The notes under the pieces: model-generated | What the model saw: the letters and a program-made list of their open reading frames with translations, nothing else | What the model was told of the DNA's origin: nothing | The model's database searches: none | In this document: piece after piece, positions 1 to 55,649 of the stretch | How the letters are laid out: each line of letters begins with the position of its first letter | How positions within the stretch are numbered: the first letter of the stretch is position 1 | Made by a program: the position numbers and the translations under genes | Assembly (NCBI RefSeq): GCF_018614195.1 | Contig: NZ_JAGGOT010000003.1 | Location: 1 to 55,649, forward strand | DNA from: Streptomyces sp. ISL-43 | Lineage (GTDB): Bacteria; Actinomycetota; Actinomycetes; Streptomycetales; Streptomycetaceae | Length of the DNA stretch: 55,649 bases | Direction of reading: 5' to 3'

Positions 1-2049
1 CGGATCGGGAAGCCGTGGGCGGTCATCCACGACAACGCCCGGATCCCGGCGCTGCGCCGGCTGTACATGACGGCCACGCCCCGGATGTGGCAGCTCGGCG
101 ACGAGGACGAAGCCGTGGCGCCCGGCGAGCTCGTCGCGAGCATGGACGACGACCCTAACGGGCCTTTCGGCAGCCGGTGCTTCACCCTGTCCCTCTCCGA
201 GGCCATCGACCGGGGCATCTGCGCGCCGTACCAGGTCGTCTGCGTGGACGTCACCGACAGCGCGCTCCAGGCCGCGCAGCTCCTGGGCGCCGAGAGCCGG
301 TCCAACGAGGTCCGCGGGGCACGCCTCGCTGCCCTGCAGACCGCGCTGGTGAAGGCATCGGCGGAGGAGGGCTTCCGGCGCACGCTGGTCTTCCACCATG
401 TGGTGAAGGAGGCCGAGGCGTTCGCGGCCGGCCTCCCGGAGGTCGCCACGCAGTTGCACGCCAGCGACCGCGAGCTGTACCCGGCCACGATCTGGGCGGA
501 CTGGTTGTGCGGGGAGCACAAGCCGCTGCACCGACGCCGTGTCCTCGCGGAGTTCGCCGAGGGGATGGCCACGGACGGCACCGTCGTGGAGAAGGGGTAC
601 CTAGGCTCCGTGAAGGTCCTGGGTGAAGGTGTCGACACCAAAAGCTGCGACTCCGTGTACTGGGCCGACGTTCGCGGCTCCATGCCCGACCTCGTCCAAG
701 CCGTGGGGCGAGCCCTGCGGATGCAGCCGGGCGAGGGGAAGACGGCCTCGCTCGTGGTACCGATCCTCCTCGGGCCCGGCGAGACGGCGGACAACATGCT
801 CACCAGCCGCGCGTACGGGGGCCTCGCCAAACTCCTCGAAGCGCTCCGGGCCCACGACGCACGGATCGTGGAGACCCTCGCCGAGCAACAGGTCCCGAGC
901 CGCTACACGCCCGTCAGCAAGGACGGCAGCAGCCCCGGCGGCAACGGGGCCGGGCATGGCTCCGGAGAGGTCAGTGCCCCCGCCAAGGCCCTGCTGAAGT
1001 TCTCCACGCCGCGCGACCCGGCCGCGCTCGCCGCCTTCATCAACCTGCGCGTCCTCAACCCCGAACACGAGCACTGGCGGCGCGGGGTGGAGGCCGCCGT
1101 CATCTACGCCCGCTCCCACGGCGACCTGCGCGTCCCGTTCACGTTCCGTGTGCCGGCCGCCGAAGAGGCGGAGAAGGCCGGCTGGCCGGCCTCGCTGGCG
1201 AACTTTCCGCTCGGGCAGTGGACCGCCGACGCCCGCCGCTTCTACAACCGCGGCGACATGGACCCAGAGCGCGTCGACCAGCTGGAGAAGCTCGGGATGG
1301 TCTGGTCCCACGCCGACGTCGCCTGGGCCGAGGGCCTGGCGGCCGCGCGCGGGTGGGCGGCCGAGCACGGGCACCTCCTGGCTCCGCTGGACGCCGCCTT
1401 CCAGGGCGCGGCGGTGGGGATCTGGCTGAAGAACGCCCGGGTCGCCGCGCGGAAGGCCCGCGAGATCGAGCAGCAGCGTGCCGAGGGACTACCGGTGGAA
1501 TCGTCGGCCGGAGCGATGACGAGGAAGCGGCGCGAGCAGCTGGAGGAGATCGACCCCTCGTGGTGCCCGGTGTGGCCGGTGACCTGGCAGCGCTGCTTCC
1601 ACCTCGTCCGCCTCCACCTGGACGCTGGCGAGACCCTGCCGACCACGCCGGGTGAGGTCGTGCGCCAGGGCGAGGACCTCGGCCGGTGGGTCACCACGGT
1701 CCGGCACGGGTGGGACCAGCTCGCCGGGGTCCAGCAGTGGATGTGCGAGCAGATCCTCGGCATCGAGCCCGCGACCGAGGACGAGAAGCCGAAGCCGCGC
1801 ACCAGCCAGGCGGACAAGTGGGTGATGCACTACGCCGCCGCGGCCCAGTTCTTCGCGCGCGAGGGTCATCTGACGGTTCCCCGCAAACACGTCGAGACCA
1901 TCACCCTCGGCGGCGGCGATGGTGGCCAGGCTCAGCGGGACGTCCCGCTGAAGCTCGGGACGTGGGTCGACAACCAGCGCCGCCGGGCCGCCATGCTGAC
2001 GCCGGAGCGGGTGGAGCAGCTGTCCAAGGTCGGGATGAGGTGGGCCTAG
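1..2049 (+). CDS. DEAD/DEAH helicase with C-terminal helicase-associated (HA) repeats, 5' truncated by window edge
   Basis: Frame 1 is open from the first base, so the gene starts outside the window; the first in-frame ATG (67) lies inside a helicase motif and is not a real start. The residues around it (YMTATPRMW) match helicase motif III (TAT). The stretch from about base 600 to 730 (KVLGEGVD, then DLVQAVGRALR) matches motifs V and VI of superfamily 2 helicases. The C-terminal half carries three HA-type repeats (W-rich blocks of about 65 residues such as WRRGVEAAVIYARSHGDLRVP and VPLKLGTWVDNQRRRA). Such proteins are common on Streptomyces plasmids and chromosome arms; the role (DNA remodelling or restriction-like) is unknown. 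A strong terminator hairpin follows. Family call is firm, function is not. Confidence 0.85.
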   Translation, partial: RIGKPWAVIHDNARIPALRRLYMTATPRMWQLGDEDEAVAPGELVASMDDDPNGPFGSRCFTLSLSEAIDRGICAPYQVVCVDVTDSALQAAQLLGAESRSNEVRGARLAALQTALVKASAEEGFRRTLVFHHVVKEAEAFAAGLPEVATQLHASDRELYPATIWADWLCGEHKPLHRRRVLAEFAEGMATDGTVVEKGYLGSVKVLGEGVDTKSCDSVYWADVRGSMPDLVQAVGRALRMQPGEGKTASLVVPILLGPGETADNMLTSRAYGGLAKLLEALRAHDARIVETLAEQQVPSRYTPVSKDGSSPGGNGAGHGSGEVSAPAKALLKFSTPRDPAALAAFINLRVLNPEHEHWRRGVEAAVIYARSHGDLRVPFTFRVPAAEEAEKAGWPASLANFPLGQWTADARRFYNRGDMDPERVDQLEKLGMVWSHADVAWAEGLAAARGWAAEHGHLLAPLDAAFQGAAVGIWLKNARVAARKAREIEQQRAEGLPVESSAGAMTRKRREQLEEIDPSWCPVWPVTWQRCFHLVRLHLDAGETLPTTPGEVVRQGEDLGRWVTTVRHGWDQLAGVQQWMCEQILGIEPATEDEKPKPRTSQADKWVMHYAAAAQFFAREGHLTVPRKHVETITLGGGDGGQAQRDVPLKLGTWVDNQRRRAAMLTPERVEQLSKVGMRWA

Positions 2050-2081
2050 CTGACTGGGCGGCCGGGTTCGGCCAAGCTGCG

Positions 2082-2125
2082 CACGGGTGGGGCCGGACAG
2101 CGTGTGTTGTCCGGCCCCACCCGTG
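2082..2125 (+). terminator. Rho-independent-like terminator hairpin after the helicase
   Basis: A perfect 17-bp GC-rich inverted repeat (2082-2098 with 2109-2125) and a 10-base loop, 33 bases after the helicase stop. No U-tract follows, as is usual in Streptomyces. Confidence 0.8.
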
Positions 2126-2554
2126 TGACCAACCTCAGTCGTACGTTCCTGCGTGTCAGACCGCACGAAAGACTTCAGCCGACACGGCTGTGACCTGCGC
2201 ACGGAATCTTCCTTGCGCCTACCCGTCAGACTTCGGCTAACGAGGCGGGCATTTCAGTTCTCTGTCATGGCTTCGTTCGGCGCGCTCTTCTTGCCATTGC
2301 GAGCGGCCGCTGACGCCTGCGGGCTCCACCACAGCGATCGGTCAAGGTCAGGGTCGGCCGGATCGAGGACCCATGTTGAACTGGCTTTTCCCGTCATTCC
2401 CGGGGTGCCCATCTGTGGGCCGCTCCCTCGTGCTTGCTGCTCGTTCACAAAAGATCTCCCCTGCTCGACTGAAATGTTCGGTGCGCTATGACCTACTGAA
2501 GACTCTCATGCGCTACTGAAGCGTTCGATGCTGTCCGACGCTGCGGGTGGGGAG
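2126..2554. other. Gene-poor spacer between helicase terminator and small minus-strand gene
   Basis: About 430 bases of lower GC than the neighbours. Nothing in it has clear coding signal except one weak 64-codon minus-strand frame (2254-2448), listed separately. No repeats beyond the terminator were seen. Confidence 0.5.
2254..2448 (-). CDS. Possible small protein, unknown
   Basis: A 64-codon frame with a GTG start preceded by a good ribosome site (GGGGAG, seven bases upstream). It lies about 106 bases downstream of the 103-residue gene on the same strand, so the two could form one transcript. The product is Trp-containing, mildly acidic and shows no motif I recognise. Coding bias is weak and the region is gene-poor; treat as tentative. 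Confidence 0.3.
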   Translation of the reverse strand: MNEQQARGSGPQMGTPGMTGKASSTWVLDPADPDLDRSLWWSPQASAAARNGKKSAPNEAMTEN

Positions 2555-2866
2555 CTACGCGGTGTTGCGAGCGCGCTTAGCTGCGTTCTGTCGATCGCGC
2601 CGGGCCTGGGCGGCGGCGGGGTCAGCAATCTCCTGAACTGTGGTTCGGTGGAGGCTGGCCACGGTGGACATGGCCTTCTGGTCGCCGTGGTTCTCCTCGG
2701 CGGCGATGCGCTTGATCAGGTCATCCCGTCGTGCCTCGGCCTCGCGTACGTCCTCGGCGAGGTTCCAGAGTTCGCGCAGGTCGGGACGTTCTTTGATGAG
2801 TGCCGCCACTTCAGGCGGCGGGGTGCGTCGGGTGGTGGGCGAGCGGCCGGCCTTCGTGGTGTTCAT
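2555..2866 (-). CDS. Small charged helical protein, putative DNA-binding regulator
   Basis: 103 residues, rich in Arg, Glu and Ala, almost entirely helical in character. The middle (VREAEARRDDLIKRIAAEE, about 40-58) looks coiled-coil-like, and residues about 67-80 (MSTVASLHRTTVQEI) resemble a resolvase-type helix-turn-helix. It is divergent from the gene at 3009 across an intergenic region that holds three copies of a near-palindromic GGAGTCTCCGAC motif, one inside the opposing promoter. Small DNA-binding proteins in this position often repress their own divergent promoter; that is inference. No enzyme motif. Confidence 0.65.
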   Translation of the reverse strand: MNTTKAGRSPTTRRTPPPEVAALIKERPDLRELWNLAEDVREAEARRDDLIKRIAAEENHGDQKAMSTVASLHRTTVQEIADPAAAQARRDRQNAAKRARNTA

Positions 2867-2887
2867 GGCGGGAGTATGACATCTGCG

Positions 2888-2964
2888 CTGGAGTCTCCGA
2901 CAGGTTCCGACTACGGAAAGCCGGAGACTCCGACTTGCAAATGTCGGAGTCTCCGACCTATAGT
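2888..2964 (+). promoter_or_regulatory. Divergent promoter/operator with GGAGTCTCCGAC palindromes
   Basis: A plus-strand promoter is visible as TTGCAA (2935-2940), 18 bp, TATAGT (2959-2964), 45 bases before the ATG at 3009. The palindrome GTCGGAGTCTCCGAC (2943-2957) fills the spacer, with further copies at 2888-2902 (one orientation) and 2921-2934 (the other). A repressor bound there would block RNA polymerase. The promoter match is read directly; the repressor is unknown, the 2555-2866 protein being the nearest candidate. Confidence 0.7.
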
Positions 2965-3008
2965 GATGTCAACGCCGCGAAGAACACACCGACCCAGGGG
3001 AGAACAAC

Positions 3009-3449
3009 ATGAACGCCACCACGGCCGAGCACGTCGCCCGTATCCAGACCTCGGTCATCTGCGTGTGCGGCGCCCGGACGGCCGGAACCCTCGTCATCCG
3101 CGACGGCGGCGACACCACCGAGGCCCTGATCCCCGCCTGCGCCCACGACGTTGACGGCCCCGTACGGCTCCTCGGCGCGCACGGTCAGCCTCGCCCGCTC
3201 CCGTCCGACGAACGGGCCTACTGGGTCCAGATGTCTGACCGGGTGGAGGACCCCGAGCGCCCCGGGGAGCGCGTTACCCGCGTCGTGTGCGCGGACGTCG
3301 CCTATGACGCCAGGGACATCGGTGGGACCTACGTGGTGCGGCGGGTGTTCGGCGGTGAGCACGTCATCACCACCGAGGGGTACGCCGAGATGGTCGCGGC
3401 CATCCGCGCCCACCGTTACGGCGTGGAGCTGGACCGCCGCTCCGCCTGA
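3009..3449 (+). CDS. Hypothetical protein
   Basis: 146 residues, no membrane segment or signal peptide. ATG start with GGGGAG nine bases upstream. The N-terminal third has a C-x-C pair (VICVCGA) and a later CAHD, a possible partial metal site. The remainder is beta-rich with no family I recognise. It is the first gene behind the palindrome-controlled promoter and is followed 81 bases later by the 3531 gene on the same strand, so the two are probably co-transcribed. Codon bias is typical for the replicon. Confidence 0.7.
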   Translation: MNATTAEHVARIQTSVICVCGARTAGTLVIRDGGDTTEALIPACAHDVDGPVRLLGAHGQPRPLPSDERAYWVQMSDRVEDPERPGERVTRVVCADVAYDARDIGGTYVVRRVFGGEHVITTEGYAEMVAAIRAHRYGVELDRRSA

Positions 3450-3530
3450 CCACCGCCAGTCGCCACGGGCCCGGCTGACTCCCCCGGCCGGGCCCGGCCC
3501 CTATACCGCCACAACTCGAAAGACAACGAC

Positions 3531-5262
3531 ATGAGCAGCAGCACCACGGCCCGCCGCATCACCATCAAGCAGCGCCAGACGGAGATGATCGAAGCCGTCA
3601 CCCGCGGTGAGGTCTACAACGTGGCGATGGAGCGCGGCCCCTGGGTCGTCTACGGCCTGGAGGGTGAGCGTCTCGGGGGTGCTGGCTGGTACGACTGGGA
3701 CACGTCCCGCGTCCACGCGGAGATTCGCCGCATCATTCGGGGCGACCTGGACGAACGTGCCACCCGCCCCTCCGAGGAAGACCTCGAGGCGGGCGCCTCC
3801 CGCGTCTTGGCTGAGGTTCGGGCCGAGCTGGCCGCCATCCGCGCCGAGGTCGAAGCGGAAGTGGCCGCCGATCGTGAGCGGGAGTTGGCCGAGGCGACGG
3901 CGCAGGCCCTGGGCTGGACGGAGCGTCACCTGGAGGCCGTCCAGTTCGCCACCCAGCAGCCCATCCATGTTGAGGCCGACGCCTACCGGCGCTCGCCGGG
4001 CGGCCGTCGCATCTCCGCTGAGCTGGTCACCACCCTGGCCGCCGCCGGTTTTCTGGTCGAGGCCGACGGCCTGGTGAGGGCCACCGGCGATGGAGTCACC
4101 GCGGTGCGCCGCATCCTGGCCGCCGGCACGCCGCTGGTCACCTTGGAGGAATGGCGCGCTCACTCCAAGCGCGTGAATCGCGCTCTAGCCCACGGCAAGA
4201 CAGCTCACCTGCTCCCCTGCCTCCCCGGTGGCGCCGAGGCAGGCCGCCGTGCCGCAGCGTCCCGCGCCCAGTGGGCTGAGTACGAACGCCTGGCCGCCGT
4301 CCGGCACGCCGAGGCCGTCGCCATCCAGGCCCGCGCCGAGGCCGCACGCCAGCAGGAGCTGGCCGAGGAGAGCGCGGCCGCCGACGCAGCCAGGGAGCAG
4401 CTGGTGAAGGAGCAGATGTACGGGTGCGGGTCCTGCCCGGACTCCTGGGTCCTGGCCGCCCGGTGCGGCCTGTGCCGCTCGGCGTTCGCCCCGGCCCCGT
4501 ACGTCCCCGCCGCTGAGGACCAGGATGTGGTCCTGGACGACGTTGCCGAGGAGTTCGCGGAGCAGGCCGCACACGACGCAGCCCGGATGCCGGTCCGCCG
4601 TGCGGCCGTGCGGGCCGAGGTCTCCCGCCACGCCGTGGTCGGCGGCCGCGGCCTCGCACGCATCACGTTCCCGGCTACCAGGGCGCACCGAGCGCGGGAG
4701 CAGCGGGCCGTGGTGCTGGAGCTGGCCACCTTGTTCGGCGTGCAGACCTCCACGCCGCGCCGGCTGCTGGCCGACGGCACGCATTCCGGTGTCGAGCTGT
4801 GGCGCCAGGTCGACGTCTCGGGCACGTCACGGGCGGTGGAGCGGCTGCTGGCCGCGCGGCTCCCGGTCCTGGACGGCCTGGAACGTCTGGCGACCCGCGC
4901 CGCCCGCCGCCTGGGCATGTGGCGGCGATCCCTGCTGGCGGTCCTGGGCGGCCACCTGGACACCCTGACACCAGACCAGCGGGCCGAGCGGGCGCGGAAG
5001 TTCCGTACCGAGATCCTGCAGGCCCTCACCGGGTTCATGCGGGCCGGCGCCGCGGACGGATGTGCGGGCCGCCCTGTGGGACCAGGTCGACGCGGTGGCC
5101 GCCGAGGTCTGGACGGCCGGACCGGTGGACCCGTGGACGATGGCCGCCGAGCACGCGCCGACCCCGGCCCCGGCCCCGGTGGCGGAAGCGGCCACGCCCC
5201 TCCAGCCGGTACCTCTGGTGTCCGTCGACCGCCCAGCCCCGGCCGTGGCGCTGGCCGCGTGA
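3531..5262 (+). CDS. Coiled-coil protein with Cys4 zinc motif, probably frameshifted near its 3' end
   Basis: The ATG frame starts at 3531. Residues about 85-125 and 255-300 are Ala/Glu/Arg-rich heptad-like helices. Cys299, Cys302, Cys312 and Cys315 form a C-x2-C-x9-C-x2-C zinc motif. Uninterrupted reading in the starting frame runs to 5492, but after about 5055 it turns into an Arg/Gly/Pro-rich string typical of an out-of-frame read. A well-formed sequence continues one frame over (VRAALWDQVDAVAAEVW...) to a stop at 5262. One extra G around 5054-5060 would explain this, by sequencing error or real mutation. The true product would be about 577 residues. Function unknown. Confidence 0.65.
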
Positions 5263-5290
5263 CCCGCCCCGCCACCTCCGATATTGCGCA

Positions 5291-5321
5291 GGCTTACCCA
5301 GGGTCGCCTTGGGCTTACCCA
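5291..5321 (+). repeat. Two GGCTTACCCA repeats 21 bp apart
   Basis: Exact 10-mers at 5291-5300 and 5312-5321, in the gap between the convergent ends of the 3531 gene and the replication-relaxation gene. The same word and the same 21-bp period recur at 9070-9228. Confidence 0.8.
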
Positions 5322-5322
5322 G

Positions 5323-6705
5323 TCAGGGTCGCAGGCGTGACAGGAGCCCACGCCCTTTGTGCTCGGCTGCGGCCTCCTTCGTCTGGTTCTTCTCGGCTAC
5401 GCCGTGGAGCCGGTTGTTGGCCAGGGTGTCCTTGCAGTCGTCGCAGAGCGTCGGGTGCGGTTCTGCCTCGGTGTCCCAGCCCTGGGCGTTGACGCGGCGC
5501 CAGCGTGCATCGGTGAACTTCGCCCCGCACTCCGTGCAGCTGGGCCGCTCTCTTTCCCTGGCCGCGGCCCGCTCCGCCAGCTCGCGCTGGCGCTCGGCCT
5601 CGCGGGCTCCGTCGTCGGCATTCCGCCGGGCCTCGGCTTTTGCCTCTGCAGCCACCTGGCGCGGGTTGCCGACGGCGGCCAAGAGTGGCTGGAGTCCGGT
5701 GCGGCCGAAGCGCCAGAACACCTCACCGGCTGGGCCGTGCTCGCGGAGCAGGTCCAGGGTGGTGGCCACGATGGGGATCTTCCCGTCATAGGTGTGGTGG
5801 TCACGCTGGGGGTGGCCCTGCCAGTGCTGGCGGGTGAGTTCGGCAAGTTGCCGCATGGTGTTCTGTGCGTTTCGGGGGCCGATCTGGTTGAACACCAGCA
5901 GGACGGGCGGGTGGAGGGTCTCTCCGTGGCGGTCGGAGGGGGCGGACCAGCGGGTGCGCCACATCGCCTTCTCGCGGCCGTCGGTGTCCTTGATTCTGCG
6001 CCGCAGGAACCGCATGTACTTGTCGAACTTGGCAGCGATCTCCTGCGCGGTCTCGAAGCAGTTGTCGACCTCGATGAACATCAGCGGGATCCCGTCTTCG
6101 CTGGCGACGAGGACGATGTCGGCCTGGGCGCCGCCCTTACCCGCGGTGGACCATGTACCGGTCGAGGGGAGCGGCACCTCCGTAGCGTAGGAGCCGATGG
6201 AGCCGATCCCGGGCGGACCCGCCACCTCGCGCTCGGCAGCGGCGACCGCGTCGGCCGGCTCCCCGTCCAGCAAGCCCAGGTCGGGCTTGGGGCGAATCAG
6301 CGCGAGGACTGCTTCGTTGACCGCCATCGGGTGCGAGGCCCCGGTACGTCCCGCGCCCCGGGCGATCCCGCCCATCGCGTCCATCGGCCGGCCCAGTTCG
6401 ACCGCGGCGGCCTCCAGTCCCATCGGAGTGAGGCCGCGCAGCGTCTCGTTGTCCTTGGTGGAGCCGCCATCCAAGACGAGCCCGTGCTTGCGCAGGTCCG
6501 CGAGCGCCGCGCGATGCGAGGCCGTCCGCGCTTCCTTGCGTTTGGCTTCGGTCTCCTTGCTGGTGTGCCGGTAGGTCAAGTGCGGCAGCGCGAGGCGCTG
6601 GATCTGATCGGCCGTGGCCACCTTGAGCACGCCCAGGACACGCAGGACGTCCGCGCGCAGCGGATTCGTTGACCTGCCCGGGTTCAACTTCCTCTTGCCA
6701 GCCAT
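5323..6705 (-). CDS. Replication-relaxation family protein
   Basis: 460 residues. The start is the ATG at 6705 with AGGGAGG eight bases upstream; the much longer open frame beyond it is non-coding read-through. The N-terminus (residues about 15-110) is a winged-helix-like region (LRVLGVLKVATADQIQRLAL, then TASHRAALADLRKHGLV), followed by a nuclease-fold-like core (ADIVLVASEDGIPLMFIEVDNCFETAQEIAAKFDKY), as in the Replic_Relax family of conjugative actinobacterial and firmicute elements. A C-terminal charged helix and a CTEC...CDDC zinc ribbon follow. In known members the family is tied to relaxation and mobilisation of plasmid DNA, so it is the best relaxase-accessory candidate here. It diverges from the DUF2637 gene. 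Confidence 0.75.
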   Translation of the reverse strand: MAGKRKLNPGRSTNPLRADVLRVLGVLKVATADQIQRLALPHLTYRHTSKETEAKRKEARTASHRAALADLRKHGLVLDGGSTKDNETLRGLTPMGLEAAAVELGRPMDAMGGIARGAGRTGASHPMAVNEAVLALIRPKPDLGLLDGEPADAVAAAEREVAGPPGIGSIGSYATEVPLPSTGTWSTAGKGGAQADIVLVASEDGIPLMFIEVDNCFETAQEIAAKFDKYMRFLRRRIKDTDGREKAMWRTRWSAPSDRHGETLHPPVLLVFNQIGPRNAQNTMRQLAELTRQHWQGHPQRDHHTYDGKIPIVATTLDLLREHGPAGEVFWRFGRTGLQPLLAAVGNPRQVAAEAKAEARRNADDGAREAERQRELAERAAARERERPSCTECGAKFTDARWRRVNAQGWDTEAEPHPTLCDDCKDTLANNRLHGVAEKNQTKEAAAEHKGRGLLSRLRP

Positions 6706-7122
6706 CAGCCACGCCTCCCTGTACTGCCACCTGGCCTGTCCTGCGGACGTCGGCCCCCGCACCCCGCTGATCTCCTCTCCAACCAGCAACGAAGGTCGAG
6801 AAGAAGGGGTGTGACGAAGCAATTCTGCACCGGATGTGGGGGGTGACCAGCGGAAATACGGATCGGGCAGAATTGGGCACGTAAGTGGCAACGGAAGTAA
6901 CAACGTAAGTGCCCACGGAAGTGAGCCAGGCAGGCTTACCCAACCGGGACGAGACCTCGGCCGCACCTGTTCGTCGTCACTGGCCTCATTCGATCTTCGG
7001 TCGAGGTGCTGGGAAGTCCGGGCAGCTCTCGCCAAGCCCGTGAGAGTGTGAAGCCTGCTCAGGAAGGGCCTGGTGAGGGAGGGGTGAACGCCGAAGTGAC
7101 CGCGGGGAGGAAGACGACGCCG
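6706..7122. promoter_or_regulatory. Divergent intergenic region with nested repeats; candidate transfer control region or origin
   Basis: 417 bases without a credible gene, between the replication-relaxation gene (minus) and the DUF2637 gene (plus). It holds a 9-bp inverted repeat CAATTCTGC / GCAGAATTG (6820-6828 and 6867-6875), four 12-bp direct repeats (6878-6925) and one GGCTTACCCA (6933-6942). Repeats of this density are typical of operators or origins; the role is inferred. Confidence 0.5.
6878..6925 (+). repeat. Four tandem 12-bp repeats, core mACGkAAGT
   Basis: CACGTAAGT, AACGGAAGT, AACGTAAGT and CACGGAAGT start at 6878, 6890, 6902 and 6914, exactly 12 bp apart. The register is regular and the core is only slightly degenerate. 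Confidence 0.8.
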
Positions 7123-8772
7123 ATGCAGCTGACTCGTACGCACCGGATATTGATCGGTGTCGTGGTCGCCGGAGCCGTCGTCATCGCCGGAATTGGCTTC
7201 GCGGGCTCGTACTCCGCCGTGCGCGCGCTCGCGATGCAGAAGGGCTTCGGCAGCTTCTCGCTCGTCTTCCCGATCGGCATCGACGCCGGCATCTGCGTCC
7301 TGCTGGCGCTGGACCTGCTGCTGACGTGGATTCGGATCCCGTTCCCGCTGCTGCGCCAGACGGCGTGGCTGCTGACGGCGGCGACGATCGCCTTCAACGG
7401 CGCGGCAGCCTGGCCCGACCCCCTCGGGGTCGGCATGCACGCCGTGATCCCGATCCTCTTCGTGGTCACCGTGGAGGCCGCCCGGCACGCGGTGGGGCGG
7501 ATCGCGGACATCACCGCGGACCGGCACATGGAGGGCGTCCGCATCACGCGGTGGCTCCTCTCCCCCGTCCCCACCTTCAAGCTGTGGCGCCGGATGAAGC
7601 TGTGGGAGCTGCGCTCCTACGAACAGGCCGTCGGCATGGAACAGGACCGCCTGATCTACCAGGCCCGCCTCCAGGCCCGCTACGGCCGCTTCTGGCGCCG
7701 CAAGGCCCCGGTCGGCGCACTCATGCCGCTGCGCCTGGCCCGGATCGGCGTCCCCCTGGCCCAGACCGCCCCCGAGGGGCTGGCGGCGGCGGGCATCGAC
7801 CCGCTGCTCCTGCCCCCGGCGGCGGCCGTCGCTGCTCTTCCCTTGTCGGCCCAGGCGACTGCAACTCCAGCCCTGCCAGTGGGAGAACCCGCGCTCGAGG
7901 AGCAGCCCCATCGCCTGGAACCGCAGTTGCAGCCCGAGGCCCAGCCCGCCCTCGCCGAGGTAGCCACCGTCCCGGATCCCGTCGCCGCAGAGCCGGCGGC
8001 CGCGCTGGGACACAACAGCGGCTCGTTCGCGGTGGCTGGCGCGCCTCAGGTTGTCTACGAGGGCAGCTACGCCCCCTACGCAATGGAGAGCCAAGAGCAG
8101 CCGGGAGGTTCCTTCGAGGCGTACCGTCCGTTCGTCGCTGCCACCGGCGCGTTCCCAGCGGATGAGCAGCAGCCGTACGAGGAGTACCCGGCGCAGGGGC
8201 AGCTGATCGAGCCCGAGCTTACCGATCCGGGCGAGCCCGCGTCCGATGGCCGGCTCCAGGCCCTGGTCGTCGATGAGCGCCAGGCCGCCGTGGGACCCCA
8301 CCCGTTCTTCGGGCCGCCCGCTGTGCAGACCGCCTTGGTGCAACCGGTGGAGGCTGAGCCGGACCCGCGCGAGCCGGCGCCGACCGCCGCCTCGGCGGCC
8401 GAGGGCGCCGGCGGGGAAGTTGGACTGCAGACCACACTTGATGTCCCGGCGGCGAGGGCGGCCGAGGCGCACCTGGGCGAGCCGGCCGTGTGGGAGGCAT
8501 CGGTCACTGATGGCGGAGGGGTGGCCGCGCGGCTGCCTGAGCAGCAGACTGCCGAGCCGGATCTGGATCCTGTTCAGCTACAGATCGTGACCGTTGCGGG
8601 CTGGTTGGCCGAGGCCGAGGAAGCCGGGCAGAAGCTCGCCGGTGCGGAAGTCGCCCGCCGGCTCGGGCTGTCCCCGAAGACCGGGCAGCGGCGCGTGAGT
8701 GCCGCGAGCCAGTACCTCGAAGACCAGCGACGACAACAGGGCCGCTCACATCTCCGGTCGGTCAGCAGCTGA
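7123..8772 (+). CDS. DUF2637 membrane protein (plasmid spread/transfer type) with C-terminal helix-turn-helix
   Basis: 549 residues from the ATG at 7123 (GGAGG 12 bases upstream; a GTG at 7084 is the alternative). Four transmembrane segments lie at about 9-31, 46-68, 77-95 and 103-121. The basic segment after them (WRRMKLWELRSYEQAVG) is typical of DUF2637 proteins, which in Streptomyces often accompany plasmid transfer and spread genes. Residues about 230-490 are low-complexity Pro/Ala/Glu. The last 50 residues (AGAEVARRLGLSPKTGQRRVSAASQYLED) form a helix-turn-helix, suggesting a membrane-tethered DNA-binding protein. The family call is good; the DNA-binding role is inferred. Confidence 0.75.
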   Translation: MQLTRTHRILIGVVVAGAVVIAGIGFAGSYSAVRALAMQKGFGSFSLVFPIGIDAGICVLLALDLLLTWIRIPFPLLRQTAWLLTAATIAFNGAAAWPDPLGVGMHAVIPILFVVTVEAARHAVGRIADITADRHMEGVRITRWLLSPVPTFKLWRRMKLWELRSYEQAVGMEQDRLIYQARLQARYGRFWRRKAPVGALMPLRLARIGVPLAQTAPEGLAAAGIDPLLLPPAAAVAALPLSAQATATPALPVGEPALEEQPHRLEPQLQPEAQPALAEVATVPDPVAAEPAAALGHNSGSFAVAGAPQVVYEGSYAPYAMESQEQPGGSFEAYRPFVAATGAFPADEQQPYEEYPAQGQLIEPELTDPGEPASDGRLQALVVDERQAAVGPHPFFGPPAVQTALVQPVEAEPDPREPAPTAASAAEGAGGEVGLQTTLDVPAARAAEAHLGEPAVWEASVTDGGGVAARLPEQQTAEPDLDPVQLQIVTVAGWLAEAEEAGQKLAGAEVARRLGLSPKTGQRRVSAASQYLEDQRRQQGRSHLRSVSS

Positions 8773-8820
8773 CGGTCGACGTCCCGCACGTAACCGATAG
8801 CCAGGCCGCACTCATCGGCC

Positions 8821-9049
8821 ATCGGTCACCGCATCGGTCACCGGCGTCCAGTAGTCGATCACCGGTCACCATCGCGGTCCACATCCTTGAGTCCGTGACC
8901 GATCGCTGGATAACCGGTGACCGGTGCGATGACCGTGACCGACCGGGATGTGACCGACCCCAGTGGCCGTGACCGATGGCCGATCCGGGCCTCATCGGTC
9001 ACCGGTCATGACCGATGACCGCGCATCGGTCACCGCCGGGATCGGTCAC
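8821..9049. repeat. GTGACCGAT / ATCGGTCAC repeat cluster in both orientations
   Basis: ATCGGTCAC occurs at 8821, 8833, 8994, 9025 and 9041. GTGACCGAT occurs at 8895 and 8969. One-mismatch forms are at 8917 (..GGT), 8935 and 8950 (..GAC) and 9008 (ATGACCGAT). About eleven copies in 230 bp, with no gene. More copies continue inside the next coding sequence up to 9573. Confidence 0.85.
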
Positions 9050-9069
9050 ATGGACCCGCCTCGCGGCCA

Positions 9070-9228
9070 GGCTTACCCGACCCCTCGGAGGGCTTACCCA
9101 ACCGGGCCCGACGAGGCATACCCAACCCCCCAAGAGGCTTACCCAATCGACCGCAGGGGGCTTACCCATTGAATGGGTAAGCCCCCTGCCTGCGGTTTTG
9201 GCCTGTTGGGTAAGCCTTTGGGTAAGCC
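9070..9228. repeat. GGCTTACCCA iterons with a central inverted repeat
   Basis: Direct copies start at 9070 (last base G), 9091, 9115 (one mismatch), 9136 and 9159, at 21-24 bp steps. Inverted copies TGGGTAAGCC start at 9174, 9207 and 9219. The 9159 and 9174 copies form an 18-bp inverted repeat with a one-base centre (9153-9170 and 9172-9189). The block sits directly upstream of the 9274 gene. Two helical turns between copies would put binding sites on the same face of the DNA. Confidence 0.85.
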
Positions 9229-9273
9229 TCGGTGAGGAGAGTTCACGGCACGACATCCGAAAGGAGACGTGCC

Positions 9274-10179
9274 GTGCTCGACGTACTGCACCCCGCCCGC
9301 ACCGCCGGCGGGATCTTTGACCGCCTGGACACCGAGTGGGAAGCGCTGTGCGCCGACACCGCCGTCCAGGCTGCGGTGACCGACTGGCTGGTGACCGATC
9401 AGCTGGCCGACGGCATCGCTGCCGTGACCGATGCGGTGACCGATTCCTGGGTGCGGGCCCTTGGCCCCGCTCAGCTGCTTGCCGCCCTCCGCCCCCGTGA
9501 CGGCCGTCTGTCCGACGAGTTGACCGATGCGGTCCTGCGGGCCCTGCTGCGCCGTGCGGCTGGCCGTGACCGATCGGCCACCCTGGCCGCGCGCATCATC
9601 GTGCAGGCGATGATCCCGGCCATCGTCCGGATGGCGCGCGGCAAGGTCCGCCCCTTCGGCGGCCGCTCCTTCGAGAACGTCGCGCACACGGCGGTGGCCG
9701 CGCTCTTCGAAGTCGCGTCCTCCGGCCGCATCCACACCCGTCCCGGCCGACCCGCCGCGAACCTCGCCTTGGACACGCTGCGTCACCTATGCGCCGAGCT
9801 CGCCGCCGACCGAGAAGAGCTCGGCGAGGACCTGGCCGTCGCCGAGGACTTGCCCGACAGCGAGTCAGGCCCGGCCGAGATCGCCGAAGCGTGGGCTGTG
9901 GACGCCGCAGCAGCCGCCGCTGACCTCCGCCCCGTCGGGACCGTCAACGAGGGAGAGATCAGCCAAGCCCGCCTGGAACTGCTCGGCCTCGTCCTGGACG
10001 CGATGGAGGCCGGGACTCTCTCGCCCGCCGACGGGCGCGCCATCGCCTGGCACTACGCCGCCGAGCCGGTCCCGGACACGACAGCTGCGGTCCACGCCGG
10101 AACGTCCCCTGCCGCATGGTGCCGCCGGCGCTCGCGCGCCGTGGCCGCCCTCAAGTCATCGCTGCAGCCCGCTGCCTGA
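9274..10179 (+). CDS. Sigma-factor-like/helical regulatory protein, first gene of the transfer region
   Basis: 301 residues. GTG start at 9274 with AAGGAG seven bases upstream. The central part (ARIIVQAMIPAIVRMARG, then SFENVAHTAVAALFEV, about 105-150) resembles sigma-70 region 2, and the C-terminal part (ARLELLGLVLDAMEAGTLSPADGRAIAWHY..., SPAAWCRRRSRAVAALK) resembles a region 4 helix-turn-helix. The likeness is by pattern only. The N-terminal coding region contains six more GTGACCGAT-type repeats, which encode V/L-T-D triplets. It is followed 39 bases later by the 10219 gene and so probably leads the transfer operon. Confidence 0.55.
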   Translation: MLDVLHPARTAGGIFDRLDTEWEALCADTAVQAAVTDWLVTDQLADGIAAVTDAVTDSWVRALGPAQLLAALRPRDGRLSDELTDAVLRALLRRAAGRDRSATLAARIIVQAMIPAIVRMARGKVRPFGGRSFENVAHTAVAALFEVASSGRIHTRPGRPAANLALDTLRHLCAELAADREELGEDLAVAEDLPDSESGPAEIAEAWAVDAAAAAADLRPVGTVNEGEISQARLELLGLVLDAMEAGTLSPADGRAIAWHYAAEPVPDTTAAVHAGTSPAAWCRRRSRAVAALKSSLQPAA

Positions 10180-10218
10180 CCGCAGCACCACATACCCGAA
10201 GACCCCAGGAGGAATCTC

Positions 10219-10485
10219 ATGCCCGCCACTACGGCCAAGATCCCGTTGGACGCCGACGAAGAGAAGGTGACCCGCGCGCAGCGGCTGCTGATCGGTCTCG
10301 GCGCCGCGCTCGTCCATCAGCCCTTCGACACCGCCACCCACGACAAGCTCCGCGTCTTCCTGACCGATGAGGCTGCCTCCGTGCTGGCCTCGCTCCAGGT
10401 ACTGCGGCAGCGCCCCGAGGCGGAGCTGCGTGCGCGGATCGACGAGCTCGCCGGCCACCGCCTCCACGCCGGGGGTGCGGCATGA
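10219..10485 (+). CDS. Small hypothetical protein upstream of TcpC-like gene
   Basis: 88 residues, ATG start with AGGAGG six bases upstream. Helical and soluble, no signal peptide or membrane segment, no recognised motif. Its stop overlaps the start of the next gene (ATGA), so translation is probably coupled to the conjugation gene behind it. Confidence 0.7.
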   Translation: MPATTAKIPLDADEEKVTRAQRLLIGLGAALVHQPFDTATHDKLRVFLTDEAASVLASLQVLRQRPEAELRARIDELAGHRLHAGGAA

Positions 10486-11537
10486 AGCTGCTCCAGCGCG
10501 AGACGGACGAGTACCGGGTTGACGCAGAGGTTCCCGAACCCGGATACCCGGGTGGGTGGTCAACCGGTGCCCGGGCCAACGCCTCCACTCTGGTCCGCTG
10601 GGCGGCCTGGGCCCTGCTCCTGTGCGGTCCCCTGATCGGCACGGCCGCTTACGTGTCGGCTTCGGCGCCCGCCCAGGCCGTCCAGCCGAAGACGCCTCCC
10701 GGCACGGGCGCCCCTGCAGGCTCCCAGGGAGCGGCCGGTTTCGCCACGCTCTACCTTGACGCGTTCCTGCGCGCCGGGGACGGCGACCAGGCCAAGCTCG
10801 CCGCCTACTACCCGCCCGCGGCCCAGCTTCGGATGGAAGGACAGCCCGGGCGGCGCCGCGGTGAGCAGCTGACCGTCGTCCGGCTGCGTCAGAGCGAGCG
10901 GGACGTGTGGTCGGTGACGGTGGCCGCCCGGATCACCGAATCCAGCCCCGCCCTTGTGCCCTCGCCCGACGGTGCCCGCCGTGATGTGAAGGCGGAGGCG
11001 CGTGCGGCGTCGGCTGCGGCCGTCCACTACTTCCAGATCGCGGTTGCCACCGCGCCGGCCGAGTCGGGTGCGACGGGGTACATCGCGCTGGGGCTGCCGG
11101 CGGAAGTCGGGGCGCCCGCGCGCATCGAAGCTCCGAAGCTGGCGTACGGGCCGTCGCACCCGGCGTTGCCGAGTGACCCGCGCACGCTCGCGGTCACCGA
11201 GTTCCTGCGTGCCTACCTCACCCAGGCCGGGCCGCTGGACCGCTACCTCTCCCCCGGCACCCGCCTGACCCCGATTGTCCCAACCCCGTACGTGGGCCTG
11301 GCCGTCGACCAGATCGCCGTCGAGGGCGAGGCGGGTGAGGCCGCGGTCACCGCGGTGCCGGGTGATGGAACCCGGCTTCGGGTCCTGGTCGAACTGCGGG
11401 GGACCGGCCATGACGGCATCCGGGTGCCGCTGTCGTACGCGCTGAGCCTCACCGCGCGGGCGGGGCGCTGGGAGATCGCCTCCCTGGACGCCGCCCCCGC
11501 CCGCTCGGCTCCGCCCTCCGTCGCTCCCTCCTCCTGA
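10482..11537 (+). CDS. TcpC/VirB8-like conjugal transfer protein
   Basis: 351 residues with one transmembrane segment (about 38-56) after a short cytoplasmic N-terminus, then an outside region made of two NTF2-like halves. Each half begins with the characteristic helix (FATLYLDAFL at about 87 and AVTEFLRAYLTQAG at about 236). This two-lobed layout is that of TcpC, the VirB8-like scaffold of Gram-positive type IV secretion systems, which bridges membrane and wall. It overlaps the preceding gene by four bases and precedes two small membrane proteins. The call rests on architecture and context. Confidence 0.7.
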   Translation: MKLLQRETDEYRVDAEVPEPGYPGGWSTGARANASTLVRWAAWALLLCGPLIGTAAYVSASAPAQAVQPKTPPGTGAPAGSQGAAGFATLYLDAFLRAGDGDQAKLAAYYPPAAQLRMEGQPGRRRGEQLTVVRLRQSERDVWSVTVAARITESSPALVPSPDGARRDVKAEARAASAAAVHYFQIAVATAPAESGATGYIALGLPAEVGAPARIEAPKLAYGPSHPALPSDPRTLAVTEFLRAYLTQAGPLDRYLSPGTRLTPIVPTPYVGLAVDQIAVEGEAGEAAVTAVPGDGTRLRVLVELRGTGHDGIRVPLSYALSLTARAGRWEIASLDAAPARSAPPSVAPSS

Positions 11538-11559
11538 ACTCGTGAAAGAGGTCTTCGTC

Positions 11560-11838
11560 ATGAATGACACCGTCACCCTCGCCGCCGGCTGGATCAGCAC
11601 CGGCTGGGGCATGGGCGCCGACATCAAGAAGCTGATCTTCATCATCCTCATCCCCTGCCTGTGCGGCCTGTTCGTGGTCGCCGTCGGCTGGAAGACCAAG
11701 GCACCCGGGCCGACCATCGTGGCCTGCATCCTGGGCGCTGTGGTGTGGGGGCTGTCCGCGAGCATGGGCACCCTGCAGGGCAAGGTCACCGAGGACATCA
11801 CCACGTACAACGGCACCACGATCTCGGGCGACCAGTGA
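11560..11838 (+). CDS. Small two-TM membrane protein, T4SS component (VirB2-like position)
   Basis: 92 residues from the ATG at 11560 (AAAGAGGT seven bases upstream; an in-frame GTG at 11542 is less likely). Two hydrophobic segments (about 24-42 and 50-67) with a short charged loop between them. Size and position before the VirB3- and VirB4-like genes fit a VirB2/TrbC-type pilin or a small inner-membrane subunit. No signal peptide is obvious. The stop overlaps the next start (GTGA). Confidence 0.6.
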   Translation: MNDTVTLAAGWISTGWGMGADIKKLIFIILIPCLCGLFVVAVGWKTKAPGPTIVACILGAVVWGLSASMGTLQGKVTEDITTYNGTTISGDQ

Positions 11839-12440
11839 CCGGGGCCGGCGGCGACTGGGACCCGGAGCTCATCGGCCGCTGCTACACCAAGGCGCGCCGC
11901 TCCCCGCTGGTCTACGGCGTCATCCGGGACGTGCGGGGCGGGCGCGGACTGCGCCTGGCCGGCGGCCCGTACACGATGACGCAGCTCACCGCGATCATCG
12001 TCACCGTCGGCCTGCTCGTCATGACCCGCCCCCTTTGGGGTGGGCACGGTGTCGGCGACATCGTCGTCCTGCTCGCCCTGCCCTTCGGCGCCGCGTTCGC
12101 GCTGCGCCGCCTTCAGGTCGATGGCCGCAACCCTGCCGCGGCGGCGGCCAGTGTGATCGCGATGCTGGCCGCGCCCCGACGGGGCGTGCTGGGCGGCCGC
12201 GCCTACCGGCCGGCGTCAGCCCGCCGCACCAGCTGCCTGCTCACCCTCCCGGGCTGTGCGGGCTCCGGAGCCGAGGCTCCCGTACCGCTCATCGGCCGTC
12301 TCCCCGCCACTGCGGCCGCCGCACCAGCCGATGCGGCCAGTACGGCGCCAACTGGTCCGCCTGTGGGTGCGGTGGCCTCCGGAGTCCAGGCGCTCCTCGC
12401 CCGCCGAACGGCCCATCCCTCCTCCCTTGTGGAGTCCTGA
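11835..12440 (+). CDS. PrgI/VirB3-like membrane protein of the T4SS
   Basis: 201 residues from the GTG at 11835, overlapping the previous gene by four bases. A short N-terminal region (DPELIGRCYTKARRSPLVYGVI) precedes two hydrophobic segments (about 43-62 and 70-90). The pair is followed by an Ala/Pro/Thr-rich tail of low complexity. PrgI/VirB3 proteins are short two-TM proteins encoded next to virB4, and this gene overlaps the start of the VirB4-like ATPase by one base. Named by position and topology. Confidence 0.55.
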   Translation: MTGAGGDWDPELIGRCYTKARRSPLVYGVIRDVRGGRGLRLAGGPYTMTQLTAIIVTVGLLVMTRPLWGGHGVGDIVVLLALPFGAAFALRRLQVDGRNPAAAAASVIAMLAAPRRGVLGGRAYRPASARRTSCLLTLPGCAGSGAEAPVPLIGRLPATAAAAPADAASTAPTGPPVGAVASGVQALLARRTAHPSSLVES

Positions 12441-14989
12441 TGCCTCTGCCCATCCGCCACGTGGAACAGAACCTGATCTTCACCACCCACGGCACCGTGT
12501 GGGCGGTGTGGCGGGTGGCAGCCACGAACTACTCCCACGCCCCGTCCGTCGCGAAGAAGCGCCGGCTTCAGTCGCTTGAGTCGCTGTTCAAGTCCCTGAC
12601 CGGTGAACCGATGCTGATGTCGCTGTGCCCGCAGGTCGATCCTGCCGCCGTGGTCCGCGCCATGGTCACCGATGTCGACCTGGCCGCCTCTCCCCGCTAC
12701 GAGGCGCTCGGGCACACGGTCCTGGACCAGTTGGAGGAGATGGAGCTGACCGGCCGCACCGACTGGCTGGCCATTCCCCTGCCTGCGCTCTCCCGTACCG
12801 GTGCGGTCCGCGACGTGTTCTCCGCCGCCGGCGCGGAACTCGCCCTGCAGCTCGGCCTGCTCCCCGCTCCGATCTCGGCTGCCGAGGTACAGCTGCGAGC
12901 GGAGCAGGCGCAGCGCATGCAGGCCCAGTGGCCGAGCGGGGTCGCGATGCGGCCCGCGAGTGAGGCGGAGATCCTGTGGATCTACGGGCACAGTGCCCGG
13001 CGGGGGCTGCGCGAACCGTTCCTGCCCGACGGCACCGAGCCCGGGATCCGGGGCCGCGGGCGTACCGTCGCGGCGCTCGGCGACGTCCTCCTCGCCGAAG
13101 GCGGCGCCGATCTGACCGGTGGCCCCGTCAGGGTTGTGCCGGGCAATCCCTTCCAGCGGCGGTTCCTGCAGGTCTCCAGCGAATGGGGGGACTCCTACCA
13201 GACGCTGCTGGCGCTCTCCGAGATGCCCGAGGCGTTCGCTCTGCCCGGAGCGGCGTACCTGCAGCAGCTCGACGATCTCGCCTACCCGGTGGACTGGACG
13301 GCCCGCCTGGTCATCACCCCCGGAGCGAAGGCCGAGGCGAAGACCCGCCGCCGAGCCCGGCACCTGAAGTCCCAGGCCGCCGAGTACGAAGGCGATCCCG
13401 CCGGCGCTCCGGCTGCGATCGAGAAGAACGTCGAGGACAACGACGAGTTCCGTGAGCGGATCACCGCCAACGCCCGCGAAGTGGAGATCTCCGCCATGGT
13501 CACCCTCGCCGTCTGGGGCTCCAGCCCCGACGACGCGCAGGCCCGCGCCGCCGCCCTCGCCTCCGACTTCGGCGCCGGCGACTACACCTTCCGCAGCCCG
13601 GTGGGCAAGCAGTCCGACCTGTGGCACGCGATGCTGCCCGGCTGCCGCACCCCCCGCGTGATGCTCGGCTACGCCCAGATCCTCCTCGCCCGCGACTTCG
13701 CCATGGCGATGCCCTGGTGCGGCAGCGCGCTGGGGGATGAGCGCGGCGGCCTCCTCGGCCTGCAGATCGCCTCCGGCGGCGCACGCCCCGTCCTCTTCGA
13801 CGCCACCCGCGGCCCCCGCGAAAACGCATCAGGATCCCTGGCCGCGGTCGGTGAACTCGGCGCCGGCAAATCCATCGTCCTCAAGTCCGCGACCTACGAG
13901 GTCCTGGCCCGCGGGCACCGGACCGGCCGCCCCGGATCACGGGGCCGGGCCGTGATCGTGGACCGCACCAGGGACGAGGAGTGGGTCCGCTTCGCCAACG
14001 CCTGCCCCGGCACCACGCAGATCGTCCGCATCGACCACAACGCCGCGGTCTCCCTCGACCCGTTGCGTCTCTTCCACCGCCACAGCGTCAAGACCGCGGC
14101 CCGGTACACCGAATCGTTCCTGACGCTGCTGCTCGGTATTCGCCCGATGGAACTTGAGGGCGTGGCGCTGTCCGAGGCGGTCGAGGCCGTCCTGGAGCAG
14201 CCGTCCCCGTCCATGCGGGCCCTGGTCACCGAGCTGGAGTCACGCGGTGCCCAGGATCCGGCGGCCAGGACGTTGGCCCGCAAGCTGGGCGCCGTCGCCC
14301 GTAAGGACCTGGCCCGGGTGGTGTTCGACGAGACGTTGCCCGTCGTCGACACCGCCGGCGCGGACAGCGTCGTGTTCGCCGTGAACGCGCTCGCCCTGCC
14401 CAAGAAGAGCGAGCTGGCCTCCGAGCACCGGATCGAGAGGCTGGAGTTCGAGAAGGTCTTGGGGCGGGCCGTGATGTATCTGATCGCCGCGGTCGCCCGC
14501 GAGACGGCGATGGCCAGCACGGAGGAGTTCGCCGTCACCGTCTTCGACGAGTGCTGGTGGCTGACGTCGAGCGATGAGGGGCTGGAGCTGCTCCTGGAGC
14601 TGCTGCGCGACGGGCGTAAGCGCAACGCGGCCGCCTACCTGGGCTCTCACGACGCGGACGACTTCGGGCCGGCCGACTCGGAGAAGGGCATGATCATTCG
14701 CGGTCTGATCCCGCACCGGTTCGTGTTCCGCCAGACCACCGCTTCCCTGGCCGCGCGCGCACTGGAGTTCCTGGGCGTCGACCCCACCGACGCCGACCTC
14801 CTGGACCTCGTCACCACCCGGCTCTCCCCCCTGAACCTGCGCGACGAGGAGAAGGCCGCCCGGGCCGGCGAGTGCCTCCACCGCGACCTGCCCGGACGCA
14901 TCGGCCTCATGAAGGTGGTAATCCCCATGGACGACAAGATCCGGCAGGTTATCCACACCACCCCCGGCGCCCACGGGATGGCGGCATGA
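12440..14989 (+). CDS. VirB4/TraC-like conjugation ATPase
   Basis: 849 residues; the ATG at 12440 overlaps the previous stop. Walker A is GELGAGKS at residues 471-478, and Walker B is VTVFDECWW with Asp703 and Glu704, spaced as in VirB4 ATPases. The C-terminal motif HRFVFRQTTASLAARALEFLG is also typical of the family. The N-terminal 400 residues form the adaptor domain that contacts membrane subunits. VirB4 energises assembly of the transfer apparatus at the inner face of the membrane. Its stop overlaps the start of the VirB6-like gene (ATGA). Confidence 0.85.
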   Translation: MPLPIRHVEQNLIFTTHGTVWAVWRVAATNYSHAPSVAKKRRLQSLESLFKSLTGEPMLMSLCPQVDPAAVVRAMVTDVDLAASPRYEALGHTVLDQLEEMELTGRTDWLAIPLPALSRTGAVRDVFSAAGAELALQLGLLPAPISAAEVQLRAEQAQRMQAQWPSGVAMRPASEAEILWIYGHSARRGLREPFLPDGTEPGIRGRGRTVAALGDVLLAEGGADLTGGPVRVVPGNPFQRRFLQVSSEWGDSYQTLLALSEMPEAFALPGAAYLQQLDDLAYPVDWTARLVITPGAKAEAKTRRRARHLKSQAAEYEGDPAGAPAAIEKNVEDNDEFRERITANAREVEISAMVTLAVWGSSPDDAQARAAALASDFGAGDYTFRSPVGKQSDLWHAMLPGCRTPRVMLGYAQILLARDFAMAMPWCGSALGDERGGLLGLQIASGGARPVLFDATRGPRENASGSLAAVGELGAGKSIVLKSATYEVLARGHRTGRPGSRGRAVIVDRTRDEEWVRFANACPGTTQIVRIDHNAAVSLDPLRLFHRHSVKTAARYTESFLTLLLGIRPMELEGVALSEAVEAVLEQPSPSMRALVTELESRGAQDPAARTLARKLGAVARKDLARVVFDETLPVVDTAGADSVVFAVNALALPKKSELASEHRIERLEFEKVLGRAVMYLIAAVARETAMASTEEFAVTVFDECWWLTSSDEGLELLLELLRDGRKRNAAAYLGSHDADDFGPADSEKGMIIRGLIPHRFVFRQTTASLAARALEFLGVDPTDADLLDLVTTRLSPLNLRDEEKAARAGECLHRDLPGRIGLMKVVIPMDDKIRQVIHTTPGAHGMAA

Positions 14990-17295
14990 AAACCCCCAGA
15001 ACCTGGCGCTCCCGCCTCCATCTGCTCGGCACTGCCCGGCTGCGCCTGGCACTGCTTGTGGCCGCCTTCGTGGCCACATCCTTCACCCTTCTGACCTCAT
15101 TGCCCGCCCACGCCGAACCCACCCCTCCCCCCGACCCTGCGGCCACGACCACGGCGCCGCCCGGCTTCCCGCTGAGCCCACTCCAGCCAACAGGAGGCCT
15201 GCAGTCGCCCCCCACCCCGGAGGAAATCGCGCAGATCGAGGAGATCATCGCCGACTTCAGCAAGCACGCCTCGAAGGCCATGCAGGACGCGTACCTGGAA
15301 GCCGAGCGGGAGCGGATCCGCAAGCTTCTGCCCAACGAGGGCGGCGTCCTGGCGGTTTTCAACGTGACCGATCGCAATGGCATGCCGATCTCGGCGTACA
15401 CGGTGCGTTCCGACACCGGCGGGCTGACCGACTGGGACCTGGGGATCTACAACCTGATCGCCGAAATCTGCTTCATGATCACGAAGTGGGTCATCGCGTT
15501 CTGCTGCTGGCTCGTCCTGCGGGCCCTGTCCTTCGCGCTGGCCAAGCTGCTGCTCATGCCGGCGCTGTCCGTCGCCAACTCCCTGCACGCCCGGGTCATC
15601 CTGGAGATGGGCCTGCCCAGCCTGTTCATGGCGGTGTGCGCACTGGTCTGCGTCGCACGGATCTTCTTCGGGGACCGGGCCAAGGGCTGGGGGGACGCCG
15701 CGCTCTCCCTGTTGATCGCGGCCCTCACCACCACCCTGCTGGCCTCCCCGCCGCAGGTGCTGCTGGGTGAGCGGGACGGGGCGGTAGCGGTAGTGCGCGG
15801 GGTGGCCCTGGAGGTCGCCGCCATCATCCTGGACGCCAGCCCGACCGCGCCCCCGTCGCAGAACAAGGCCGGGGACGAGGCGGACAGCGCGTCGCTGGCC
15901 AGGCCGCTCACCGACGCGCTCACCGACGCGTTCATCGTCAAACCGGCGATGCTCATCCAGTACGGGCGCGTCTTCAAAGCGGAATGCGCGACCAAGTACA
16001 GCCAGACCAAGCTGTCCCAGCTCGCCTACGACCGCGCGGTGACCGAGCAGACCAACAAGCTCAAGAAGTACAACCACCTGCGCTCCTACATCGACCCCAC
16101 CGGCGCCGCTGTCACCGACTGGACGACACCCATCGTGCAGAGGTGGGCCGTCGACCACTTCGGCACCTCCCCGATGGAGGAGTTCGAGAAGGACTGTGTC
16201 ACCGGTGATGCCGGCGCGGCGAAGAGGGCCTCGCTCGACAAAGTCGGCGGCGCCCTGTTCCTACTGGTCGCGGCCCTCATCGTCACCGTGCTGATCTCCG
16301 GCCTCGCCGGCAGCTTCCTGGTCGCCCAGTGCCGGATCGCCTGGGACGCGATCCGTGCCGAGCCCGCCCTCATTCTCGGCACGGTCCCCGGCGCCGGCCG
16401 CGCCTACCTGTGGGACTGGGCCGCCTCCGTGATGCGCTCGCTGGGGCAGATGCTCGCCAGCGTCATCGCCCTGGCCGTGTTCATCGTCATCGTCCAAGCC
16501 GTCCTCGACCCCTCACAGCCGGGCTGGGAACAGGGACTGTCCGATTCCCCAACAGCGGACCCGGGACTCGGGCTGACTCTGCGGTTCCTGATCGTGGACG
16601 TCGTGTGCATCGGCGCGGTCATGAAGCGCCGCAAGATCGCGGAACGCTCCAAGCAGGTCTCCCAGAATCTGCGCAGCAAGCTCTCCTCCAGCCGCATCGG
16701 CGGAACCCACGGATCGGTCTTCACCAAACCCTCCTCCAACACCATCGCGAAGCGGCCCCGCGTCGCGCAGAGCACGGCCCGTGTACTCGTGCGCAGCGCT
16801 CTCGTCGGGGTCGCCCTCGCCAGCGGCAACCCGCTGGCCGCCATGGCCTACGCGATGCCCAAGTCAGTTGGCGCCTCCGTCCTCGCCACCCGCCTCGGCT
16901 CCCCCGGTCCCGGCCGCGGACCGGCCCGTGCCCCTGCCCGTCCCGCCGGCCGCCCCCGTCCCGGAAGCCCGCAGCCAACCGGCACCGGTCCCGGGCCCCG
17001 CACTCCCCGCACTCCCCGTACAACGCCCGCCGGTCCCGTCGCGCCGAGGACTCCGGCCGTGGCGGCCCCCGCGTCCCCTGCGGTACGGCCGCCACGTCCC
17101 AGCCACCGGCCCGGAGCACAGCCCGCCCGCCGCCCACCCTCAGCCACAGCCCCGGCCTCCGCCCGGCCCACAGCGGCGGCGCCGCGTCACCCGCTCCCCA
17201 CCCCGGCCCCTGCCTCGCCCCGCCAGCGCCAGCTGCGCCAGCGCCTCGACCGCGGTGTACGCCGCACCCCGCCCCCAGGCCCGGGGCAGCCGTGA
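14986..17295 (+). CDS. VirB6-like polytopic membrane protein with signal peptide and Pro-rich tail
   Basis: 769 residues from the ATG at 14986. A cleavable signal peptide is likely (basic start, hydrophobic core, AHA at about 38-40). Then come several membrane segments (about 160-185, 205-225, 242-260, 422-445, 482-500 and 535-552) separated by a large outside loop. This resembles the extended VirB6/TrbL-type channel proteins of Gram-positive conjugation systems. The last about 150 residues are Pro/Arg/Ala-rich and disordered. It overlaps virB4 at its start and the hydrolase gene at its end, so it probably forms the membrane channel with them. Confidence 0.75.
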   Translation: MKTPRTWRSRLHLLGTARLRLALLVAAFVATSFTLLTSLPAHAEPTPPPDPAATTTAPPGFPLSPLQPTGGLQSPPTPEEIAQIEEIIADFSKHASKAMQDAYLEAERERIRKLLPNEGGVLAVFNVTDRNGMPISAYTVRSDTGGLTDWDLGIYNLIAEICFMITKWVIAFCCWLVLRALSFALAKLLLMPALSVANSLHARVILEMGLPSLFMAVCALVCVARIFFGDRAKGWGDAALSLLIAALTTTLLASPPQVLLGERDGAVAVVRGVALEVAAIILDASPTAPPSQNKAGDEADSASLARPLTDALTDAFIVKPAMLIQYGRVFKAECATKYSQTKLSQLAYDRAVTEQTNKLKKYNHLRSYIDPTGAAVTDWTTPIVQRWAVDHFGTSPMEEFEKDCVTGDAGAAKRASLDKVGGALFLLVAALIVTVLISGLAGSFLVAQCRIAWDAIRAEPALILGTVPGAGRAYLWDWAASVMRSLGQMLASVIALAVFIVIVQAVLDPSQPGWEQGLSDSPTADPGLGLTLRFLIVDVVCIGAVMKRRKIAERSKQVSQNLRSKLSSSRIGGTHGSVFTKPSSNTIAKRPRVAQSTARVLVRSALVGVALASGNPLAAMAYAMPKSVGASVLATRLGSPGPGRGPARAPARPAGRPRPGSPQPTGTGPGPRTPRTPRTTPAGPVAPRTPAVAAPASPAVRPPRPSHRPGAQPARRPPSATAPASARPTAAAPRHPLPTPAPASPRQRQLRQRLDRGVRRTPPPGPGQP

Positions 17296-18440
17296 CGAAG
17301 AAGCGCAAGGCGTGGCTGGCGGGCGGCAGCGCCCTTATCTCCCTCGCGCTCCTGGTCATAGCGGCGATCGCCGCCCACGTCGCGGGCATCGCCGACGCCG
17401 AGGCCCAGACCGCAGCCGGCGCACAGTCCCGCTGCGCAGGCTCCCCTGGACTGGACGCGGACACCGCCCGAATCGTGCAACAGGTCCGTGGCGCCCTCGC
17501 CGGAGGCGCCGCCGGAGGCGTCAACGTCGCCGGACTGTCGGCGCCGGGCGAGCAAGTCCCGATGGCACGGGCCATCGTGGCCACCGGGATCCAGATGCGG
17601 GTCCCGGCACGCGGGCAGGTCATCGCGCTGGCCACCGCGTTGCAGGAGTCAGGACTGCGCAACCTCGATTACGGCGACCGGGACTCGCTCGGTCTGTTCC
17701 AGCAGCGCCCCTCACAGGGCTGGGGCAGCCGGGAGCAGATCCTGGATCCGGTCTACGCCTCCACGAAGTTCTACAAGTCGCTCACCGCGTTGAAGAACTG
17801 GGAGTTCATGCCGCTGACCGTCGCGGCGCAGAAGGTCCAGGCGTCCGCGCTCCCCGACGCTTATGCCAAGCACGAACCCCTGGCCACCGCACTGCAGCTG
17901 GCCATCGCCCCCACCCTCGGCACCGCCCCCGCCAACCCGGCGCTCCCGGTCGCGGGAATTGTCCCCACTGGATGCCAGGGCGCCGGCGCCCAGGACTGGG
18001 GCACGATCCCGCCAGGCACCGTTCCCGCCGGCTACCAGATCCCCGCCACCGCGCCGGTCACGGTTCAGAGCGCGATCCGGTGGGCGCTGGGCCAGCTCGG
18101 CACCCCCTACCAGTGGGGCGGCAGCTGCACCAACCCCCACGGCAGCGAGGCGATGGGCCGCTGCGACTGCTCCTCGCTCATGCAGCGCGCATACGGAACC
18201 GCGGGAATCGAGCTCAGCCGGACCACCTATACCCAGGTGGGCGAAGGGATGGCGGTACCCGTGAACGCGATCGCGCCCGGCGACCTTGTCTTCAGCCGCG
18301 GCAGCGCGTCCGTCCCTGAACATGTGGCCATGGCGATCGGGAGCGGGCTCGCGGTACACGCGCCCAGACCAGGCCGCAATGTGGAGGTAGTCGCTCTCGA
18401 CACGATCACCGTGCTCGCCGTCCGTCGGCTCACGCCTTGA
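17292..18440 (+). CDS. Bifunctional peptidoglycan hydrolase (transglycosylase-like plus NlpC/P60), VirB1-like
   Basis: 382 residues from the GTG at 17292 (GTGA overlap). One N-terminal membrane anchor lies at about 12-31. A lysozyme-like region follows, with the candidate catalytic Glu119 (ALQESGLRN) and the SLGLFQQRPSQGWG motif. The C-terminal NlpC/P60 domain has its catalytic Cys293 in CDCSSL, a His in EHVAMAIG and a third polar residue in VHAPRPG. Such two-domain enzymes open the wall for the transfer channel in Gram-positive T4SS. It is last in the tight operon that began at 10219. Confidence 0.85.
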   Translation: MTKKRKAWLAGGSALISLALLVIAAIAAHVAGIADAEAQTAAGAQSRCAGSPGLDADTARIVQQVRGALAGGAAGGVNVAGLSAPGEQVPMARAIVATGIQMRVPARGQVIALATALQESGLRNLDYGDRDSLGLFQQRPSQGWGSREQILDPVYASTKFYKSLTALKNWEFMPLTVAAQKVQASALPDAYAKHEPLATALQLAIAPTLGTAPANPALPVAGIVPTGCQGAGAQDWGTIPPGTVPAGYQIPATAPVTVQSAIRWALGQLGTPYQWGGSCTNPHGSEAMGRCDCSSLMQRAYGTAGIELSRTTYTQVGEGMAVPVNAIAPGDLVFSRGSASVPEHVAMAIGSGLAVHAPRPGRNVEVVALDTITVLAVRRLTP

Positions 18441-18461
18441 GAATTGCGGTGCCCACGATGC

Positions 18462-18827
18462 TCATCGAACACCGTCTGCCGTAGCGGGGGCCTGGCTGAG
18501 GCCTTCCAAGGTGGCCTGATGCCGGAAGGTCGTTTCGATCGCGTGGTTCGCGGCGGGGAGGGCGAGGAGCAGGCTGGCAGCCCGCTGGATGAGGATCCCG
18601 GCGTCTTCCAGCATGGCCAGGCCCCGCCCGATCTCCTCGTAGTTCACTCCCGCCCCACGCGCGAGCCCGACCGCGACCGTGGCCCCGGAGTGCATCCTCA
18701 GCACGAGATCCTCTACAGCCCGACGCCCCGCTCCAGGGTCGCAAGCCAACAGCTGCCCCAATTCGTTTCCCAGCGCTGCCGCTGTGCGCGCCACAGCTCC
18801 AGGGCCGTCGGTCCGGTCTTCGCTCAT
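18462..18827 (-). CDS. Hypothetical helical protein, convergent to the hydrolase gene
   Basis: 121 residues from the ATG at 18827; a GTG at 18878 would add 17 Arg-rich residues and is less convincing. All-helical, Leu/Ala-rich, no membrane segment. It is convergent with the hydrolase and divergent from the 18951 gene, with an imperfect inverted repeat between the divergent starts, which suggests a regulatory role. No family recognised. Confidence 0.6.
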   Translation of the reverse strand: MSEDRTDGPGAVARTAAALGNELGQLLACDPGAGRRAVEDLVLRMHSGATVAVGLARGAGVNYEEIGRGLAMLEDAGILIQRAASLLLALPAANHAIETTFRHQATLEGLSQAPATADGVR

Positions 18828-18879
18828 GCCTGAAGAACGACACCGGCTACGCGACGCAACGCGGACGCGGCGGAGCACC

Positions 18880-18925
18880 TTGCCAAGAAGACCCGAATAA
18901 CCCTATTCGCGGACCCTCTTGGCAA
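18880..18925. promoter_or_regulatory. Imperfect inverted repeat between divergent genes
   Basis: TTGCCAAGA...CGAATA (18880-18899) pairs with TATTCG...TCTTGGCAA (18904-18925) around a four-base centre with a small bulge. Position between two divergent starts suggests an operator. Confidence 0.5.
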
Positions 18926-18950
18926 TGAACTGGTAAAGCCTGGAGGGCTG

Positions 18951-19538
18951 ATGTCCGAACGGGGCTTCCAGCCGTACTTGGTCCAGGTGAAGGGACTTTT
19001 TCCGAAGCGACCAAGGAGGCCCCGTGAGACGTGGCACCACTACCCGCATCTCTTCTCGGAGTTCGGCATGACAGCCGTAGTGCCGGGCGCCGAGATGCTC
19101 TTCACCGCTGTGCACGCCATCGCGGTGTCGGCGCCGTTTCTCGCCACGGCCGTACTGGTGGGCGGTGCCGTGTGGGGCTGGAAGTCGTTCCAGCGCGCGC
19201 TGCGCGTCAGGGAGGCGCTCGCGAACCGCACGTGCGTGGAGCTGGTGCCGACCAGCACCTTCGACCCGCAGGCCGGCGAAGTCTCGCGTTGGGCGCACCA
19301 CCTGGGCCGCGTCGTGGACGCCGCCCAGGCGCCATCGCGCGGCGCGGCCGTCCGGCTGCGGTACTCGGTCGACCCGGACGGCATGATGCGCTGCTTCCTC
19401 GAGGGATCCGCTCAAGCGGGCGCCGTGCTGTCGATGCCCGGATTCGCGGAAGTGGAGGTCCGCTTCAACCGTCGCAGCCAGGGCATCGAGCCCGTCCGCT
19501 TCCCCGCTCCTCGCCAGCGCGAGGGAGGCTCCCAGTGA
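18951..19538 (+). CDS. Membrane protein encoded with the coupling ATPase
   Basis: 195 residues from the ATG at 18951 (TGGAGG upstream). Basic N-terminal 30 residues, one membrane segment (about 58-76, FLATAVLVGGAVWGW), then a cytoplasmic beta-rich domain. The start could also be the internal ATG at 19068. It overlaps the VirD4-like gene by four bases (GTGA). Because the ATPase lacks its own membrane segment, this protein may be the detached membrane domain of the coupling protein; that is inference. Confidence 0.65.
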   Translation: MSERGFQPYLVQVKGLFPKRPRRPRETWHHYPHLFSEFGMTAVVPGAEMLFTAVHAIAVSAPFLATAVLVGGAVWGWKSFQRALRVREALANRTCVELVPTSTFDPQAGEVSRWAHHLGRVVDAAQAPSRGAAVRLRYSVDPDGMMRCFLEGSAQAGAVLSMPGFAEVEVRFNRRSQGIEPVRFPAPRQREGGSQ

Positions 19539-21679
19539 GCGCCTCTACGGTCCTCTCCAAGCCCGCGCAGAGCGGTGGTTCCGGCCGGGGGAAGCGTCGG
19601 GCGTATGTGGAGCGGGCCGAGCTCGTCCTGGGCCGCTCCGACCACAAGGCGCTCGCCGCGCTCGGGCTGTCGCCGGATCCCCTGCAGCAGCTGGCCGCGG
19701 CCCTCGCGGCCGTGCGTGCGAAGGACGGGGAGCGAGCTGACGTCGTCCTGGACCTGGTGCCCGTACGGGACCGCCAGCTGGCCCGGCGCCGGCGGCGTCT
19801 CCTTGCCGAGTCCCGCCGCCAGGGTCCCTCCGCGTACGGCGAGCGCCTCACCGGCGGCACGGGTGGAGGCGGCGCCTGGGGGACGTTCATGGCGGCCTGG
19901 TCCGGCGGCAAGACCGTTGGCTCCTCGCCTGGTGCGAACCGGCAGATGCCCAGGGTGAGTGATCTCCGCGAGGGGATCGGCAAGTTCGACCCCGCGGCGG
20001 GCGCCGTATTCGCCGTTCAGATCCTGCTGCGTACCCAAGCAGCGCACCCGCAGGCGGCGCTCGCCCGGATGCACCAGCTGCTCGCCGTGTTCGCGACCAC
20101 GAGCGGCGAGAACTACCTCAAGGCCCGCAAGCCTCGCAGCCGGCGCGCGATCGCCGGCTTCGAGCGCCGTTTCGCGACGGGCGAGTTCCGCCCGTACAAG
20201 CGGCAGTGGCTCACCGTCCCGGAACTCGCCGGGTTCCTCAAGCCCCCGACCGCGCGGTGCCACGCCTCCAACGTCGTCCGCTCCGGCGGCCTCGTCCCGC
20301 CAGCCCCCGCGACGCTGCCCGTCTACACCGGGCAGCCGGGCCTGGTCCCGCTCGGCGCCGTCGTCTTCCCCGACGGGCAAGAGCGGATCGGCGCGGCCCG
20401 GGTCGAGGACCTGTTGTTCGGACTCTCGCTGGGCAAGTCCGGGCACGGCAAGACCGAGGCCGCCCTCGTGCAGTGCATCGCACTCGCCCACGCCGGCTAC
20501 GGCACCTGGTTCCTCGACCCGCACGGCGAGGGCTGGGCCCGCGCGAAGGCCTACCTGGCCCACCCCCGCATCCAGTCGCGGGTGTGGGAGATCAACCTGG
20601 CCAAGGTCACCGACGACGACCTGGTCGTCTCCTGGAATCCGCTGTCCATGGAGGGCAAGTCCACCGGCGACGTCCAGGACGTGGTCCGCTCAGTCGTCGA
20701 GGGCATCGCCGCAGCGCAGGGCTGGGGCGACAAGGCGCCGCGCGCCCAGACGATCCTCGCCCGCACCGCCCAGGCCCTCGCCCTCCTCAACCTCAAAGCC
20801 GTCGAGGACGGGAAGCCGAAGGCTCAGTGCACCCTCTTCCAGATCCGGACGTGGCTGACGGACGACGCGTGGCGTGAGGCGCTCCTGCACAGGCTCCCGG
20901 AGAGTGTGCAGGCCTACTGGACGAAGACGTTCACCAAGCTGGGCCCCGAGGCCGTGCCCACCGTCACCTACGCCATCGACCGCCTCGACACCTCACAGTC
21001 CCTCCAGGCGTTCTTCGGCAGCCCCCGCTCCGCCTACAACATTCGCACCGCAATGGACACCAACCGGATCGTGTTCGTGTGCCCCTCCGGCAGCGAGTCC
21101 GACGCCCTGGTCAGCTGCCTCCTCATCCACGACCTCTACCGCAATGGCCTCGCCCGCCAGGACACCCCCCGCGAGGAGCGCGCCACGTTCTGGGCCTGGG
21201 GGGATGAGCTCACCGCCCTGGACAGCAGCAGCAAGGGCTTTCTCGCCGCGATCGCCGAGCAGCTCAGAAAATATGAGATCAGGTTCATCGGCATGACGCA
21301 GATGGCGCTGCGGCTGTCCGCGATGACGCGCCAGTCACTGCTGCAGAACCAGAGCCTGCTGGCCACCTGCGCCGCGGACTACGACGAAGCGGCGTTCATC
21401 GCCAAGCGGTGGAACGGGCACGTCACGGCGGAGACCATCACCGAACTCCCCAAGTACCACTACCTCATGTCCATCAACCTGAACGGCAAGCCGACCCGCC
21501 CCTTCAGGGTCCGCGGACTGCCCGTCGAAGAGATCTTCGCCAAGTACAACAACCCGGACGGCATCCCCGCCCTGGACGAGGCGATCGACACCAACCTCCA
21601 GCGCCGGCCCGTCAAGGAAATCCTGGCCGAACTCGAAGGCATGGACGCGGTGATCCTCAAGCACCACAGCAACCTCTAG
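19535..21679 (+). CDS. VirD4/TraD-like type IV coupling ATPase
   Basis: 714 residues from the GTG at 19535. Walker A is GKSGHGKT at residues 300-307, and Walker B is FWAWGDE with Asp557 and Glu558. The C-terminal half holds the FIGMTQMALRLS stretch and conserved helices of the TraG/VirD4 conjugative DNA transfer family. No N-terminal membrane helices are present, unlike classical VirD4. The protein would bind the processed plasmid strand and hand it to the channel. Combination with VirB4 and VirB6 means single-strand transfer is likelier than the FtsK-like TraB double-strand mode usual in Streptomyces plasmids. Confidence 0.8.
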   Translation: MSASTVLSKPAQSGGSGRGKRRAYVERAELVLGRSDHKALAALGLSPDPLQQLAAALAAVRAKDGERADVVLDLVPVRDRQLARRRRRLLAESRRQGPSAYGERLTGGTGGGGAWGTFMAAWSGGKTVGSSPGANRQMPRVSDLREGIGKFDPAAGAVFAVQILLRTQAAHPQAALARMHQLLAVFATTSGENYLKARKPRSRRAIAGFERRFATGEFRPYKRQWLTVPELAGFLKPPTARCHASNVVRSGGLVPPAPATLPVYTGQPGLVPLGAVVFPDGQERIGAARVEDLLFGLSLGKSGHGKTEAALVQCIALAHAGYGTWFLDPHGEGWARAKAYLAHPRIQSRVWEINLAKVTDDDLVVSWNPLSMEGKSTGDVQDVVRSVVEGIAAAQGWGDKAPRAQTILARTAQALALLNLKAVEDGKPKAQCTLFQIRTWLTDDAWREALLHRLPESVQAYWTKTFTKLGPEAVPTVTYAIDRLDTSQSLQAFFGSPRSAYNIRTAMDTNRIVFVCPSGSESDALVSCLLIHDLYRNGLARQDTPREERATFWAWGDELTALDSSSKGFLAAIAEQLRKYEIRFIGMTQMALRLSAMTRQSLLQNQSLLATCAADYDEAAFIAKRWNGHVTAETITELPKYHYLMSINLNGKPTRPFRVRGLPVEEIFAKYNNPDGIPALDEAIDTNLQRRPVKEILAELEGMDAVILKHHSNL

Positions 21680-21729
21680 CCAGCCTTGCCCCGCTTCTAC
21701 CCAACCCGACCTGAATGAGGGAACCCGCT

Positions 21730-22092
21730 GTGATACGTCGTCTCTTGGGCCGCATCGCCACCCCGGCCACCGCCCACACCCCCGCGCCCGCCGCCTCAGG
21801 AAGCGCCTGCGGCAACGTCAGCGCGATGCTGGCGTTCAACCCCCTGATCACCGAACTCCTCGCCGTCCACTCCCACACCCGCCACCTGCCGGCCCTCGCC
21901 GAACAGACGCCCTCCCCTGAGGAATTCCGACTGGTGGCGCGGGCCATCCTCGCCTCGGTTCTGGAGGCGTGGAGCCGCCAGACCGACGGCGAGGGGACCG
22001 TCGACGACCTCCTCCTCGAACCCCGCCCGGTCCAGCCCTTCCCCTGGTGGTCCGTGCCGGCAGACACCCGGGAGTACCACCGTGCGCTCTGA
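21730..22092 (+). CDS. Hypothetical protein after the coupling ATPase
   Basis: 120 residues from the GTG at 21730 (GAGGG eight bases upstream; an ATG at 21715 is the alternative). Starts with RRLLGR, then is largely helical and soluble, with a Pro/Trp-containing tail. No motif recognised. It follows the coupling ATPase on the same strand with a 50-base gap, so it is probably the end of the transfer transcript. Confidence 0.6.
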   Translation: MIRRLLGRIATPATAHTPAPAASGSACGNVSAMLAFNPLITELLAVHSHTRHLPALAEQTPSPEEFRLVARAILASVLEAWSRQTDGEGTVDDLLLEPRPVQPFPWWSVPADTREYHRAL

Positions 22093-22813
22093 GACCTCAC
22101 GCGCCACCGCAGCCGTCGGTGTGCGCTGCGGCCACGACGGCTGGACGACGCACCGTCAGCAGGGCGGCTTCGACACGCTGGAGAGAGCGATCCAGGGTTT
22201 GTACTGGAGTGGTGGGAGGGGCATAGGGTGGGCCTGCGCTGGATTCCGTGTTCACGCAGATACGGACATCAGCCACCTCGTAAACGGCGAAAACCCCAAC
22301 GGCATCAGGCTGGCCGGCCTGAATCGCGCCACTGGGGCTGAACCGGTGCGAGAAAGCTTCGACCAAAAAGGCCTCGCACAGTGCGAGACCGATGCTTGTC
22401 GGAATCGAGGTCTCGCTGCGATGCAGCGTACCCGCAACCGTCCTCCGGGACACAACAGCCACCGCCAGGCCGACGCCGTGTCCACTCCGGCCACCTGGTG
22501 GATTTCCCCATGCCCTCCGGCGTGCGGGACCCGTCTGTTCCCCCGTGAGCGGGGCTGGATGACGTAACCCATCTGAGGGGCAGCCCGTCCGCGAGAGCCT
22601 CCCCAGGCCTCGCTCAGCTGCCCCGGCCACCGTGCCCGATTTGCCGTCGGACCAGCTGGCCATCTGCCACCGCCATCCCCAGGGCCGTAATCCCTGGTCA
22701 GGCGAAGTGTCCGACCTGAAGGCCGGACATTCACTCGGTTCTCCCAGAACCCGAAACACCCGCAAGTGGGGCTTCGTCTTGCCCGAAACGGACTCCCGGC
22801 AACGGAGGTAATG
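22093..22813. other. Gene-free stretch upstream of the winged-helix gene
   Basis: About 720 bases. The only long frames (22082-22567 plus, 22097-22840 and 22252-22995 minus) have poor codon bias and look unlike real proteins. A short hairpin is visible, TGTCCG / CGGACA (22708-22713 and 22724-22729), about 100 bases before the next gene. No iterons were seen. The stretch could hold a promoter or the replication origin. Confidence 0.4.
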
Positions 22814-24286
22814 ATGCACGACGTCCTGGCATGCCGCCATATCGACCCGGCGGCATGCCCCGACGCGTCCGCGCTGTCACAGCCCACGGACATCCCCTTC
22901 GACCTCGTCGGTGACGCTTCCGCGCACGAGGTCTCCACGACCGCGTCCCGGCACCTCCGCCAGGCTCGCGACTTCCTTCCTGCTGTCCGCTTCATGGTCG
23001 CCGCCGGCTACCACTCCGACGCGGGTCCCTCCACAGTGCGCTTGGCCGAGGTGTTCGCTGCCCGGATGCGGCGCAGCAAGCACGGCCACTTCCCCTTCAG
23101 CATCGAAACGGCCCAGCTCGAACTCGGCCTGGGCCGGCGCACAGTCCTCAAGCACGCCCGGGTCCTGCGCGAGCTCGGACTCATCGCCTACATCGAGCAC
23201 GGGTCCAAGACCAACTCGATGCGCACCCGGCACGGTGACGCCTGGACTCCCGAACACGGCTACCGCGGGACCGCCACGCTCTTCGCCGCCGTCGCCCCTC
23301 CCGTGTGGGACGCGGCCATGGGCCGGCGGACCGACGGAACCGGGTACCGCGCCCGTGTCATCGGAGTCACCTGCCGCGGCCGGACCCTGGCTGTCGCCGA
23401 CGTCCGTCGGCGCACCGCGTCGAAGCCGAATCGAGGAAGACGGTGCACCCCTTCTTCTGTGGTCCCACAGGACCACAGAAACCTGCAGGTAGTGGAGGGT
23501 AAGAACTACACCCGCGCTCGCGGGTGCGCTGTGAAGTCCCCCAAGCCCACAAGGCAGAGCAGCTCCCGCCTCACACCCGCACAGTGCGCCCAGGCCATCA
23601 GCCTTGCCGAGCAGCTCCAACGCGAGGTCTGGTGGCTGCACCGCAGCTGCGCCCGCCGGCTCGCCCACGCGCTACGCCCGCTGATCCTCCAGGGCTGGAG
23701 CTGGCAAGGCCTCGCCGCCGAGCTCCAGACCTGGGGTGTTCCGGGTTATCTTCGCGACCCGTCGGCTTTTGTGCGGTACGAACTCGCACGCCAGCAACGC
23801 CTCGGCCGCCTCGGCGACCCCACCGCGCCAACCGTCCGCGACGAGCTCGTCGACGACACAGGGCAGCGGTACACCGACCTCCTCAACGGGCTGGCGGCGT
23901 ACAGGGCGCCGGTCATAAACAGGTTCAAGGCTGAGGTCGGTCCGCAACTGCGTCAGCGCCTGGCCGAGATCCGGGAAGCGGCCGCCAGGACAAGGCAGAT
24001 CCCGGCGCCGTACGCTCCGCCAGCCTGGCTGCGTGAACCCGAGGACGCTTTCCTCAGCTCCCTGCCACCGCACGAGGCATACGGGCACCAGCACTCCCCC
24101 TGGGAGGTCTACGAGGCCCGGGCCGAGGGGCACGCTCTGCCCCAAGACCGGCAGTTCCATCCGGACGACGAGCAGTGGCTCACTCACTTGAAAGACCAGC
24201 TGGACGCGGAACGCGCGTGCGCGGCCCTCCGGGCCGACCTGGAAACCTGGCAGGCCGAACAGGAAGAACAGCCCTACTGGCGATAG
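22814..24286 (+). CDS. Winged-helix protein, candidate plasmid replication or regulatory protein
   Basis: 490 residues from the ATG at 22814 (GGAGG five bases upstream; the ATG at 22811 is too close). Residues about 70-135 form a winged helix (STVRLAEVFAARM, then FSIETAQLELGLGRRTVLKHARVLRELGLI with a wing after it). The C-terminal 250 residues are charged and helical (WWLHRSCARRLAHALRPLILQGWSW, then QRLAEIREAAARTRQ). The two halves are joined by a basic linker encoded over a small hairpin (23455-23480). The size and the gene-free upstream region suit a replication initiator, but no catalytic motif is visible. A strong terminator follows. Family uncertain. Confidence 0.6.
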   Translation: MHDVLACRHIDPAACPDASALSQPTDIPFDLVGDASAHEVSTTASRHLRQARDFLPAVRFMVAAGYHSDAGPSTVRLAEVFAARMRRSKHGHFPFSIETAQLELGLGRRTVLKHARVLRELGLIAYIEHGSKTNSMRTRHGDAWTPEHGYRGTATLFAAVAPPVWDAAMGRRTDGTGYRARVIGVTCRGRTLAVADVRRRTASKPNRGRRCTPSSVVPQDHRNLQVVEGKNYTRARGCAVKSPKPTRQSSSRLTPAQCAQAISLAEQLQREVWWLHRSCARRLAHALRPLILQGWSWQGLAAELQTWGVPGYLRDPSAFVRYELARQQRLGRLGDPTAPTVRDELVDDTGQRYTDLLNGLAAYRAPVINRFKAEVGPQLRQRLAEIREAAARTRQIPAPYAPPAWLREPEDAFLSSLPPHEAYGHQHSPWEVYEARAEGHALPQDRQFHPDDEQWLTHLKDQLDAERACAALRADLETWQAEQEEQPYWR

Positions 24287-24290
24287 TCCC

Positions 24291-24377
24291 GTTGGCCTGC
24301 GCCACCGGCCCAAGGCTGCTGCTGTGGCGCAGGCCAACGGCCGGGCGGCGTTCGCAGAACGCCGCCCGGCCGTTGGC
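24291..24377 (+). terminator. Two overlapping hairpins after the winged-helix gene
   Basis: Hairpin 1 pairs 24291-24304 with 24325-24338. Hairpin 2 is a perfect 21-bp stem (24333-24353 with 24357-24377) with a three-base loop. They share bases 24333-24338, so only one can form completely. Located between convergent genes, so possibly bidirectional. Confidence 0.75.
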
Positions 24378-24399
24378 TGAGATGTGAAGTTGGCGAAGC

Positions 24400-24618
24400 C
24401 TAGGTGGCTCCGAGGGGCTCGATGTTATCCAGGGCAGTCGGGAGCTCTGGTCCGCCACCAGTCGGACGGATGTATCCGCGCCGGGTGGTGCGGGAGGTTC
24501 CTGTGTGCGTGGGTAGGTCCTCGCGGACCACGGCCATGAGGCGCCCCTCGGTGCCGGAGGGAATGTCGCGGACGAGGCGGCCAATCAGCGGGTGTGCCTC
24601 GTGCCCGTCGCTTTTCAT
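24400..24618 (-). CDS. Small hypothetical protein downstream of dapF-like gene
   Basis: 72 residues from the ATG at 24618, which overlaps the dapF stop (ATGA). The longer open frame beyond that is a shadow of dapF. The sequence (HPLIGRLVRDIPSGTEGRLMAVVRED) looks like a small beta-barrel of the SH3-like kind that reads as an accessory or immunity-like protein in similar loci; that is only a resemblance. Last gene of the three-gene minus-strand operon. Confidence 0.65.
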   Translation of the reverse strand: MKSDGHEAHPLIGRLVRDIPSGTEGRLMAVVREDLPTHTGTSRTTRRGYIRPTGGGPELPTALDNIEPLGAT

Positions 24619-25628
24619 CCGTCCGTCTCTGTGTCGTCGGGGTTGTCGCTGCCGATCAGCCGGTTGAGGCCGCGGTCGGCCCGCGCGAGCAGGGCGGGTG
24701 TGGGTACCCCGTACGCAGGCTGCTGCAGGCCCCATTCGCCTTCTGCGAGGGTGTTCGGCCAGGCTGAGTGGAGGCGGACGGTTCCCTGGGCCGTGAGGTA
24801 GGCGGGGCCGGTCAGGGTCATGTTCCCGTCGGCGGCGACGTCGACCATCAGACGGCCTCCGGGAGCGTCCACGGCGTAGCGGACCGGGCCCCGGGGTCCG
24901 GGCGTGCGGGGGAGGGCAGCGGCCACCGCGGCGCAGGCCCCGGTCCCGCAGGACGGTGTTTCGCCCACGCCGCGCTCGTGCACACGGAGCGCCAGGTGCC
25001 GGGAGCCGAGGTCTCGGACGAATTCGACCGTCACGCCGTACGGGTAGGCGCTTGCTGGGGAGACCACGGGTGCGGTGGCGAGGGTGCCGGCGTGGTCGAG
25101 GTTGTCGACGAACGCGACGGCGTGCGGGTTGCCCATGTCGACATGGGCCCCGGACCAGCGCCGCGCGCCGACGGTTACGGCGATCCGCGCCGGTCCGGGA
25201 AAGATTGGGATGCCCATGGAGACGCTGACGTCGCCCCGGTGTGCATCGCCGCCGGTGGGAACGTGGAGGTGTCGCACGCCGGCTCGGGTGGCGAGGGTAA
25301 GGGGGCCGCCCTGGTGGCGTCCGGTGGCGACGAGGTGCTGGGCAAGGACGCGGGCGCCGTTGCCGCACATCGCGCCGAGGGAGCCGTCGGCGTTGCGGTA
25401 GTCCATGAACCACTCGGCATGGCCGGCCATGGCGAAGGCCTCCACGTCGGCGGTGCAGCGGACCAGGCGCAGGACGCCGTCCGCTCCTATGCCGCGGCGG
25501 CGGTCGCAGAGCTCGACGATGTCGGCCGTGGTGAGGTCGAGGAGGCCGTCAGGATCATCCAGGACGACGAAGTCGTTCCCGCTGCCGTGGCCTTTGGCGA
25601 AGGGGACGCTGATCGGGATGGCGGTCAT
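24615..25628 (-). CDS. dapF: Diaminopimelate epimerase family protein
   Basis: 337 residues from the ATG at 25628. Both catalytic cysteines of the DapF fold are present, Cys88 in AMCGNGAR and Cys227 in TPSCGTGACA. The substrate-site motifs GNDFVVLD (18-24) and GNPHAV (166-171) are also kept. DapF interconverts LL- and meso-diaminopimelate. The protein is 45-60 residues longer than usual because of a C-terminal extension ending in an acidic tail. It overlaps the 79-residue gene at its start and the 72-residue gene at its end, so three genes form one unit, probably under the GntR operator at 25905-25937. Its substrate on this plasmid may differ from diaminopimelate. Confidence 0.8.
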   Translation of the reverse strand: MTAIPISVPFAKGHGSGNDFVVLDDPDGLLDLTTADIVELCDRRRGIGADGVLRLVRCTADVEAFAMAGHAEWFMDYRNADGSLGAMCGNGARVLAQHLVATGRHQGGPLTLATRAGVRHLHVPTGGDAHRGDVSVSMGIPIFPGPARIAVTVGARRWSGAHVDMGNPHAVAFVDNLDHAGTLATAPVVSPASAYPYGVTVEFVRDLGSRHLALRVHERGVGETPSCGTGACAAVAAALPRTPGPRGPVRYAVDAPGGRLMVDVAADGNMTLTGPAYLTAQGTVRLHSAWPNTLAEGEWGLQQPAYGVPTPALLARADRGLNRLIGSDNPDDTETDG

Positions 25629-25864
25629 GGGCGGGGTGTCTCCAACTCGATGGACAGCCAGACGGTGCTGGTGCCGGCCGCGGTGGTGGTCAGGCCGTAG
25701 AAGGTGCCGGTCTCCAGGACCGCGAGCAGGCTCTGCCAGTCCTCGGCCGGGACGCGGGAGGTGTCGGCGTGGATGGTCATCACGCCGTCGTGCTCGGCGG
25801 TGTCGGGTGCCTGGCCGGTGAGTTCGGTCAGAGCCTCTATGGCCGTGGTGCCTAATTCGCGCAC
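25625..25864 (-). CDS. Small hypothetical protein, first gene of the dapF operon
   Basis: 79 residues from a GTG at 25864. Starts with a helix (AIEALTELTG), then a mixed alpha-beta domain (VMTIHADTSRVPAEDWQSLLAVLE). No motif recognised. The stop overlaps the dapF-like start by four bases. Promoter side faces the GntR palindromes 40 bases upstream. Confidence 0.6.
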   Translation of the reverse strand: MRELGTTAIEALTELTGQAPDTAEHDGVMTIHADTSRVPAEDWQSLLAVLETGTFYGLTTTAAGTSTVWLSIELETPRP

Positions 25865-25904
25865 TGCCCCTCACCCCGAACTCTCGGATCTCACGGATAG
25901 CACT

Positions 25905-25937
25905 TCTAGTCCACTAGTTTTGAACTAGTGGACTAGA
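25905..25937. promoter_or_regulatory. Double GntR operator (CTAGTccACTAG and CTAGTggACTAG)
   Basis: Two 12-bp palindromes (25906-25917 and 25925-25936) are arranged as a perfect 15-bp inverted repeat with a three-base loop. Each holds the GT-nn-AC core typical of GntR-family operators. The block lies between the divergent dapF operon and gntR gene. A third copy is at 27888-27899. Confidence 0.8.
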
Positions 25938-26000
25938 TTGTCAAACGATTCGGGAAGATCCCTGACCGGCAGTCAGCACGCGACGGACGACGGAGAAGGC

Positions 26001-26753
26001 ATGGCCGACACGACTGGTGCCCCCTACCTGGTGGTCGCCGCCGCCTTCCGGGCGCTCATCACCAGCGGCGAGTGGGCCGTCGACTCCCGCCTTCCCTCGC
26101 GTATCTCCCTCGGCGAGCAGTACGGCGTCGGGGAGAACGTCATCCGCCGCGCCCAGGAACTGCTCATCACCGAGGGCCTCCTGGAGGGCCGCCCGGGGGC
26201 CGGCACGTACGTCCGCGCCCCGCTGGAGCGGCTGCGCATGCTTCGCTGCCCGGCCCCCGGACACCCCAGCGCCCCGCTCGCCCCAGCCGGCATCTCCACC
26301 TGGGACGCGCAGAGCACCGCGAAAGTCCAGGCCCCCGACGCCATCGCCGAACGGCTGCGGATCAAGCCGGGCGCACTGTGTGTGCGCACGGCGTACGAGT
26401 TCCTCGACCAGGACCGGCGCCCAGTGATGAGCAGCACCAGCTGGGAGCCGATGGCCATCACCGGCAAGAGCGCGGTGGTGCTGCCCGACGGCGGGCCGCT
26501 CGGCGGCCGCAGCGTCGTGGACCGGATGGCGCACCTGGGTATCGCCGTGGTCCGCGCGGTGGAGCGGGTGCGGCCGATCGAAATCGACCGGGACCAGGCC
26601 CAGCAGCTCGGGGTGGCCACCGGGACCCTCGCGACGCTGATCGAGCGGACCTATCTGGACGACGGCGACCGCCCCGTGGAGACCGCGGACATCGTCATCC
26701 CCGCCGACCGGTGGGACGTCGACTACGACATCGCACTGGTCAGTGGCGCCTGA
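26001..26753 (+). CDS. GntR/HutC-family transcriptional regulator
   Basis: 250 residues from the ATG at 26001, with GGAGAAG before it; the in-frame TTG at 25938 lies inside the operator region and is rejected. The N-terminal winged helix (residues 8-72, LPSRISLGEQYGVGENVIRRAQELLITEGLLEGRPGAGTYV) is typical GntR. The rest (about 95-245) is a UTRA effector-binding domain as in the HutC subfamily. Such regulators (for example KorSA) commonly repress transfer genes on Streptomyces elements. The adjacent double palindrome predicts autoregulation and control of the divergent dapF operon. Confidence 0.85.
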   Translation: MADTTGAPYLVVAAAFRALITSGEWAVDSRLPSRISLGEQYGVGENVIRRAQELLITEGLLEGRPGAGTYVRAPLERLRMLRCPAPGHPSAPLAPAGISTWDAQSTAKVQAPDAIAERLRIKPGALCVRTAYEFLDQDRRPVMSSTSWEPMAITGKSAVVLPDGGPLGGRSVVDRMAHLGIAVVRAVERVRPIEIDRDQAQQLGVATGTLATLIERTYLDDGDRPVETADIVIPADRWDVDYDIALVSGA

Positions 26754-26891
26754 GCCGGTTCCCGGCCGGTGATCGCGCCGAACGGGCCGATAACCACCAC
26801 GAATCCCCCGGTTCCGTGAGCTCGCGGCCAAGGCCTCGGGAATCATGAAGCCTTGGCCCAAGGCGGGCCGTTGTAGGGGGAGGAACCGAAA

Positions 26892-27797
26892 ATGTCCCAA
26901 GCGCAGCCAAGCCCGCTTGGCAGGGTCAGCGCCGTACTGAATTCGCCCGCGCTCAGCGCGGTCGTCACCGTCGTCGGATTCGCCGCTCCGGTGGTCGGCT
27001 GGGCTATGGACCGCGTCAACCTCAAGGTGCTTCTGGTCGTCCAGGCCGTGCTGATCCTGATCCTGGCAGTCGGCCACTACTGGACGCAAAAGACGTACAT
27101 CCAGCTGCGCCGGGTCACTAACCTGAAGGCCATGGACAACGCCGAGTACTACAACCAGGTCCGTACCGGTCTCGAAGCCGAACTCATCTCGAATTACAAC
27201 GAGATCGCCGACGGGCACCTTCGCGTCTTCTCCTCCGACGTGCCACGGTTCAGCGCGCTCCTGGTGAACACCGTCACCGCGTCCCAGGCCCAGCCGCAGC
27301 GGATCCTCGCCGCAGACCTGACGACCGACCCGACCCTGCTGACCGGACGGCGTGAGTACATCTCCGCCAACCGCCGGTTCACCGAGGCCGGCGGCACCAT
27401 CAACAGGGTCTTCATCGTCTTCGCGACGGATCTGGCCAAGGCGGACTTCGCCCGTTCCCTGCTCGACCTCGTCGGGCAGCACCGCGACCTGGGCGTCACC
27501 TGCGGGCTCGCCGTTCGGGACCGGCTGCGCGCCGAGCAGGCCATCGACGCCGCCATCTTCGCCGATGCCGCCGCGCTCGTCGAAGAGGAGCAGGGAGACG
27601 TCGACTACCAGCGCGGCCGCTCCAGCGTGCACTTCAAAGGCATCGGCCGCTGGACCAGCCGCTTTGAGTCCGTGTGGGGCCACGGCGCGGACTCCGCCCC
27701 ACGGACCCTGCAGGCGTACGAGGCGGTCGCCCGCCCGCAACTTGACGCCGGCACCTGGGAACAGAGCCGCATCGACTCGGCCGTCGCCGGTTTGTAG
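26892..27797 (+). CDS. Two-TM membrane protein with large cytoplasmic domain, unknown
   Basis: 301 residues, ATG start with GGGGGAGGA upstream. Two membrane segments (about 20-40 and 45-63) separated by a very short loop, then a helical linker and a soluble alpha/beta domain of about 220 residues (RILAADLTTDPTLLTGRREYI..., NRVFIVFATDLAKADFARSLL). The topology resembles sensor or effector proteins anchored to the inner membrane face. It is followed by a terminator, so it is a single-gene unit. No catalytic motif recognised. Confidence 0.65.
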   Translation: MSQAQPSPLGRVSAVLNSPALSAVVTVVGFAAPVVGWAMDRVNLKVLLVVQAVLILILAVGHYWTQKTYIQLRRVTNLKAMDNAEYYNQVRTGLEAELISNYNEIADGHLRVFSSDVPRFSALLVNTVTASQAQPQRILAADLTTDPTLLTGRREYISANRRFTEAGGTINRVFIVFATDLAKADFARSLLDLVGQHRDLGVTCGLAVRDRLRAEQAIDAAIFADAAALVEEEQGDVDYQRGRSSVHFKGIGRWTSRFESVWGHGADSAPRTLQAYEAVARPQLDAGTWEQSRIDSAVAGL

Positions 27798-27814
27798 AAG
27801 AACTTCCACCAAAG

Positions 27815-27845
27815 GAGGCGGCCCACCTAACCGGTGGGCCGCCTC
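27815..27845 (+). terminator. Terminator hairpin after the two-TM gene
   Basis: 13-bp perfect stem (27815-27827 with 27833-27845), five-base loop, followed by TTT. Confidence 0.8.
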
Positions 27846-27887
27846 TTTCACGTCCCGAAGACGGATATTCACCCACCCCCACCATAA

Positions 27888-27899
27888 CTAGTCCACTAG
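27888..27899 (+). promoter_or_regulatory. Third GntR-type operator, CTAGTccACTAG
   Basis: Identical to the left palindrome at 25906-25917, 60 bases before the desaturase-like start at 27960. Suggests that gene belongs to the same regulon. Confidence 0.75.
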
Positions 27900-27959
27900 A
27901 TGTACGGTGTGTGATTATCGGGTGGGAACGGCCTGCCCTGCTCGCCACGGGATCGCCGC

Positions 27960-28988
27960 ATGCTGCTCGCCTTATCCCTGATCGCCGCCGGAATCCTGCT
28001 GCGCCAGCCCGACCGTCTCCGCTTTGGCCGGGGCCGGCCCCACGCCGCGGACGCGGCGCAGCTCATAGCCCTCCAGCGCGCCCGGGCCAACAACTGGACC
28101 CCCACCGTCCTGGTCGTCGGACAGTGGGTGCAGATAGCCGGGTACTGGATGCTCGCCGAGCACGGCCTGTTGGGCGCCGTGGTCGCGATGGCCGGAGTCG
28201 CCGTCCAGCTCCGGCATCTCCAGGAGATCAGCCACCACGCCGTGCACGGGGTGCTGGCCCGCACCCGCCGCGCCAACGACGTCCTGGCCGCGCTCGGCGC
28301 GCACTACCCACTAGGCCTGGCCCCCGTCGCGGTACGCCGACGTCGTCACGTCCGCGACCACCACCCTGCGGCCACCCTGTCCAGCGACCCCAACCTGGCT
28401 GAGCTCTCCCAGGCCGGCATGCGACCGGGGGTCGAGCGCTACCGCTTCGCCGCCGCCCTGCTCTTCCCCGCTACCGCGCGCGGCATTGCCGTCACGGCCT
28501 CCACTCTGGCGGCCAACCTGCGGCCACAGCCCGGCCGGTATGCAGCAGGTCCCGCCGTCGCCCTGGTCCTGGCAGCCGCGTACGCGACCGGCGGCTGGAC
28601 GGCCGTCCTCGCCGGGGTGCTCGTCCCGCGCCTGCTGCTCTACCCCCTACTGGCCTGGGCCTCACTGCTCGTCGAGCACACCTGGTTCGACGCCGACCAC
28701 CGCACCGGCACCCCCGCCGAGATCGAAGCCGGCCGCTGCCTGCGCCTCTACCCGCACAATCGCGCCCTCGCGATGCTCGCCGCCGCGACCTGGCTCCCCT
28801 ACGGGGACCTCCACCACTACGCGCACTCCGCCCACCCCGGCCTGCGCTGGAACTACCTCCCTGCCCTCGAACGCCACCTCCCGCCCCCGCACTTCACGCC
28901 CCAGGGCCTGCTCATCGGCCCCGACTCGGTCACCGGCCGCCACCGCGCGGCCCTGGAGTCGGCAACGGCTCTCCCGGTCACCACGTAG
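27960..28988 (+). CDS. Fatty-acid-desaturase-like membrane protein
   Basis: 342 residues from the ATG at 27960. At least four hydrophobic segments. Three His clusters are placed as in membrane fatty acid desaturases: QEISHHAVH (about 90-98), RRRHVRDHH (about 127-135) and LHHYAHSAHPGLRWNYLPALERHL (about 284-307, the usual C-terminal box). A further EHTWFDADH lies near 238-246. These would bind a diiron centre for desaturation or hydroxylation of a lipid-like substrate. Regulated, by inference, by the GntR operator just upstream. A 21-bp terminator follows. Substrate unknown. Confidence 0.75.
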   Translation: MLLALSLIAAGILLRQPDRLRFGRGRPHAADAAQLIALQRARANNWTPTVLVVGQWVQIAGYWMLAEHGLLGAVVAMAGVAVQLRHLQEISHHAVHGVLARTRRANDVLAALGAHYPLGLAPVAVRRRRHVRDHHPAATLSSDPNLAELSQAGMRPGVERYRFAAALLFPATARGIAVTASTLAANLRPQPGRYAAGPAVALVLAAAYATGGWTAVLAGVLVPRLLLYPLLAWASLLVEHTWFDADHRTGTPAEIEAGRCLRLYPHNRALAMLAAATWLPYGDLHHYAHSAHPGLRWNYLPALERHLPPPHFTPQGLLIGPDSVTGRHRAALESATALPVTT

Positions 28989-28999
28989 CCGTACCGGAG

Positions 29000-29049
29000 A
29001 AGGGCAGCGGCCCCGCACCCCGTGGAGGGGGTGCGGGGCCGCTGCCCTT
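29000..29049 (+). terminator. Terminator hairpin after the desaturase-like gene
   Basis: 21-bp perfect stem (29000-29020 with 29029-29049), eight-base loop. Confidence 0.85.
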
Positions 29050-29080
29050 TCGTTGAACCTGGTTCGCCGCGCGGCGGTCC

Positions 29081-29281
29081 GTGACACGCCTGGGGTTGGA
29101 GCCGACGCCGGCGAAGGTTGAGGGGGTGCGGTCGAAGGCGAAGCGCCTGGTGGAACGCGGGTGGCTGGTCCAGGAGGCGTCGGGGATGTTCAGGCCCGGC
29201 TGCGGGACCGTGGCCGGGCAGGCGGCGGCTCATTCACGTGATCATCGACCACTGGACTGGAGGCTACCCTGCCCTACGTAA
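29081..29281 (+). pseudogene. Fragment of a winged-helix protein of the kind found beside transposases
   Basis: A 66-codon frame whose middle (KVEGVRSKAKRLVERGWLVQEASGMF) matches the winged-helix C-terminus of a small protein often seen near Streptomyces insertion sequences. The rest of that gene is missing upstream and the end is unrelated. No transposase or inverted repeat remains nearby. Confidence 0.4.
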
Positions 29282-29978
29282 CCGACTCCAGATTCACCCA
29301 AGAGATAGTGGCGGATGATTCCGTGCTCAACCGGAAGTCGTAGTCATCCACCTCGGGAGCAGAGACCATGAGCCTGAACCCCACAATGAATGCGACGAAT
29401 TCGCCTTGAGCGATGGGGTTCGAGGGTGCATACCTGAAGGTGAATGCGCTGGGGAACGCCAAGAGCGTCCTGTCCCACCGATTCATGTTGAGACCGGTGT
29501 CCTCCGTGCTGCTGCCGACCAATCTCCGCATGCTTGCCTTGTTCTGCGGGCCAAGATCGATGTTCCAGAATTCAAGGACCGGTCTTTGTGGATTCGGCGT
29601 CAGATCTCGGACTTCAGGATGCAGCACCTGGGCGAACGGATGCAGCCCGGCATAGACTTCGTGCGACGACCAACCCCACTCGTTGTGCCGACTGCCGAAG
29701 GCTCGCAGACTCAGTGTCCCGAATTGAACTCTCAGCAGCAGGGGGCTGGGTCCTGGGGACTGCACAAGGAAAGCCCAGGATGACTCCACGCCGCCATACG
29801 CGTGGTCATCATCTCCGGGGTCTTTCACTGTGATCGCGCATGTCAGGTACGTCGAACCGCCGGAGGACTGGCCGAAGGCTTCTTGCTCCGTCGTCGAGTT
29901 CGACGAGTTTCCCGGAACCGCCACGGGGCCGTCGCTGACGCGAAAAAGCTGGGGTCCGGATATGGTCATTTCACTCAT
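29274..29978 (-). CDS. Unknown protein, second gene of an orphan pair
   Basis: 234 residues from the ATG at 29978, overlapping the end of the upstream gene by eight bases. No signal peptide or membrane helix. Beta-rich and Ser/Thr-rich with several Trp-containing blocks (VESSWAFLVQSPG, HNEWGWSSHEVYAGLHPFAQV), in the style of a beta-sandwich. Base composition is clearly lower in G+C than the surrounding operons, suggesting separate acquisition. No family recognised. Confidence 0.65.
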   Translation of the reverse strand: MSEMTISGPQLFRVSDGPVAVPGNSSNSTTEQEAFGQSSGGSTYLTCAITVKDPGDDDHAYGGVESSWAFLVQSPGPSPLLLRVQFGTLSLRAFGSRHNEWGWSSHEVYAGLHPFAQVLHPEVRDLTPNPQRPVLEFWNIDLGPQNKASMRRLVGSSTEDTGLNMNRWDRTLLAFPSAFTFRYAPSNPIAQGEFVAFIVGFRLMVSAPEVDDYDFRLSTESSATISWVNLESVT

Positions 29979-30270
29979 GATGCCGCCGCTCCACCCTCTC
30001 GATGACCGAACGAGCCGCAAGCCCGATGCGTGCGCGGCGTCCAACGAGTTCCGGATCGGGTGACGGAGGTTTGGTGAAGAACTCGCCTATAGGGTGGGCG
30101 TTACGCAACACAAAAATGGATTTCGGGCGCTTCTGGTGAAGCTCGGCCAGCTCGAATTCCGCCGCCTTGACAAGAGCGTCATCAGCCGTCCGCATGTCGG
30201 CAATCCTTTTGGCCAGGATCTCCGCCAGCTTCGGATCCTGTTCCGCCACCATCGAAATAAAGTCGGACAT
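29971..30270 (-). CDS. Unknown helical protein, first gene of an orphan pair
   Basis: 99 residues from the ATG at 30270. Helical and charged (PKLAEILAKRIADMRTADDALVKAAEFELAELHQKRP). The second half (SIFVLRNAHPIGEFFTKPPSP) is more hydrophobic. Overlaps the 234-residue gene, so the pair is translationally coupled, as in toxin-antitoxin or effector-chaperone pairs; no motif confirms this. Upstream 30271-30564 (294 bases) holds nothing I can call. Confidence 0.6.
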   Translation of the reverse strand: MSDFISMVAEQDPKLAEILAKRIADMRTADDALVKAAEFELAELHQKRPKSIFVLRNAHPIGEFFTKPPSPDPELVGRRARIGLAARSVIERVERRHHE

Positions 30271-30564
30271 CACCGCATCACTCCTTCCGTAGAGGTAGCC
30301 CGGAGGCCGCTGGCGCTGACTCAATTCCATCCTGGCAGGGCGGGCGCCTTCCCGCCTCACAGCCCACCCCGCCGCCTACACGGACGGCCTGGAGCACGAC
30401 ACCCGAACGTGAAGCCCCTGAGTCTGCAGCGCAGCCCTGGTCAGCTCCCCGTCATACCCTGGACGGTACGGAGCCCCCCGTGTCCCTCTCCGAAAGACCG
30501 CAAGAGATCGATAACGACGGCTGCGGGCTGTAGCAAATGCGCAGCGAGCCCTGGATTTGCGCAT

Positions 30565-32571
30565 TCATTGCGCATCCTCAGCCGCCATTGCGCATCGACT
30601 CGCGGATCCTAGACTGGTGTGGGTGTGGGTATAGGCACTGGCCTGGGTGGTCCACATGGCGGCGTACTCGCCACCGGCGGCCAGGAGGCTGTTGTGGTCG
30701 CCTTCTTCGAGGACCCGGCCGTGGTCGAGGACGATGATGCGGTCGGCGTGCTGGGTGGAGCCGAGGCGGTGGGTGATGAGGATGACGGTTCGGTCGGCGG
30801 CGAGTTCGCGGATGCGGTCGTAGGCGGCCTGTTCGGCTCGGGGGTCGAGGGCGCTGGTGGGCTCATCGCAGATCAGGAGGGGTGCGTGCTTGCGGGCATA
30901 GGCGCGGGCGGCCGCGATCCGCTGCCACTGGCCGCCGGAGAGGTCCCGGCCGCCGGACTGGGAGGGGCGGATGTGTGTGTTGAGGCCGTCGGGGAGTGAG
31001 TCGATGACCTCGGTGGCGCCTGCGGCGTGGGCGGCGGCGAGGACGGCGTCGTCGCTCTGGTCGCCTTGGCCCAGGCTGATGTTCTCGCGGACGGTGGCCT
31101 GCCAGCGGGCGATGTCCTGGGGCAGCATCGCAAGGCGAGAGAACAGCTGGTCGGGGTCGACGGTGGTGAGGTCGGTGGTGTCCCAGCTGACGGTGCCGCT
31201 GGTGGGGGCGTAGAGCCCCGCGAGGAGTTTGGCCAGGGTGGATTTTCCGGCGCCGTTGTGGCCGACGATGGCGAGGATCTCGCCGCGGCGGACCGTCAGG
31301 GAGATATCGGTGAGGACGGGGGCGGTAGCGCCCTCGTACGCGAAGGTGACCTTCTGGGCGCGGATGACCGCCGGGTTCGCGGGGACCGGCGCGGGGGCGG
31401 CCGGGAGGGTCGTGCGGGCCTTGGCATCGGTGAGGAAACTAGCCCAGTCCTCTAGGTAGAGGCCCATGCGGTAGGTGGTGGTCAGGCCGGTGGCCATGCC
31501 CGTCAGCAGCATGCGGCTGGTCTGGACGGCGATGAGGGCGGTCGCGGCGTCGGCGGTGGGGATCCGGCCGTGGACGGCCAGCCAGAGCAGGGCGCCGTAG
31601 ACGAGCAGGGTGGCGATGCCGGCGAGGGTGTCGCCGGTGAGCTGGCGGCGGGCGGTGTCGGCGCCGATGCGGGCGGTGTGGTCCTCCAGGCGGCGGCTGA
31701 CGGCCTGGTACTGGTCGAGGAGCCAGGGCCGCATGGTGCCGGCGCGGACGTCGAGGGCGGTGCTGCGTCCGGCGGCCAGGTACATGAGGATGTGGCGGGT
31801 ACGGCGGTCGCCGACGGCGTGCCGGTCGGCGTGGTGGGCGGCCTGGGCGGCTCGGGCGGCGGCCCAGGCACGGGGCAGGACCGCGAGGACCAGCAAGGGC
31901 AGCAGCAGCGGGTCCAGGGCGGCCAGAATCCCAGCGGCGGCGGTGATGCCGAGCGCGGCGCCGGTGAGCGCGACGAGAGATTCGACGATGGTGTGGGCGT
32001 CCTTGGCGGCGCGGTTGGCGGCCTCGCCGTGGTCGCACCAGGCGGTGTCGTCGTAGGCGGCGAGTGGGACGCGGGTGGCGGCGTCGAGGTAGGCGAGCTC
32101 GGCGCGGCCGTCGACGCGGGGGCCCAGGCGGGCGGTGGTCGCGACGGTCGCGGCGGAGGCCAGGGAGCGGGCGGCAGCGACGGCGGCCAAGGCGAGCAGG
32201 GCGAGTTCGGCGCGGTCGAGGCGTTCCAGCGGGGCTCCGGCGGCGAACAGGGCCGCGAGCGCGGTCCGGGTGAGGTGCAGGGCCACGGCCGTGAGGGCGC
32301 CAGTGGCGAGCTGGAGTCCCACCAGGCGCAGCAGCGCGGTGCGGTCGGCCCGCCAGGCCAGGGACAGCGTGATCCGCATCAGGCGGGGCAGGGTGCGGGC
32401 CATCGTGAGCAAGCCGTCGGTGCGGTCCTCGTGGCGTTCGCTGGCGAGCGTCCATGCGGGGAGCGGTTCGGGGGCCGGTCGCCGTCGGCGGCGAAGGCGG
32501 TTTCCGAGCCGCTCCCCGAGAGGGGCGCGGGGGTGCGGAGTGGTCGGGGTGCGGTGTTGTGTGTCTGTCAC
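30565..32571 (-). CDS. Lasso peptide ABC exporter
   Basis: 668 residues from a GTG at 32571; an internal ATG is possible. An N-terminal membrane domain with about six helices (about 75-390) is fused to an ATPase domain. That domain shows Walker A GHNGAGKST, signature LSGGQWQR and Walker B LLICDEPTSAL, the full set for an active half-transporter that dimerises. As the last gene of the precursor-cyclase-B-transporter order it is the D protein that pumps out the mature lasso peptide and often gives self-immunity. 53 bases separate it from the B gene. Confidence 0.9.
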   Translation of the reverse strand: MTDTQHRTPTTPHPRAPLGERLGNRLRRRRRPAPEPLPAWTLASERHEDRTDGLLTMARTLPRLMRITLSLAWRADRTALLRLVGLQLATGALTAVALHLTRTALAALFAAGAPLERLDRAELALLALAAVAAARSLASAATVATTARLGPRVDGRAELAYLDAATRVPLAAYDDTAWCDHGEAANRAAKDAHTIVESLVALTGAALGITAAAGILAALDPLLLPLLVLAVLPRAWAAARAAQAAHHADRHAVGDRRTRHILMYLAAGRSTALDVRAGTMRPWLLDQYQAVSRRLEDHTARIGADTARRQLTGDTLAGIATLLVYGALLWLAVHGRIPTADAATALIAVQTSRMLLTGMATGLTTTYRMGLYLEDWASFLTDAKARTTLPAAPAPVPANPAVIRAQKVTFAYEGATAPVLTDISLTVRRGEILAIVGHNGAGKSTLAKLLAGLYAPTSGTVSWDTTDLTTVDPDQLFSRLAMLPQDIARWQATVRENISLGQGDQSDDAVLAAAHAAGATEVIDSLPDGLNTHIRPSQSGGRDLSGGQWQRIAAARAYARKHAPLLICDEPTSALDPRAEQAAYDRIRELAADRTVILITHRLGSTQHADRIIVLDHGRVLEEGDHNSLLAAGGEYAAMWTTQASAYTHTHTSLGSASRCAMAAEDAQ

Positions 32572-32624
32572 ATCTGGCGCAACGCGTCACTCATACGGGT
32601 GGATACGCAAACACCCCTGGTCCA

Positions 32625-33335
32625 TCACCCGTTCGAATTGCTGACCGTGAGGACGGGCAGGTACGGCCAGAGGCGGTCGTGGTCGTCCTGCCCGAGCACG
32701 TGGCCGTCGGCCTCAATCCAGGCGTGGGCGCCGCGCGGGGTGAAGCGGGCCCCCAGCACCCAGTGGACGCGGTGGCCAGTGAGGGCAGCGGCCAGATGGC
32801 AGGCCAGGGACTCCTCCAGGCAGGCGACACGGCCCGGCCACCAGGTCCCGGCGGCACGGACGGCGCAGAGGATGCCTTCGGCGTCGTGGACGCGGGCCGG
32901 GCGGCCGGGCAGGCGGGTTGCGGCGCGGGCGACGGTGACGACGTGCCGGATCGGCAGGGCCCGCAGGAGCAGCAGGGCCGCGGCCAGGCCGATGCCTGCG
33001 GTGACACGGTCCCGGAGGGTGGTCCGGGCGGTGGGGGTGCAGAGGACCGTCGGTGGCGGGCCGGGCCGAGCGTGGTGCACGGGGCGCCCGGCGCGAAGGT
33101 GGTCGAGGTCGGCGGCGGCGCGGGTGAGGTCGGCCCGAACCCGGTCGGGGTCGGCGCCGGTGGCGGCCCACCGTGCGGTGGCGCCCTCGATGGCGGCGGC
33201 CCGCTCGGGTGCGGAGGCCGGCAGGTCGAGGAGGGCTGCGGCGATGGGGTCCAGGAGGGTCCACCGGCCGGTCGCGAGGTCGAGGAGGGCCGCGCCGGCG
33301 GGGCCGCGGGCGGCGTGGAGGCGGGGCTCGGTCAT
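32625..33335 (-). CDS. Fused lasso leader-recognition and leader peptidase (B1-B2)
   Basis: 236 residues from the ATG at 33335, which overlaps the cyclase stop (ATGA). Residues 1-90 are a PqqD-like RRE (GAALLDLATGRWTLLDPIAAALL, then DPDRVRADLTRAAADL) that would grip the precursor leader. Residues about 110-236 are the transglutaminase-like protease. Its Cys172 (VACLEES), His204 (GAHAWIE) and Asp210 form the expected triad. It would cut the leader after Leu34 of the precursor. Actinobacterial clusters usually encode B1 and B2 as separate genes; here they are one. Confidence 0.85.
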   Translation of the reverse strand: MTEPRLHAARGPAGAALLDLATGRWTLLDPIAAALLDLPASAPERAAAIEGATARWAATGADPDRVRADLTRAAADLDHLRAGRPVHHARPGPPPTVLCTPTARTTLRDRVTAGIGLAAALLLLRALPIRHVVTVARAATRLPGRPARVHDAEGILCAVRAAGTWWPGRVACLEESLACHLAAALTGHRVHWVLGARFTPRGAHAWIEADGHVLGQDDHDRLWPYLPVLTVSNSNG

Positions 33336-35179
33336 CGGCTGCTCTCCCGGATCGGAGTCGGCTCCCACCAAGCCTCGGAGCCGGTCGGGAGGTTCGTCAG
33401 CCACAGCTCGGCGGCGACCAGGGCGTGAACGCTCCCGAGGTCGGCGGGGGAGCCGTGGATCGTGTGGTCCAGGGAGGCCAGGACGGCGGCGGGGTCGATG
33501 AGACCGGCGTCAGCCAGGGCCGAGCCAGCCAGGAGGCCGCGCAGGGCGGGGGCGTTGACGCGCAGACCGTCGTAGACGCCGTTGAACGGCGTCTTGGTGC
33601 GGCGGGCCAGGACCGGGGCGTGGACGAGACCCGTGAGAGCTGCGCGGGCCAAGGGCTTGAAGTCACCGGGGCGGCGCCGTTCCCAGGCGGGGACGGCCTG
33701 GCAGATGTCGACTATCCGGGTGTCGAGGAACGGCGCGTACACGGGCAGGTCCCACAAGGTGCGGGTGAGGGTGTCCAGGCCGGAGTACTCGGTCCCGGTG
33801 GCCTCCAGCGCGAGGCGCTCGCGTAGTTCGCCGGGGCCGACGGTGGGGTCGGCGGTGGCGGCGCGGGTCCCGATCAGGTCGGCGAGGGCGGTGCGGCCGG
33901 TCGTCGTGAGCCAGCGCGCGGCGGACAGCCGTCCGCACCAGCGGGCCGCGTCGGCGGCGTCGGGCAGCGCGCTCGGGGCGGGGCCGGTCAGGACGGTGTC
34001 GGCGAGGTCGGCCAGCGCTCGGGGGTGGGTGCCGCGTCCGGCCGCGGTGACGGCGCGCAGGATGGGGTGGGCGGCGGCGCGGCGGTCCCGCGCGAGCCGG
34101 TAGGCGTCGCGGAGGGCGACGACGCGGTCGCCGGACCGGTAGCGGTCGGCCGGTGACGCAAACGCGTCCAGGACGTTGTCGCCGCCCCAGCCGGTGAGGT
34201 GCCCGGTGCTGCCCGCGGTGACGGCGGGGGCAAGCTGTGCGCCGAGGATGGCGAGCATGCCCACGCTGAGGGTGGGGGCGTCGCTGAAGGGGACGTTGGC
34301 GGGCTCGTCGAGCCGGTCGAAGTGCCGGCTGCCGACGTGGCGGCCGTCGACCAGGTGCCGGGTGATGCCCGGGTGGGCGGCGGCGATCTCGGCCGCGTAC
34401 CGGGTGTCGTCCTGGTCGGCCATCGCGGCGTCCACGTAGGTGACGGCGGTGAGGTCGGTGTGGGCGGCGGCCAGGCAGGTGATCGAGCTGGAGTCGACAC
34501 CGCCGGACAGATCCGCCGAGACCGGCTGGCCGGACAGGGCACGGCGGCCGACCGCGAGCGGCAGTTCGTGGCGCAGTGCGTCGGCGGCGTCAGCGAACGA
34601 GCGCCGGCCTGGGGCGGGGAGCCGCTCGATCGAGGGCGAGGCGTCGGGGGCGAGGGTCAGCACCGCTCCTGGCGGGACCCGGTGGATGCCGCCGAACCAG
34701 CCGTCGGTGCCTGGCTCCACGCCCCAGGTGGTGAACTCGGCCAGCAGACGGACAACATCCGGGACGGCGCCAGCGAGGGCGGCGAGAGCGGCGGCGGACG
34801 TCGACCAGGTCACCGCCCCGGCGGCATCGGCGACCCAGTGGACCTGGACGGTGGCGGCCCGGTCTCCGGTGATCCGTATGGTGCGGCCGACCCGGACGAT
34901 CCCCATGTAGGAGCCGTGCAGCTGGGTGACGGCGTGCCAGTAGCCGCGCACCGCAGCGTCGGCGGCATCCCGGACCTCGTCCACGGTGGCCAGGCAGTCG
35001 CCGACGAGGATCACCTCCGCGGTGCCGTCCCTGGACAGCGCCCGCTGTACTTCGTGGGGGCCGTGGTCGACGGTCCAGGCGCGCAGGGTGCCGTCGTCGT
35101 GGATTTCGTGTCCGCCGCGCGGGCGCGGGCCGGTGGTGGGCGGGGGCGTGTGGGTGACCGTGCCTGCGACGTACCTCAT
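33332..35179 (-). CDS. Lasso cyclase, asparagine-synthetase-like (C protein)
   Basis: 615 residues from the ATG at 35179 (GGGAGAG upstream). The N-terminal half is the glutaminase-like domain, which lacks a catalytic Cys at position 2, as expected for lasso cyclases that do not use glutamine. The C-terminal half has the ATP-pyrophosphatase PP-loop SGGVDSSS (225-232). The enzyme adenylates the Asp9 side chain of the core and joins it to Gly1 as a macrolactam. It follows the precursor gene after a large hairpin and overlaps the B gene. Confidence 0.9.
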   Translation of the reverse strand: MRYVAGTVTHTPPPTTGPRPRGGHEIHDDGTLRAWTVDHGPHEVQRALSRDGTAEVILVGDCLATVDEVRDAADAAVRGYWHAVTQLHGSYMGIVRVGRTIRITGDRAATVQVHWVADAAGAVTWSTSAAALAALAGAVPDVVRLLAEFTTWGVEPGTDGWFGGIHRVPPGAVLTLAPDASPSIERLPAPGRRSFADAADALRHELPLAVGRRALSGQPVSADLSGGVDSSSITCLAAAHTDLTAVTYVDAAMADQDDTRYAAEIAAAHPGITRHLVDGRHVGSRHFDRLDEPANVPFSDAPTLSVGMLAILGAQLAPAVTAGSTGHLTGWGGDNVLDAFASPADRYRSGDRVVALRDAYRLARDRRAAAHPILRAVTAAGRGTHPRALADLADTVLTGPAPSALPDAADAARWCGRLSAARWLTTTGRTALADLIGTRAATADPTVGPGELRERLALEATGTEYSGLDTLTRTLWDLPVYAPFLDTRIVDICQAVPAWERRRPGDFKPLARAALTGLVHAPVLARRTKTPFNGVYDGLRVNAPALRGLLAGSALADAGLIDPAAVLASLDHTIHGSPADLGSVHALVAAELWLTNLPTGSEAWWEPTPIRESSR

Positions 35180-35219
35180 GTCGGGGCTCTCCCTCTCGGT
35201 GAGACGTTCCGGAAAAGGC

Positions 35220-35276
35220 GAACGCGCGCCCGGAACGGGCCAGCCCGTCAGGGCTGGCCGTCCCGGGCGCGCGTTC
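35220..35276 (-). terminator. Long stem-loop between lasso precursor and cyclase
   Basis: Outer stem 35220-35233 with 35263-35276 (14 bp) and inner stem 35238-35246 with 35251-35259 (9 bp), apical loop GTCA. As in other lasso operons it may end most transcripts after the precursor, so that precursor outnumbers enzymes. Confidence 0.75.
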
Positions 35277-35308
35277 ACCCGAGGTGGCGCCGGACGGCGC
35301 CGGGCGGG

Positions 35309-35461
35309 TCAGCCCTGGTAGTACATGGTGTGGTCGGGGTTGTTGAACCCGCCGCTGCCCAGGGTGACCTCGGAGACGGTGCCGAGGTCGGTGACCTCGG
35401 GGGTGGTGAAGACCTCGGAGGTGGCGATGGTCTGGACGGCCTGGATCTCGGTGTTCTCCAT
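35309..35461 (-). CDS. Lasso peptide precursor
   Basis: 50 residues, ATG at 35461 with AAGGAG six bases upstream. The leader fits the RRE-recognition pattern YxxPxLxxxGxxxxxT with Phe18 in place of Tyr, Pro21, Val23 for Leu, Gly27, and the near-invariant Thr33 two residues before the cut. The predicted core is GSGGFNNPDHTMYYQG (residues 35-50), Gly1 joined to Asp9 giving a nine-residue ring and a seven-residue tail. A hand sum of residue masses less one water gives about 1725.7 Da. I do not recognise the core as a published lasso peptide. Confidence 0.9.
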   Translation of the reverse strand: MENTEIQAVQTIATSEVFTTPEVTDLGTVSEVTLGSGGFNNPDHTMYYQG

Positions 35462-35758
35462 GACGGACTCCTTCGTGTAGGGCTGTCGGATCAGGTCCTC
35501 CAAGGCCGGCACGATGAACTGGGCGTCGGCCTTGAAGTAGATCGGGAGGTCGAACGCCCCTCCGCCGTGCACTCGGCGTCGTGCTGCCGGGCTGGGAACA
35601 GTTGACCCCCTCCACGTGCTGCGTCTCCACGGCGAACCCCGTTGCGCTTGCCTGCGTTCCGAGAAAGCGGCAGTGCTGCGGTGTCGCTGCGAATCGCTGC
35701 GAACAGCCGTGGACCAGGCTGTAGTTCGTGCCGCTGGGCGTAGCCTGGAATCGCACCT
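35462..35758. promoter_or_regulatory. Divergent region between lasso precursor and TPR regulator
   Basis: About 300 bases; must hold both promoters, but no clear consensus boxes are visible. A minus-strand frame in phase with the precursor stays open through it and encodes protein-like sequence just before the start (IYFKADAQFIVPALEDLIRQ); see findings. Confidence 0.4.
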
Positions 35759-37207
35759 TTGACCATTCCCGCAGTTCTCACTTACTCGGATCAGGTGGAC
35801 ACGGTGGCGCAGCTGGGAGCACGGCCGAACGAGGCCCTCGCGCACTGGGTGCGCATCTCTGGAGCCAGCTACAGCCGGATCGCGACGGAAGTCGGCCGGG
35901 TGGCGGCCCGGCACGGGCGCCACGACATCCAGCCCGACAGCTCGCGCGTCTCCCGATGGATCAACAAGGGGGAACGGCCCCGCCACCCCGTCTCCGCGTT
36001 CCTCGCCGAGGCCATGAGCAGCCTGTGCCATGGGCGCACGCTCGCCCCGGCTGATCTGGGCCTGGCCTCCGCCGGACCGCCGCCCTGGGGAGGAGAGGCG
36101 TGGTCCGCGCTTACGGTCGTGGCCGCCATACTCGACACCACCCGGAGCGATGCCGTGACCGACGACCGCACCCCGTCCCGCGCGCGCCACCTATCCGGCG
36201 CCGCCCTGGTCAACGCCGTCCAGCCCTGGCTGCACCTGCACGACCTCGAACCCCTGCCCGCCCCCGAACGGTCCGGAACCCGGCTTGGCCTGTCGGACGT
36301 GGCACGGATCGAGGCGACCACCGACGCGTTCCGCGAACTGGACAACGCACACGGCGGCGGCTTGTCCCGTCTCGCGGTCGTCGGTCAGCTTCAGCACGTC
36401 ACCCGCCTGACCCGCACCGGTATCTACACCGAGGAGACGGGTCGCGCCCTGTTCGTCGCGATCGCGGAACTCGCTTCCGTCGCCGGATGGATGACCCACG
36501 ACGCCGGCGCGCACGCCGATGCCCAGAACTACCTCCTCCTCGGGCTTCAGGCCGCCAAGCAGGCTGGCCGTGACGGCGCCGGGATCGGCGGGCACCTGTT
36601 GAACTGCCTCGCCCGGCAGGCCAACCACCTGGGGCGCACCGACGACGCCCTTGAGCTCGTCCAGGCCGCCCAGTACGGCACCCGCAAACTGCCCCCGGGC
36701 CGGCTGCGGGCCCTGCTGTGCTCGCTCGAAGCGCGCTCTCACGCGGCCCTCGGGCACATCGACGAGATGACCCGCGCCACCGGTGCCGCCGAGCAGGCCC
36801 TCGCCGACGAGGACGCCACAACGACTCCCGGCTGGGCCGCCTGGTTCGACCTCGCCGAATTCCGCGTCACCGCCGGCGTGTGCGAGTTCGAAGCCGCCGA
36901 GCACGCACCCGACCGAATCGGCAACGCCATCACCCTGATCGAGCGGGGCACCGCCAACCGGCCCGCCGACCGGGTCCGCAGCCGAGCCTTCGACCAGATA
37001 GCCCTGGCCCGCGCCCACGTCCGCGCCGACGAGCCCGAAGCCGCCGACACCGCGACCGCCGCGGCCCTGAACCTGATGGGCACCATCACCTCCACCCGCG
37101 TCGGCGACCGCCTACGGGAACTGGACACCGAACTCGGGACCGCCCCGGGAGGGACGGTCACGGCTGACAGCCGCGCACGCATCCGTGCCGCGCTCCAACC
37201 CCTCTGA
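35759..37207 (+). CDS. Helix-turn-helix regulator with TPR-like repeats
   Basis: 482 residues in the longest frame (TTG at 35759). A GTG at 35795 or 35804 (AGGTGG five bases upstream of the latter) is a likelier start. The N-terminal region (SYSRIATEVGRVA, then DSSRVSRWINKGERP) is a helix-turn-helix. Residues about 160-480 are helical repeats of TPR type (paired helices such as GHLLNCLARQANHLGRTDDALELVQAAQ). The architecture matches Streptomyces regulators that sense a small ligand or peptide via TPR. Divergent from the lasso operon, so a likely controller of it. Confidence 0.7.
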   Translation: MTIPAVLTYSDQVDTVAQLGARPNEALAHWVRISGASYSRIATEVGRVAARHGRHDIQPDSSRVSRWINKGERPRHPVSAFLAEAMSSLCHGRTLAPADLGLASAGPPPWGGEAWSALTVVAAILDTTRSDAVTDDRTPSRARHLSGAALVNAVQPWLHLHDLEPLPAPERSGTRLGLSDVARIEATTDAFRELDNAHGGGLSRLAVVGQLQHVTRLTRTGIYTEETGRALFVAIAELASVAGWMTHDAGAHADAQNYLLLGLQAAKQAGRDGAGIGGHLLNCLARQANHLGRTDDALELVQAAQYGTRKLPPGRLRALLCSLEARSHAALGHIDEMTRATGAAEQALADEDATTTPGWAAWFDLAEFRVTAGVCEFEAAEHAPDRIGNAITLIERGTANRPADRVRSRAFDQIALARAHVRADEPEAADTATAAALNLMGTITSTRVGDRLRELDTELGTAPGGTVTADSRARIRAALQPL

Positions 37208-37252
37208 ATACCGCGTCTCCCCAACCTCTGCCTGATGGCAGCGGCCACGTCG

Positions 37253-38545
37253 TTAGCCCGTCGCCTTGCGGAAGGTCACTTCTCCGTTCGAAAGCGCGAG
37301 GCCCGAGTATTGATCGACTTCGAAGGGGGCGTTCTCCTCGGCTGATGCAGAGCGGTCCTGACCCGTCTGTCCGTCGAGGACCACGGAGCCGTTTGAGCTT
37401 CTGCCGTACACAGCGCCGTGCCAGAACGCTGTCACCCGTGGGATCAGCCGTCCGGATCCGTCCGGCAGCTGCCACAACTTCTGCAGCGAGGCGTTGAAGA
37501 CGACGATGCTGTTGGTCCTCCCGCCACCGGTCTCAAGCGCGCACAGCACGAGAGACCGCTCGTCGTAGCGGCAGTTCCACGACCCGGGCAGCTTCTCCGG
37601 GCTGTCGGCTGCCGCCCGGACGGCGCCTGTTGCGACATCGAGGATCGTCAGCTTCGAGTCGCTGCTCGTGGCTACCAGCCCTGGGCCGGCGGATGATGCG
37701 GGCAGAGGGCCTTTACCCTTCAGCGCCGTCCAGCGAGGCTGCCCTGTGTCCACCGCGAAGCCGGAGATCTGGCCTTGCATCACATCCGTGGACTGGGACC
37801 CTGCGACCACACCGTCCGCCAAAGTGACGGCCCGGAAGCCGGGCTGCTTCCAGCGCACGCTGCTGTCCTGCCGGTTCAGGATGTAGGTCGCGTTCGACGC
37901 CACCACCACGACGTTGTCCTTGTCGGTGGCGACGACCTGCGGCGCACGGATCTCGCTGAGAGCCACCGGGCCGCCCGACACCGGCTGGAACTCGGCCGTC
38001 CAGACGGTCTTGCCGGTGGCCGAGTCCACGGCGAGTACCTCAATGAGGTGGCGTGAGGGCGTCGTCCCCTGTGCCGTGACCGTCCTGTCGAACGCTCCGA
38101 ACACGGTCGCGCTTCCGTCGGCGGGTGTCACCAGCGGAGCGGTCCGTTCGTTGCCGAAGCCGCCCAGCTCCGGGGTGTTCTTCGTGTCCGCCTGCCATCG
38201 CGCCGTTCCGGTCCCGGTGTCGACTGCCTTCAAGCCGCTCTCGGCCGCGATGTATGCGGTGCCGTCGGCCAGGGTCACGGCGGGTCGGCTCGCATCGCCG
38301 CTGCTGGTGCTCGGCTGTCGCGCGTCCGTCAGACCATCAGGGCCTCCTCCCGAGCCGTCGAATCGCAGAGGCGGGTCGAAGGCAGCGCGGGCGGGCGGCT
38401 TCGTGGCCGGGGAAGCCGTCTGCTGACTCACGTTCTTGCCTGATTCGCCGGGGCCGTCACTCGCGCAGCCTGCGAGCAACCAGCTGGCTGCGACGAGACT
38501 GGCCGTCGAGGCGACGAACCTTCTGGAACCCCTGTGAGACCGCAT
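37253..38545 (-). CDS. Secreted PQQ-like beta-propeller lipoprotein
   Basis: 430 residues. Lipobox LLAGCA at about 23-28 after a basic and hydrophobic signal, so the mature protein is lipid-anchored at Cys27 or nearby. A Pro/Thr-rich linker precedes a beta-propeller of repeated blades (AYIAAESGLKAVDTGTGTARWQ, TILDVATGAVRAAA, SVVLDGQTGQD), as in PQQ-like quinoprotein folds. It is divergent from the Tad locus and may be a wall-side accessory; its function is unknown. Confidence 0.75.
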   Translation of the reverse strand: MRSHRGSRRFVASTASLVAASWLLAGCASDGPGESGKNVSQQTASPATKPPARAAFDPPLRFDGSGGGPDGLTDARQPSTSSGDASRPAVTLADGTAYIAAESGLKAVDTGTGTARWQADTKNTPELGGFGNERTAPLVTPADGSATVFGAFDRTVTAQGTTPSRHLIEVLAVDSATGKTVWTAEFQPVSGGPVALSEIRAPQVVATDKDNVVVVASNATYILNRQDSSVRWKQPGFRAVTLADGVVAGSQSTDVMQGQISGFAVDTGQPRWTALKGKGPLPASSAGPGLVATSSDSKLTILDVATGAVRAAADSPEKLPGSWNCRYDERSLVLCALETGGGRTNSIVVFNASLQKLWQLPDGSGRLIPRVTAFWHGAVYGRSSNGSVVLDGQTGQDRSASAEENAPFEVDQYSGLALSNGEVTFRKATG

Positions 38546-39036
38546 TGCTCCCCCGACGTGGCTGGCTACTCGAATTGATCAACCATAGCGGTGTGATCGC
38601 AGAGCCTGAGTTTGCCTGGGATCGGCGAAACACTGTTGCCGCTCAAGAGTCTCAGCGGAGTTGATCGCTGGGTGCAGCTCAGAAGGTTGCGCTGCTTTCC
38701 GGCCATTGATGTCCCGAACATGGCTGCCTGATGACAGGAATCAGAAGTGCTGATTAGTCGACTCGTGCTGCACATGGCGTGCAGCGGGATGCGTCCCCGT
38801 CCCGCTCGGCGGACTTCGTGAACTGAATTCCGGTCCACACGTCCCGCAGCACGAGAATGTGCCGATTTACTCCCTTCGCAAGCCCCTGAACTCCACTTAC
38901 TCCTTCCACTGTTGGCCAAACATTGCGTAACGTATGGCAACAGTCTGGTCGCGTGTGACGGTAGCGATCCGCATCGGCCCATCGCCCAGAAGGCCTCGCC
39001 GTCACAGTGGAAATCGTTATGGATGGGGGAGGCACA
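38546..39036. promoter_or_regulatory. Gene-free divergent intergenic region
   Basis: About 490 bases of lower GC than neighbours, between two divergent lipoprotein genes. It must contain two promoters. No repeat or palindrome stood out, and the minus-strand frame 38566-39087 looks random. Confidence 0.4.
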
Positions 39037-39645
39037 GTGGCGCATATCGCTCAACGTGAACGGAACAGGCTTCAACGTGTAAAGCACGCCCGAGCGTTCC
39101 CTCTGCTCCTTGTCGCGTGTGCGCTCGTCACCTCTGCTTGCACATCGCCGGGGGATACAGACGGCAAGAAGAGCGAACCTTCACAGGCCAGCCGGTCCGC
39201 CTCGCCTACCCAGACCACAGATCCCGCGGAGGCCGCCAAGGCTGAAGTGCAGCAGGTCTACGGCATGTACTGGAAGGAGATGGCGAAGCTCTACGCCGAT
39301 CCCTCCGGAACGGGTGCGAACCTCAAGCAGTACGCCGCGTCCACGGCCCTGGACAGCGCTGAAACCGACGCCAAGCGGGCCCACGGCCAGAACCTGATCT
39401 ACACCGGGGACGTCGTCGTGGGATCCCCGACGGTGACGCAGATCAACCTCGACCAGAAGGTCCCCAGCGCTTCGCTCACCACGTGCCTGGACATCTCGCA
39501 GTGGCAAGTCCTTGACGCCGGGACCAAGGAGCCGGTGCCCCTGCCGTCCAGCCGGCTCACGAAGTACGTGATCACCTCTGTGGTGGAGCGCTGGCCGGAG
39601 GGCTGGCGGGTCATCCGTGACGAACCCCAGGGCCGTCCGTGCTGA
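39037..39645 (+). CDS. Lipoprotein at head of the Tad pilus locus
   Basis: About 202 residues from the GTG at 39037 (GGGGAGG four bases upstream; ATG at 39019 also possible). Signal peptide with lipobox LVTSAC, so anchored to the outer face of the membrane. After a Ser/Thr-rich linker, a compact domain of about 130 residues resembles the NTF2/SnoaL-like secreted proteins (VYGMYWKEMAKLYADPSG...). The stop overlaps the next gene start. Confidence 0.7.
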   Translation: MAHIAQRERNRLQRVKHARAFPLLLVACALVTSACTSPGDTDGKKSEPSQASRSASPTQTTDPAEAAKAEVQQVYGMYWKEMAKLYADPSGTGANLKQYAASTALDSAETDAKRAHGQNLIYTGDVVVGSPTVTQINLDQKVPSASLTTCLDISQWQVLDAGTKEPVPLPSSRLTKYVITSVVERWPEGWRVIRDEPQGRPC

Positions 39646-40526
39646 CCCGCTTGGGGCGAAACGCGGCGACCGCCGTGTTCGTCGCGGCCAGCCTGACCGC
39701 CCCTGCGGCCACGGCCGCCACTCCCCCACCGCCTACTACCGGGACTACCCCGTGCGGCATCTTCGTCTGTGTAGGGGTGGAGGTGCCCGGACAGAACGGC
39801 GGAGGCAAGCCCGGCGGCGGAGGCGGCGGTGAGGGCGGCGGAGGTGGCAGCGGCAGTTCCGCGGCGCGCTGGGTGTGCTCCTACGAACTCCTCGATCCGC
39901 AGCCTCCCGCCGGGAGCCTCGACTGGGAGGGCCACGAACCGGGAGACGGCGCGGTCTACCGGGAGAGCTGCACCTTCCTTCCCTCCGAGAGCCCGCTCAC
40001 GATCATCCGCAGAATCTGGGCTGCAACTCCGCCCGTCGCGGCTGCGGTCGACCCTGCCGTTCTGGCGAGGCAGGCAGTGGACAAGATGCTCCTGCGCCCG
40101 CCGGCGATCGGCATCACGCCGAAGCCGGGCGGCACCGGTGTGGTCGGCATGCCCGTCTACATGTGGACCGCTACCGGCCCCGAGACGTACGGCCCGAACA
40201 CGGCCAGCGCCTCGGCGGGCGGGGTGACCGTGATCGCGACCGCGAAGGTCAGCAAGATCGTGTGGAGCATGGGCGACGGAATGACCGTCACCTGCACCAC
40301 GGCCGGGACCCCCTACAAGGCGGAGTACGGCAAGGCATCGTCTCCGGACTGCGGGCACCGCTACACCGCGCCCTCGTCCACCGCCGGCGGGAAGTACCAC
40401 GTGACCGCGACCTCTACCTGGTCGATCGACTGGCAGGTCACCGGCGGCGCCCAGGCCGGCCAGCTCACCGAGGTCCGTACCACCGCCGTGGACATCAACG
40501 TCGTCGAGGTCCAGGTCCTCAACTAG
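39639..40526 (+). CDS. Secreted PKD-like protein of the Tad locus
   Basis: 295 residues from the GTG at 39639, overlapping the lipoprotein gene. Cleavable signal peptide (about 1-27). Then a Gly-rich linker (about 50-74) and a C-terminal PKD-like beta-sandwich (VSKIVWSMGDGMTVTCTTAGTPY ... HRYTAPSS). Four Cys outside suggest disulfides. Similar genes regularly accompany Streptomyces Tad loci; exact role unknown, perhaps a wall-side pilus or adhesin part. Confidence 0.65.
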   Translation: MLTRLGRNAATAVFVAASLTAPAATAATPPPPTTGTTPCGIFVCVGVEVPGQNGGGKPGGGGGGEGGGGGSGSSAARWVCSYELLDPQPPAGSLDWEGHEPGDGAVYRESCTFLPSESPLTIIRRIWAATPPVAAAVDPAVLARQAVDKMLLRPPAIGITPKPGGTGVVGMPVYMWTATGPETYGPNTASASAGGVTVIATAKVSKIVWSMGDGMTVTCTTAGTPYKAEYGKASSPDCGHRYTAPSSTAGGKYHVTATSTWSIDWQVTGGAQAGQLTEVRTTAVDINVVEVQVLN

Positions 40527-40561
40527 CACGTCGCACCTGCTCTTCCCCGAGAGGCCCCCGT

Positions 40562-41281
40562 ATGGAATCCCCCGTAGCCCCGCCGATGCCGCGCCCCGCC
40601 GGCCCGCGCCCCGCCGGCCCGCGTCCTGCCGGTCCGCGCTCCGACCTCCCCATCACCACGGCAGTGCCCGTCAAGCGGCAGCGCCGCTACGGCGTCGTTG
40701 CCTTGTGCACCGTGCTGGCCGTCGCCGGTGCGCTCGGCGCGGCCGCGGCCGTCACTTCCGTGGGTGATCGCACCAAGGTCCTCGCGATCGCGCAGGACGT
40801 GCCAGCAGGGCAGGCGTTGACCGACGCCGACGTGGTGGTGGCCGAGGTGTCCGCGGACGCCGCGCTCACTCCGATGCCCGCCGCCGACCGCGCGTCGGTG
40901 ATCGGCAAGCGTCCGGCTGTGGATTTGCGTAAGGGCGGCTTGCTCCTGGCCTCGCAGCTGAACTCGGGCACGGGGCTCGGTGACGACAAGGCTCAAGTAG
41001 GTGTGCAGGTCAAGCGCGGCCAGGCCCCGGCGGGTGCTCTTGTCCCTGGGGACAAGGTCCTCGCGGTGACCGTGCCTGCTCAGGGAGACCAGGGCGGCGG
41101 GAAGGAAGTCGAGGCCCCTCCGGTCTCGGTGAAGGCCGTCGTCGTGTCCGTCAGCCGGCCCGACGCCTCCGGCGCGGTCATCATCAACCTGGCCGTGGCC
41201 GTCTCGGACGGCCCGCTCCTGGCCACCCGGGCCTCGGCGGGCCGTATCGCGCTGGTCCGCGAAGCACGGAGCACCTCATGA
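40562..41281 (+). CDS. cpaB: CpaB/RcpC-like pilus assembly protein (SAF domain)
   Basis: 239 residues from the ATG at 40562. The N-terminal 35 residues hold a Pro-Ala-Gly-Pro-Arg repeat. One membrane segment lies at about 44-66. An SAF domain follows (VLAIAQDVPAGQALTDADVVVAEVS) as in CpaB/RcpC of Flp pili, which in these bacteria sits at the outer face of the membrane. It overlaps the next gene (ATGA). Confidence 0.75.
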   Translation: MESPVAPPMPRPAGPRPAGPRPAGPRSDLPITTAVPVKRQRRYGVVALCTVLAVAGALGAAAAVTSVGDRTKVLAIAQDVPAGQALTDADVVVAEVSADAALTPMPAADRASVIGKRPAVDLRKGGLLLASQLNSGTGLGDDKAQVGVQVKRGQAPAGALVPGDKVLAVTVPAQGDQGGGKEVEAPPVSVKAVVVSVSRPDASGAVIINLAVAVSDGPLLATRASAGRIALVREARSTS

Positions 41282-42144
41282 CCGTGACCGCACTCGTCGC
41301 CGCGAAGTCCTGCGGCGTCACCACCAGCGCGCTCGCGCTCGCCCTGGCCTCGTCCAGGCCCTCTCTGCTCGCAGAGTGCGACCCGGCCGGGGGCACCATC
41401 AGGGCCGGCCTCTTCGAGGGCCGGGTGGACGCCTCCTACGGGCTGTATCACCTGGCGGCCGCCGAACGCGCAGGCGGCGACGCACTCGCACACACCTTCG
41501 CCAGCCACCTGATCCCGCTCGATGCCTCCGGAAACCGGCGCGCCCTGCCCGGACTGACCGATCCAGGGCAAGCGGCGGCACTGAGCCGGACCTGGCCCGC
41601 ACTCGCACAGGTGATGCGGGTCCTGGCCGACGAAGGCGGCTACGACGTGGTCATCGACGCTGGCCGCATCGCCCTGGAATCCGGCAACCTTCACCCGGTC
41701 CTGACCCCGGCACCTCTGCTCCACGGCGCGGACCTGGTCCTCCTCGTCGTACGCGGCACGAAGCAGTCCCTGTCGCTGGCCCGCCACATCGTCGAACCCC
41801 TGCGCGGTGAGCTCGCCGAGCGGGGCTCGGGCGCGGACGCGCTGGGCCTGCTCCTCATCGAGGACGGTCCCGCCCGCGCCCACGAGGTTTCCGCCACCCT
41901 GCGCCTGCCGGTCCTGGCTACGCTGCCCTTCGACCCGGAGACCGCCGGCTACCTCACCCACGGCGGACAGCCGCCGCGCAGCAAGCGCGCGACCCTGCTG
42001 GCCCGCGCGCGGACCGCGTCCGAGGACTTCCGTGCTGCGGCCTCGCGCCGTGCACTGCAGCGCCGCTACCCGCAGCCGGCGGCGTATCCGCAGTTGTCGG
42101 GTGTGCTGCAGCGGCTGAACCAGGGGGCTGGTTCGCGTGGCTGA
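41278..42144 (+). CDS. TadZ/CpaE-like MinD-family protein with degenerate P-loop
   Basis: 288 residues, ATGA overlap. MinD/ParA-like fold: starts with LVAAKSCGVTTSALALALA, where the signature Lys9 is kept but the second Lys of Walker A is replaced by Thr14. Further on are the conserved ECDPAGG and VVIDAGR strands. TadZ proteins mark the cell site of Tad pilus assembly and often have altered P-loops. Probably binds but may not hydrolyse nucleotide. Confidence 0.7.
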   Translation: MTVTALVAAKSCGVTTSALALALASSRPSLLAECDPAGGTIRAGLFEGRVDASYGLYHLAAAERAGGDALAHTFASHLIPLDASGNRRALPGLTDPGQAAALSRTWPALAQVMRVLADEGGYDVVIDAGRIALESGNLHPVLTPAPLLHGADLVLLVVRGTKQSLSLARHIVEPLRGELAERGSGADALGLLLIEDGPARAHEVSATLRLPVLATLPFDPETAGYLTHGGQPPRSKRATLLARARTASEDFRAAASRRALQRRYPQPAAYPQLSGVLQRLNQGAGSRG

Positions 42145-43717
42145 CACCCATCAGCGCCCCGGCCAGGGGGCCGCGGGTCCGGCGGACATCACCAGTCTGC
42201 TGGCCGGCCGTATCGGCCCCAGCCGTACTCCCGATCACGGACGCCCGCCCGTAGACCCTTCCGTCCTGCCCCCGGTTCCGGTGGCGCGTCCGGTGGCTGC
42301 CGCGGCGCCGACCCATCCCGCCTCGGTCCCCCGGCTCGCTGGGCTGCCCGGTGAACTGCCCGTCAGCTGGGATGTCATCGAGTCCCTGCAGGCCGAGGTG
42401 TCCCACAATCTCACCGCGGAGGACCCCACCCGGCTGCTGGAGGATGACGACCGCCGGGCCCGGGCGCGCTCGCTGGTGAACACGGCGGTCGCGAACTGGG
42501 CAACCCTCTACGCCCAGGGCAACACCCCGCTCACCTCCGACCAGGAACGGGCGATAGGCGACGCCGTCTTCAACGCGATGTACCGCGGTGGCCGCCTGCA
42601 GTCGCTCCTGGACCAGGACGGCGTCGAGGACATCATGGTCGACGGCCTGACAGCCCACATCGAGTACTACGACCAGCCCCGCCGCACCATCAACAAGGTC
42701 TCCGACTCCCACACGGAGCTCATCGCCTGGGTCAACCGCATGGCCGGCCTGTCCGGGCATGGCGAACGCTCGCTGACCCAGGCCACCCCCAATGTCGGCT
42801 TCCGCATGCCCGACGGCTCTCGCGTCACGGCGAGCCTGCTCACCACCCGGCCGTCCGTAGTAATCCGCAAGCACCGCATCCGCGAGCACGGCCTGGACAA
42901 GCTCCTCGAGTGGGGCACGATCAACCCGCTCCTGCGTGCGTTCCTGATCGCGTGCGTCCAGGCCAAGCTGAATCTGCTGGTCGTCGGGGACATGGGGGCC
43001 GGCAAGACGAGCCTGCTGCGGGCACTGGGCCGGGAGATCCCGGCAAGCGAGCGGCTCGTGACCCTGGAGTCGGACCGCGAGCTCTACCTGGACGAGCCCG
43101 GGCCGCCAGAGAAGCCGGGCCCGCTCACCTTCGCCTTCGAGGCCCGCCAGTCCAACGGCGAAGTACGCGGAGCCGGCGACCAGGCCGGCGCGATCTCCAT
43201 CTCCGAGATGTACGAGACCGCCCTCCGGTACAACGCCAGCCGGGTGATCGTCGGAGAGGTCCGCTCGAAGGAGATCCTGCCCATGTTCGAGGCCATGTCC
43301 TCGGGCGGAAAAAGCTCGATGTGCACCCTGCACGTACGGCGGCCGCACGCCATCATCAGCCGCCTCGTCCAGCTGTGCACCAACGCCGGGGTACAGACGG
43401 AGGCCGCCCACCACCTCATCGCCTCCTCCGTCGATGTCGTCATCTACCTCACCTACCTCGACGAGACCGCGATCGGCGGCCGCAAGCACCGCTTCGTCTC
43501 GCACATCTACGAGGTCCACGACGACGTCGGTGAAGGCGGACGCCCCACCACCAGCGAGCTCTTCGCTCCGCAGGGCGACGAGCCGCGCGCCGTCTACCGC
43601 AACATGCCCTCCTTCATCGACTCCCTCGAACTCACGGGCAGCTTCTACCGGCACTGGCTCACAGGGCAGCAGCCCGAGACGGCCTGGGAAACGCCCCTGC
43701 AACTGGTGAGCCGATGA
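42137..43717 (+). CDS. tadA: TadA/CpaF pilus assembly ATPase
   Basis: 526 residues from the GTG at 42137, overlapping the TadZ-like gene by eight bases. Walker A is GDMGAGKT at residues 284-291. The preceding N-terminal domain and the following Asp and His boxes (LVTLESDRELYL, then RVIVGEVRSKEILPMFEAMSSGGKSSMCTLHVR) are those of VirB11/PulE-type CpaF ATPases. It powers extension and possibly retraction of the Flp pilus. Confidence 0.9.
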   Translation: MADTHQRPGQGAAGPADITSLLAGRIGPSRTPDHGRPPVDPSVLPPVPVARPVAAAAPTHPASVPRLAGLPGELPVSWDVIESLQAEVSHNLTAEDPTRLLEDDDRRARARSLVNTAVANWATLYAQGNTPLTSDQERAIGDAVFNAMYRGGRLQSLLDQDGVEDIMVDGLTAHIEYYDQPRRTINKVSDSHTELIAWVNRMAGLSGHGERSLTQATPNVGFRMPDGSRVTASLLTTRPSVVIRKHRIREHGLDKLLEWGTINPLLRAFLIACVQAKLNLLVVGDMGAGKTSLLRALGREIPASERLVTLESDRELYLDEPGPPEKPGPLTFAFEARQSNGEVRGAGDQAGAISISEMYETALRYNASRVIVGEVRSKEILPMFEAMSSGGKSSMCTLHVRRPHAIISRLVQLCTNAGVQTEAAHHLIASSVDVVIYLTYLDETAIGGRKHRFVSHIYEVHDDVGEGGRPTTSELFAPQGDEPRAVYRNMPSFIDSLELTGSFYRHWLTGQQPETAWETPLQLVSR

Positions 43718-43857
43718 CCGCATCCACCTGGGAGCCCCGTGACCTCCGAAATGTTCTTCATCTCCGTCTGCCTGATGGTGACCGCCGTGATCGGCGCTGT
43801 GATCGCCGTGGTCCTGCACTTCAACTGATGACCGCACTTGCCTGGGAGGCCCGGTGA
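43714..43857 (+). repeat. Duplicated ribosome-binding/start cassette flanking a tiny gene
   Basis: ATGACCGCA, four variable bases, CCTGGGAG and a GTGA appear at 43714-43742 and again at 43828-43857. Both copies place GGGAG four to six bases before a GTG start (43739 and 43854), so the second is probably a duplicated translation-start element. Confidence 0.65.
43739..43828 (+). CDS. 29-residue single-pass membrane peptide in the Tad operon
   Basis: A GTG frame too small for usual gene calling: it opens MTSEMFFISVC and ends VLHFN, with one continuous hydrophobic helix (about 5-27). Third codon positions are G or C in all but two codons, far above the overlapping frame. GGGAG lies four bases upstream. 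It sits between tadA and tadB and may be a small assembly or anchor subunit. No homologue is claimed. Confidence 0.6.
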   Translation: MTSEMFFISVCLMVTAVIGAVIAVVLHFN

Positions 43858-44780
43858 ACTCCAGCCAGCTGGCCCTCGTCGCCGCGTGCTGCGCCGTCGT
43901 CATGGTTCTCGCCGGGATCGGCGCCATCCGCTCCTTCCGGGGACGCATCGTGGACCCGGGCAAGCCCGCCACCCGTACGGCCGGCCGGATCCAACGGGCG
44001 AGATCGGAACTCCCGGAAGCCTGGCAGCGCCGGTGGCGCCACCTGTGCGCGATCGCCGTTGTGGTGACGCTCGGGGTGTGGGCATGGACGGGCTGGCCCA
44101 TCCACGGGCTGCTCGCCGGCGCTGCCGTCATCGGCCTCCCCTTCCTGTTGAATCCGGGGACGGCCGCCGAGCAGCGCATCGAGCGTCTGGAAGCGATCGG
44201 GCAGTGGCTCAACGGCTTGGCGGGTATCCACACCGCGGGTATCAGCCTCACCCAGACCATCCACTCCAGCTCCCGTAATGCCCCCGGCCCGATCGCGCCG
44301 AACGTGCGGCTGCTTTCGGAGCGGCTGCGGTCCGGGATGGACGCGAAACTGGCGTTCGCCGGTTTCGCCGACGAGCTCGCCGACGGGGTCGCCGACCACG
44401 TAGTGCTGCTCCTGCAGTCCCACGCCATCTACAAGGGCCCGGGCCTGTCCCGCGCGCTCGAGGCCCTCGCGGTGACGATCCACCAGCAGGCCGCTGATGC
44501 ACGGGACATCGAGTCCGACCGCGCGAAGGTACGCAAGTCCAGCCGGATCGTGTCCGTGGTGATCTGCGTGGTCTTCGTCGGCTGCATGCTCAATTCGGCC
44601 TGGTCCGCCTGGTACCAGTCCCCGATGGGTCAGGTCGCCCTCGCCGTCCTCGGCGGCCTCTTCGCCTGGACGCTGTCCTGGCTGCGCCGCGCCGCCCGCA
44701 CCAAGCCCGACCCCCGCCTCCTCAACCCGCTGCCCCAGCTCCCCGACCCGGCCGCGCTGTCGGGAGGTCTTCTCCGATGA
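43854..44780 (+). CDS. tadB: TadB pilus assembly inner-membrane protein
   Basis: 308 residues from the GTG at 43854. Membrane segments at about 6-24, 66-83, 86-102, 235-252 and 263-281, with a type II secretion F-type cytoplasmic domain between the second and third clusters. The domain carries the expected helices (IGQWLNGLAGIHTAGISLTQTIHSSS, then LLSERLRSGMDAKLAFAGFADELADG). Forms the assembly platform with TadC. ATGA overlap with tadC. Confidence 0.8.
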   Translation: MNSSQLALVAACCAVVMVLAGIGAIRSFRGRIVDPGKPATRTAGRIQRARSELPEAWQRRWRHLCAIAVVVTLGVWAWTGWPIHGLLAGAAVIGLPFLLNPGTAAEQRIERLEAIGQWLNGLAGIHTAGISLTQTIHSSSRNAPGPIAPNVRLLSERLRSGMDAKLAFAGFADELADGVADHVVLLLQSHAIYKGPGLSRALEALAVTIHQQAADARDIESDRAKVRKSSRIVSVVICVVFVGCMLNSAWSAWYQSPMGQVALAVLGGLFAWTLSWLRRAARTKPDPRLLNPLPQLPDPAALSGGLLR

Positions 44781-45670
44781 TTCCTCTTTCCGCGGTCCTT
44801 CCGGCCGCAGCCGCTGGCGCCTGCGTCGGCCTGGCGATCCGTGCCCTGTGGCCGGGCCGCCCCGACCTCGCGACCGCGCTGGACCGCCTCGACGTAACCC
44901 GCACCTCCAACCGCCTGTCGCCGGCCCCTGCGGCCGGCTCGGGTTCGGTGTCCGAGCGGGTCGGTGTCCGGATCCTGGCAGCAGCCGGCGACCGGATCGC
45001 CCTCCCGGTGCGTGACTTGGCCCTGCTGCGGATCTCCCCCGCCGAGCACCTTGGCAAGCGCTTCTTGTTCGGCCTGTACGGGCTGGTTCTGATGCAGCTT
45101 GCGGCGGGGCTTCTCGCCGTCCTGGGCGTGGTCTTCCCCTTCGTCATGCCTGTCGGCGCATCCCTGGCCATGGGCGTGTTCTTCTGGATGTGGCCCGGCC
45201 GGGAGGTAAAGAAGGACGCCGCCGCGGCCCGCCTGGTCGTCCGGCACGCCGCCGCCTCCTACCTCGACCGCGTCGCTCTCGCCCGTATCGCGAACGCGGG
45301 TGCCGCGCAGGCCCTGACGGAGACGGCGGAGGTCGGCGACGGTTGGATCTTCGAGCGGATGCGGCAGGCGTTCGCCGAAGCTGACCTGTCCGGCACGACC
45401 GTCTGGGACGCTCTCAAGCAGCTCGGGGAGCAGCTCGACATCCCCGAACTGACCCGGCCCGCGGACACGCTCGCTCTCGCGGGCGACGGCGCCGCCGTCT
45501 ACACCACCCTCCAGGCCCAGGCCCGCCAGCTGCGCGTGGCGATCCTTGCCGACTCCAAAGCCCAGGCCAACGAAGCCTCGACCACGATGGTGCTGCCGGT
45601 GACCTTCGGCGTACTCCTCATGCTGGTCTTCGTCATCCTTCCGCCCATCGTCAGCTTGTTCAACGGCTGA
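44777..45670 (+). CDS. tadC: TadC pilus assembly inner-membrane protein
   Basis: 297 residues, ATGA overlap with tadB. Membrane segments at about 6-24, 97-118, 121-137 and 270-291. The central cytoplasmic T2SSF-type domain has the layout of TadC (AARLVVRHAAASYLDRVALARIANAGAAQALTE, then EADLSGTTVWDALKQLGEQL). Partner of TadB in the pilus platform. A 21-base gap leads to the pilin gene. Confidence 0.8.
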   Translation: MIPLSAVLPAAAAGACVGLAIRALWPGRPDLATALDRLDVTRTSNRLSPAPAAGSGSVSERVGVRILAAAGDRIALPVRDLALLRISPAEHLGKRFLFGLYGLVLMQLAAGLLAVLGVVFPFVMPVGASLAMGVFFWMWPGREVKKDAAAARLVVRHAAASYLDRVALARIANAGAAQALTETAEVGDGWIFERMRQAFAEADLSGTTVWDALKQLGEQLDIPELTRPADTLALAGDGAAVYTTLQAQARQLRVAILADSKAQANEASTTMVLPVTFGVLLMLVFVILPPIVSLFNG

Positions 45671-45691
45671 ACCCCCCAAGGGAGAAAAACT

Positions 45692-45880
45692 ATGAACGTG
45701 CGCCCGCTGACCATCCTGCTCGCCGCCCGCTGGGAGCGTCTGAAGAGCCACCGTGGTGATGCCGGGCAGACCTCGGCCGAGCTCGCACTCATCGCCGGCG
45801 TGGTCATCGCCATTGCCATCGCCGTCGTCGCGGCCATCAAGACTTTTACCGACGCCAAGATCCCGCTCATCGGGGCCTGA
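45692..45880 (+). CDS. Flp-type major pilin
   Basis: 62 residues, ATG with AAGGGAG upstream. A basic leader is followed by G-QTSAE, the prepilin peptidase site with Gly26 and Glu at +5. The hydrophobic helix (LALIAGVVIAIAIAVVAAI) is the usual Flp pilin polymerisation segment. Very short C-terminal tail. No prepilin peptidase (TadV/CpaA) gene was found in the window, so it would be supplied from elsewhere. Confidence 0.8.
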   Translation: MNVRPLTILLAARWERLKSHRGDAGQTSAELALIAGVVIAIAIAVVAAIKTFTDAKIPLIGA

Positions 45881-45907
45881 GCCCACCATCATCAGAAGGA
45901 GAGCGGC

Positions 45908-46330
45908 GTGAAAGCCCAGTTCAACGGCCGGTGGCGGCACCTACGGGACCGCTTGCGGCAGGGCGGAGACCGCGGCTCGGGAAGCGTCGAGCTTGCGGTC
46001 CTCGCCACCGTCGTGCTGTTCCTGGGCTTCGCCGCGATCCAGACCGGTATGTACTTCCACGCGCGCAGCGTCGCCCGCTCCGCCGCCACCCAAGGCGTGG
46101 AAGCCGGCCGCCAGATCGGCTCCAGCCCCGACGACGGCGTCGCCCAGGCCCAGCAACTTCTCGCGAAGTACGACAGCGTCCGCAGCGCCAGCGTGTCTGC
46201 GGAGGGCAGCGGCACCGAGCAGATCCGCATCACCGTACGCGGCACCGTCGCCACCCTCGTCCCCGGACTCGAACTCTCCGTCGTCCAGCACGCCGAGGCT
46301 CCCGTCGAGCGCTGGGTCGGGGCACCGTGA
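45908..46330 (+). CDS. TadE-like pseudopilin
   Basis: 140 residues, GTG start with AAGGAG before it. Prepilin-like segment GSGSVELAVLATVVLFLGFAAIQ near residues 22-44, then a soluble domain with the TadE-type RSVARSAATQGVEAGRQ helix. Probably a minor pilin or pilus initiator. GTGA overlap to the next gene. Confidence 0.75.
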   Translation: MKAQFNGRWRHLRDRLRQGGDRGSGSVELAVLATVVLFLGFAAIQTGMYFHARSVARSAATQGVEAGRQIGSSPDDGVAQAQQLLAKYDSVRSASVSAEGSGTEQIRITVRGTVATLVPGLELSVVQHAEAPVERWVGAP

Positions 46331-46776
46331 GGCGCGCGCGGCGGCGCTGCAACTGGCGCGATGACCGGGGCAGCTACTCCGTGGAGACGGTCATCCTCGC
46401 GCCGGCCATCATCACCCTGATGCTCCTCATGATCGCCTTCGGGCGGGTCACCGACGCCTCTGGCGCCGTCGAGTCGGCTGCCCGCGCGGCCGCGCGGGCA
46501 GCGTCCCTCGAGCGCGATGCCGGCACCGCACAGGCCGCCGGGTCGGCCGCGGCCTCCAGCAGCCTCACGGGCGAGGGGATCCGCTGCGCGTCCTCCAGCG
46601 TTTCGGTCGACACCTCGGGGTACTCCCTCGACCTGGGCCAGGAAGCCACCGTGCGCGTCACTGTGGCCTGTACGGCCCCGCTCGGCGAGATCGGGCTGCC
46701 CGGGCTGCCTGGGTCCCGCACCCTCCAGGCATCCTGGACCAGCCCGATCGACAGTTATCGAGGCAGAGGCCAGTGA
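46327..46776 (+). CDS. Second TadE-like pseudopilin
   Basis: 149 residues from the GTG at 46327. Strongly basic start, then GSYSVETVILAPAIITLMLLMIAFGRV with the conserved Glu, and the TadE-type ESAARAAARAASLERD helix. A short beta-rich C-terminus has two Cys. GTGA overlaps on both sides make it part of a three-gene minor-pilin block. Confidence 0.75.
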   Translation: MRRARRRCNWRDDRGSYSVETVILAPAIITLMLLMIAFGRVTDASGAVESAARAAARAASLERDAGTAQAAGSAAASSSLTGEGIRCASSSVSVDTSGYSLDLGQEATVRVTVACTAPLGEIGLPGLPGSRTLQASWTSPIDSYRGRGQ

Positions 46777-47225
46777 TCATCGCACTTGCCCGCAACGCCG
46801 TACGCCTGCGTGCCCGCCTGCGCTCGGATCGGGGCTCGCTATCCCCGTTCTTCGCGGTCATCGCCCTCGGGATCATCATGATCATGGGACTCCTCGTCGA
46901 CGGCGGCGGCGCCCTCAACGCGACGAACCGGGCCACCGGCCTCGCCCAGGAAGCAGCCCGCGCCGCGGGCCAGCAGCTGAACATCGCCCAGGCCGTCGAG
47001 GGCACCGGCATCACCGTCGACCCCGACGCGGCCGTTGGAGCAGCCCAGGACTACCTCGCCGCCCAAGGCGTCCAGGGTGAGGTAGCGATCACCGACGGCG
47101 GCCAGCGCCTGCAGGTCACCGTCCACGACACCTACCGCACCACCTTCGCCGCGGTCCTCGGCAAATCGGAGATCAGCGTGTCCGGCACCGCGCACGCCCG
47201 ACTGCACACCCAAGCTGGAGGCTGA
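46773..47225 (+). CDS. TadG-like pseudopilin
   Basis: 150 residues from a GTG at 46773. Basic leader then GSLSPFFAVIALGIIMIMGLLVDGGGALNATNRA, the TadG-type N-terminal membrane helix and its VDGGG box, followed by a small soluble domain. Unlike full TadG it lacks a von Willebrand A domain. Third of three pseudopilin genes. Confidence 0.7.
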   Translation: MIIALARNAVRLRARLRSDRGSLSPFFAVIALGIIMIMGLLVDGGGALNATNRATGLAQEAARAAGQQLNIAQAVEGTGITVDPDAAVGAAQDYLAAQGVQGEVAITDGGQRLQVTVHDTYRTTFAAVLGKSEISVSGTAHARLHTQAGG

Positions 47226-47231
47226 GCCACC

Positions 47232-50200
47232 GTGGCCACCCGAACCCCCGCCCCCCTGCGTACCCTCGGCCGCCTGCTCCAGGCTCTTGTGGGCCTCGTA
47301 GTCCTGGCCGCGCTCGTAGCCGGCATCCCGGCCGTCCTGCTGGCGGTCGGCTACCAGCCGACCGAGCTGTCCGGCGGCTGGGACCTGCTCATGAGGCAGG
47401 ACGACGGCACTCTGTTCCTCACGGTCCTGACCTGTATCGGGTGGGGAGCCTGGGCACTCTTCGCGTTCTCCGCCCTCGTCGAGGTCGTGGCCCTGCTGCG
47501 CCGCCAGAAGGCGCCCCGGATCCGTGGGCTGGGCGGGCTGCAGTCCCTGGCCGGGTTCTTGATCGGTTCGATCGTGCTCATCGGCCCGGCGGCCGCAGCC
47601 AACGCTGCGACCCCTCCGGCTGTGGCCGCGAGCACTCTCCACATCAATGCCTCACCCGGAGCTGGCACACAGTCGACGCCGACACCCGTGGGTAGCTCCG
47701 CAGCGGCCGCGCTGACGCACACGGTCACCTCGCCGACCGAGCTCGCCTGGGACCTGTCGGAGCAGTACCTCGGCGACGGCAAACGCTGGAAGGACCTCGC
47801 GGCCCTCAACCCCTCCATCCCCGAACTCGTCGCCGGAGACCAGTACCTCCCCCAGGGCGCCGTCCTCACCCTTCCCGCCGACGCCCACCTCGCCGCCCCA
47901 GCCGCCAGCCCCACTCCCCCGCCTGTCAGCGAGCAGCAGACGCCGCCTACCAGTGCAGGCCACACGTCAGCCGGGCCAGAGCGGCCCGCGAGCGTGACGG
48001 TCGAGGATGACGACACCCTCTGGGGGATCGCCGACCGGGTGGGCGACCCGGAGGACTGGCCCGCCCTCTTCGAGGCCAACCGCGGCAAGCCCCTGCCTGG
48101 CGGCGGCACTTTCACCGACCCCAACCTGATCTACCCCGGCCAGCAGCTCGACCTCCCCCAGGCTGCGGCCCCCAGCTCCCCGCAGCCCAGCACCGACGAC
48201 GCGAAACGCACCCCTGAGCGGCCCGCACCGGATACCGGCCCGCAGACTCCAAGCCCTGACGGTGACGAGCAGCAAGACCAGGCGCAGCAGCCATCCCCGC
48301 CCGCCGCAGCCCCCACCCCGAGCGGTGCCGCGCCCAGCGCACCGGCACCGGTCGCTTCGCAGGCGCCGGCGACCCCTGCCGCAGTGCACAGCAAAGTTCC
48401 AGATGCCGCGGTCACGGAGGCCAACGAGTCGGACACTGCCGTACCGGCCGCTGTATGGATGGGCACAGGAACGCTGGCCGCTGCGCTCGTCGGAACCCTC
48501 ACGGTCCGCCGGATCCTTCAGCAGCGCCGCCGCCGACCGGGCCGACGCATCCCCATGCCGAAGGGTCGTGCCGCGCAGACCGAGCAGCAGTTGCGCGCCG
48601 CACAGCGGCCCACCGGCTTCGACCTCCTGGACCAGGCCCTGCGCAGTCTCGCTCTCAACCTCGCCGATGCGGGCTGCGAGCTGCCCGCCATCGAGGCGGT
48701 TGTCCTGCACGACACGAAGATCGAGCTGCACCTCGCGGACGACAACGCGCCGATGAAGCCGTTCACTGCGGCCGCCGGCCGTCAGGACCAGTGGAGCTGC
48801 TCGGCAAACAGCCTGCACCTGGCCGACGACGAAGCCCTGCAGGCCGCCGATGCCCCCTACCCGGCACTGGTCTCCATCGGCTGGGACACAGCCGGCCACC
48901 TGGTCCTGGTCGACCTCGAACACGTCGGCGTCCTGCAGTTGGCCGGCGACGCCGACTTCGCCCGGCATGTACTGCAGGCCGTCGCAGTGGAGCTGGCCAG
49001 CACTCCCCTACCGGGCCACCTCGAAGTCACCACCCTCGCCGACACCGCACCCGGCCTGGACACCGCCGTGCCCGAACGGGTCGCCCGTACCCGCCTGCTC
49101 GCCGACGCCGCCGCCGAACTCGTCGGTCACTGCGAGGACCAGCGCCGCGCCCTGGAATCTGCGGGCGCCAGCAGCCTGCGTGCCGCGCGCCTCCTGGACG
49201 ACGGCGGCGATTCCTGGACCCCGCTCATCCTCCTGGCTCAGGACCTGCCCCACGACGACACCGCGGCCAGGCTGCTCCTCGACACCCTCGCGGCACTCCC
49301 CCGCACCGCAGGCGCGGTCGTCTCCTCCAGCACCGGGCCTGTGCCCGCCGGGGGATGGACCCTGAACTGCCAGAGCCAGGACGACATCGTCGTCCTGCCC
49401 GGCTCCAGCCTGCCCGTCAGGCTGCAGGGGCTGAGCGACACCCATTTCGCCGACGCCATCGAGCTGCTCACCCTCGCCGCGAGCGAAACCGACGTACCCG
49501 CCCCCGAGTGGACCGATGAGGTCCTCGAGGACCCCGAGTATGTCGAGGAGGTCGAGGACCATCTGGCCGGGGAGAAGCCAACGGGCGGAGAACCGCTCAG
49601 CGCGGATCCTGACGGACTGCCCGATGAATACGCCGAGGCCACGATCGACGATCCGTCCAACGAGGCCACCCCCGCCGGAGAAGCTTCCACAGCCCCGGAC
49701 GATTCAGTCCTGGCGGCCCTCCCGGCCACCGGTCCACACAGCACGGTCACCGCTGACGGCGCAACGGCGGAGGACGAGGCCGGTTCAGCCGGCCCCACCC
49801 TTGCCGAGGTCTTGGCCTCCGCAGACTCAGACTCAGGTGCGGCTCCCCGCAGTACAGCGAGTGCGTGCTCTCCTCCGGGCGTGGCAGCCGTCCACGTCAC
49901 CATCCCCGCACCGGCCCCGACACCCAGTCCGGAGCTCACCGCTATGCACTCCGCTGACCCCGGCGCCGCGCTGGAGCAGCCGTCCGATCCTTCCGTGCTG
50001 GTCCTCGGTCCGGTCCGCATCGAGGGCGCCAGCGGCCGGATCGACTCCAGCCGCCTCAACGTCGCCACCGAACTCATCGCCTACCTCGCCCTGAACACAG
50101 GGATCGACCACCACGCGATCGACAACGCCCTGTGGCCCGGTCACCTCAGCAACAAGAACATGCGCAACAAGACCGTCTCCCTCACCCGCTCCTGGCTCGG

Positions 50201-50747
50201 CAAAGACACAGACGGCCAACCCCACCTACGCCTCGTTCAGAAGACCGGTGACAGCGGCTACCGTCTCGGCCCGGCCGTCACCTGCGACTGGACCGGCTTC
50301 CAGTACTTCGCCCGCACCGGTCTGGCCTGCCACGACGAGGACGGCGACCTCGCCCTGCGCCGCGCCCTCGCACTCGTCCGCGGACGCCCCTTCGCCGACA
50401 TCAACCCTCAGCGCTACGCCTGGGCCGAACCCGTGATCCAGGAAATGGTCTCCACGATTGCGGACGTCGCCTTCGAGCTGTCCAACCGCCGGCGCGAAGC
50501 CGGCGACTACCCCGGCGCCTTGTGGGCTGCTCGCCAGGGGCTGCTCGCTTGCGAGGAGAACGAGCTCTTGCACCGCTGCATCTTCCTCGCCCACCACGCC
50601 GTCGGCGACCTTGTATCCCTCCGCGACGCTGCCGCCCGCCTCGCACACATCAATGAGCAACTCGGCGGCGTCGACATGGAGGCCGAGACCGCCACGCTCC
50701 TCCGAAATCTTCTCCCCCGCCCAATGTCAAAGCTCCAGGGCGCCTGA
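47232..50747 (+). CDS. Large LysM-containing membrane protein with C-terminal BTAD (SARP-like) domain
   Basis: 1171 residues from the GTG at 47232. Three N-terminal membrane segments (about 15-38, 70-92, 100-122), two LysM-like wall-binding regions (about 161-215 and 253-309), a Pro/Ala-rich linker and a fourth membrane helix (about 406-425). The C-terminal half has an OmpR-like winged region (from about 921, SSRLNVATELIAYLALN) and a BTAD domain (about 1018-1165). The layout suggests a protein that senses the wall on one side and acts near DNA or proteins on the other. It is the last Tad-operon gene and a usual partner of actinobacterial Tad loci. Confidence 0.8.
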   Translation: MATRTPAPLRTLGRLLQALVGLVVLAALVAGIPAVLLAVGYQPTELSGGWDLLMRQDDGTLFLTVLTCIGWGAWALFAFSALVEVVALLRRQKAPRIRGLGGLQSLAGFLIGSIVLIGPAAAANAATPPAVAASTLHINASPGAGTQSTPTPVGSSAAAALTHTVTSPTELAWDLSEQYLGDGKRWKDLAALNPSIPELVAGDQYLPQGAVLTLPADAHLAAPAASPTPPPVSEQQTPPTSAGHTSAGPERPASVTVEDDDTLWGIADRVGDPEDWPALFEANRGKPLPGGGTFTDPNLIYPGQQLDLPQAAAPSSPQPSTDDAKRTPERPAPDTGPQTPSPDGDEQQDQAQQPSPPAAAPTPSGAAPSAPAPVASQAPATPAAVHSKVPDAAVTEANESDTAVPAAVWMGTGTLAAALVGTLTVRRILQQRRRRPGRRIPMPKGRAAQTEQQLRAAQRPTGFDLLDQALRSLALNLADAGCELPAIEAVVLHDTKIELHLADDNAPMKPFTAAAGRQDQWSCSANSLHLADDEALQAADAPYPALVSIGWDTAGHLVLVDLEHVGVLQLAGDADFARHVLQAVAVELASTPLPGHLEVTTLADTAPGLDTAVPERVARTRLLADAAAELVGHCEDQRRALESAGASSLRAARLLDDGGDSWTPLILLAQDLPHDDTAARLLLDTLAALPRTAGAVVSSSTGPVPAGGWTLNCQSQDDIVVLPGSSLPVRLQGLSDTHFADAIELLTLAASETDVPAPEWTDEVLEDPEYVEEVEDHLAGEKPTGGEPLSADPDGLPDEYAEATIDDPSNEATPAGEASTAPDDSVLAALPATGPHSTVTADGATAEDEAGSAGPTLAEVLASADSDSGAAPRSTASACSPPGVAAVHVTIPAPAPTPSPELTAMHSADPGAALEQPSDPSVLVLGPVRIEGASGRIDSSRLNVATELIAYLALNTGIDHHAIDNALWPGHLSNKNMRNKTVSLTRSWLGKDTDGQPHLRLVQKTGDSGYRLGPAVTCDWTGFQYFARTGLACHDEDGDLALRRALALVRGRPFADINPQRYAWAEPVIQEMVSTIADVAFELSNRRREAGDYPGALWAARQGLLACEENELLHRCIFLAHHAVGDLVSLRDAAARLAHINEQLGGVDMEAETATLLRNLLPRPMSKLQGA

Positions 50748-50853
50748 TCCCTGTCCGGTCCTGCTGCTCTTTCGGCGGGGGCAAGGCGCTGCGGGCTCGG
50801 GGCCAGCTGGGCGAGCTTCGACGCAGGGCGTCGATCTCTGCGGATCGTGAAAA

Positions 50854-50883
50854 GGCCCGGCCACCCAGGAGGGTGGCCGGGCC
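50854..50883 (+). terminator. Terminator hairpin after the LysM-BTAD gene
   Basis: 13-bp perfect stem (50854-50866 with 50871-50883), loop AGGA. Confidence 0.8.
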
Positions 50884-51067
50884 GGGGCCGTTTCCATTGG
50901 AGACGGCGGTCGGGTCTGGTCGGGGAATCCAATGCTGGTCGTGAGCTTGCTGCAGTCGACGTGGGCTTCGTCGCGCAGGACGTGGGCCGCTTGCGTACTG
51001 GGTAATGGAAACCTGCGCATCTTCGCTGAGACAGGAGTGCCGGACCGGTTGAGACGGGACAGGATCA

Positions 51068-51110
51068 CAGGGGGCTGGGGTGCTAACGCCGTTAGCACCC
51101 CAGCCCCCTG
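51068..51110. promoter_or_regulatory. parS-like palindrome 1, also terminator-like
   Basis: The core GTGCTAACGCCGTTAGCAC (51080-51098 region) sits in a perfect 20-bp inverted repeat (51068-51087 and 51091-51110) with loop GCC. It follows the end of parB, so it may both bind ParB and end transcription. Confidence 0.75.
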
Positions 51111-51167
51111 TTCAGTCACGGCGAGCGTGGCTGAGCTCTGCTGCGTTCCCTAGCGAGTGAACGATCG

Positions 51168-52172
51168 TCAGTCGACTGCGGCGATGAGCCGCTCCACGAG
51201 GACCGTGCGCTGCTCGTCGGTCATCTTCTCGAGAACCAGGTCGGCTACGGCGTCGCCGTCGTGCCATGGGACGCGCGGCAGGTTACGGATATCCACGAGG
51301 TGGGGCTCGAAGGCGGGACCGGTCTCCGGCTGGGTGGGCTGCTGCAGCAGATCCGGCTCGCTACTGGCGGCGGGGAGTGGCGCCGGCGATGGGGTGCTAA
51401 CGGCGTTAGCACCCTCCATGGTTCGCTTGCGTCGCCGTTGGGCTGCGGCGCGCTTTGCGAGGGCCTCCTCAGCTGCGCTTTGCTGCTGCTGTGCGGGGAG
51501 CTGCCCGACGTTGCGAGCGATCTCTACCGGGAGGCTTCGGTCCTCGACCGCCCCTTGGAGTTCCGGGGTGAGCTTGAGGAGGGCAATGCGCTGGGTGACC
51601 CAGGGACTGGATTTCCCCAGCGCTCGAGCGACTGCACGCTGGGATCCATGGACGTGTACCAGCCGCTGCAGGGCCTTGGCTTCGTCGAGGGGTTCGAGGT
51701 TCTCGTGCTGGACAGCAGCGGTGAGGGCCGTTTCCAGGAGGGTGTCGGCGTCCTGCGCGAGCGAGTCGTCGACATGGATGGGGACATCGTCCAGACCGGC
51801 GAGGTTCGATGCAGCGAGCCGGCGGTTGCCGTCGACAACTACGTACGCGGCCTGGCCGATCTGGTCCTCGTGGTCGGGGTGCGCGGCGAGGAACGCCTGG
51901 CGGGTGACGACGGCGAGGGGCTGGATGACGCCTCGGGAGGTGAGGCTGTCGGCGAGGTCGTCGACGGACTTGAGTTCCTCGCGCGGGTTGTATGGGTTGT
52001 GCGCCAGGGCGTCCAGGGGCACACGGAGCGTCCCTGTCTGGACTGTGGCTTCGGATGCCGCTGCGGGGTTGTCCTGTCCTGCGAAGCGTGCAAAGGACGC
52101 CGCGCGGCTGCTCATGGGCTGGGCGACCGCGTTGAAGGTGGGGGAGTCCCCCAGCATGTCTGCTTTACTCAT
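51168..52172 (-). CDS. parB: ParB-family partition protein
   Basis: 334 residues from the ATG at 52172, overlapping the parA stop (ATGA). The N-terminal ParB nuclease-fold domain shows VPLDALAHNPYNPREELKSVDDLADSLTSRGVIQPLAV and VVDGNRRLAASN. The helix-turn-helix follows (ALQRLVHVHGSQRAVARALGKSSPWVTQRIALLKL), then a linker and C-terminal dimer domain. It should bind the GTGCTAAC palindromes around and inside this operon. The second palindrome is inside its own coding region (encoding GANAVST). Confidence 0.85.
   Translation of the reverse strand: MSKADMLGDSPTFNAVAQPMSSRAASFARFAGQDNPAAASEATVQTGTLRVPLDALAHNPYNPREELKSVDDLADSLTSRGVIQPLAVVTRQAFLAAHPDHEDQIGQAAYVVVDGNRRLAASNLAGLDDVPIHVDDSLAQDADTLLETALTAAVQHENLEPLDEAKALQRLVHVHGSQRAVARALGKSSPWVTQRIALLKLTPELQGAVEDRSLPVEIARNVGQLPAQQQQSAAEEALAKRAAAQRRRKRTMEGANAVSTPSPAPLPAASSEPDLLQQPTQPETGPAFEPHLVDIRNLPRVPWHDGDAVADLVLEKMTDEQRTVLVERLIAAVD
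51394..51412. promoter_or_regulatory. parS-like palindrome 2, inside parB
   Basis: GTGCTAACGGCGTTAGCAC, the same core as the flanking sites, within codons for the parB linker. Confidence 0.75.
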
Positions 52173-53353
52173 GCGGTCTTCACCTCCCGGGCGATTTGCC
52201 TCATCTGGTGGGACTGTTCGCAGTCGGGTGCGTAGTCCAGGAGCGGGCGCTGCTTGCGGACGGCTTCGCGCTGTTCCTTGACGTCGGGGATGACTGCGAG
52301 GACGGGAGGTGTGCCGAGACTCTTCCACTTGTCCAGCGAGGACGTCGCGATGTACCCACGCCGGCTGTCGAACTTGTTGACGACGAGGCCGAGCTGGTCG
52401 ATGACGATGTCGAAGTCCCTCGAGAGGGAGTCGATCTGCTGGATGAGCATTCCGTACGCCTGGGCGGAGGTGTCTTCGGCTTCCACCGGGATGACGAGGC
52501 CTGACGCACCGGGCTTCTCCCCGTCACGCTGGCGACCGTAGTTGAGAGCGGCGTCCATCGCGAGACCGAGGCTGGGAGGCGAGTCCACCACGATGACGTC
52601 GAAGTGCTCTTCGAGGGGGGCCAGTGCACGCTCAAGTGCGGCGTGGCGGGGGCCACGGAAGATGGTGAGTCCCGAGTCGAGGAGGAAAGCGTCGAACGCC
52701 GCGGGGAGGATCCGCAGGCGGCCGCCGAAGCGGTCACCTCTTATGGCGGTGGTCAGGTCGAGCAACTGCTGCTTGGCCTGCTCCCGGTGGAGCATGTGAG
52801 TGATGAGGCTCTCTTCACCCGCTGGGATGGCCGTGAGGCCGAGCTGGTGGGTGAGGTGGCCTTGCGGGTCGTAGTCGACCAGCAGAACGCGCTGGCCATT
52901 GACGGCCGCATCAGCCGCGGCGCCGATGGCCGTCGGCGCCTCCGCGAGAGCCTGGGCAAGGCCTGCGGAAACTGCCGTCTTGCCGACTCCGCCCTTCTGG
53001 TTGCAGACGATGATCCGCCGGGTGGACTCCCGAGCGCCGGCTGGATTGTCGGCCAGCCAGAGAACCACGCACTGGGCCAGTCCCTGGATGTAGGAGACGC
53101 CGCGCTCTCGGCAGTCGGCCTTGAAATCCTCGTAGAGGCCTTCGGGTAGGTACGTACCGAACGAATCAGCGCCCGCGGTGTTGACGGCGGGTAGCTCGTC
53201 GGTGCAGTCCCGCCAGACCTGGATGCCTTGTGCGACGGCGTCCTGCATGTCGGTCTGGAGCTGCGCTGCACGGACCTTGAGTGCTTGCTGAAGGTGAGCG
53301 GGCAGCTTGGAGACGAGCTTCTCCCGCTCACCTCCCGAGGTAGGAGATGACAT
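52169..53353 (-). CDS. parA: ParA-family partition ATPase
   Basis: 394 residues from the ATG at 53353; ATG 53365 or TTG 53377 upstream are possible since no start has a good ribosome site. An N-terminal extension of about 110 residues (helical, LPAHLQQALKVRAAQLQTDMQDAV) precedes deviant Walker A KGGVGKT (120-126). Walker A' LLVDYDPQGHLT and Walker B VIVVDSPPSLG follow. Extended N-termini are typical of plasmid ParA that also autoregulate at the operon promoter. Works with ParB to segregate the replicon. Confidence 0.85.
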   Translation of the reverse strand: MSSPTSGGEREKLVSKLPAHLQQALKVRAAQLQTDMQDAVAQGIQVWRDCTDELPAVNTAGADSFGTYLPEGLYEDFKADCRERGVSYIQGLAQCVVLWLADNPAGARESTRRIIVCNQKGGVGKTAVSAGLAQALAEAPTAIGAAADAAVNGQRVLLVDYDPQGHLTHQLGLTAIPAGEESLITHMLHREQAKQQLLDLTTAIRGDRFGGRLRILPAAFDAFLLDSGLTIFRGPRHAALERALAPLEEHFDVIVVDSPPSLGLAMDAALNYGRQRDGEKPGASGLVIPVEAEDTSAQAYGMLIQQIDSLSRDFDIVIDQLGLVVNKFDSRRGYIATSSLDKWKSLGTPPVLAVIPDVKEQREAVRKQRPLLDYAPDCEQSHQMRQIAREVKTA

Positions 53354-53430
53354 GAGTGGCAGCATACTGCCGCCCAACGGGATGCAGACGCTGCGTTAGG
53401 TGCGTTTTGCCTATTTTCAGCGTTAGTTCT

Positions 53431-53463
53431 TGCAGGGGTGCTAACGGCGTTAGCACCCCTGCA
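53431..53463. promoter_or_regulatory. parS-like palindrome 3, upstream of parA
   Basis: GTGCTAACGGCGTTAGCAC inside a perfect 15-bp inverted repeat (53431-53445 and 53449-53463). It lies 78 bases before the parA start and could combine partition and autoregulation. Confidence 0.8.
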
Positions 53464-53622
53464 CCACCTCGCACCGACATCGTGGAAGCGAAACAGCTGA
53501 GGAGGCGGCTCAGCTGAGCAGGCGAAAGGGTGCGTCTGCCGCCCGTTCGGATGCGAGGGCCACACCCCTTGAAGCCCAGCCGCGTTCTGCCATGAACACT
53601 GCCGCCCACTGTGGAGAGCTCT

Positions 53623-54255
53623 ATGACCCACATCGACCCCGCAGCCCATATTCGCCCCGACTGGTGGACCGACGACACGTTCATTCAGCTGTGCGCGTTG
53701 GAAGACCGCGCCCTGCCCAGCAAGGGTCTGTCTACTCGGGAAGAACAGCATCCGACCCTGCCCATCTTGAAGCAGCTCCTGGGAGCTGTGTGGTGGTTGG
53801 GCAAGACAGGTGGAATCGGGGAAGAGGGACCACGGGCCGAGGATGTCATCGAAGCCCTACAAAGCGCCGAGTGGTCCGCACGGCTCGCAGCCCGGGCCGC
53901 CCGCCTGACACTCAGCCGACTGGATGGGCCTTCCGACGACGAAGTAGCCGAAGACGAAAGGTACTGCGAGAGGGAAGACCCCAACTGGGGTCCGCCGCAC
54001 GCCCGCCTGACCGAAGCCACCTTCATCGTGCGCCTTCCCGGATACTCCGGAGACACCGTCAGCGCAACGATTCAAGTCGACACCGAGGGCACGATGACCA
54101 TCGATGGGAACGGCCCCCTGGCCCAGCTCAATACGCTCGGACGACTCAACGCCCGTGCAGCCATCGACGAGATCGAGGCACTGGTTGAGCGACAGCTCGC
54201 TCCCACAGCAGAGCCCCACAACGCCGGCCCGTCGGCGACTGGTTCCCACGACTGA
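53623..54255 (+). CDS. Hypothetical protein beside the partition operon
   Basis: 210 residues from the ATG at 53623 (GGAGAG upstream; GTG at 53611 possible). Two soluble parts: a helical N-terminal region (DDTFIQLCALEDRALPSKG) and a beta-rich C-terminal half (ATFIVRLPGYSGDTVSATIQVDTEGTMTI). No recognised domain. Divergent from parA. A strong terminator follows. Confidence 0.65.
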   Translation: MTHIDPAAHIRPDWWTDDTFIQLCALEDRALPSKGLSTREEQHPTLPILKQLLGAVWWLGKTGGIGEEGPRAEDVIEALQSAEWSARLAARAARLTLSRLDGPSDDEVAEDERYCEREDPNWGPPHARLTEATFIVRLPGYSGDTVSATIQVDTEGTMTIDGNGPLAQLNTLGRLNARAAIDEIEALVERQLAPTAEPHNAGPSATGSHD

Positions 54256-54323
54256 CGGCGGCACGACTGCCACCAGTCCTGCTCGTGGCGTTGAAGGGGC
54301 CAAGCCCCCTCCCACAAACGCAG

Positions 54324-54364
54324 AAGGCCCGTGCTCCCTGCTAGAAGCAGGGAGCACGGGCCTT
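54324..54364 (+). terminator. Terminator hairpin
   Basis: 19-bp perfect stem (54324-54342 with 54346-54364), loop AGA, then T. It lies between convergent units and is probably bidirectional. Confidence 0.85.
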
Positions 54365-54439
54365 TGGGGGTTCGGAGCCGCAGCGTCTCCGGGTGCCCAG
54401 ATTGCAAGCGCGGGCGGCCCGTAGCCGGGGCAGCGAGGG

Positions 54440-54811
54440 CCGCAGCCGTAGTGTCCGTCAGGGTGGTGCACACCGGGACGCCCTGGCGGCGGGCCACGTA
54501 GATCAGGTAGCGGTTGCGCTCGGGTCGCGGGGGATCCAGAACAGGATCGCGTCGGCGTGCTGGCGGGCGTCGGTCTCCCAGTCGACCTGGTCGTCGTAGT
54601 GGGCGGCGCGGATCCCGCCCCGGGACTCCGGGGTGAGCACGGTCAGCGGCTGTTCGCCGGTCCACCGGGCGGCGAGCTCCTTGATGGCGGCGGGCCGCCA
54701 GGAGGGGACGTCGCCGCCGGCGCGCGGGGTCGGTCCGGCGAGGAAGACGCTCGGACCCGAGGCAGGAATCGGCTCGCGGGCATAGACGAGGGTGGGCGTC
54801 GGACGGGTCAT
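54440..54811 (-). pseudogene. Nucleoside 2-deoxyribosyltransferase-like remnant
   Basis: Opens from 54811 with a clear family N-terminus (SGPSVFLAGPTPRAGGDVPSWRPAA, then ILFWIPRD) but stops at 54503. The expected family end appears in another frame right after FWIPRD (RPERNRYLIYVARRQGVPVCTTLT, to about 54440). The middle of the gene seems deleted with a frame change. Start overlaps the HIT-like remnant (ATGA). Confidence 0.6.
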
Positions 54812-55100
54812 TCGTCGAACACCCCCTCGGCCTCCTGGGCGCGGACGTACTCGGCGACCGACCGCGCGGTGCCGCCTTCGAGGGCCTCGCGGACATAGTC
54901 GGTGACCATCATGCTGCCCGCGTCCTCGACCCGGTCGTAGAGCACGCTGAGCGTGGTGTGGGCCGCGTCCCGCTCGGCGTACAGCCGGTCCCAGTCGGAC
55001 TGCCCGGTCCAGGGGAGCGAGAGTCCGTCGCCCTCGACACGGGGCACCACGTGCACATGGCTGTGTTCTTCGCGGTTCGCATGTCTCACGAGACGTTGCT
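54808..55100 (-). pseudogene. HIT-family protein remnant (C-terminal half)
   Basis: The histidine-triad motif HSHVHVVPR and the following EGDGLSLPWTGQ are the C-terminus of an HIT nucleotide hydrolase, continued by a helical tail of about 80 residues to a stop at 54808. The family N-terminal half is absent; the open frame continues only as unrelated sequence to 55224. Confidence 0.5.
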
Positions 55101-55229
55101 TGACGACCGTGAGGCGGAGATGCGGTTCACCCTTTTCGGGGGTGATCGGGCTCTTTGAAGACGGCCATTCCTTACTTGGGATGACCCCGCACATGCTCAG
55201 TGGTTTTCCCCACCCAGGCCCCACCGGAC

Positions 55230-55261
55230 TTGCAACCGGTACCCGGGTACAGGTTTACCGT
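55230..55261 (+). promoter_or_regulatory. MerR-type promoter/operator
   Basis: TTGCAA (55230-55235), 19-bp spacer holding the inverted repeat ACCGGTACC/GGGTACAGGT, then TTACCGT. A 19-bp spacer with a central palindrome is the mark of MerR-regulated promoters, which are activated by DNA distortion. No MerR gene lies in the window. Confidence 0.6.
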
Positions 55262-55306
55262 CGGAGGTGTCCCCGCCTGCGGGACGTGACGACGGGAGTG
55301 AGTGCC

Positions 55307-55639
55307 ATGAGCGATCTGGCGTGGGTGCCGCGGTCCTGCACGCTGCCCACCGAGGAGCGGCCCCTGCGGGTCGCGGAGTGGGACACGCTGTTCTCCGAGC
55401 GGCTGACCTCTTCGTCGAGGCCCGAGCCATTGCGGCTGCGTCTCGGGCTGGCTGGAGGGCAGGACATCGAGGAGCGGGTGAGGGACCTGGTGGAGCGGGA
55501 GAGCGGCTGCTGCTCGTTCTTCACCTTCACCACCACCTCCGCCGAGGACCTGATCGGTTTGGACATCGCGGTGGACCCGGCACACGAGGGCGTCTTGGAC
55601 GCCCTCGCCGCATGCACCACCGCCGGGCGGCAGCGGTGA
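55307..55639 (+). CDS. Hypothetical CC-motif protein of a type that accompanies MerR regulators
   Basis: 110 residues from the ATG at 55307 (GGGAGTGAG before it). Contains the vicinal cysteine pair in ESGCCSFFTF (about 67-76), and earlier SCTLP, both conserved in a small actinobacterial family encoded beside MerR-type metal or thiol regulators. Its promoter is MerR-like. Role unknown, possibly metal or redox binding. Complete in the window. Confidence 0.7.
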   Translation: MSDLAWVPRSCTLPTEERPLRVAEWDTLFSERLTSSSRPEPLRLRLGLAGGQDIEERVRDLVERESGCCSFFTFTTTSAEDLIGLDIAVDPAHEGVLDALAACTTAGRQR

Positions 55640-55649
55640 GCACGGGTCT

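Follow-up and report, generated by a model that had tools for sequence, protein, structure and literature searches.

The window analysed here, a 55,649-bp Streptomyces contig, contains on its minus strand a lasso peptide cluster with gene order A-C-B-D (precursor, macrolactam cyclase, RRE-protease fusion and ABC exporter), faced by a divergent regulator gene:

30565..32571 (-), ABC exporter D, 668 aa, permease plus ATPase (PF00005)
32625..33404 (-), fused RRE and B2 leader peptidase, 259 aa (NF033537, solved RRE profile matches)
33332..35179 (-), cyclase C, 615 aa, asparagine-synthetase-type macrolactam synthetase (PF00733, NF033561)
35312..35461 (-), lasso precursor A, 50 aa, leader 1-34 and core 35-50, GSGGFNNPDHTMYYQG (NF033521, 23 homologs besides the window's own)
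35462..35510 (-), upstream DNA block, RBS-like GAAGGAG and the ca. 35 nt before it, likely regulatory (six-locus alignment)
35759..37207 (+), NsdA-family HTH-TPR regulator, divergent from the precursor (NF053720, structure model, recurrence across loci)

The first-pass annotation had delimited the interval 30565..35461, which leaves the regulator gene outside, and had described a complete cluster; indeed, all four parts match family models or solved relatives. The cyclase scored 103.9 bits with PF00733 (cutoff 21), its best NCBIfam model was NF033561 (257.6 bits, below the cutoff of 300) and its best solved relative is beta-lactam synthetase. Starting instead at a GTG located upstream, at 35278, would lengthen the protein to 648 aa; of the 22 homologs that reach 70% identity and 90% coverage or more, 20 are 612–615 aa long. 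The B2 protease matched NF033537 with 69 bits (cutoff 33), with Cys195 and His227 invariant in nine aligned sequences, the window's included. In profile searches its N-terminal part matched two lasso RREs of solved structure, TbiB1 (E = 2.1e-4) and TfuB1 (E = 0.028), while the PqqD/RRE model NF033530 gave 15.9 bits, under its cutoff of 70, and the structure model was poor (mean pLDDT 65.4); judged by the profile matches, the B protein is a fusion with an RRE. The exporter scored 107 bits with PF00005, and its gene is present in all five loci of the same core type (GSGGFN) with enough flanking sequence, i.e., the window, L025, L046, L027 and L048, while L026 ends before it.

The contig is likely a conjugative Streptomyces plasmid, as suggested by its conjugation, partition and replication-relaxation genes (TcpC, ParA-type ATPase and Replic_Relax) and by the collinearity of its transfer module with a second Streptomyces contig; the plasmid location originally assigned to the cluster is therefore likely. 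The conjugation ATPase is 71–79% identical among the matches listed (15 of 450 plasmid records with a match), and the TcpF model reached 91.5 bits, far under its own cutoff of 1100. We found no overlap between the contig ends, so circularity is not supported. A search of the PLSDB plasmid collection, where the records of this genome are possibly absent, retrieved no match to the precursor and no cyclase above 48.3% identity; hence, the cluster was not found on any named PLSDB plasmid.

Precursor, core and predicted product

The precursor, read from 35461 to 35312 on the minus strand, consists of the leader MENTEIQAVQTIATSEVFTTPEVTDLGTVSEVTL followed by the core GSGGFNNPDHTMYYQG, exactly as first read, including the YxxP-type leader with Phe for Tyr and Val for Leu. 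The leader element, F-x2-P-x-V-x3-G-x5-T-x-/G (FTTPEV...VTL/G; the slash marks the start of the core), has Thr at position -2 and Gly at core position 1, and the precursor matched the NCBIfam model lasso_leader_L3 (NF033521) with 22 bits (cutoff 19). The core contains the sequence N6-N7-P8-D9 followed by His10, and since Asp9 is its only acidic residue, the nine-residue ring already proposed is the only one possible. For the lasso form we calculated a mass of 1725.684 Da ([M+H]+ 1726.691), which agrees with an earlier hand sum of ca. 1725.7 Da, and the product would be expected to adopt a threaded fold of "short, tight" shape.

The open frame continues in-frame upstream of the precursor to 293 aa, which accounts for the extra length of an 87-aa database version (P0002) that is the window's own precursor. 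In a six-locus alignment, the window, L025 and L046 have almost the same sequence in the block at 35462..35510; L026 (strain 8L) retains part of it, with a 4-nt deletion that breaks the frame, and L027 and L048 do not retain it. The deletion favours a regulatory over a coding role for the conserved block, and a longer precursor is unlikely.

A database search, which depends on shared five-residue words and is thus biased toward a conserved core, retrieved, in addition to the precursor of the window itself, 23 homologs with E values from 2.3e-20 to 2.6e-9. Their cores differ by at most two residues in all 23 and are identical in 15; moreover, six of these proteins are already named lasso RiPP family leader peptide, so the initial description of the core as unrecognised does not hold. 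Sequence variation among the 24 precursors was unevenly distributed, with a mean pairwise identity of 94.2% for the core versus 61.2% for the leader and core changes confined to positions 8, 10 and 14; a further locus, L026, also has Lys7. We also collected loci starting from the cyclase (up to three candidates scored per genome, matches listed to E = 1e-60): the GSGGFN core was found in five of five loci with at least 70% cyclase identity and the precursor stretch present, the window included, indicating that its conservation is not merely an artefact of core-based searching. The core pattern found no precursor in two of the 19 cyclase-first loci (L100 and L101), and the match in L024 was dropped as spurious. 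The relatives carrying the core belong to Streptomyces and Kitasatospora; that of P0008 is probably chromosomal (longest contig 8.66 Mb), and others are on likely plasmids. The precursor had no match in 50,697 phage records. A literature search, whose reach did not extend to supplementary lists such as RODEO tables, found no paper naming the core motifs.

That the cluster is decayed or silent and yields no product is scarcely credible, because none of the four reading frames is interrupted and all are conserved, the cyclase being 84% identical to that of L025, and because the core changes are restricted to the few positions indicated above.

The divergent NsdA-family regulator

The start codons of the precursor and the regulator are separated by 297 bp. 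The regulator scored 291.9 bits with NF053720 (cutoff 75), and its structure model (pLDDT 90.6) contains a TPR superhelix that matches Rap/NprR, but also unrelated TPR proteins equally well; a profile of the regulator had no meaningful match among the sequences of solved structures.

Of the 19 cyclase-first loci, 13 have an NsdA-type gene in divergent orientation at a distance of up to 1.5 kb and six lack it; among 20 lasso B2 loci of other kinds, three have such a gene and 17 lack it (Fisher p = 0.001, a value that overstates the difference because the loci are related). The HMM used for counting was built from relatives of the window regulator only and includes two of the 13 regulators counted, those of the window and L043; the 20 control loci, one of them (L079) without a cyclase found, were drawn from genomes G001–G030, with the window's own cluster left out. 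The control matches were L078 (562 bits; precursor read as GRQVFNDSDKDNYFEG), L072 (67 bits; precursor GDVSVGQSDDSDAGQYYAP) and, weakly, L074 (18 bits). A first count of 17 of 22 loci, with control matches L072, L075 and L078, was set aside because its HMM had been trained partly on the same regulators. Besides, identical cores can be accompanied by very different regulators, those from the window and L025 being only 20–21% identical to that from L046. NsdA-family regulators have apparently been used repeatedly and independently beside this lasso group; among the papers listed by a literature search, none tied NsdA to lasso peptides.

This arrangement resembles the RRNPP pairs (Rap, NprR, PlcR), where a small-peptide gene likewise lies beside a gene for an HTH/TPR regulator; the TPR fold is similar as well, though no more so than in unrelated TPR proteins. 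The exported, hyperconserved peptide could accordingly be a knotted pheromone, a lasso instead of a linear signal, sensed by its own divergent regulator to switch on the cluster and perhaps the plasmid transfer genes; if so, regulators of one family would have been swapped repeatedly around the same signal. We consider this unlikely. In contrast to the RRNPP pairs, the peptide would undergo modification and leave the cell through a dedicated ABC exporter, and the regulator is not conserved together with the peptide; RRNPP systems are from Firmicutes and the window is from Streptomyces, for which we know of no comparable quorum system. It is more likely that the regulator switches the cluster according to cell state than that it reads the peptide itself.

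Relationship to known lasso peptides

Residue 9 is Asp in all 33 distinct cores typed together from the loci, many of which were picked by patterns demanding Asp9 or D-x-T-x-Y, although some were read without such a pattern; the cores of L042, L072 and L078 were left out of this set. The window core is a member of a wider Asp9-x-Thr-x-Tyr lasso group, which includes the DTAD type of aspartimide lasso peptides. These lassimiditides, cellulonodin-2 and lihuanodin, contain a D(T/S)AD ring motif with Asp6-Thr/Ser7, DTAD in both of them (PMC13001092), and have in common with the product predicted for the window the nine-residue Gly1-Asp9 ring; by motif, and not letter by letter, the window differs from the published sequences in having Asn6-Asn7. 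The Streptomyces loci with a PIMT-like methyltransferase (L054–L057, L059 and L060, with DT at positions 6-7) have in common an Asp9-Asp-Thr-Gln-Tyr stretch after the ring, a cyclase homologous to that of the window (30–35% identity) and an NsdA-family neighbour in six of six cases. Conversely, the window has an ABC exporter, and an HMM from the relatives' methyltransferase, which gave 603–670 bits in these six source loci, found no match in the window; additionally, RRE and B are fused in the window, whereas these loci have a separate 95–101 aa gene, presumably the RRE, before a shorter B.

The residues at positions 6-7 raise the question of whether Asn6 forms a succinimide spontaneously, by losing ammonia, at the site of the enzyme-made Asp6-Thr7 aspartimide of the relatives. 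The methyltransferase loci with a core read have Asp-Thr at these positions, in agreement with the DTAD motif mentioned above. The GSGGFN group, in which the enzyme was not found, has Asn-Asn there, or Asn-Lys in the case of L026. Nevertheless, other relatives lacking the methyltransferase have D-N, D-K or D-E at these positions and Asn followed by Asn reacts slowly in peptides, making this modification highly improbable.

The best model for the window cyclase, NF033561, is that of the albusnodin/ikarugamycin family, and the precursor shows a weak likeness to NF033525 (20.4 bits, cutoff 30). The window nevertheless has His10 instead of the Lys10 of albusnodin from Streptomyces albus (PMC9266682). 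No acetyltransferase was recognised among the scanned neighbours of the window cluster. Control locus L073 contains GQGGGQSEDKRRAYNC, which we take to be the albusnodin core and which is unlike the window core. The DDT[QE]Y-type relatives, exemplified by GSAGNNNADDTQYWQ, which is present both in Streptomyces filamentosus (L029) and in G158, have an ABC exporter, the A-C-B-D layout, the Asp9-x-Thr-x-Tyr motif and a cyclase 43–49% identical to the window's, although their cores differ from that of the window at most other positions. Four of these loci (L029, L030, L031 and L033) have an upstream gene for an M20-type peptidase, as assigned by a family scan of the L029 protein alone, in place of the NsdA regulator.

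Proposed biosynthesis and role of the peptide

Very probably, the RRE-protease frees the 16-residue core, the cyclase closes the Gly1-Asp9 lasso of 1725.68 Da, and the exporter and the NsdA-family regulator likely serve the same cluster. By analogy with established lasso biochemistry, the RRE would bind the leader, B would cleave after Leu34, and C would activate Asp9 with ATP and join it to Gly1, with the seven-residue tail, including Tyr13 and Tyr14, holding the thread. The adjacent exporter likely pumps the lasso peptide out, and the divergent regulator likely controls transcription of the cluster.

The natural roles of lasso peptides are, to our knowledge, mostly unknown. Many known lasso peptides are antibacterial, and the exporter present in the five GSGGFN-type loci could also confer immunity, so that a bacteriocin-like product acting as a competitive trait of the plasmid is a serious contender, if somewhat short of an even chance: antibiotic-like peptides often diversify, which the window-type core does not, and exporter aside, no target or immunity gene was recognised among the scanned neighbours. 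The near-unchanged core, as opposed to the drift in the rest of the precursor, together with the usual adjoining of one regulator family, suggests that the exact shape of the peptide probably matters and is under strong selection. Less certainly, the core may be held constant by selection for the action of the mature peptide on a single conserved partner, either among rivals or within the population of the producer itself.

The cluster is of an already known kind, a lasso peptide cluster; what is surprising is how little its core has changed and how often regulators from a single family have been chosen. The identity of 94% in the core versus 61% in the leader marks a peptide whose exact shape is probably under strong selection and whose partner should be findable, and the recurrent NsdA-family neighbour is a handle for switching on silent clusters.

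Lasso genes, predicted product and replicon

The four-gene lasso cluster of the first-pass annotation was recovered in full, on the minus strand, and its reading as a lasso peptide cluster is well supported. The genes, with the adjacent regulator, are as follows.

35461-35312, minus strand: precursor A, 50 aa
minus strand: cyclase C, 615 aa, asparagine-synthetase type (PF00733)
minus strand: protein B, 259 aa, fused RRE and B2 peptidase
minus strand: exporter D, 668 aa, ABC exporter
35759-37207, plus strand, divergent from the precursor: NsdA-family regulator, 482 aa (NF053720, 291.9 bits; cutoff 75)

The peptidase part of B exceeds the NF033537 cutoff (69 vs 33 bits) and a nine-sequence profile matched the solved RREs TbiB1 and TfuB1; the predicted structure model of B was of poor quality, and a genome scan found B to be the only B2 family member in its own genome. 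The NCBIfam model closest to the cyclase, that for the albusnodin/ikarugamycin macrolactam cyclase, scored 257.6 bits, under its cutoff of 300. Asp9 is the sole acidic residue in the core. We computed a lasso mass of 1725.684 Da; the product would be formed by the standard lasso route.

The window spans an entire contig (G000:C62, 55,649 bp) belonging to an 8.87-Mb draft genome of 127 contigs, and we found no overlap between the ends of this contig. It encodes a TcpC-like protein, a Replic_Relax protein, a ParA-type ATPase and a VirB4-like ATPase for conjugation, which shows 71-79% identity across the 15 Streptomyces plasmid records listed. The lasso cluster also occurs on a 57.5-kb contig from Streptomyces sp. 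H27-H1 (G320:C115), together with a transfer module collinear with that of the window; most of its proteins are 73-96% identical. The transfer, replication and partition genes, together with this collinear module, indicate that the cluster is likely plasmid-borne. For the precursor relative P0008, a longest contig of 8.66 Mb makes a chromosomal copy likely.

This likely plasmid contig also carries a diaminopimelate epimerase gene (DapF, 24615-25874, minus strand; 200 bits, cutoff 115), a fatty-acid-desaturase-type gene (PF00487, 27960-28988, plus strand) matched weakly by an arginine hydroxylase model, far under cutoff, and Tad-type secretion genes (42137-47225, plus strand) for an ATPase, two T2SSF proteins, and TadE and TadE/G-like proteins.

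Conservation of the core and its relatives

The core, called unrecognised in the first-pass annotation, is a family trait rather than an orphan: searching 5.8 billion proteins returned 23 further precursors. Among the 24 sequences, window included, mean pairwise identity is 94.2% in the core, which is identical in 16 and varies only at positions 8, 10 and 14, and 61.2% in the leader (41% in the N-terminal part, 78% in the last 17 residues). Because this search favours shared 5-mers, loci were also sought with the cyclase alone, giving 17 in 392 Streptomyces genomes (own genome counted), two among 70 genomes from a second genus and 11 in GTDB contigs. All five loci with at least 70% cyclase identity and a precursor stretch, each counted once (the window, L025, L026, L027 and L048), have the core GSGGFN[NK][PA]D[HS]TMY[YWF]QG; a sixth, L032, lies on a contig fragment lacking the cyclase start and is not among them. 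This core type is rare, occurring in 2/392 and 4/394 genomes in two samplings that both included the own genome.

Examples of cores from more distant relatives are GSAGNNNADDTQYWQ, GSNRSNNADDTEYFQ and GTNNFDTADDTQYKNA. Asp is at residue 9 in all 33 distinct cores collected, 29 of which contain the stretch Asp9-x-Thr-[MQE]-Tyr. Six loci with Asp6-Thr7 (L054-L057, L059 and L060) have a PIMT-like methyltransferase (family scan on the L056 protein) where the ABC exporter would stand, the same make-up as that described for cellulonodin-2 and lihuanodin, both aspartimide lasso peptides (PMC13001092, PMC9266682). The window core has Asn6-Asn7 and its cluster lacks such a methyltransferase; this core is therefore a relative rather than a member.

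In DDTQY-type clusters (L029, L030, L031 and L033), the NsdA regulator is replaced by an M20-type (ArgE/DapE-like) peptidase gene and a further gene (no NCBIfam match in L029), upstream of the precursor on the same strand. Three clusters (L034, L102 and L051) each contain two precursors with differing cores; the cyclase match of L051 (G113) has an in-frame TGA. Control locus L078 (G023:C1, 4570-4967) has tandem lasso-like precursors, GRQVFNDSDKDNYFEG and GGETATEPDKDMFFFGP, next to both a regulator that matches the NsdA family strongly and a cyclase that is more distant.

The NsdA-family regulator and possible roles of the peptide

The regulator was modelled (pLDDT 90.6) as a TPR superhelix with N-terminal helices, which we read as a putative HTH. 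The best 50 structural matches to the TPR part include Rap-pheromone complexes, NprR and the pLS20 Rap regulator, with APPBP2, MalT and APC subunits equalling or exceeding the Rap/NprR Z scores, and no match from Foldseek attained 0.001. The modelled fold decides neither for nor against a pheromone receptor. Next to the regulator, a PQQ_2 beta-propeller gene (37253-38545, minus strand), 84% identical and in the same position in Streptomyces sp. H27-H1 (L025), may be part of the lasso unit.

An HMM was built from 64 sequences, comprising the window regulator and relatives. With it, 13 of 19 cyclase-first loci proved to have a divergent homolog no more than 1.5 kb from the cyclase frame, as did 3 of the 20 other lasso B2 loci, which were drawn from 30 genomes (Fisher p 0.001; loci partly non-independent). 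NsdA-family genes are abundant, with 13-39 matches in each of 31 genomes (at most 39 scored per genome), and we estimate the chance of one in a given 2-kb stretch at <1% (about 30 genes per 8.5 Mb).

The regulators of the window and L025 are 89% identical; yet in L046, whose core matches exactly and whose cyclase is 77% identical, the regulator is only 21% identical to that of the window, that of L048 is 24% identical, and L027 has a different HTH protein in this position. The regulator slot is thus refilled, which argues for one type of regulator having been recruited repeatedly and against the peptide having a receptor of its own. A knotted pheromone sensed by the TPR regulator is improbable, and an antimicrobial lasso peptide is a plausible, tentative reading.
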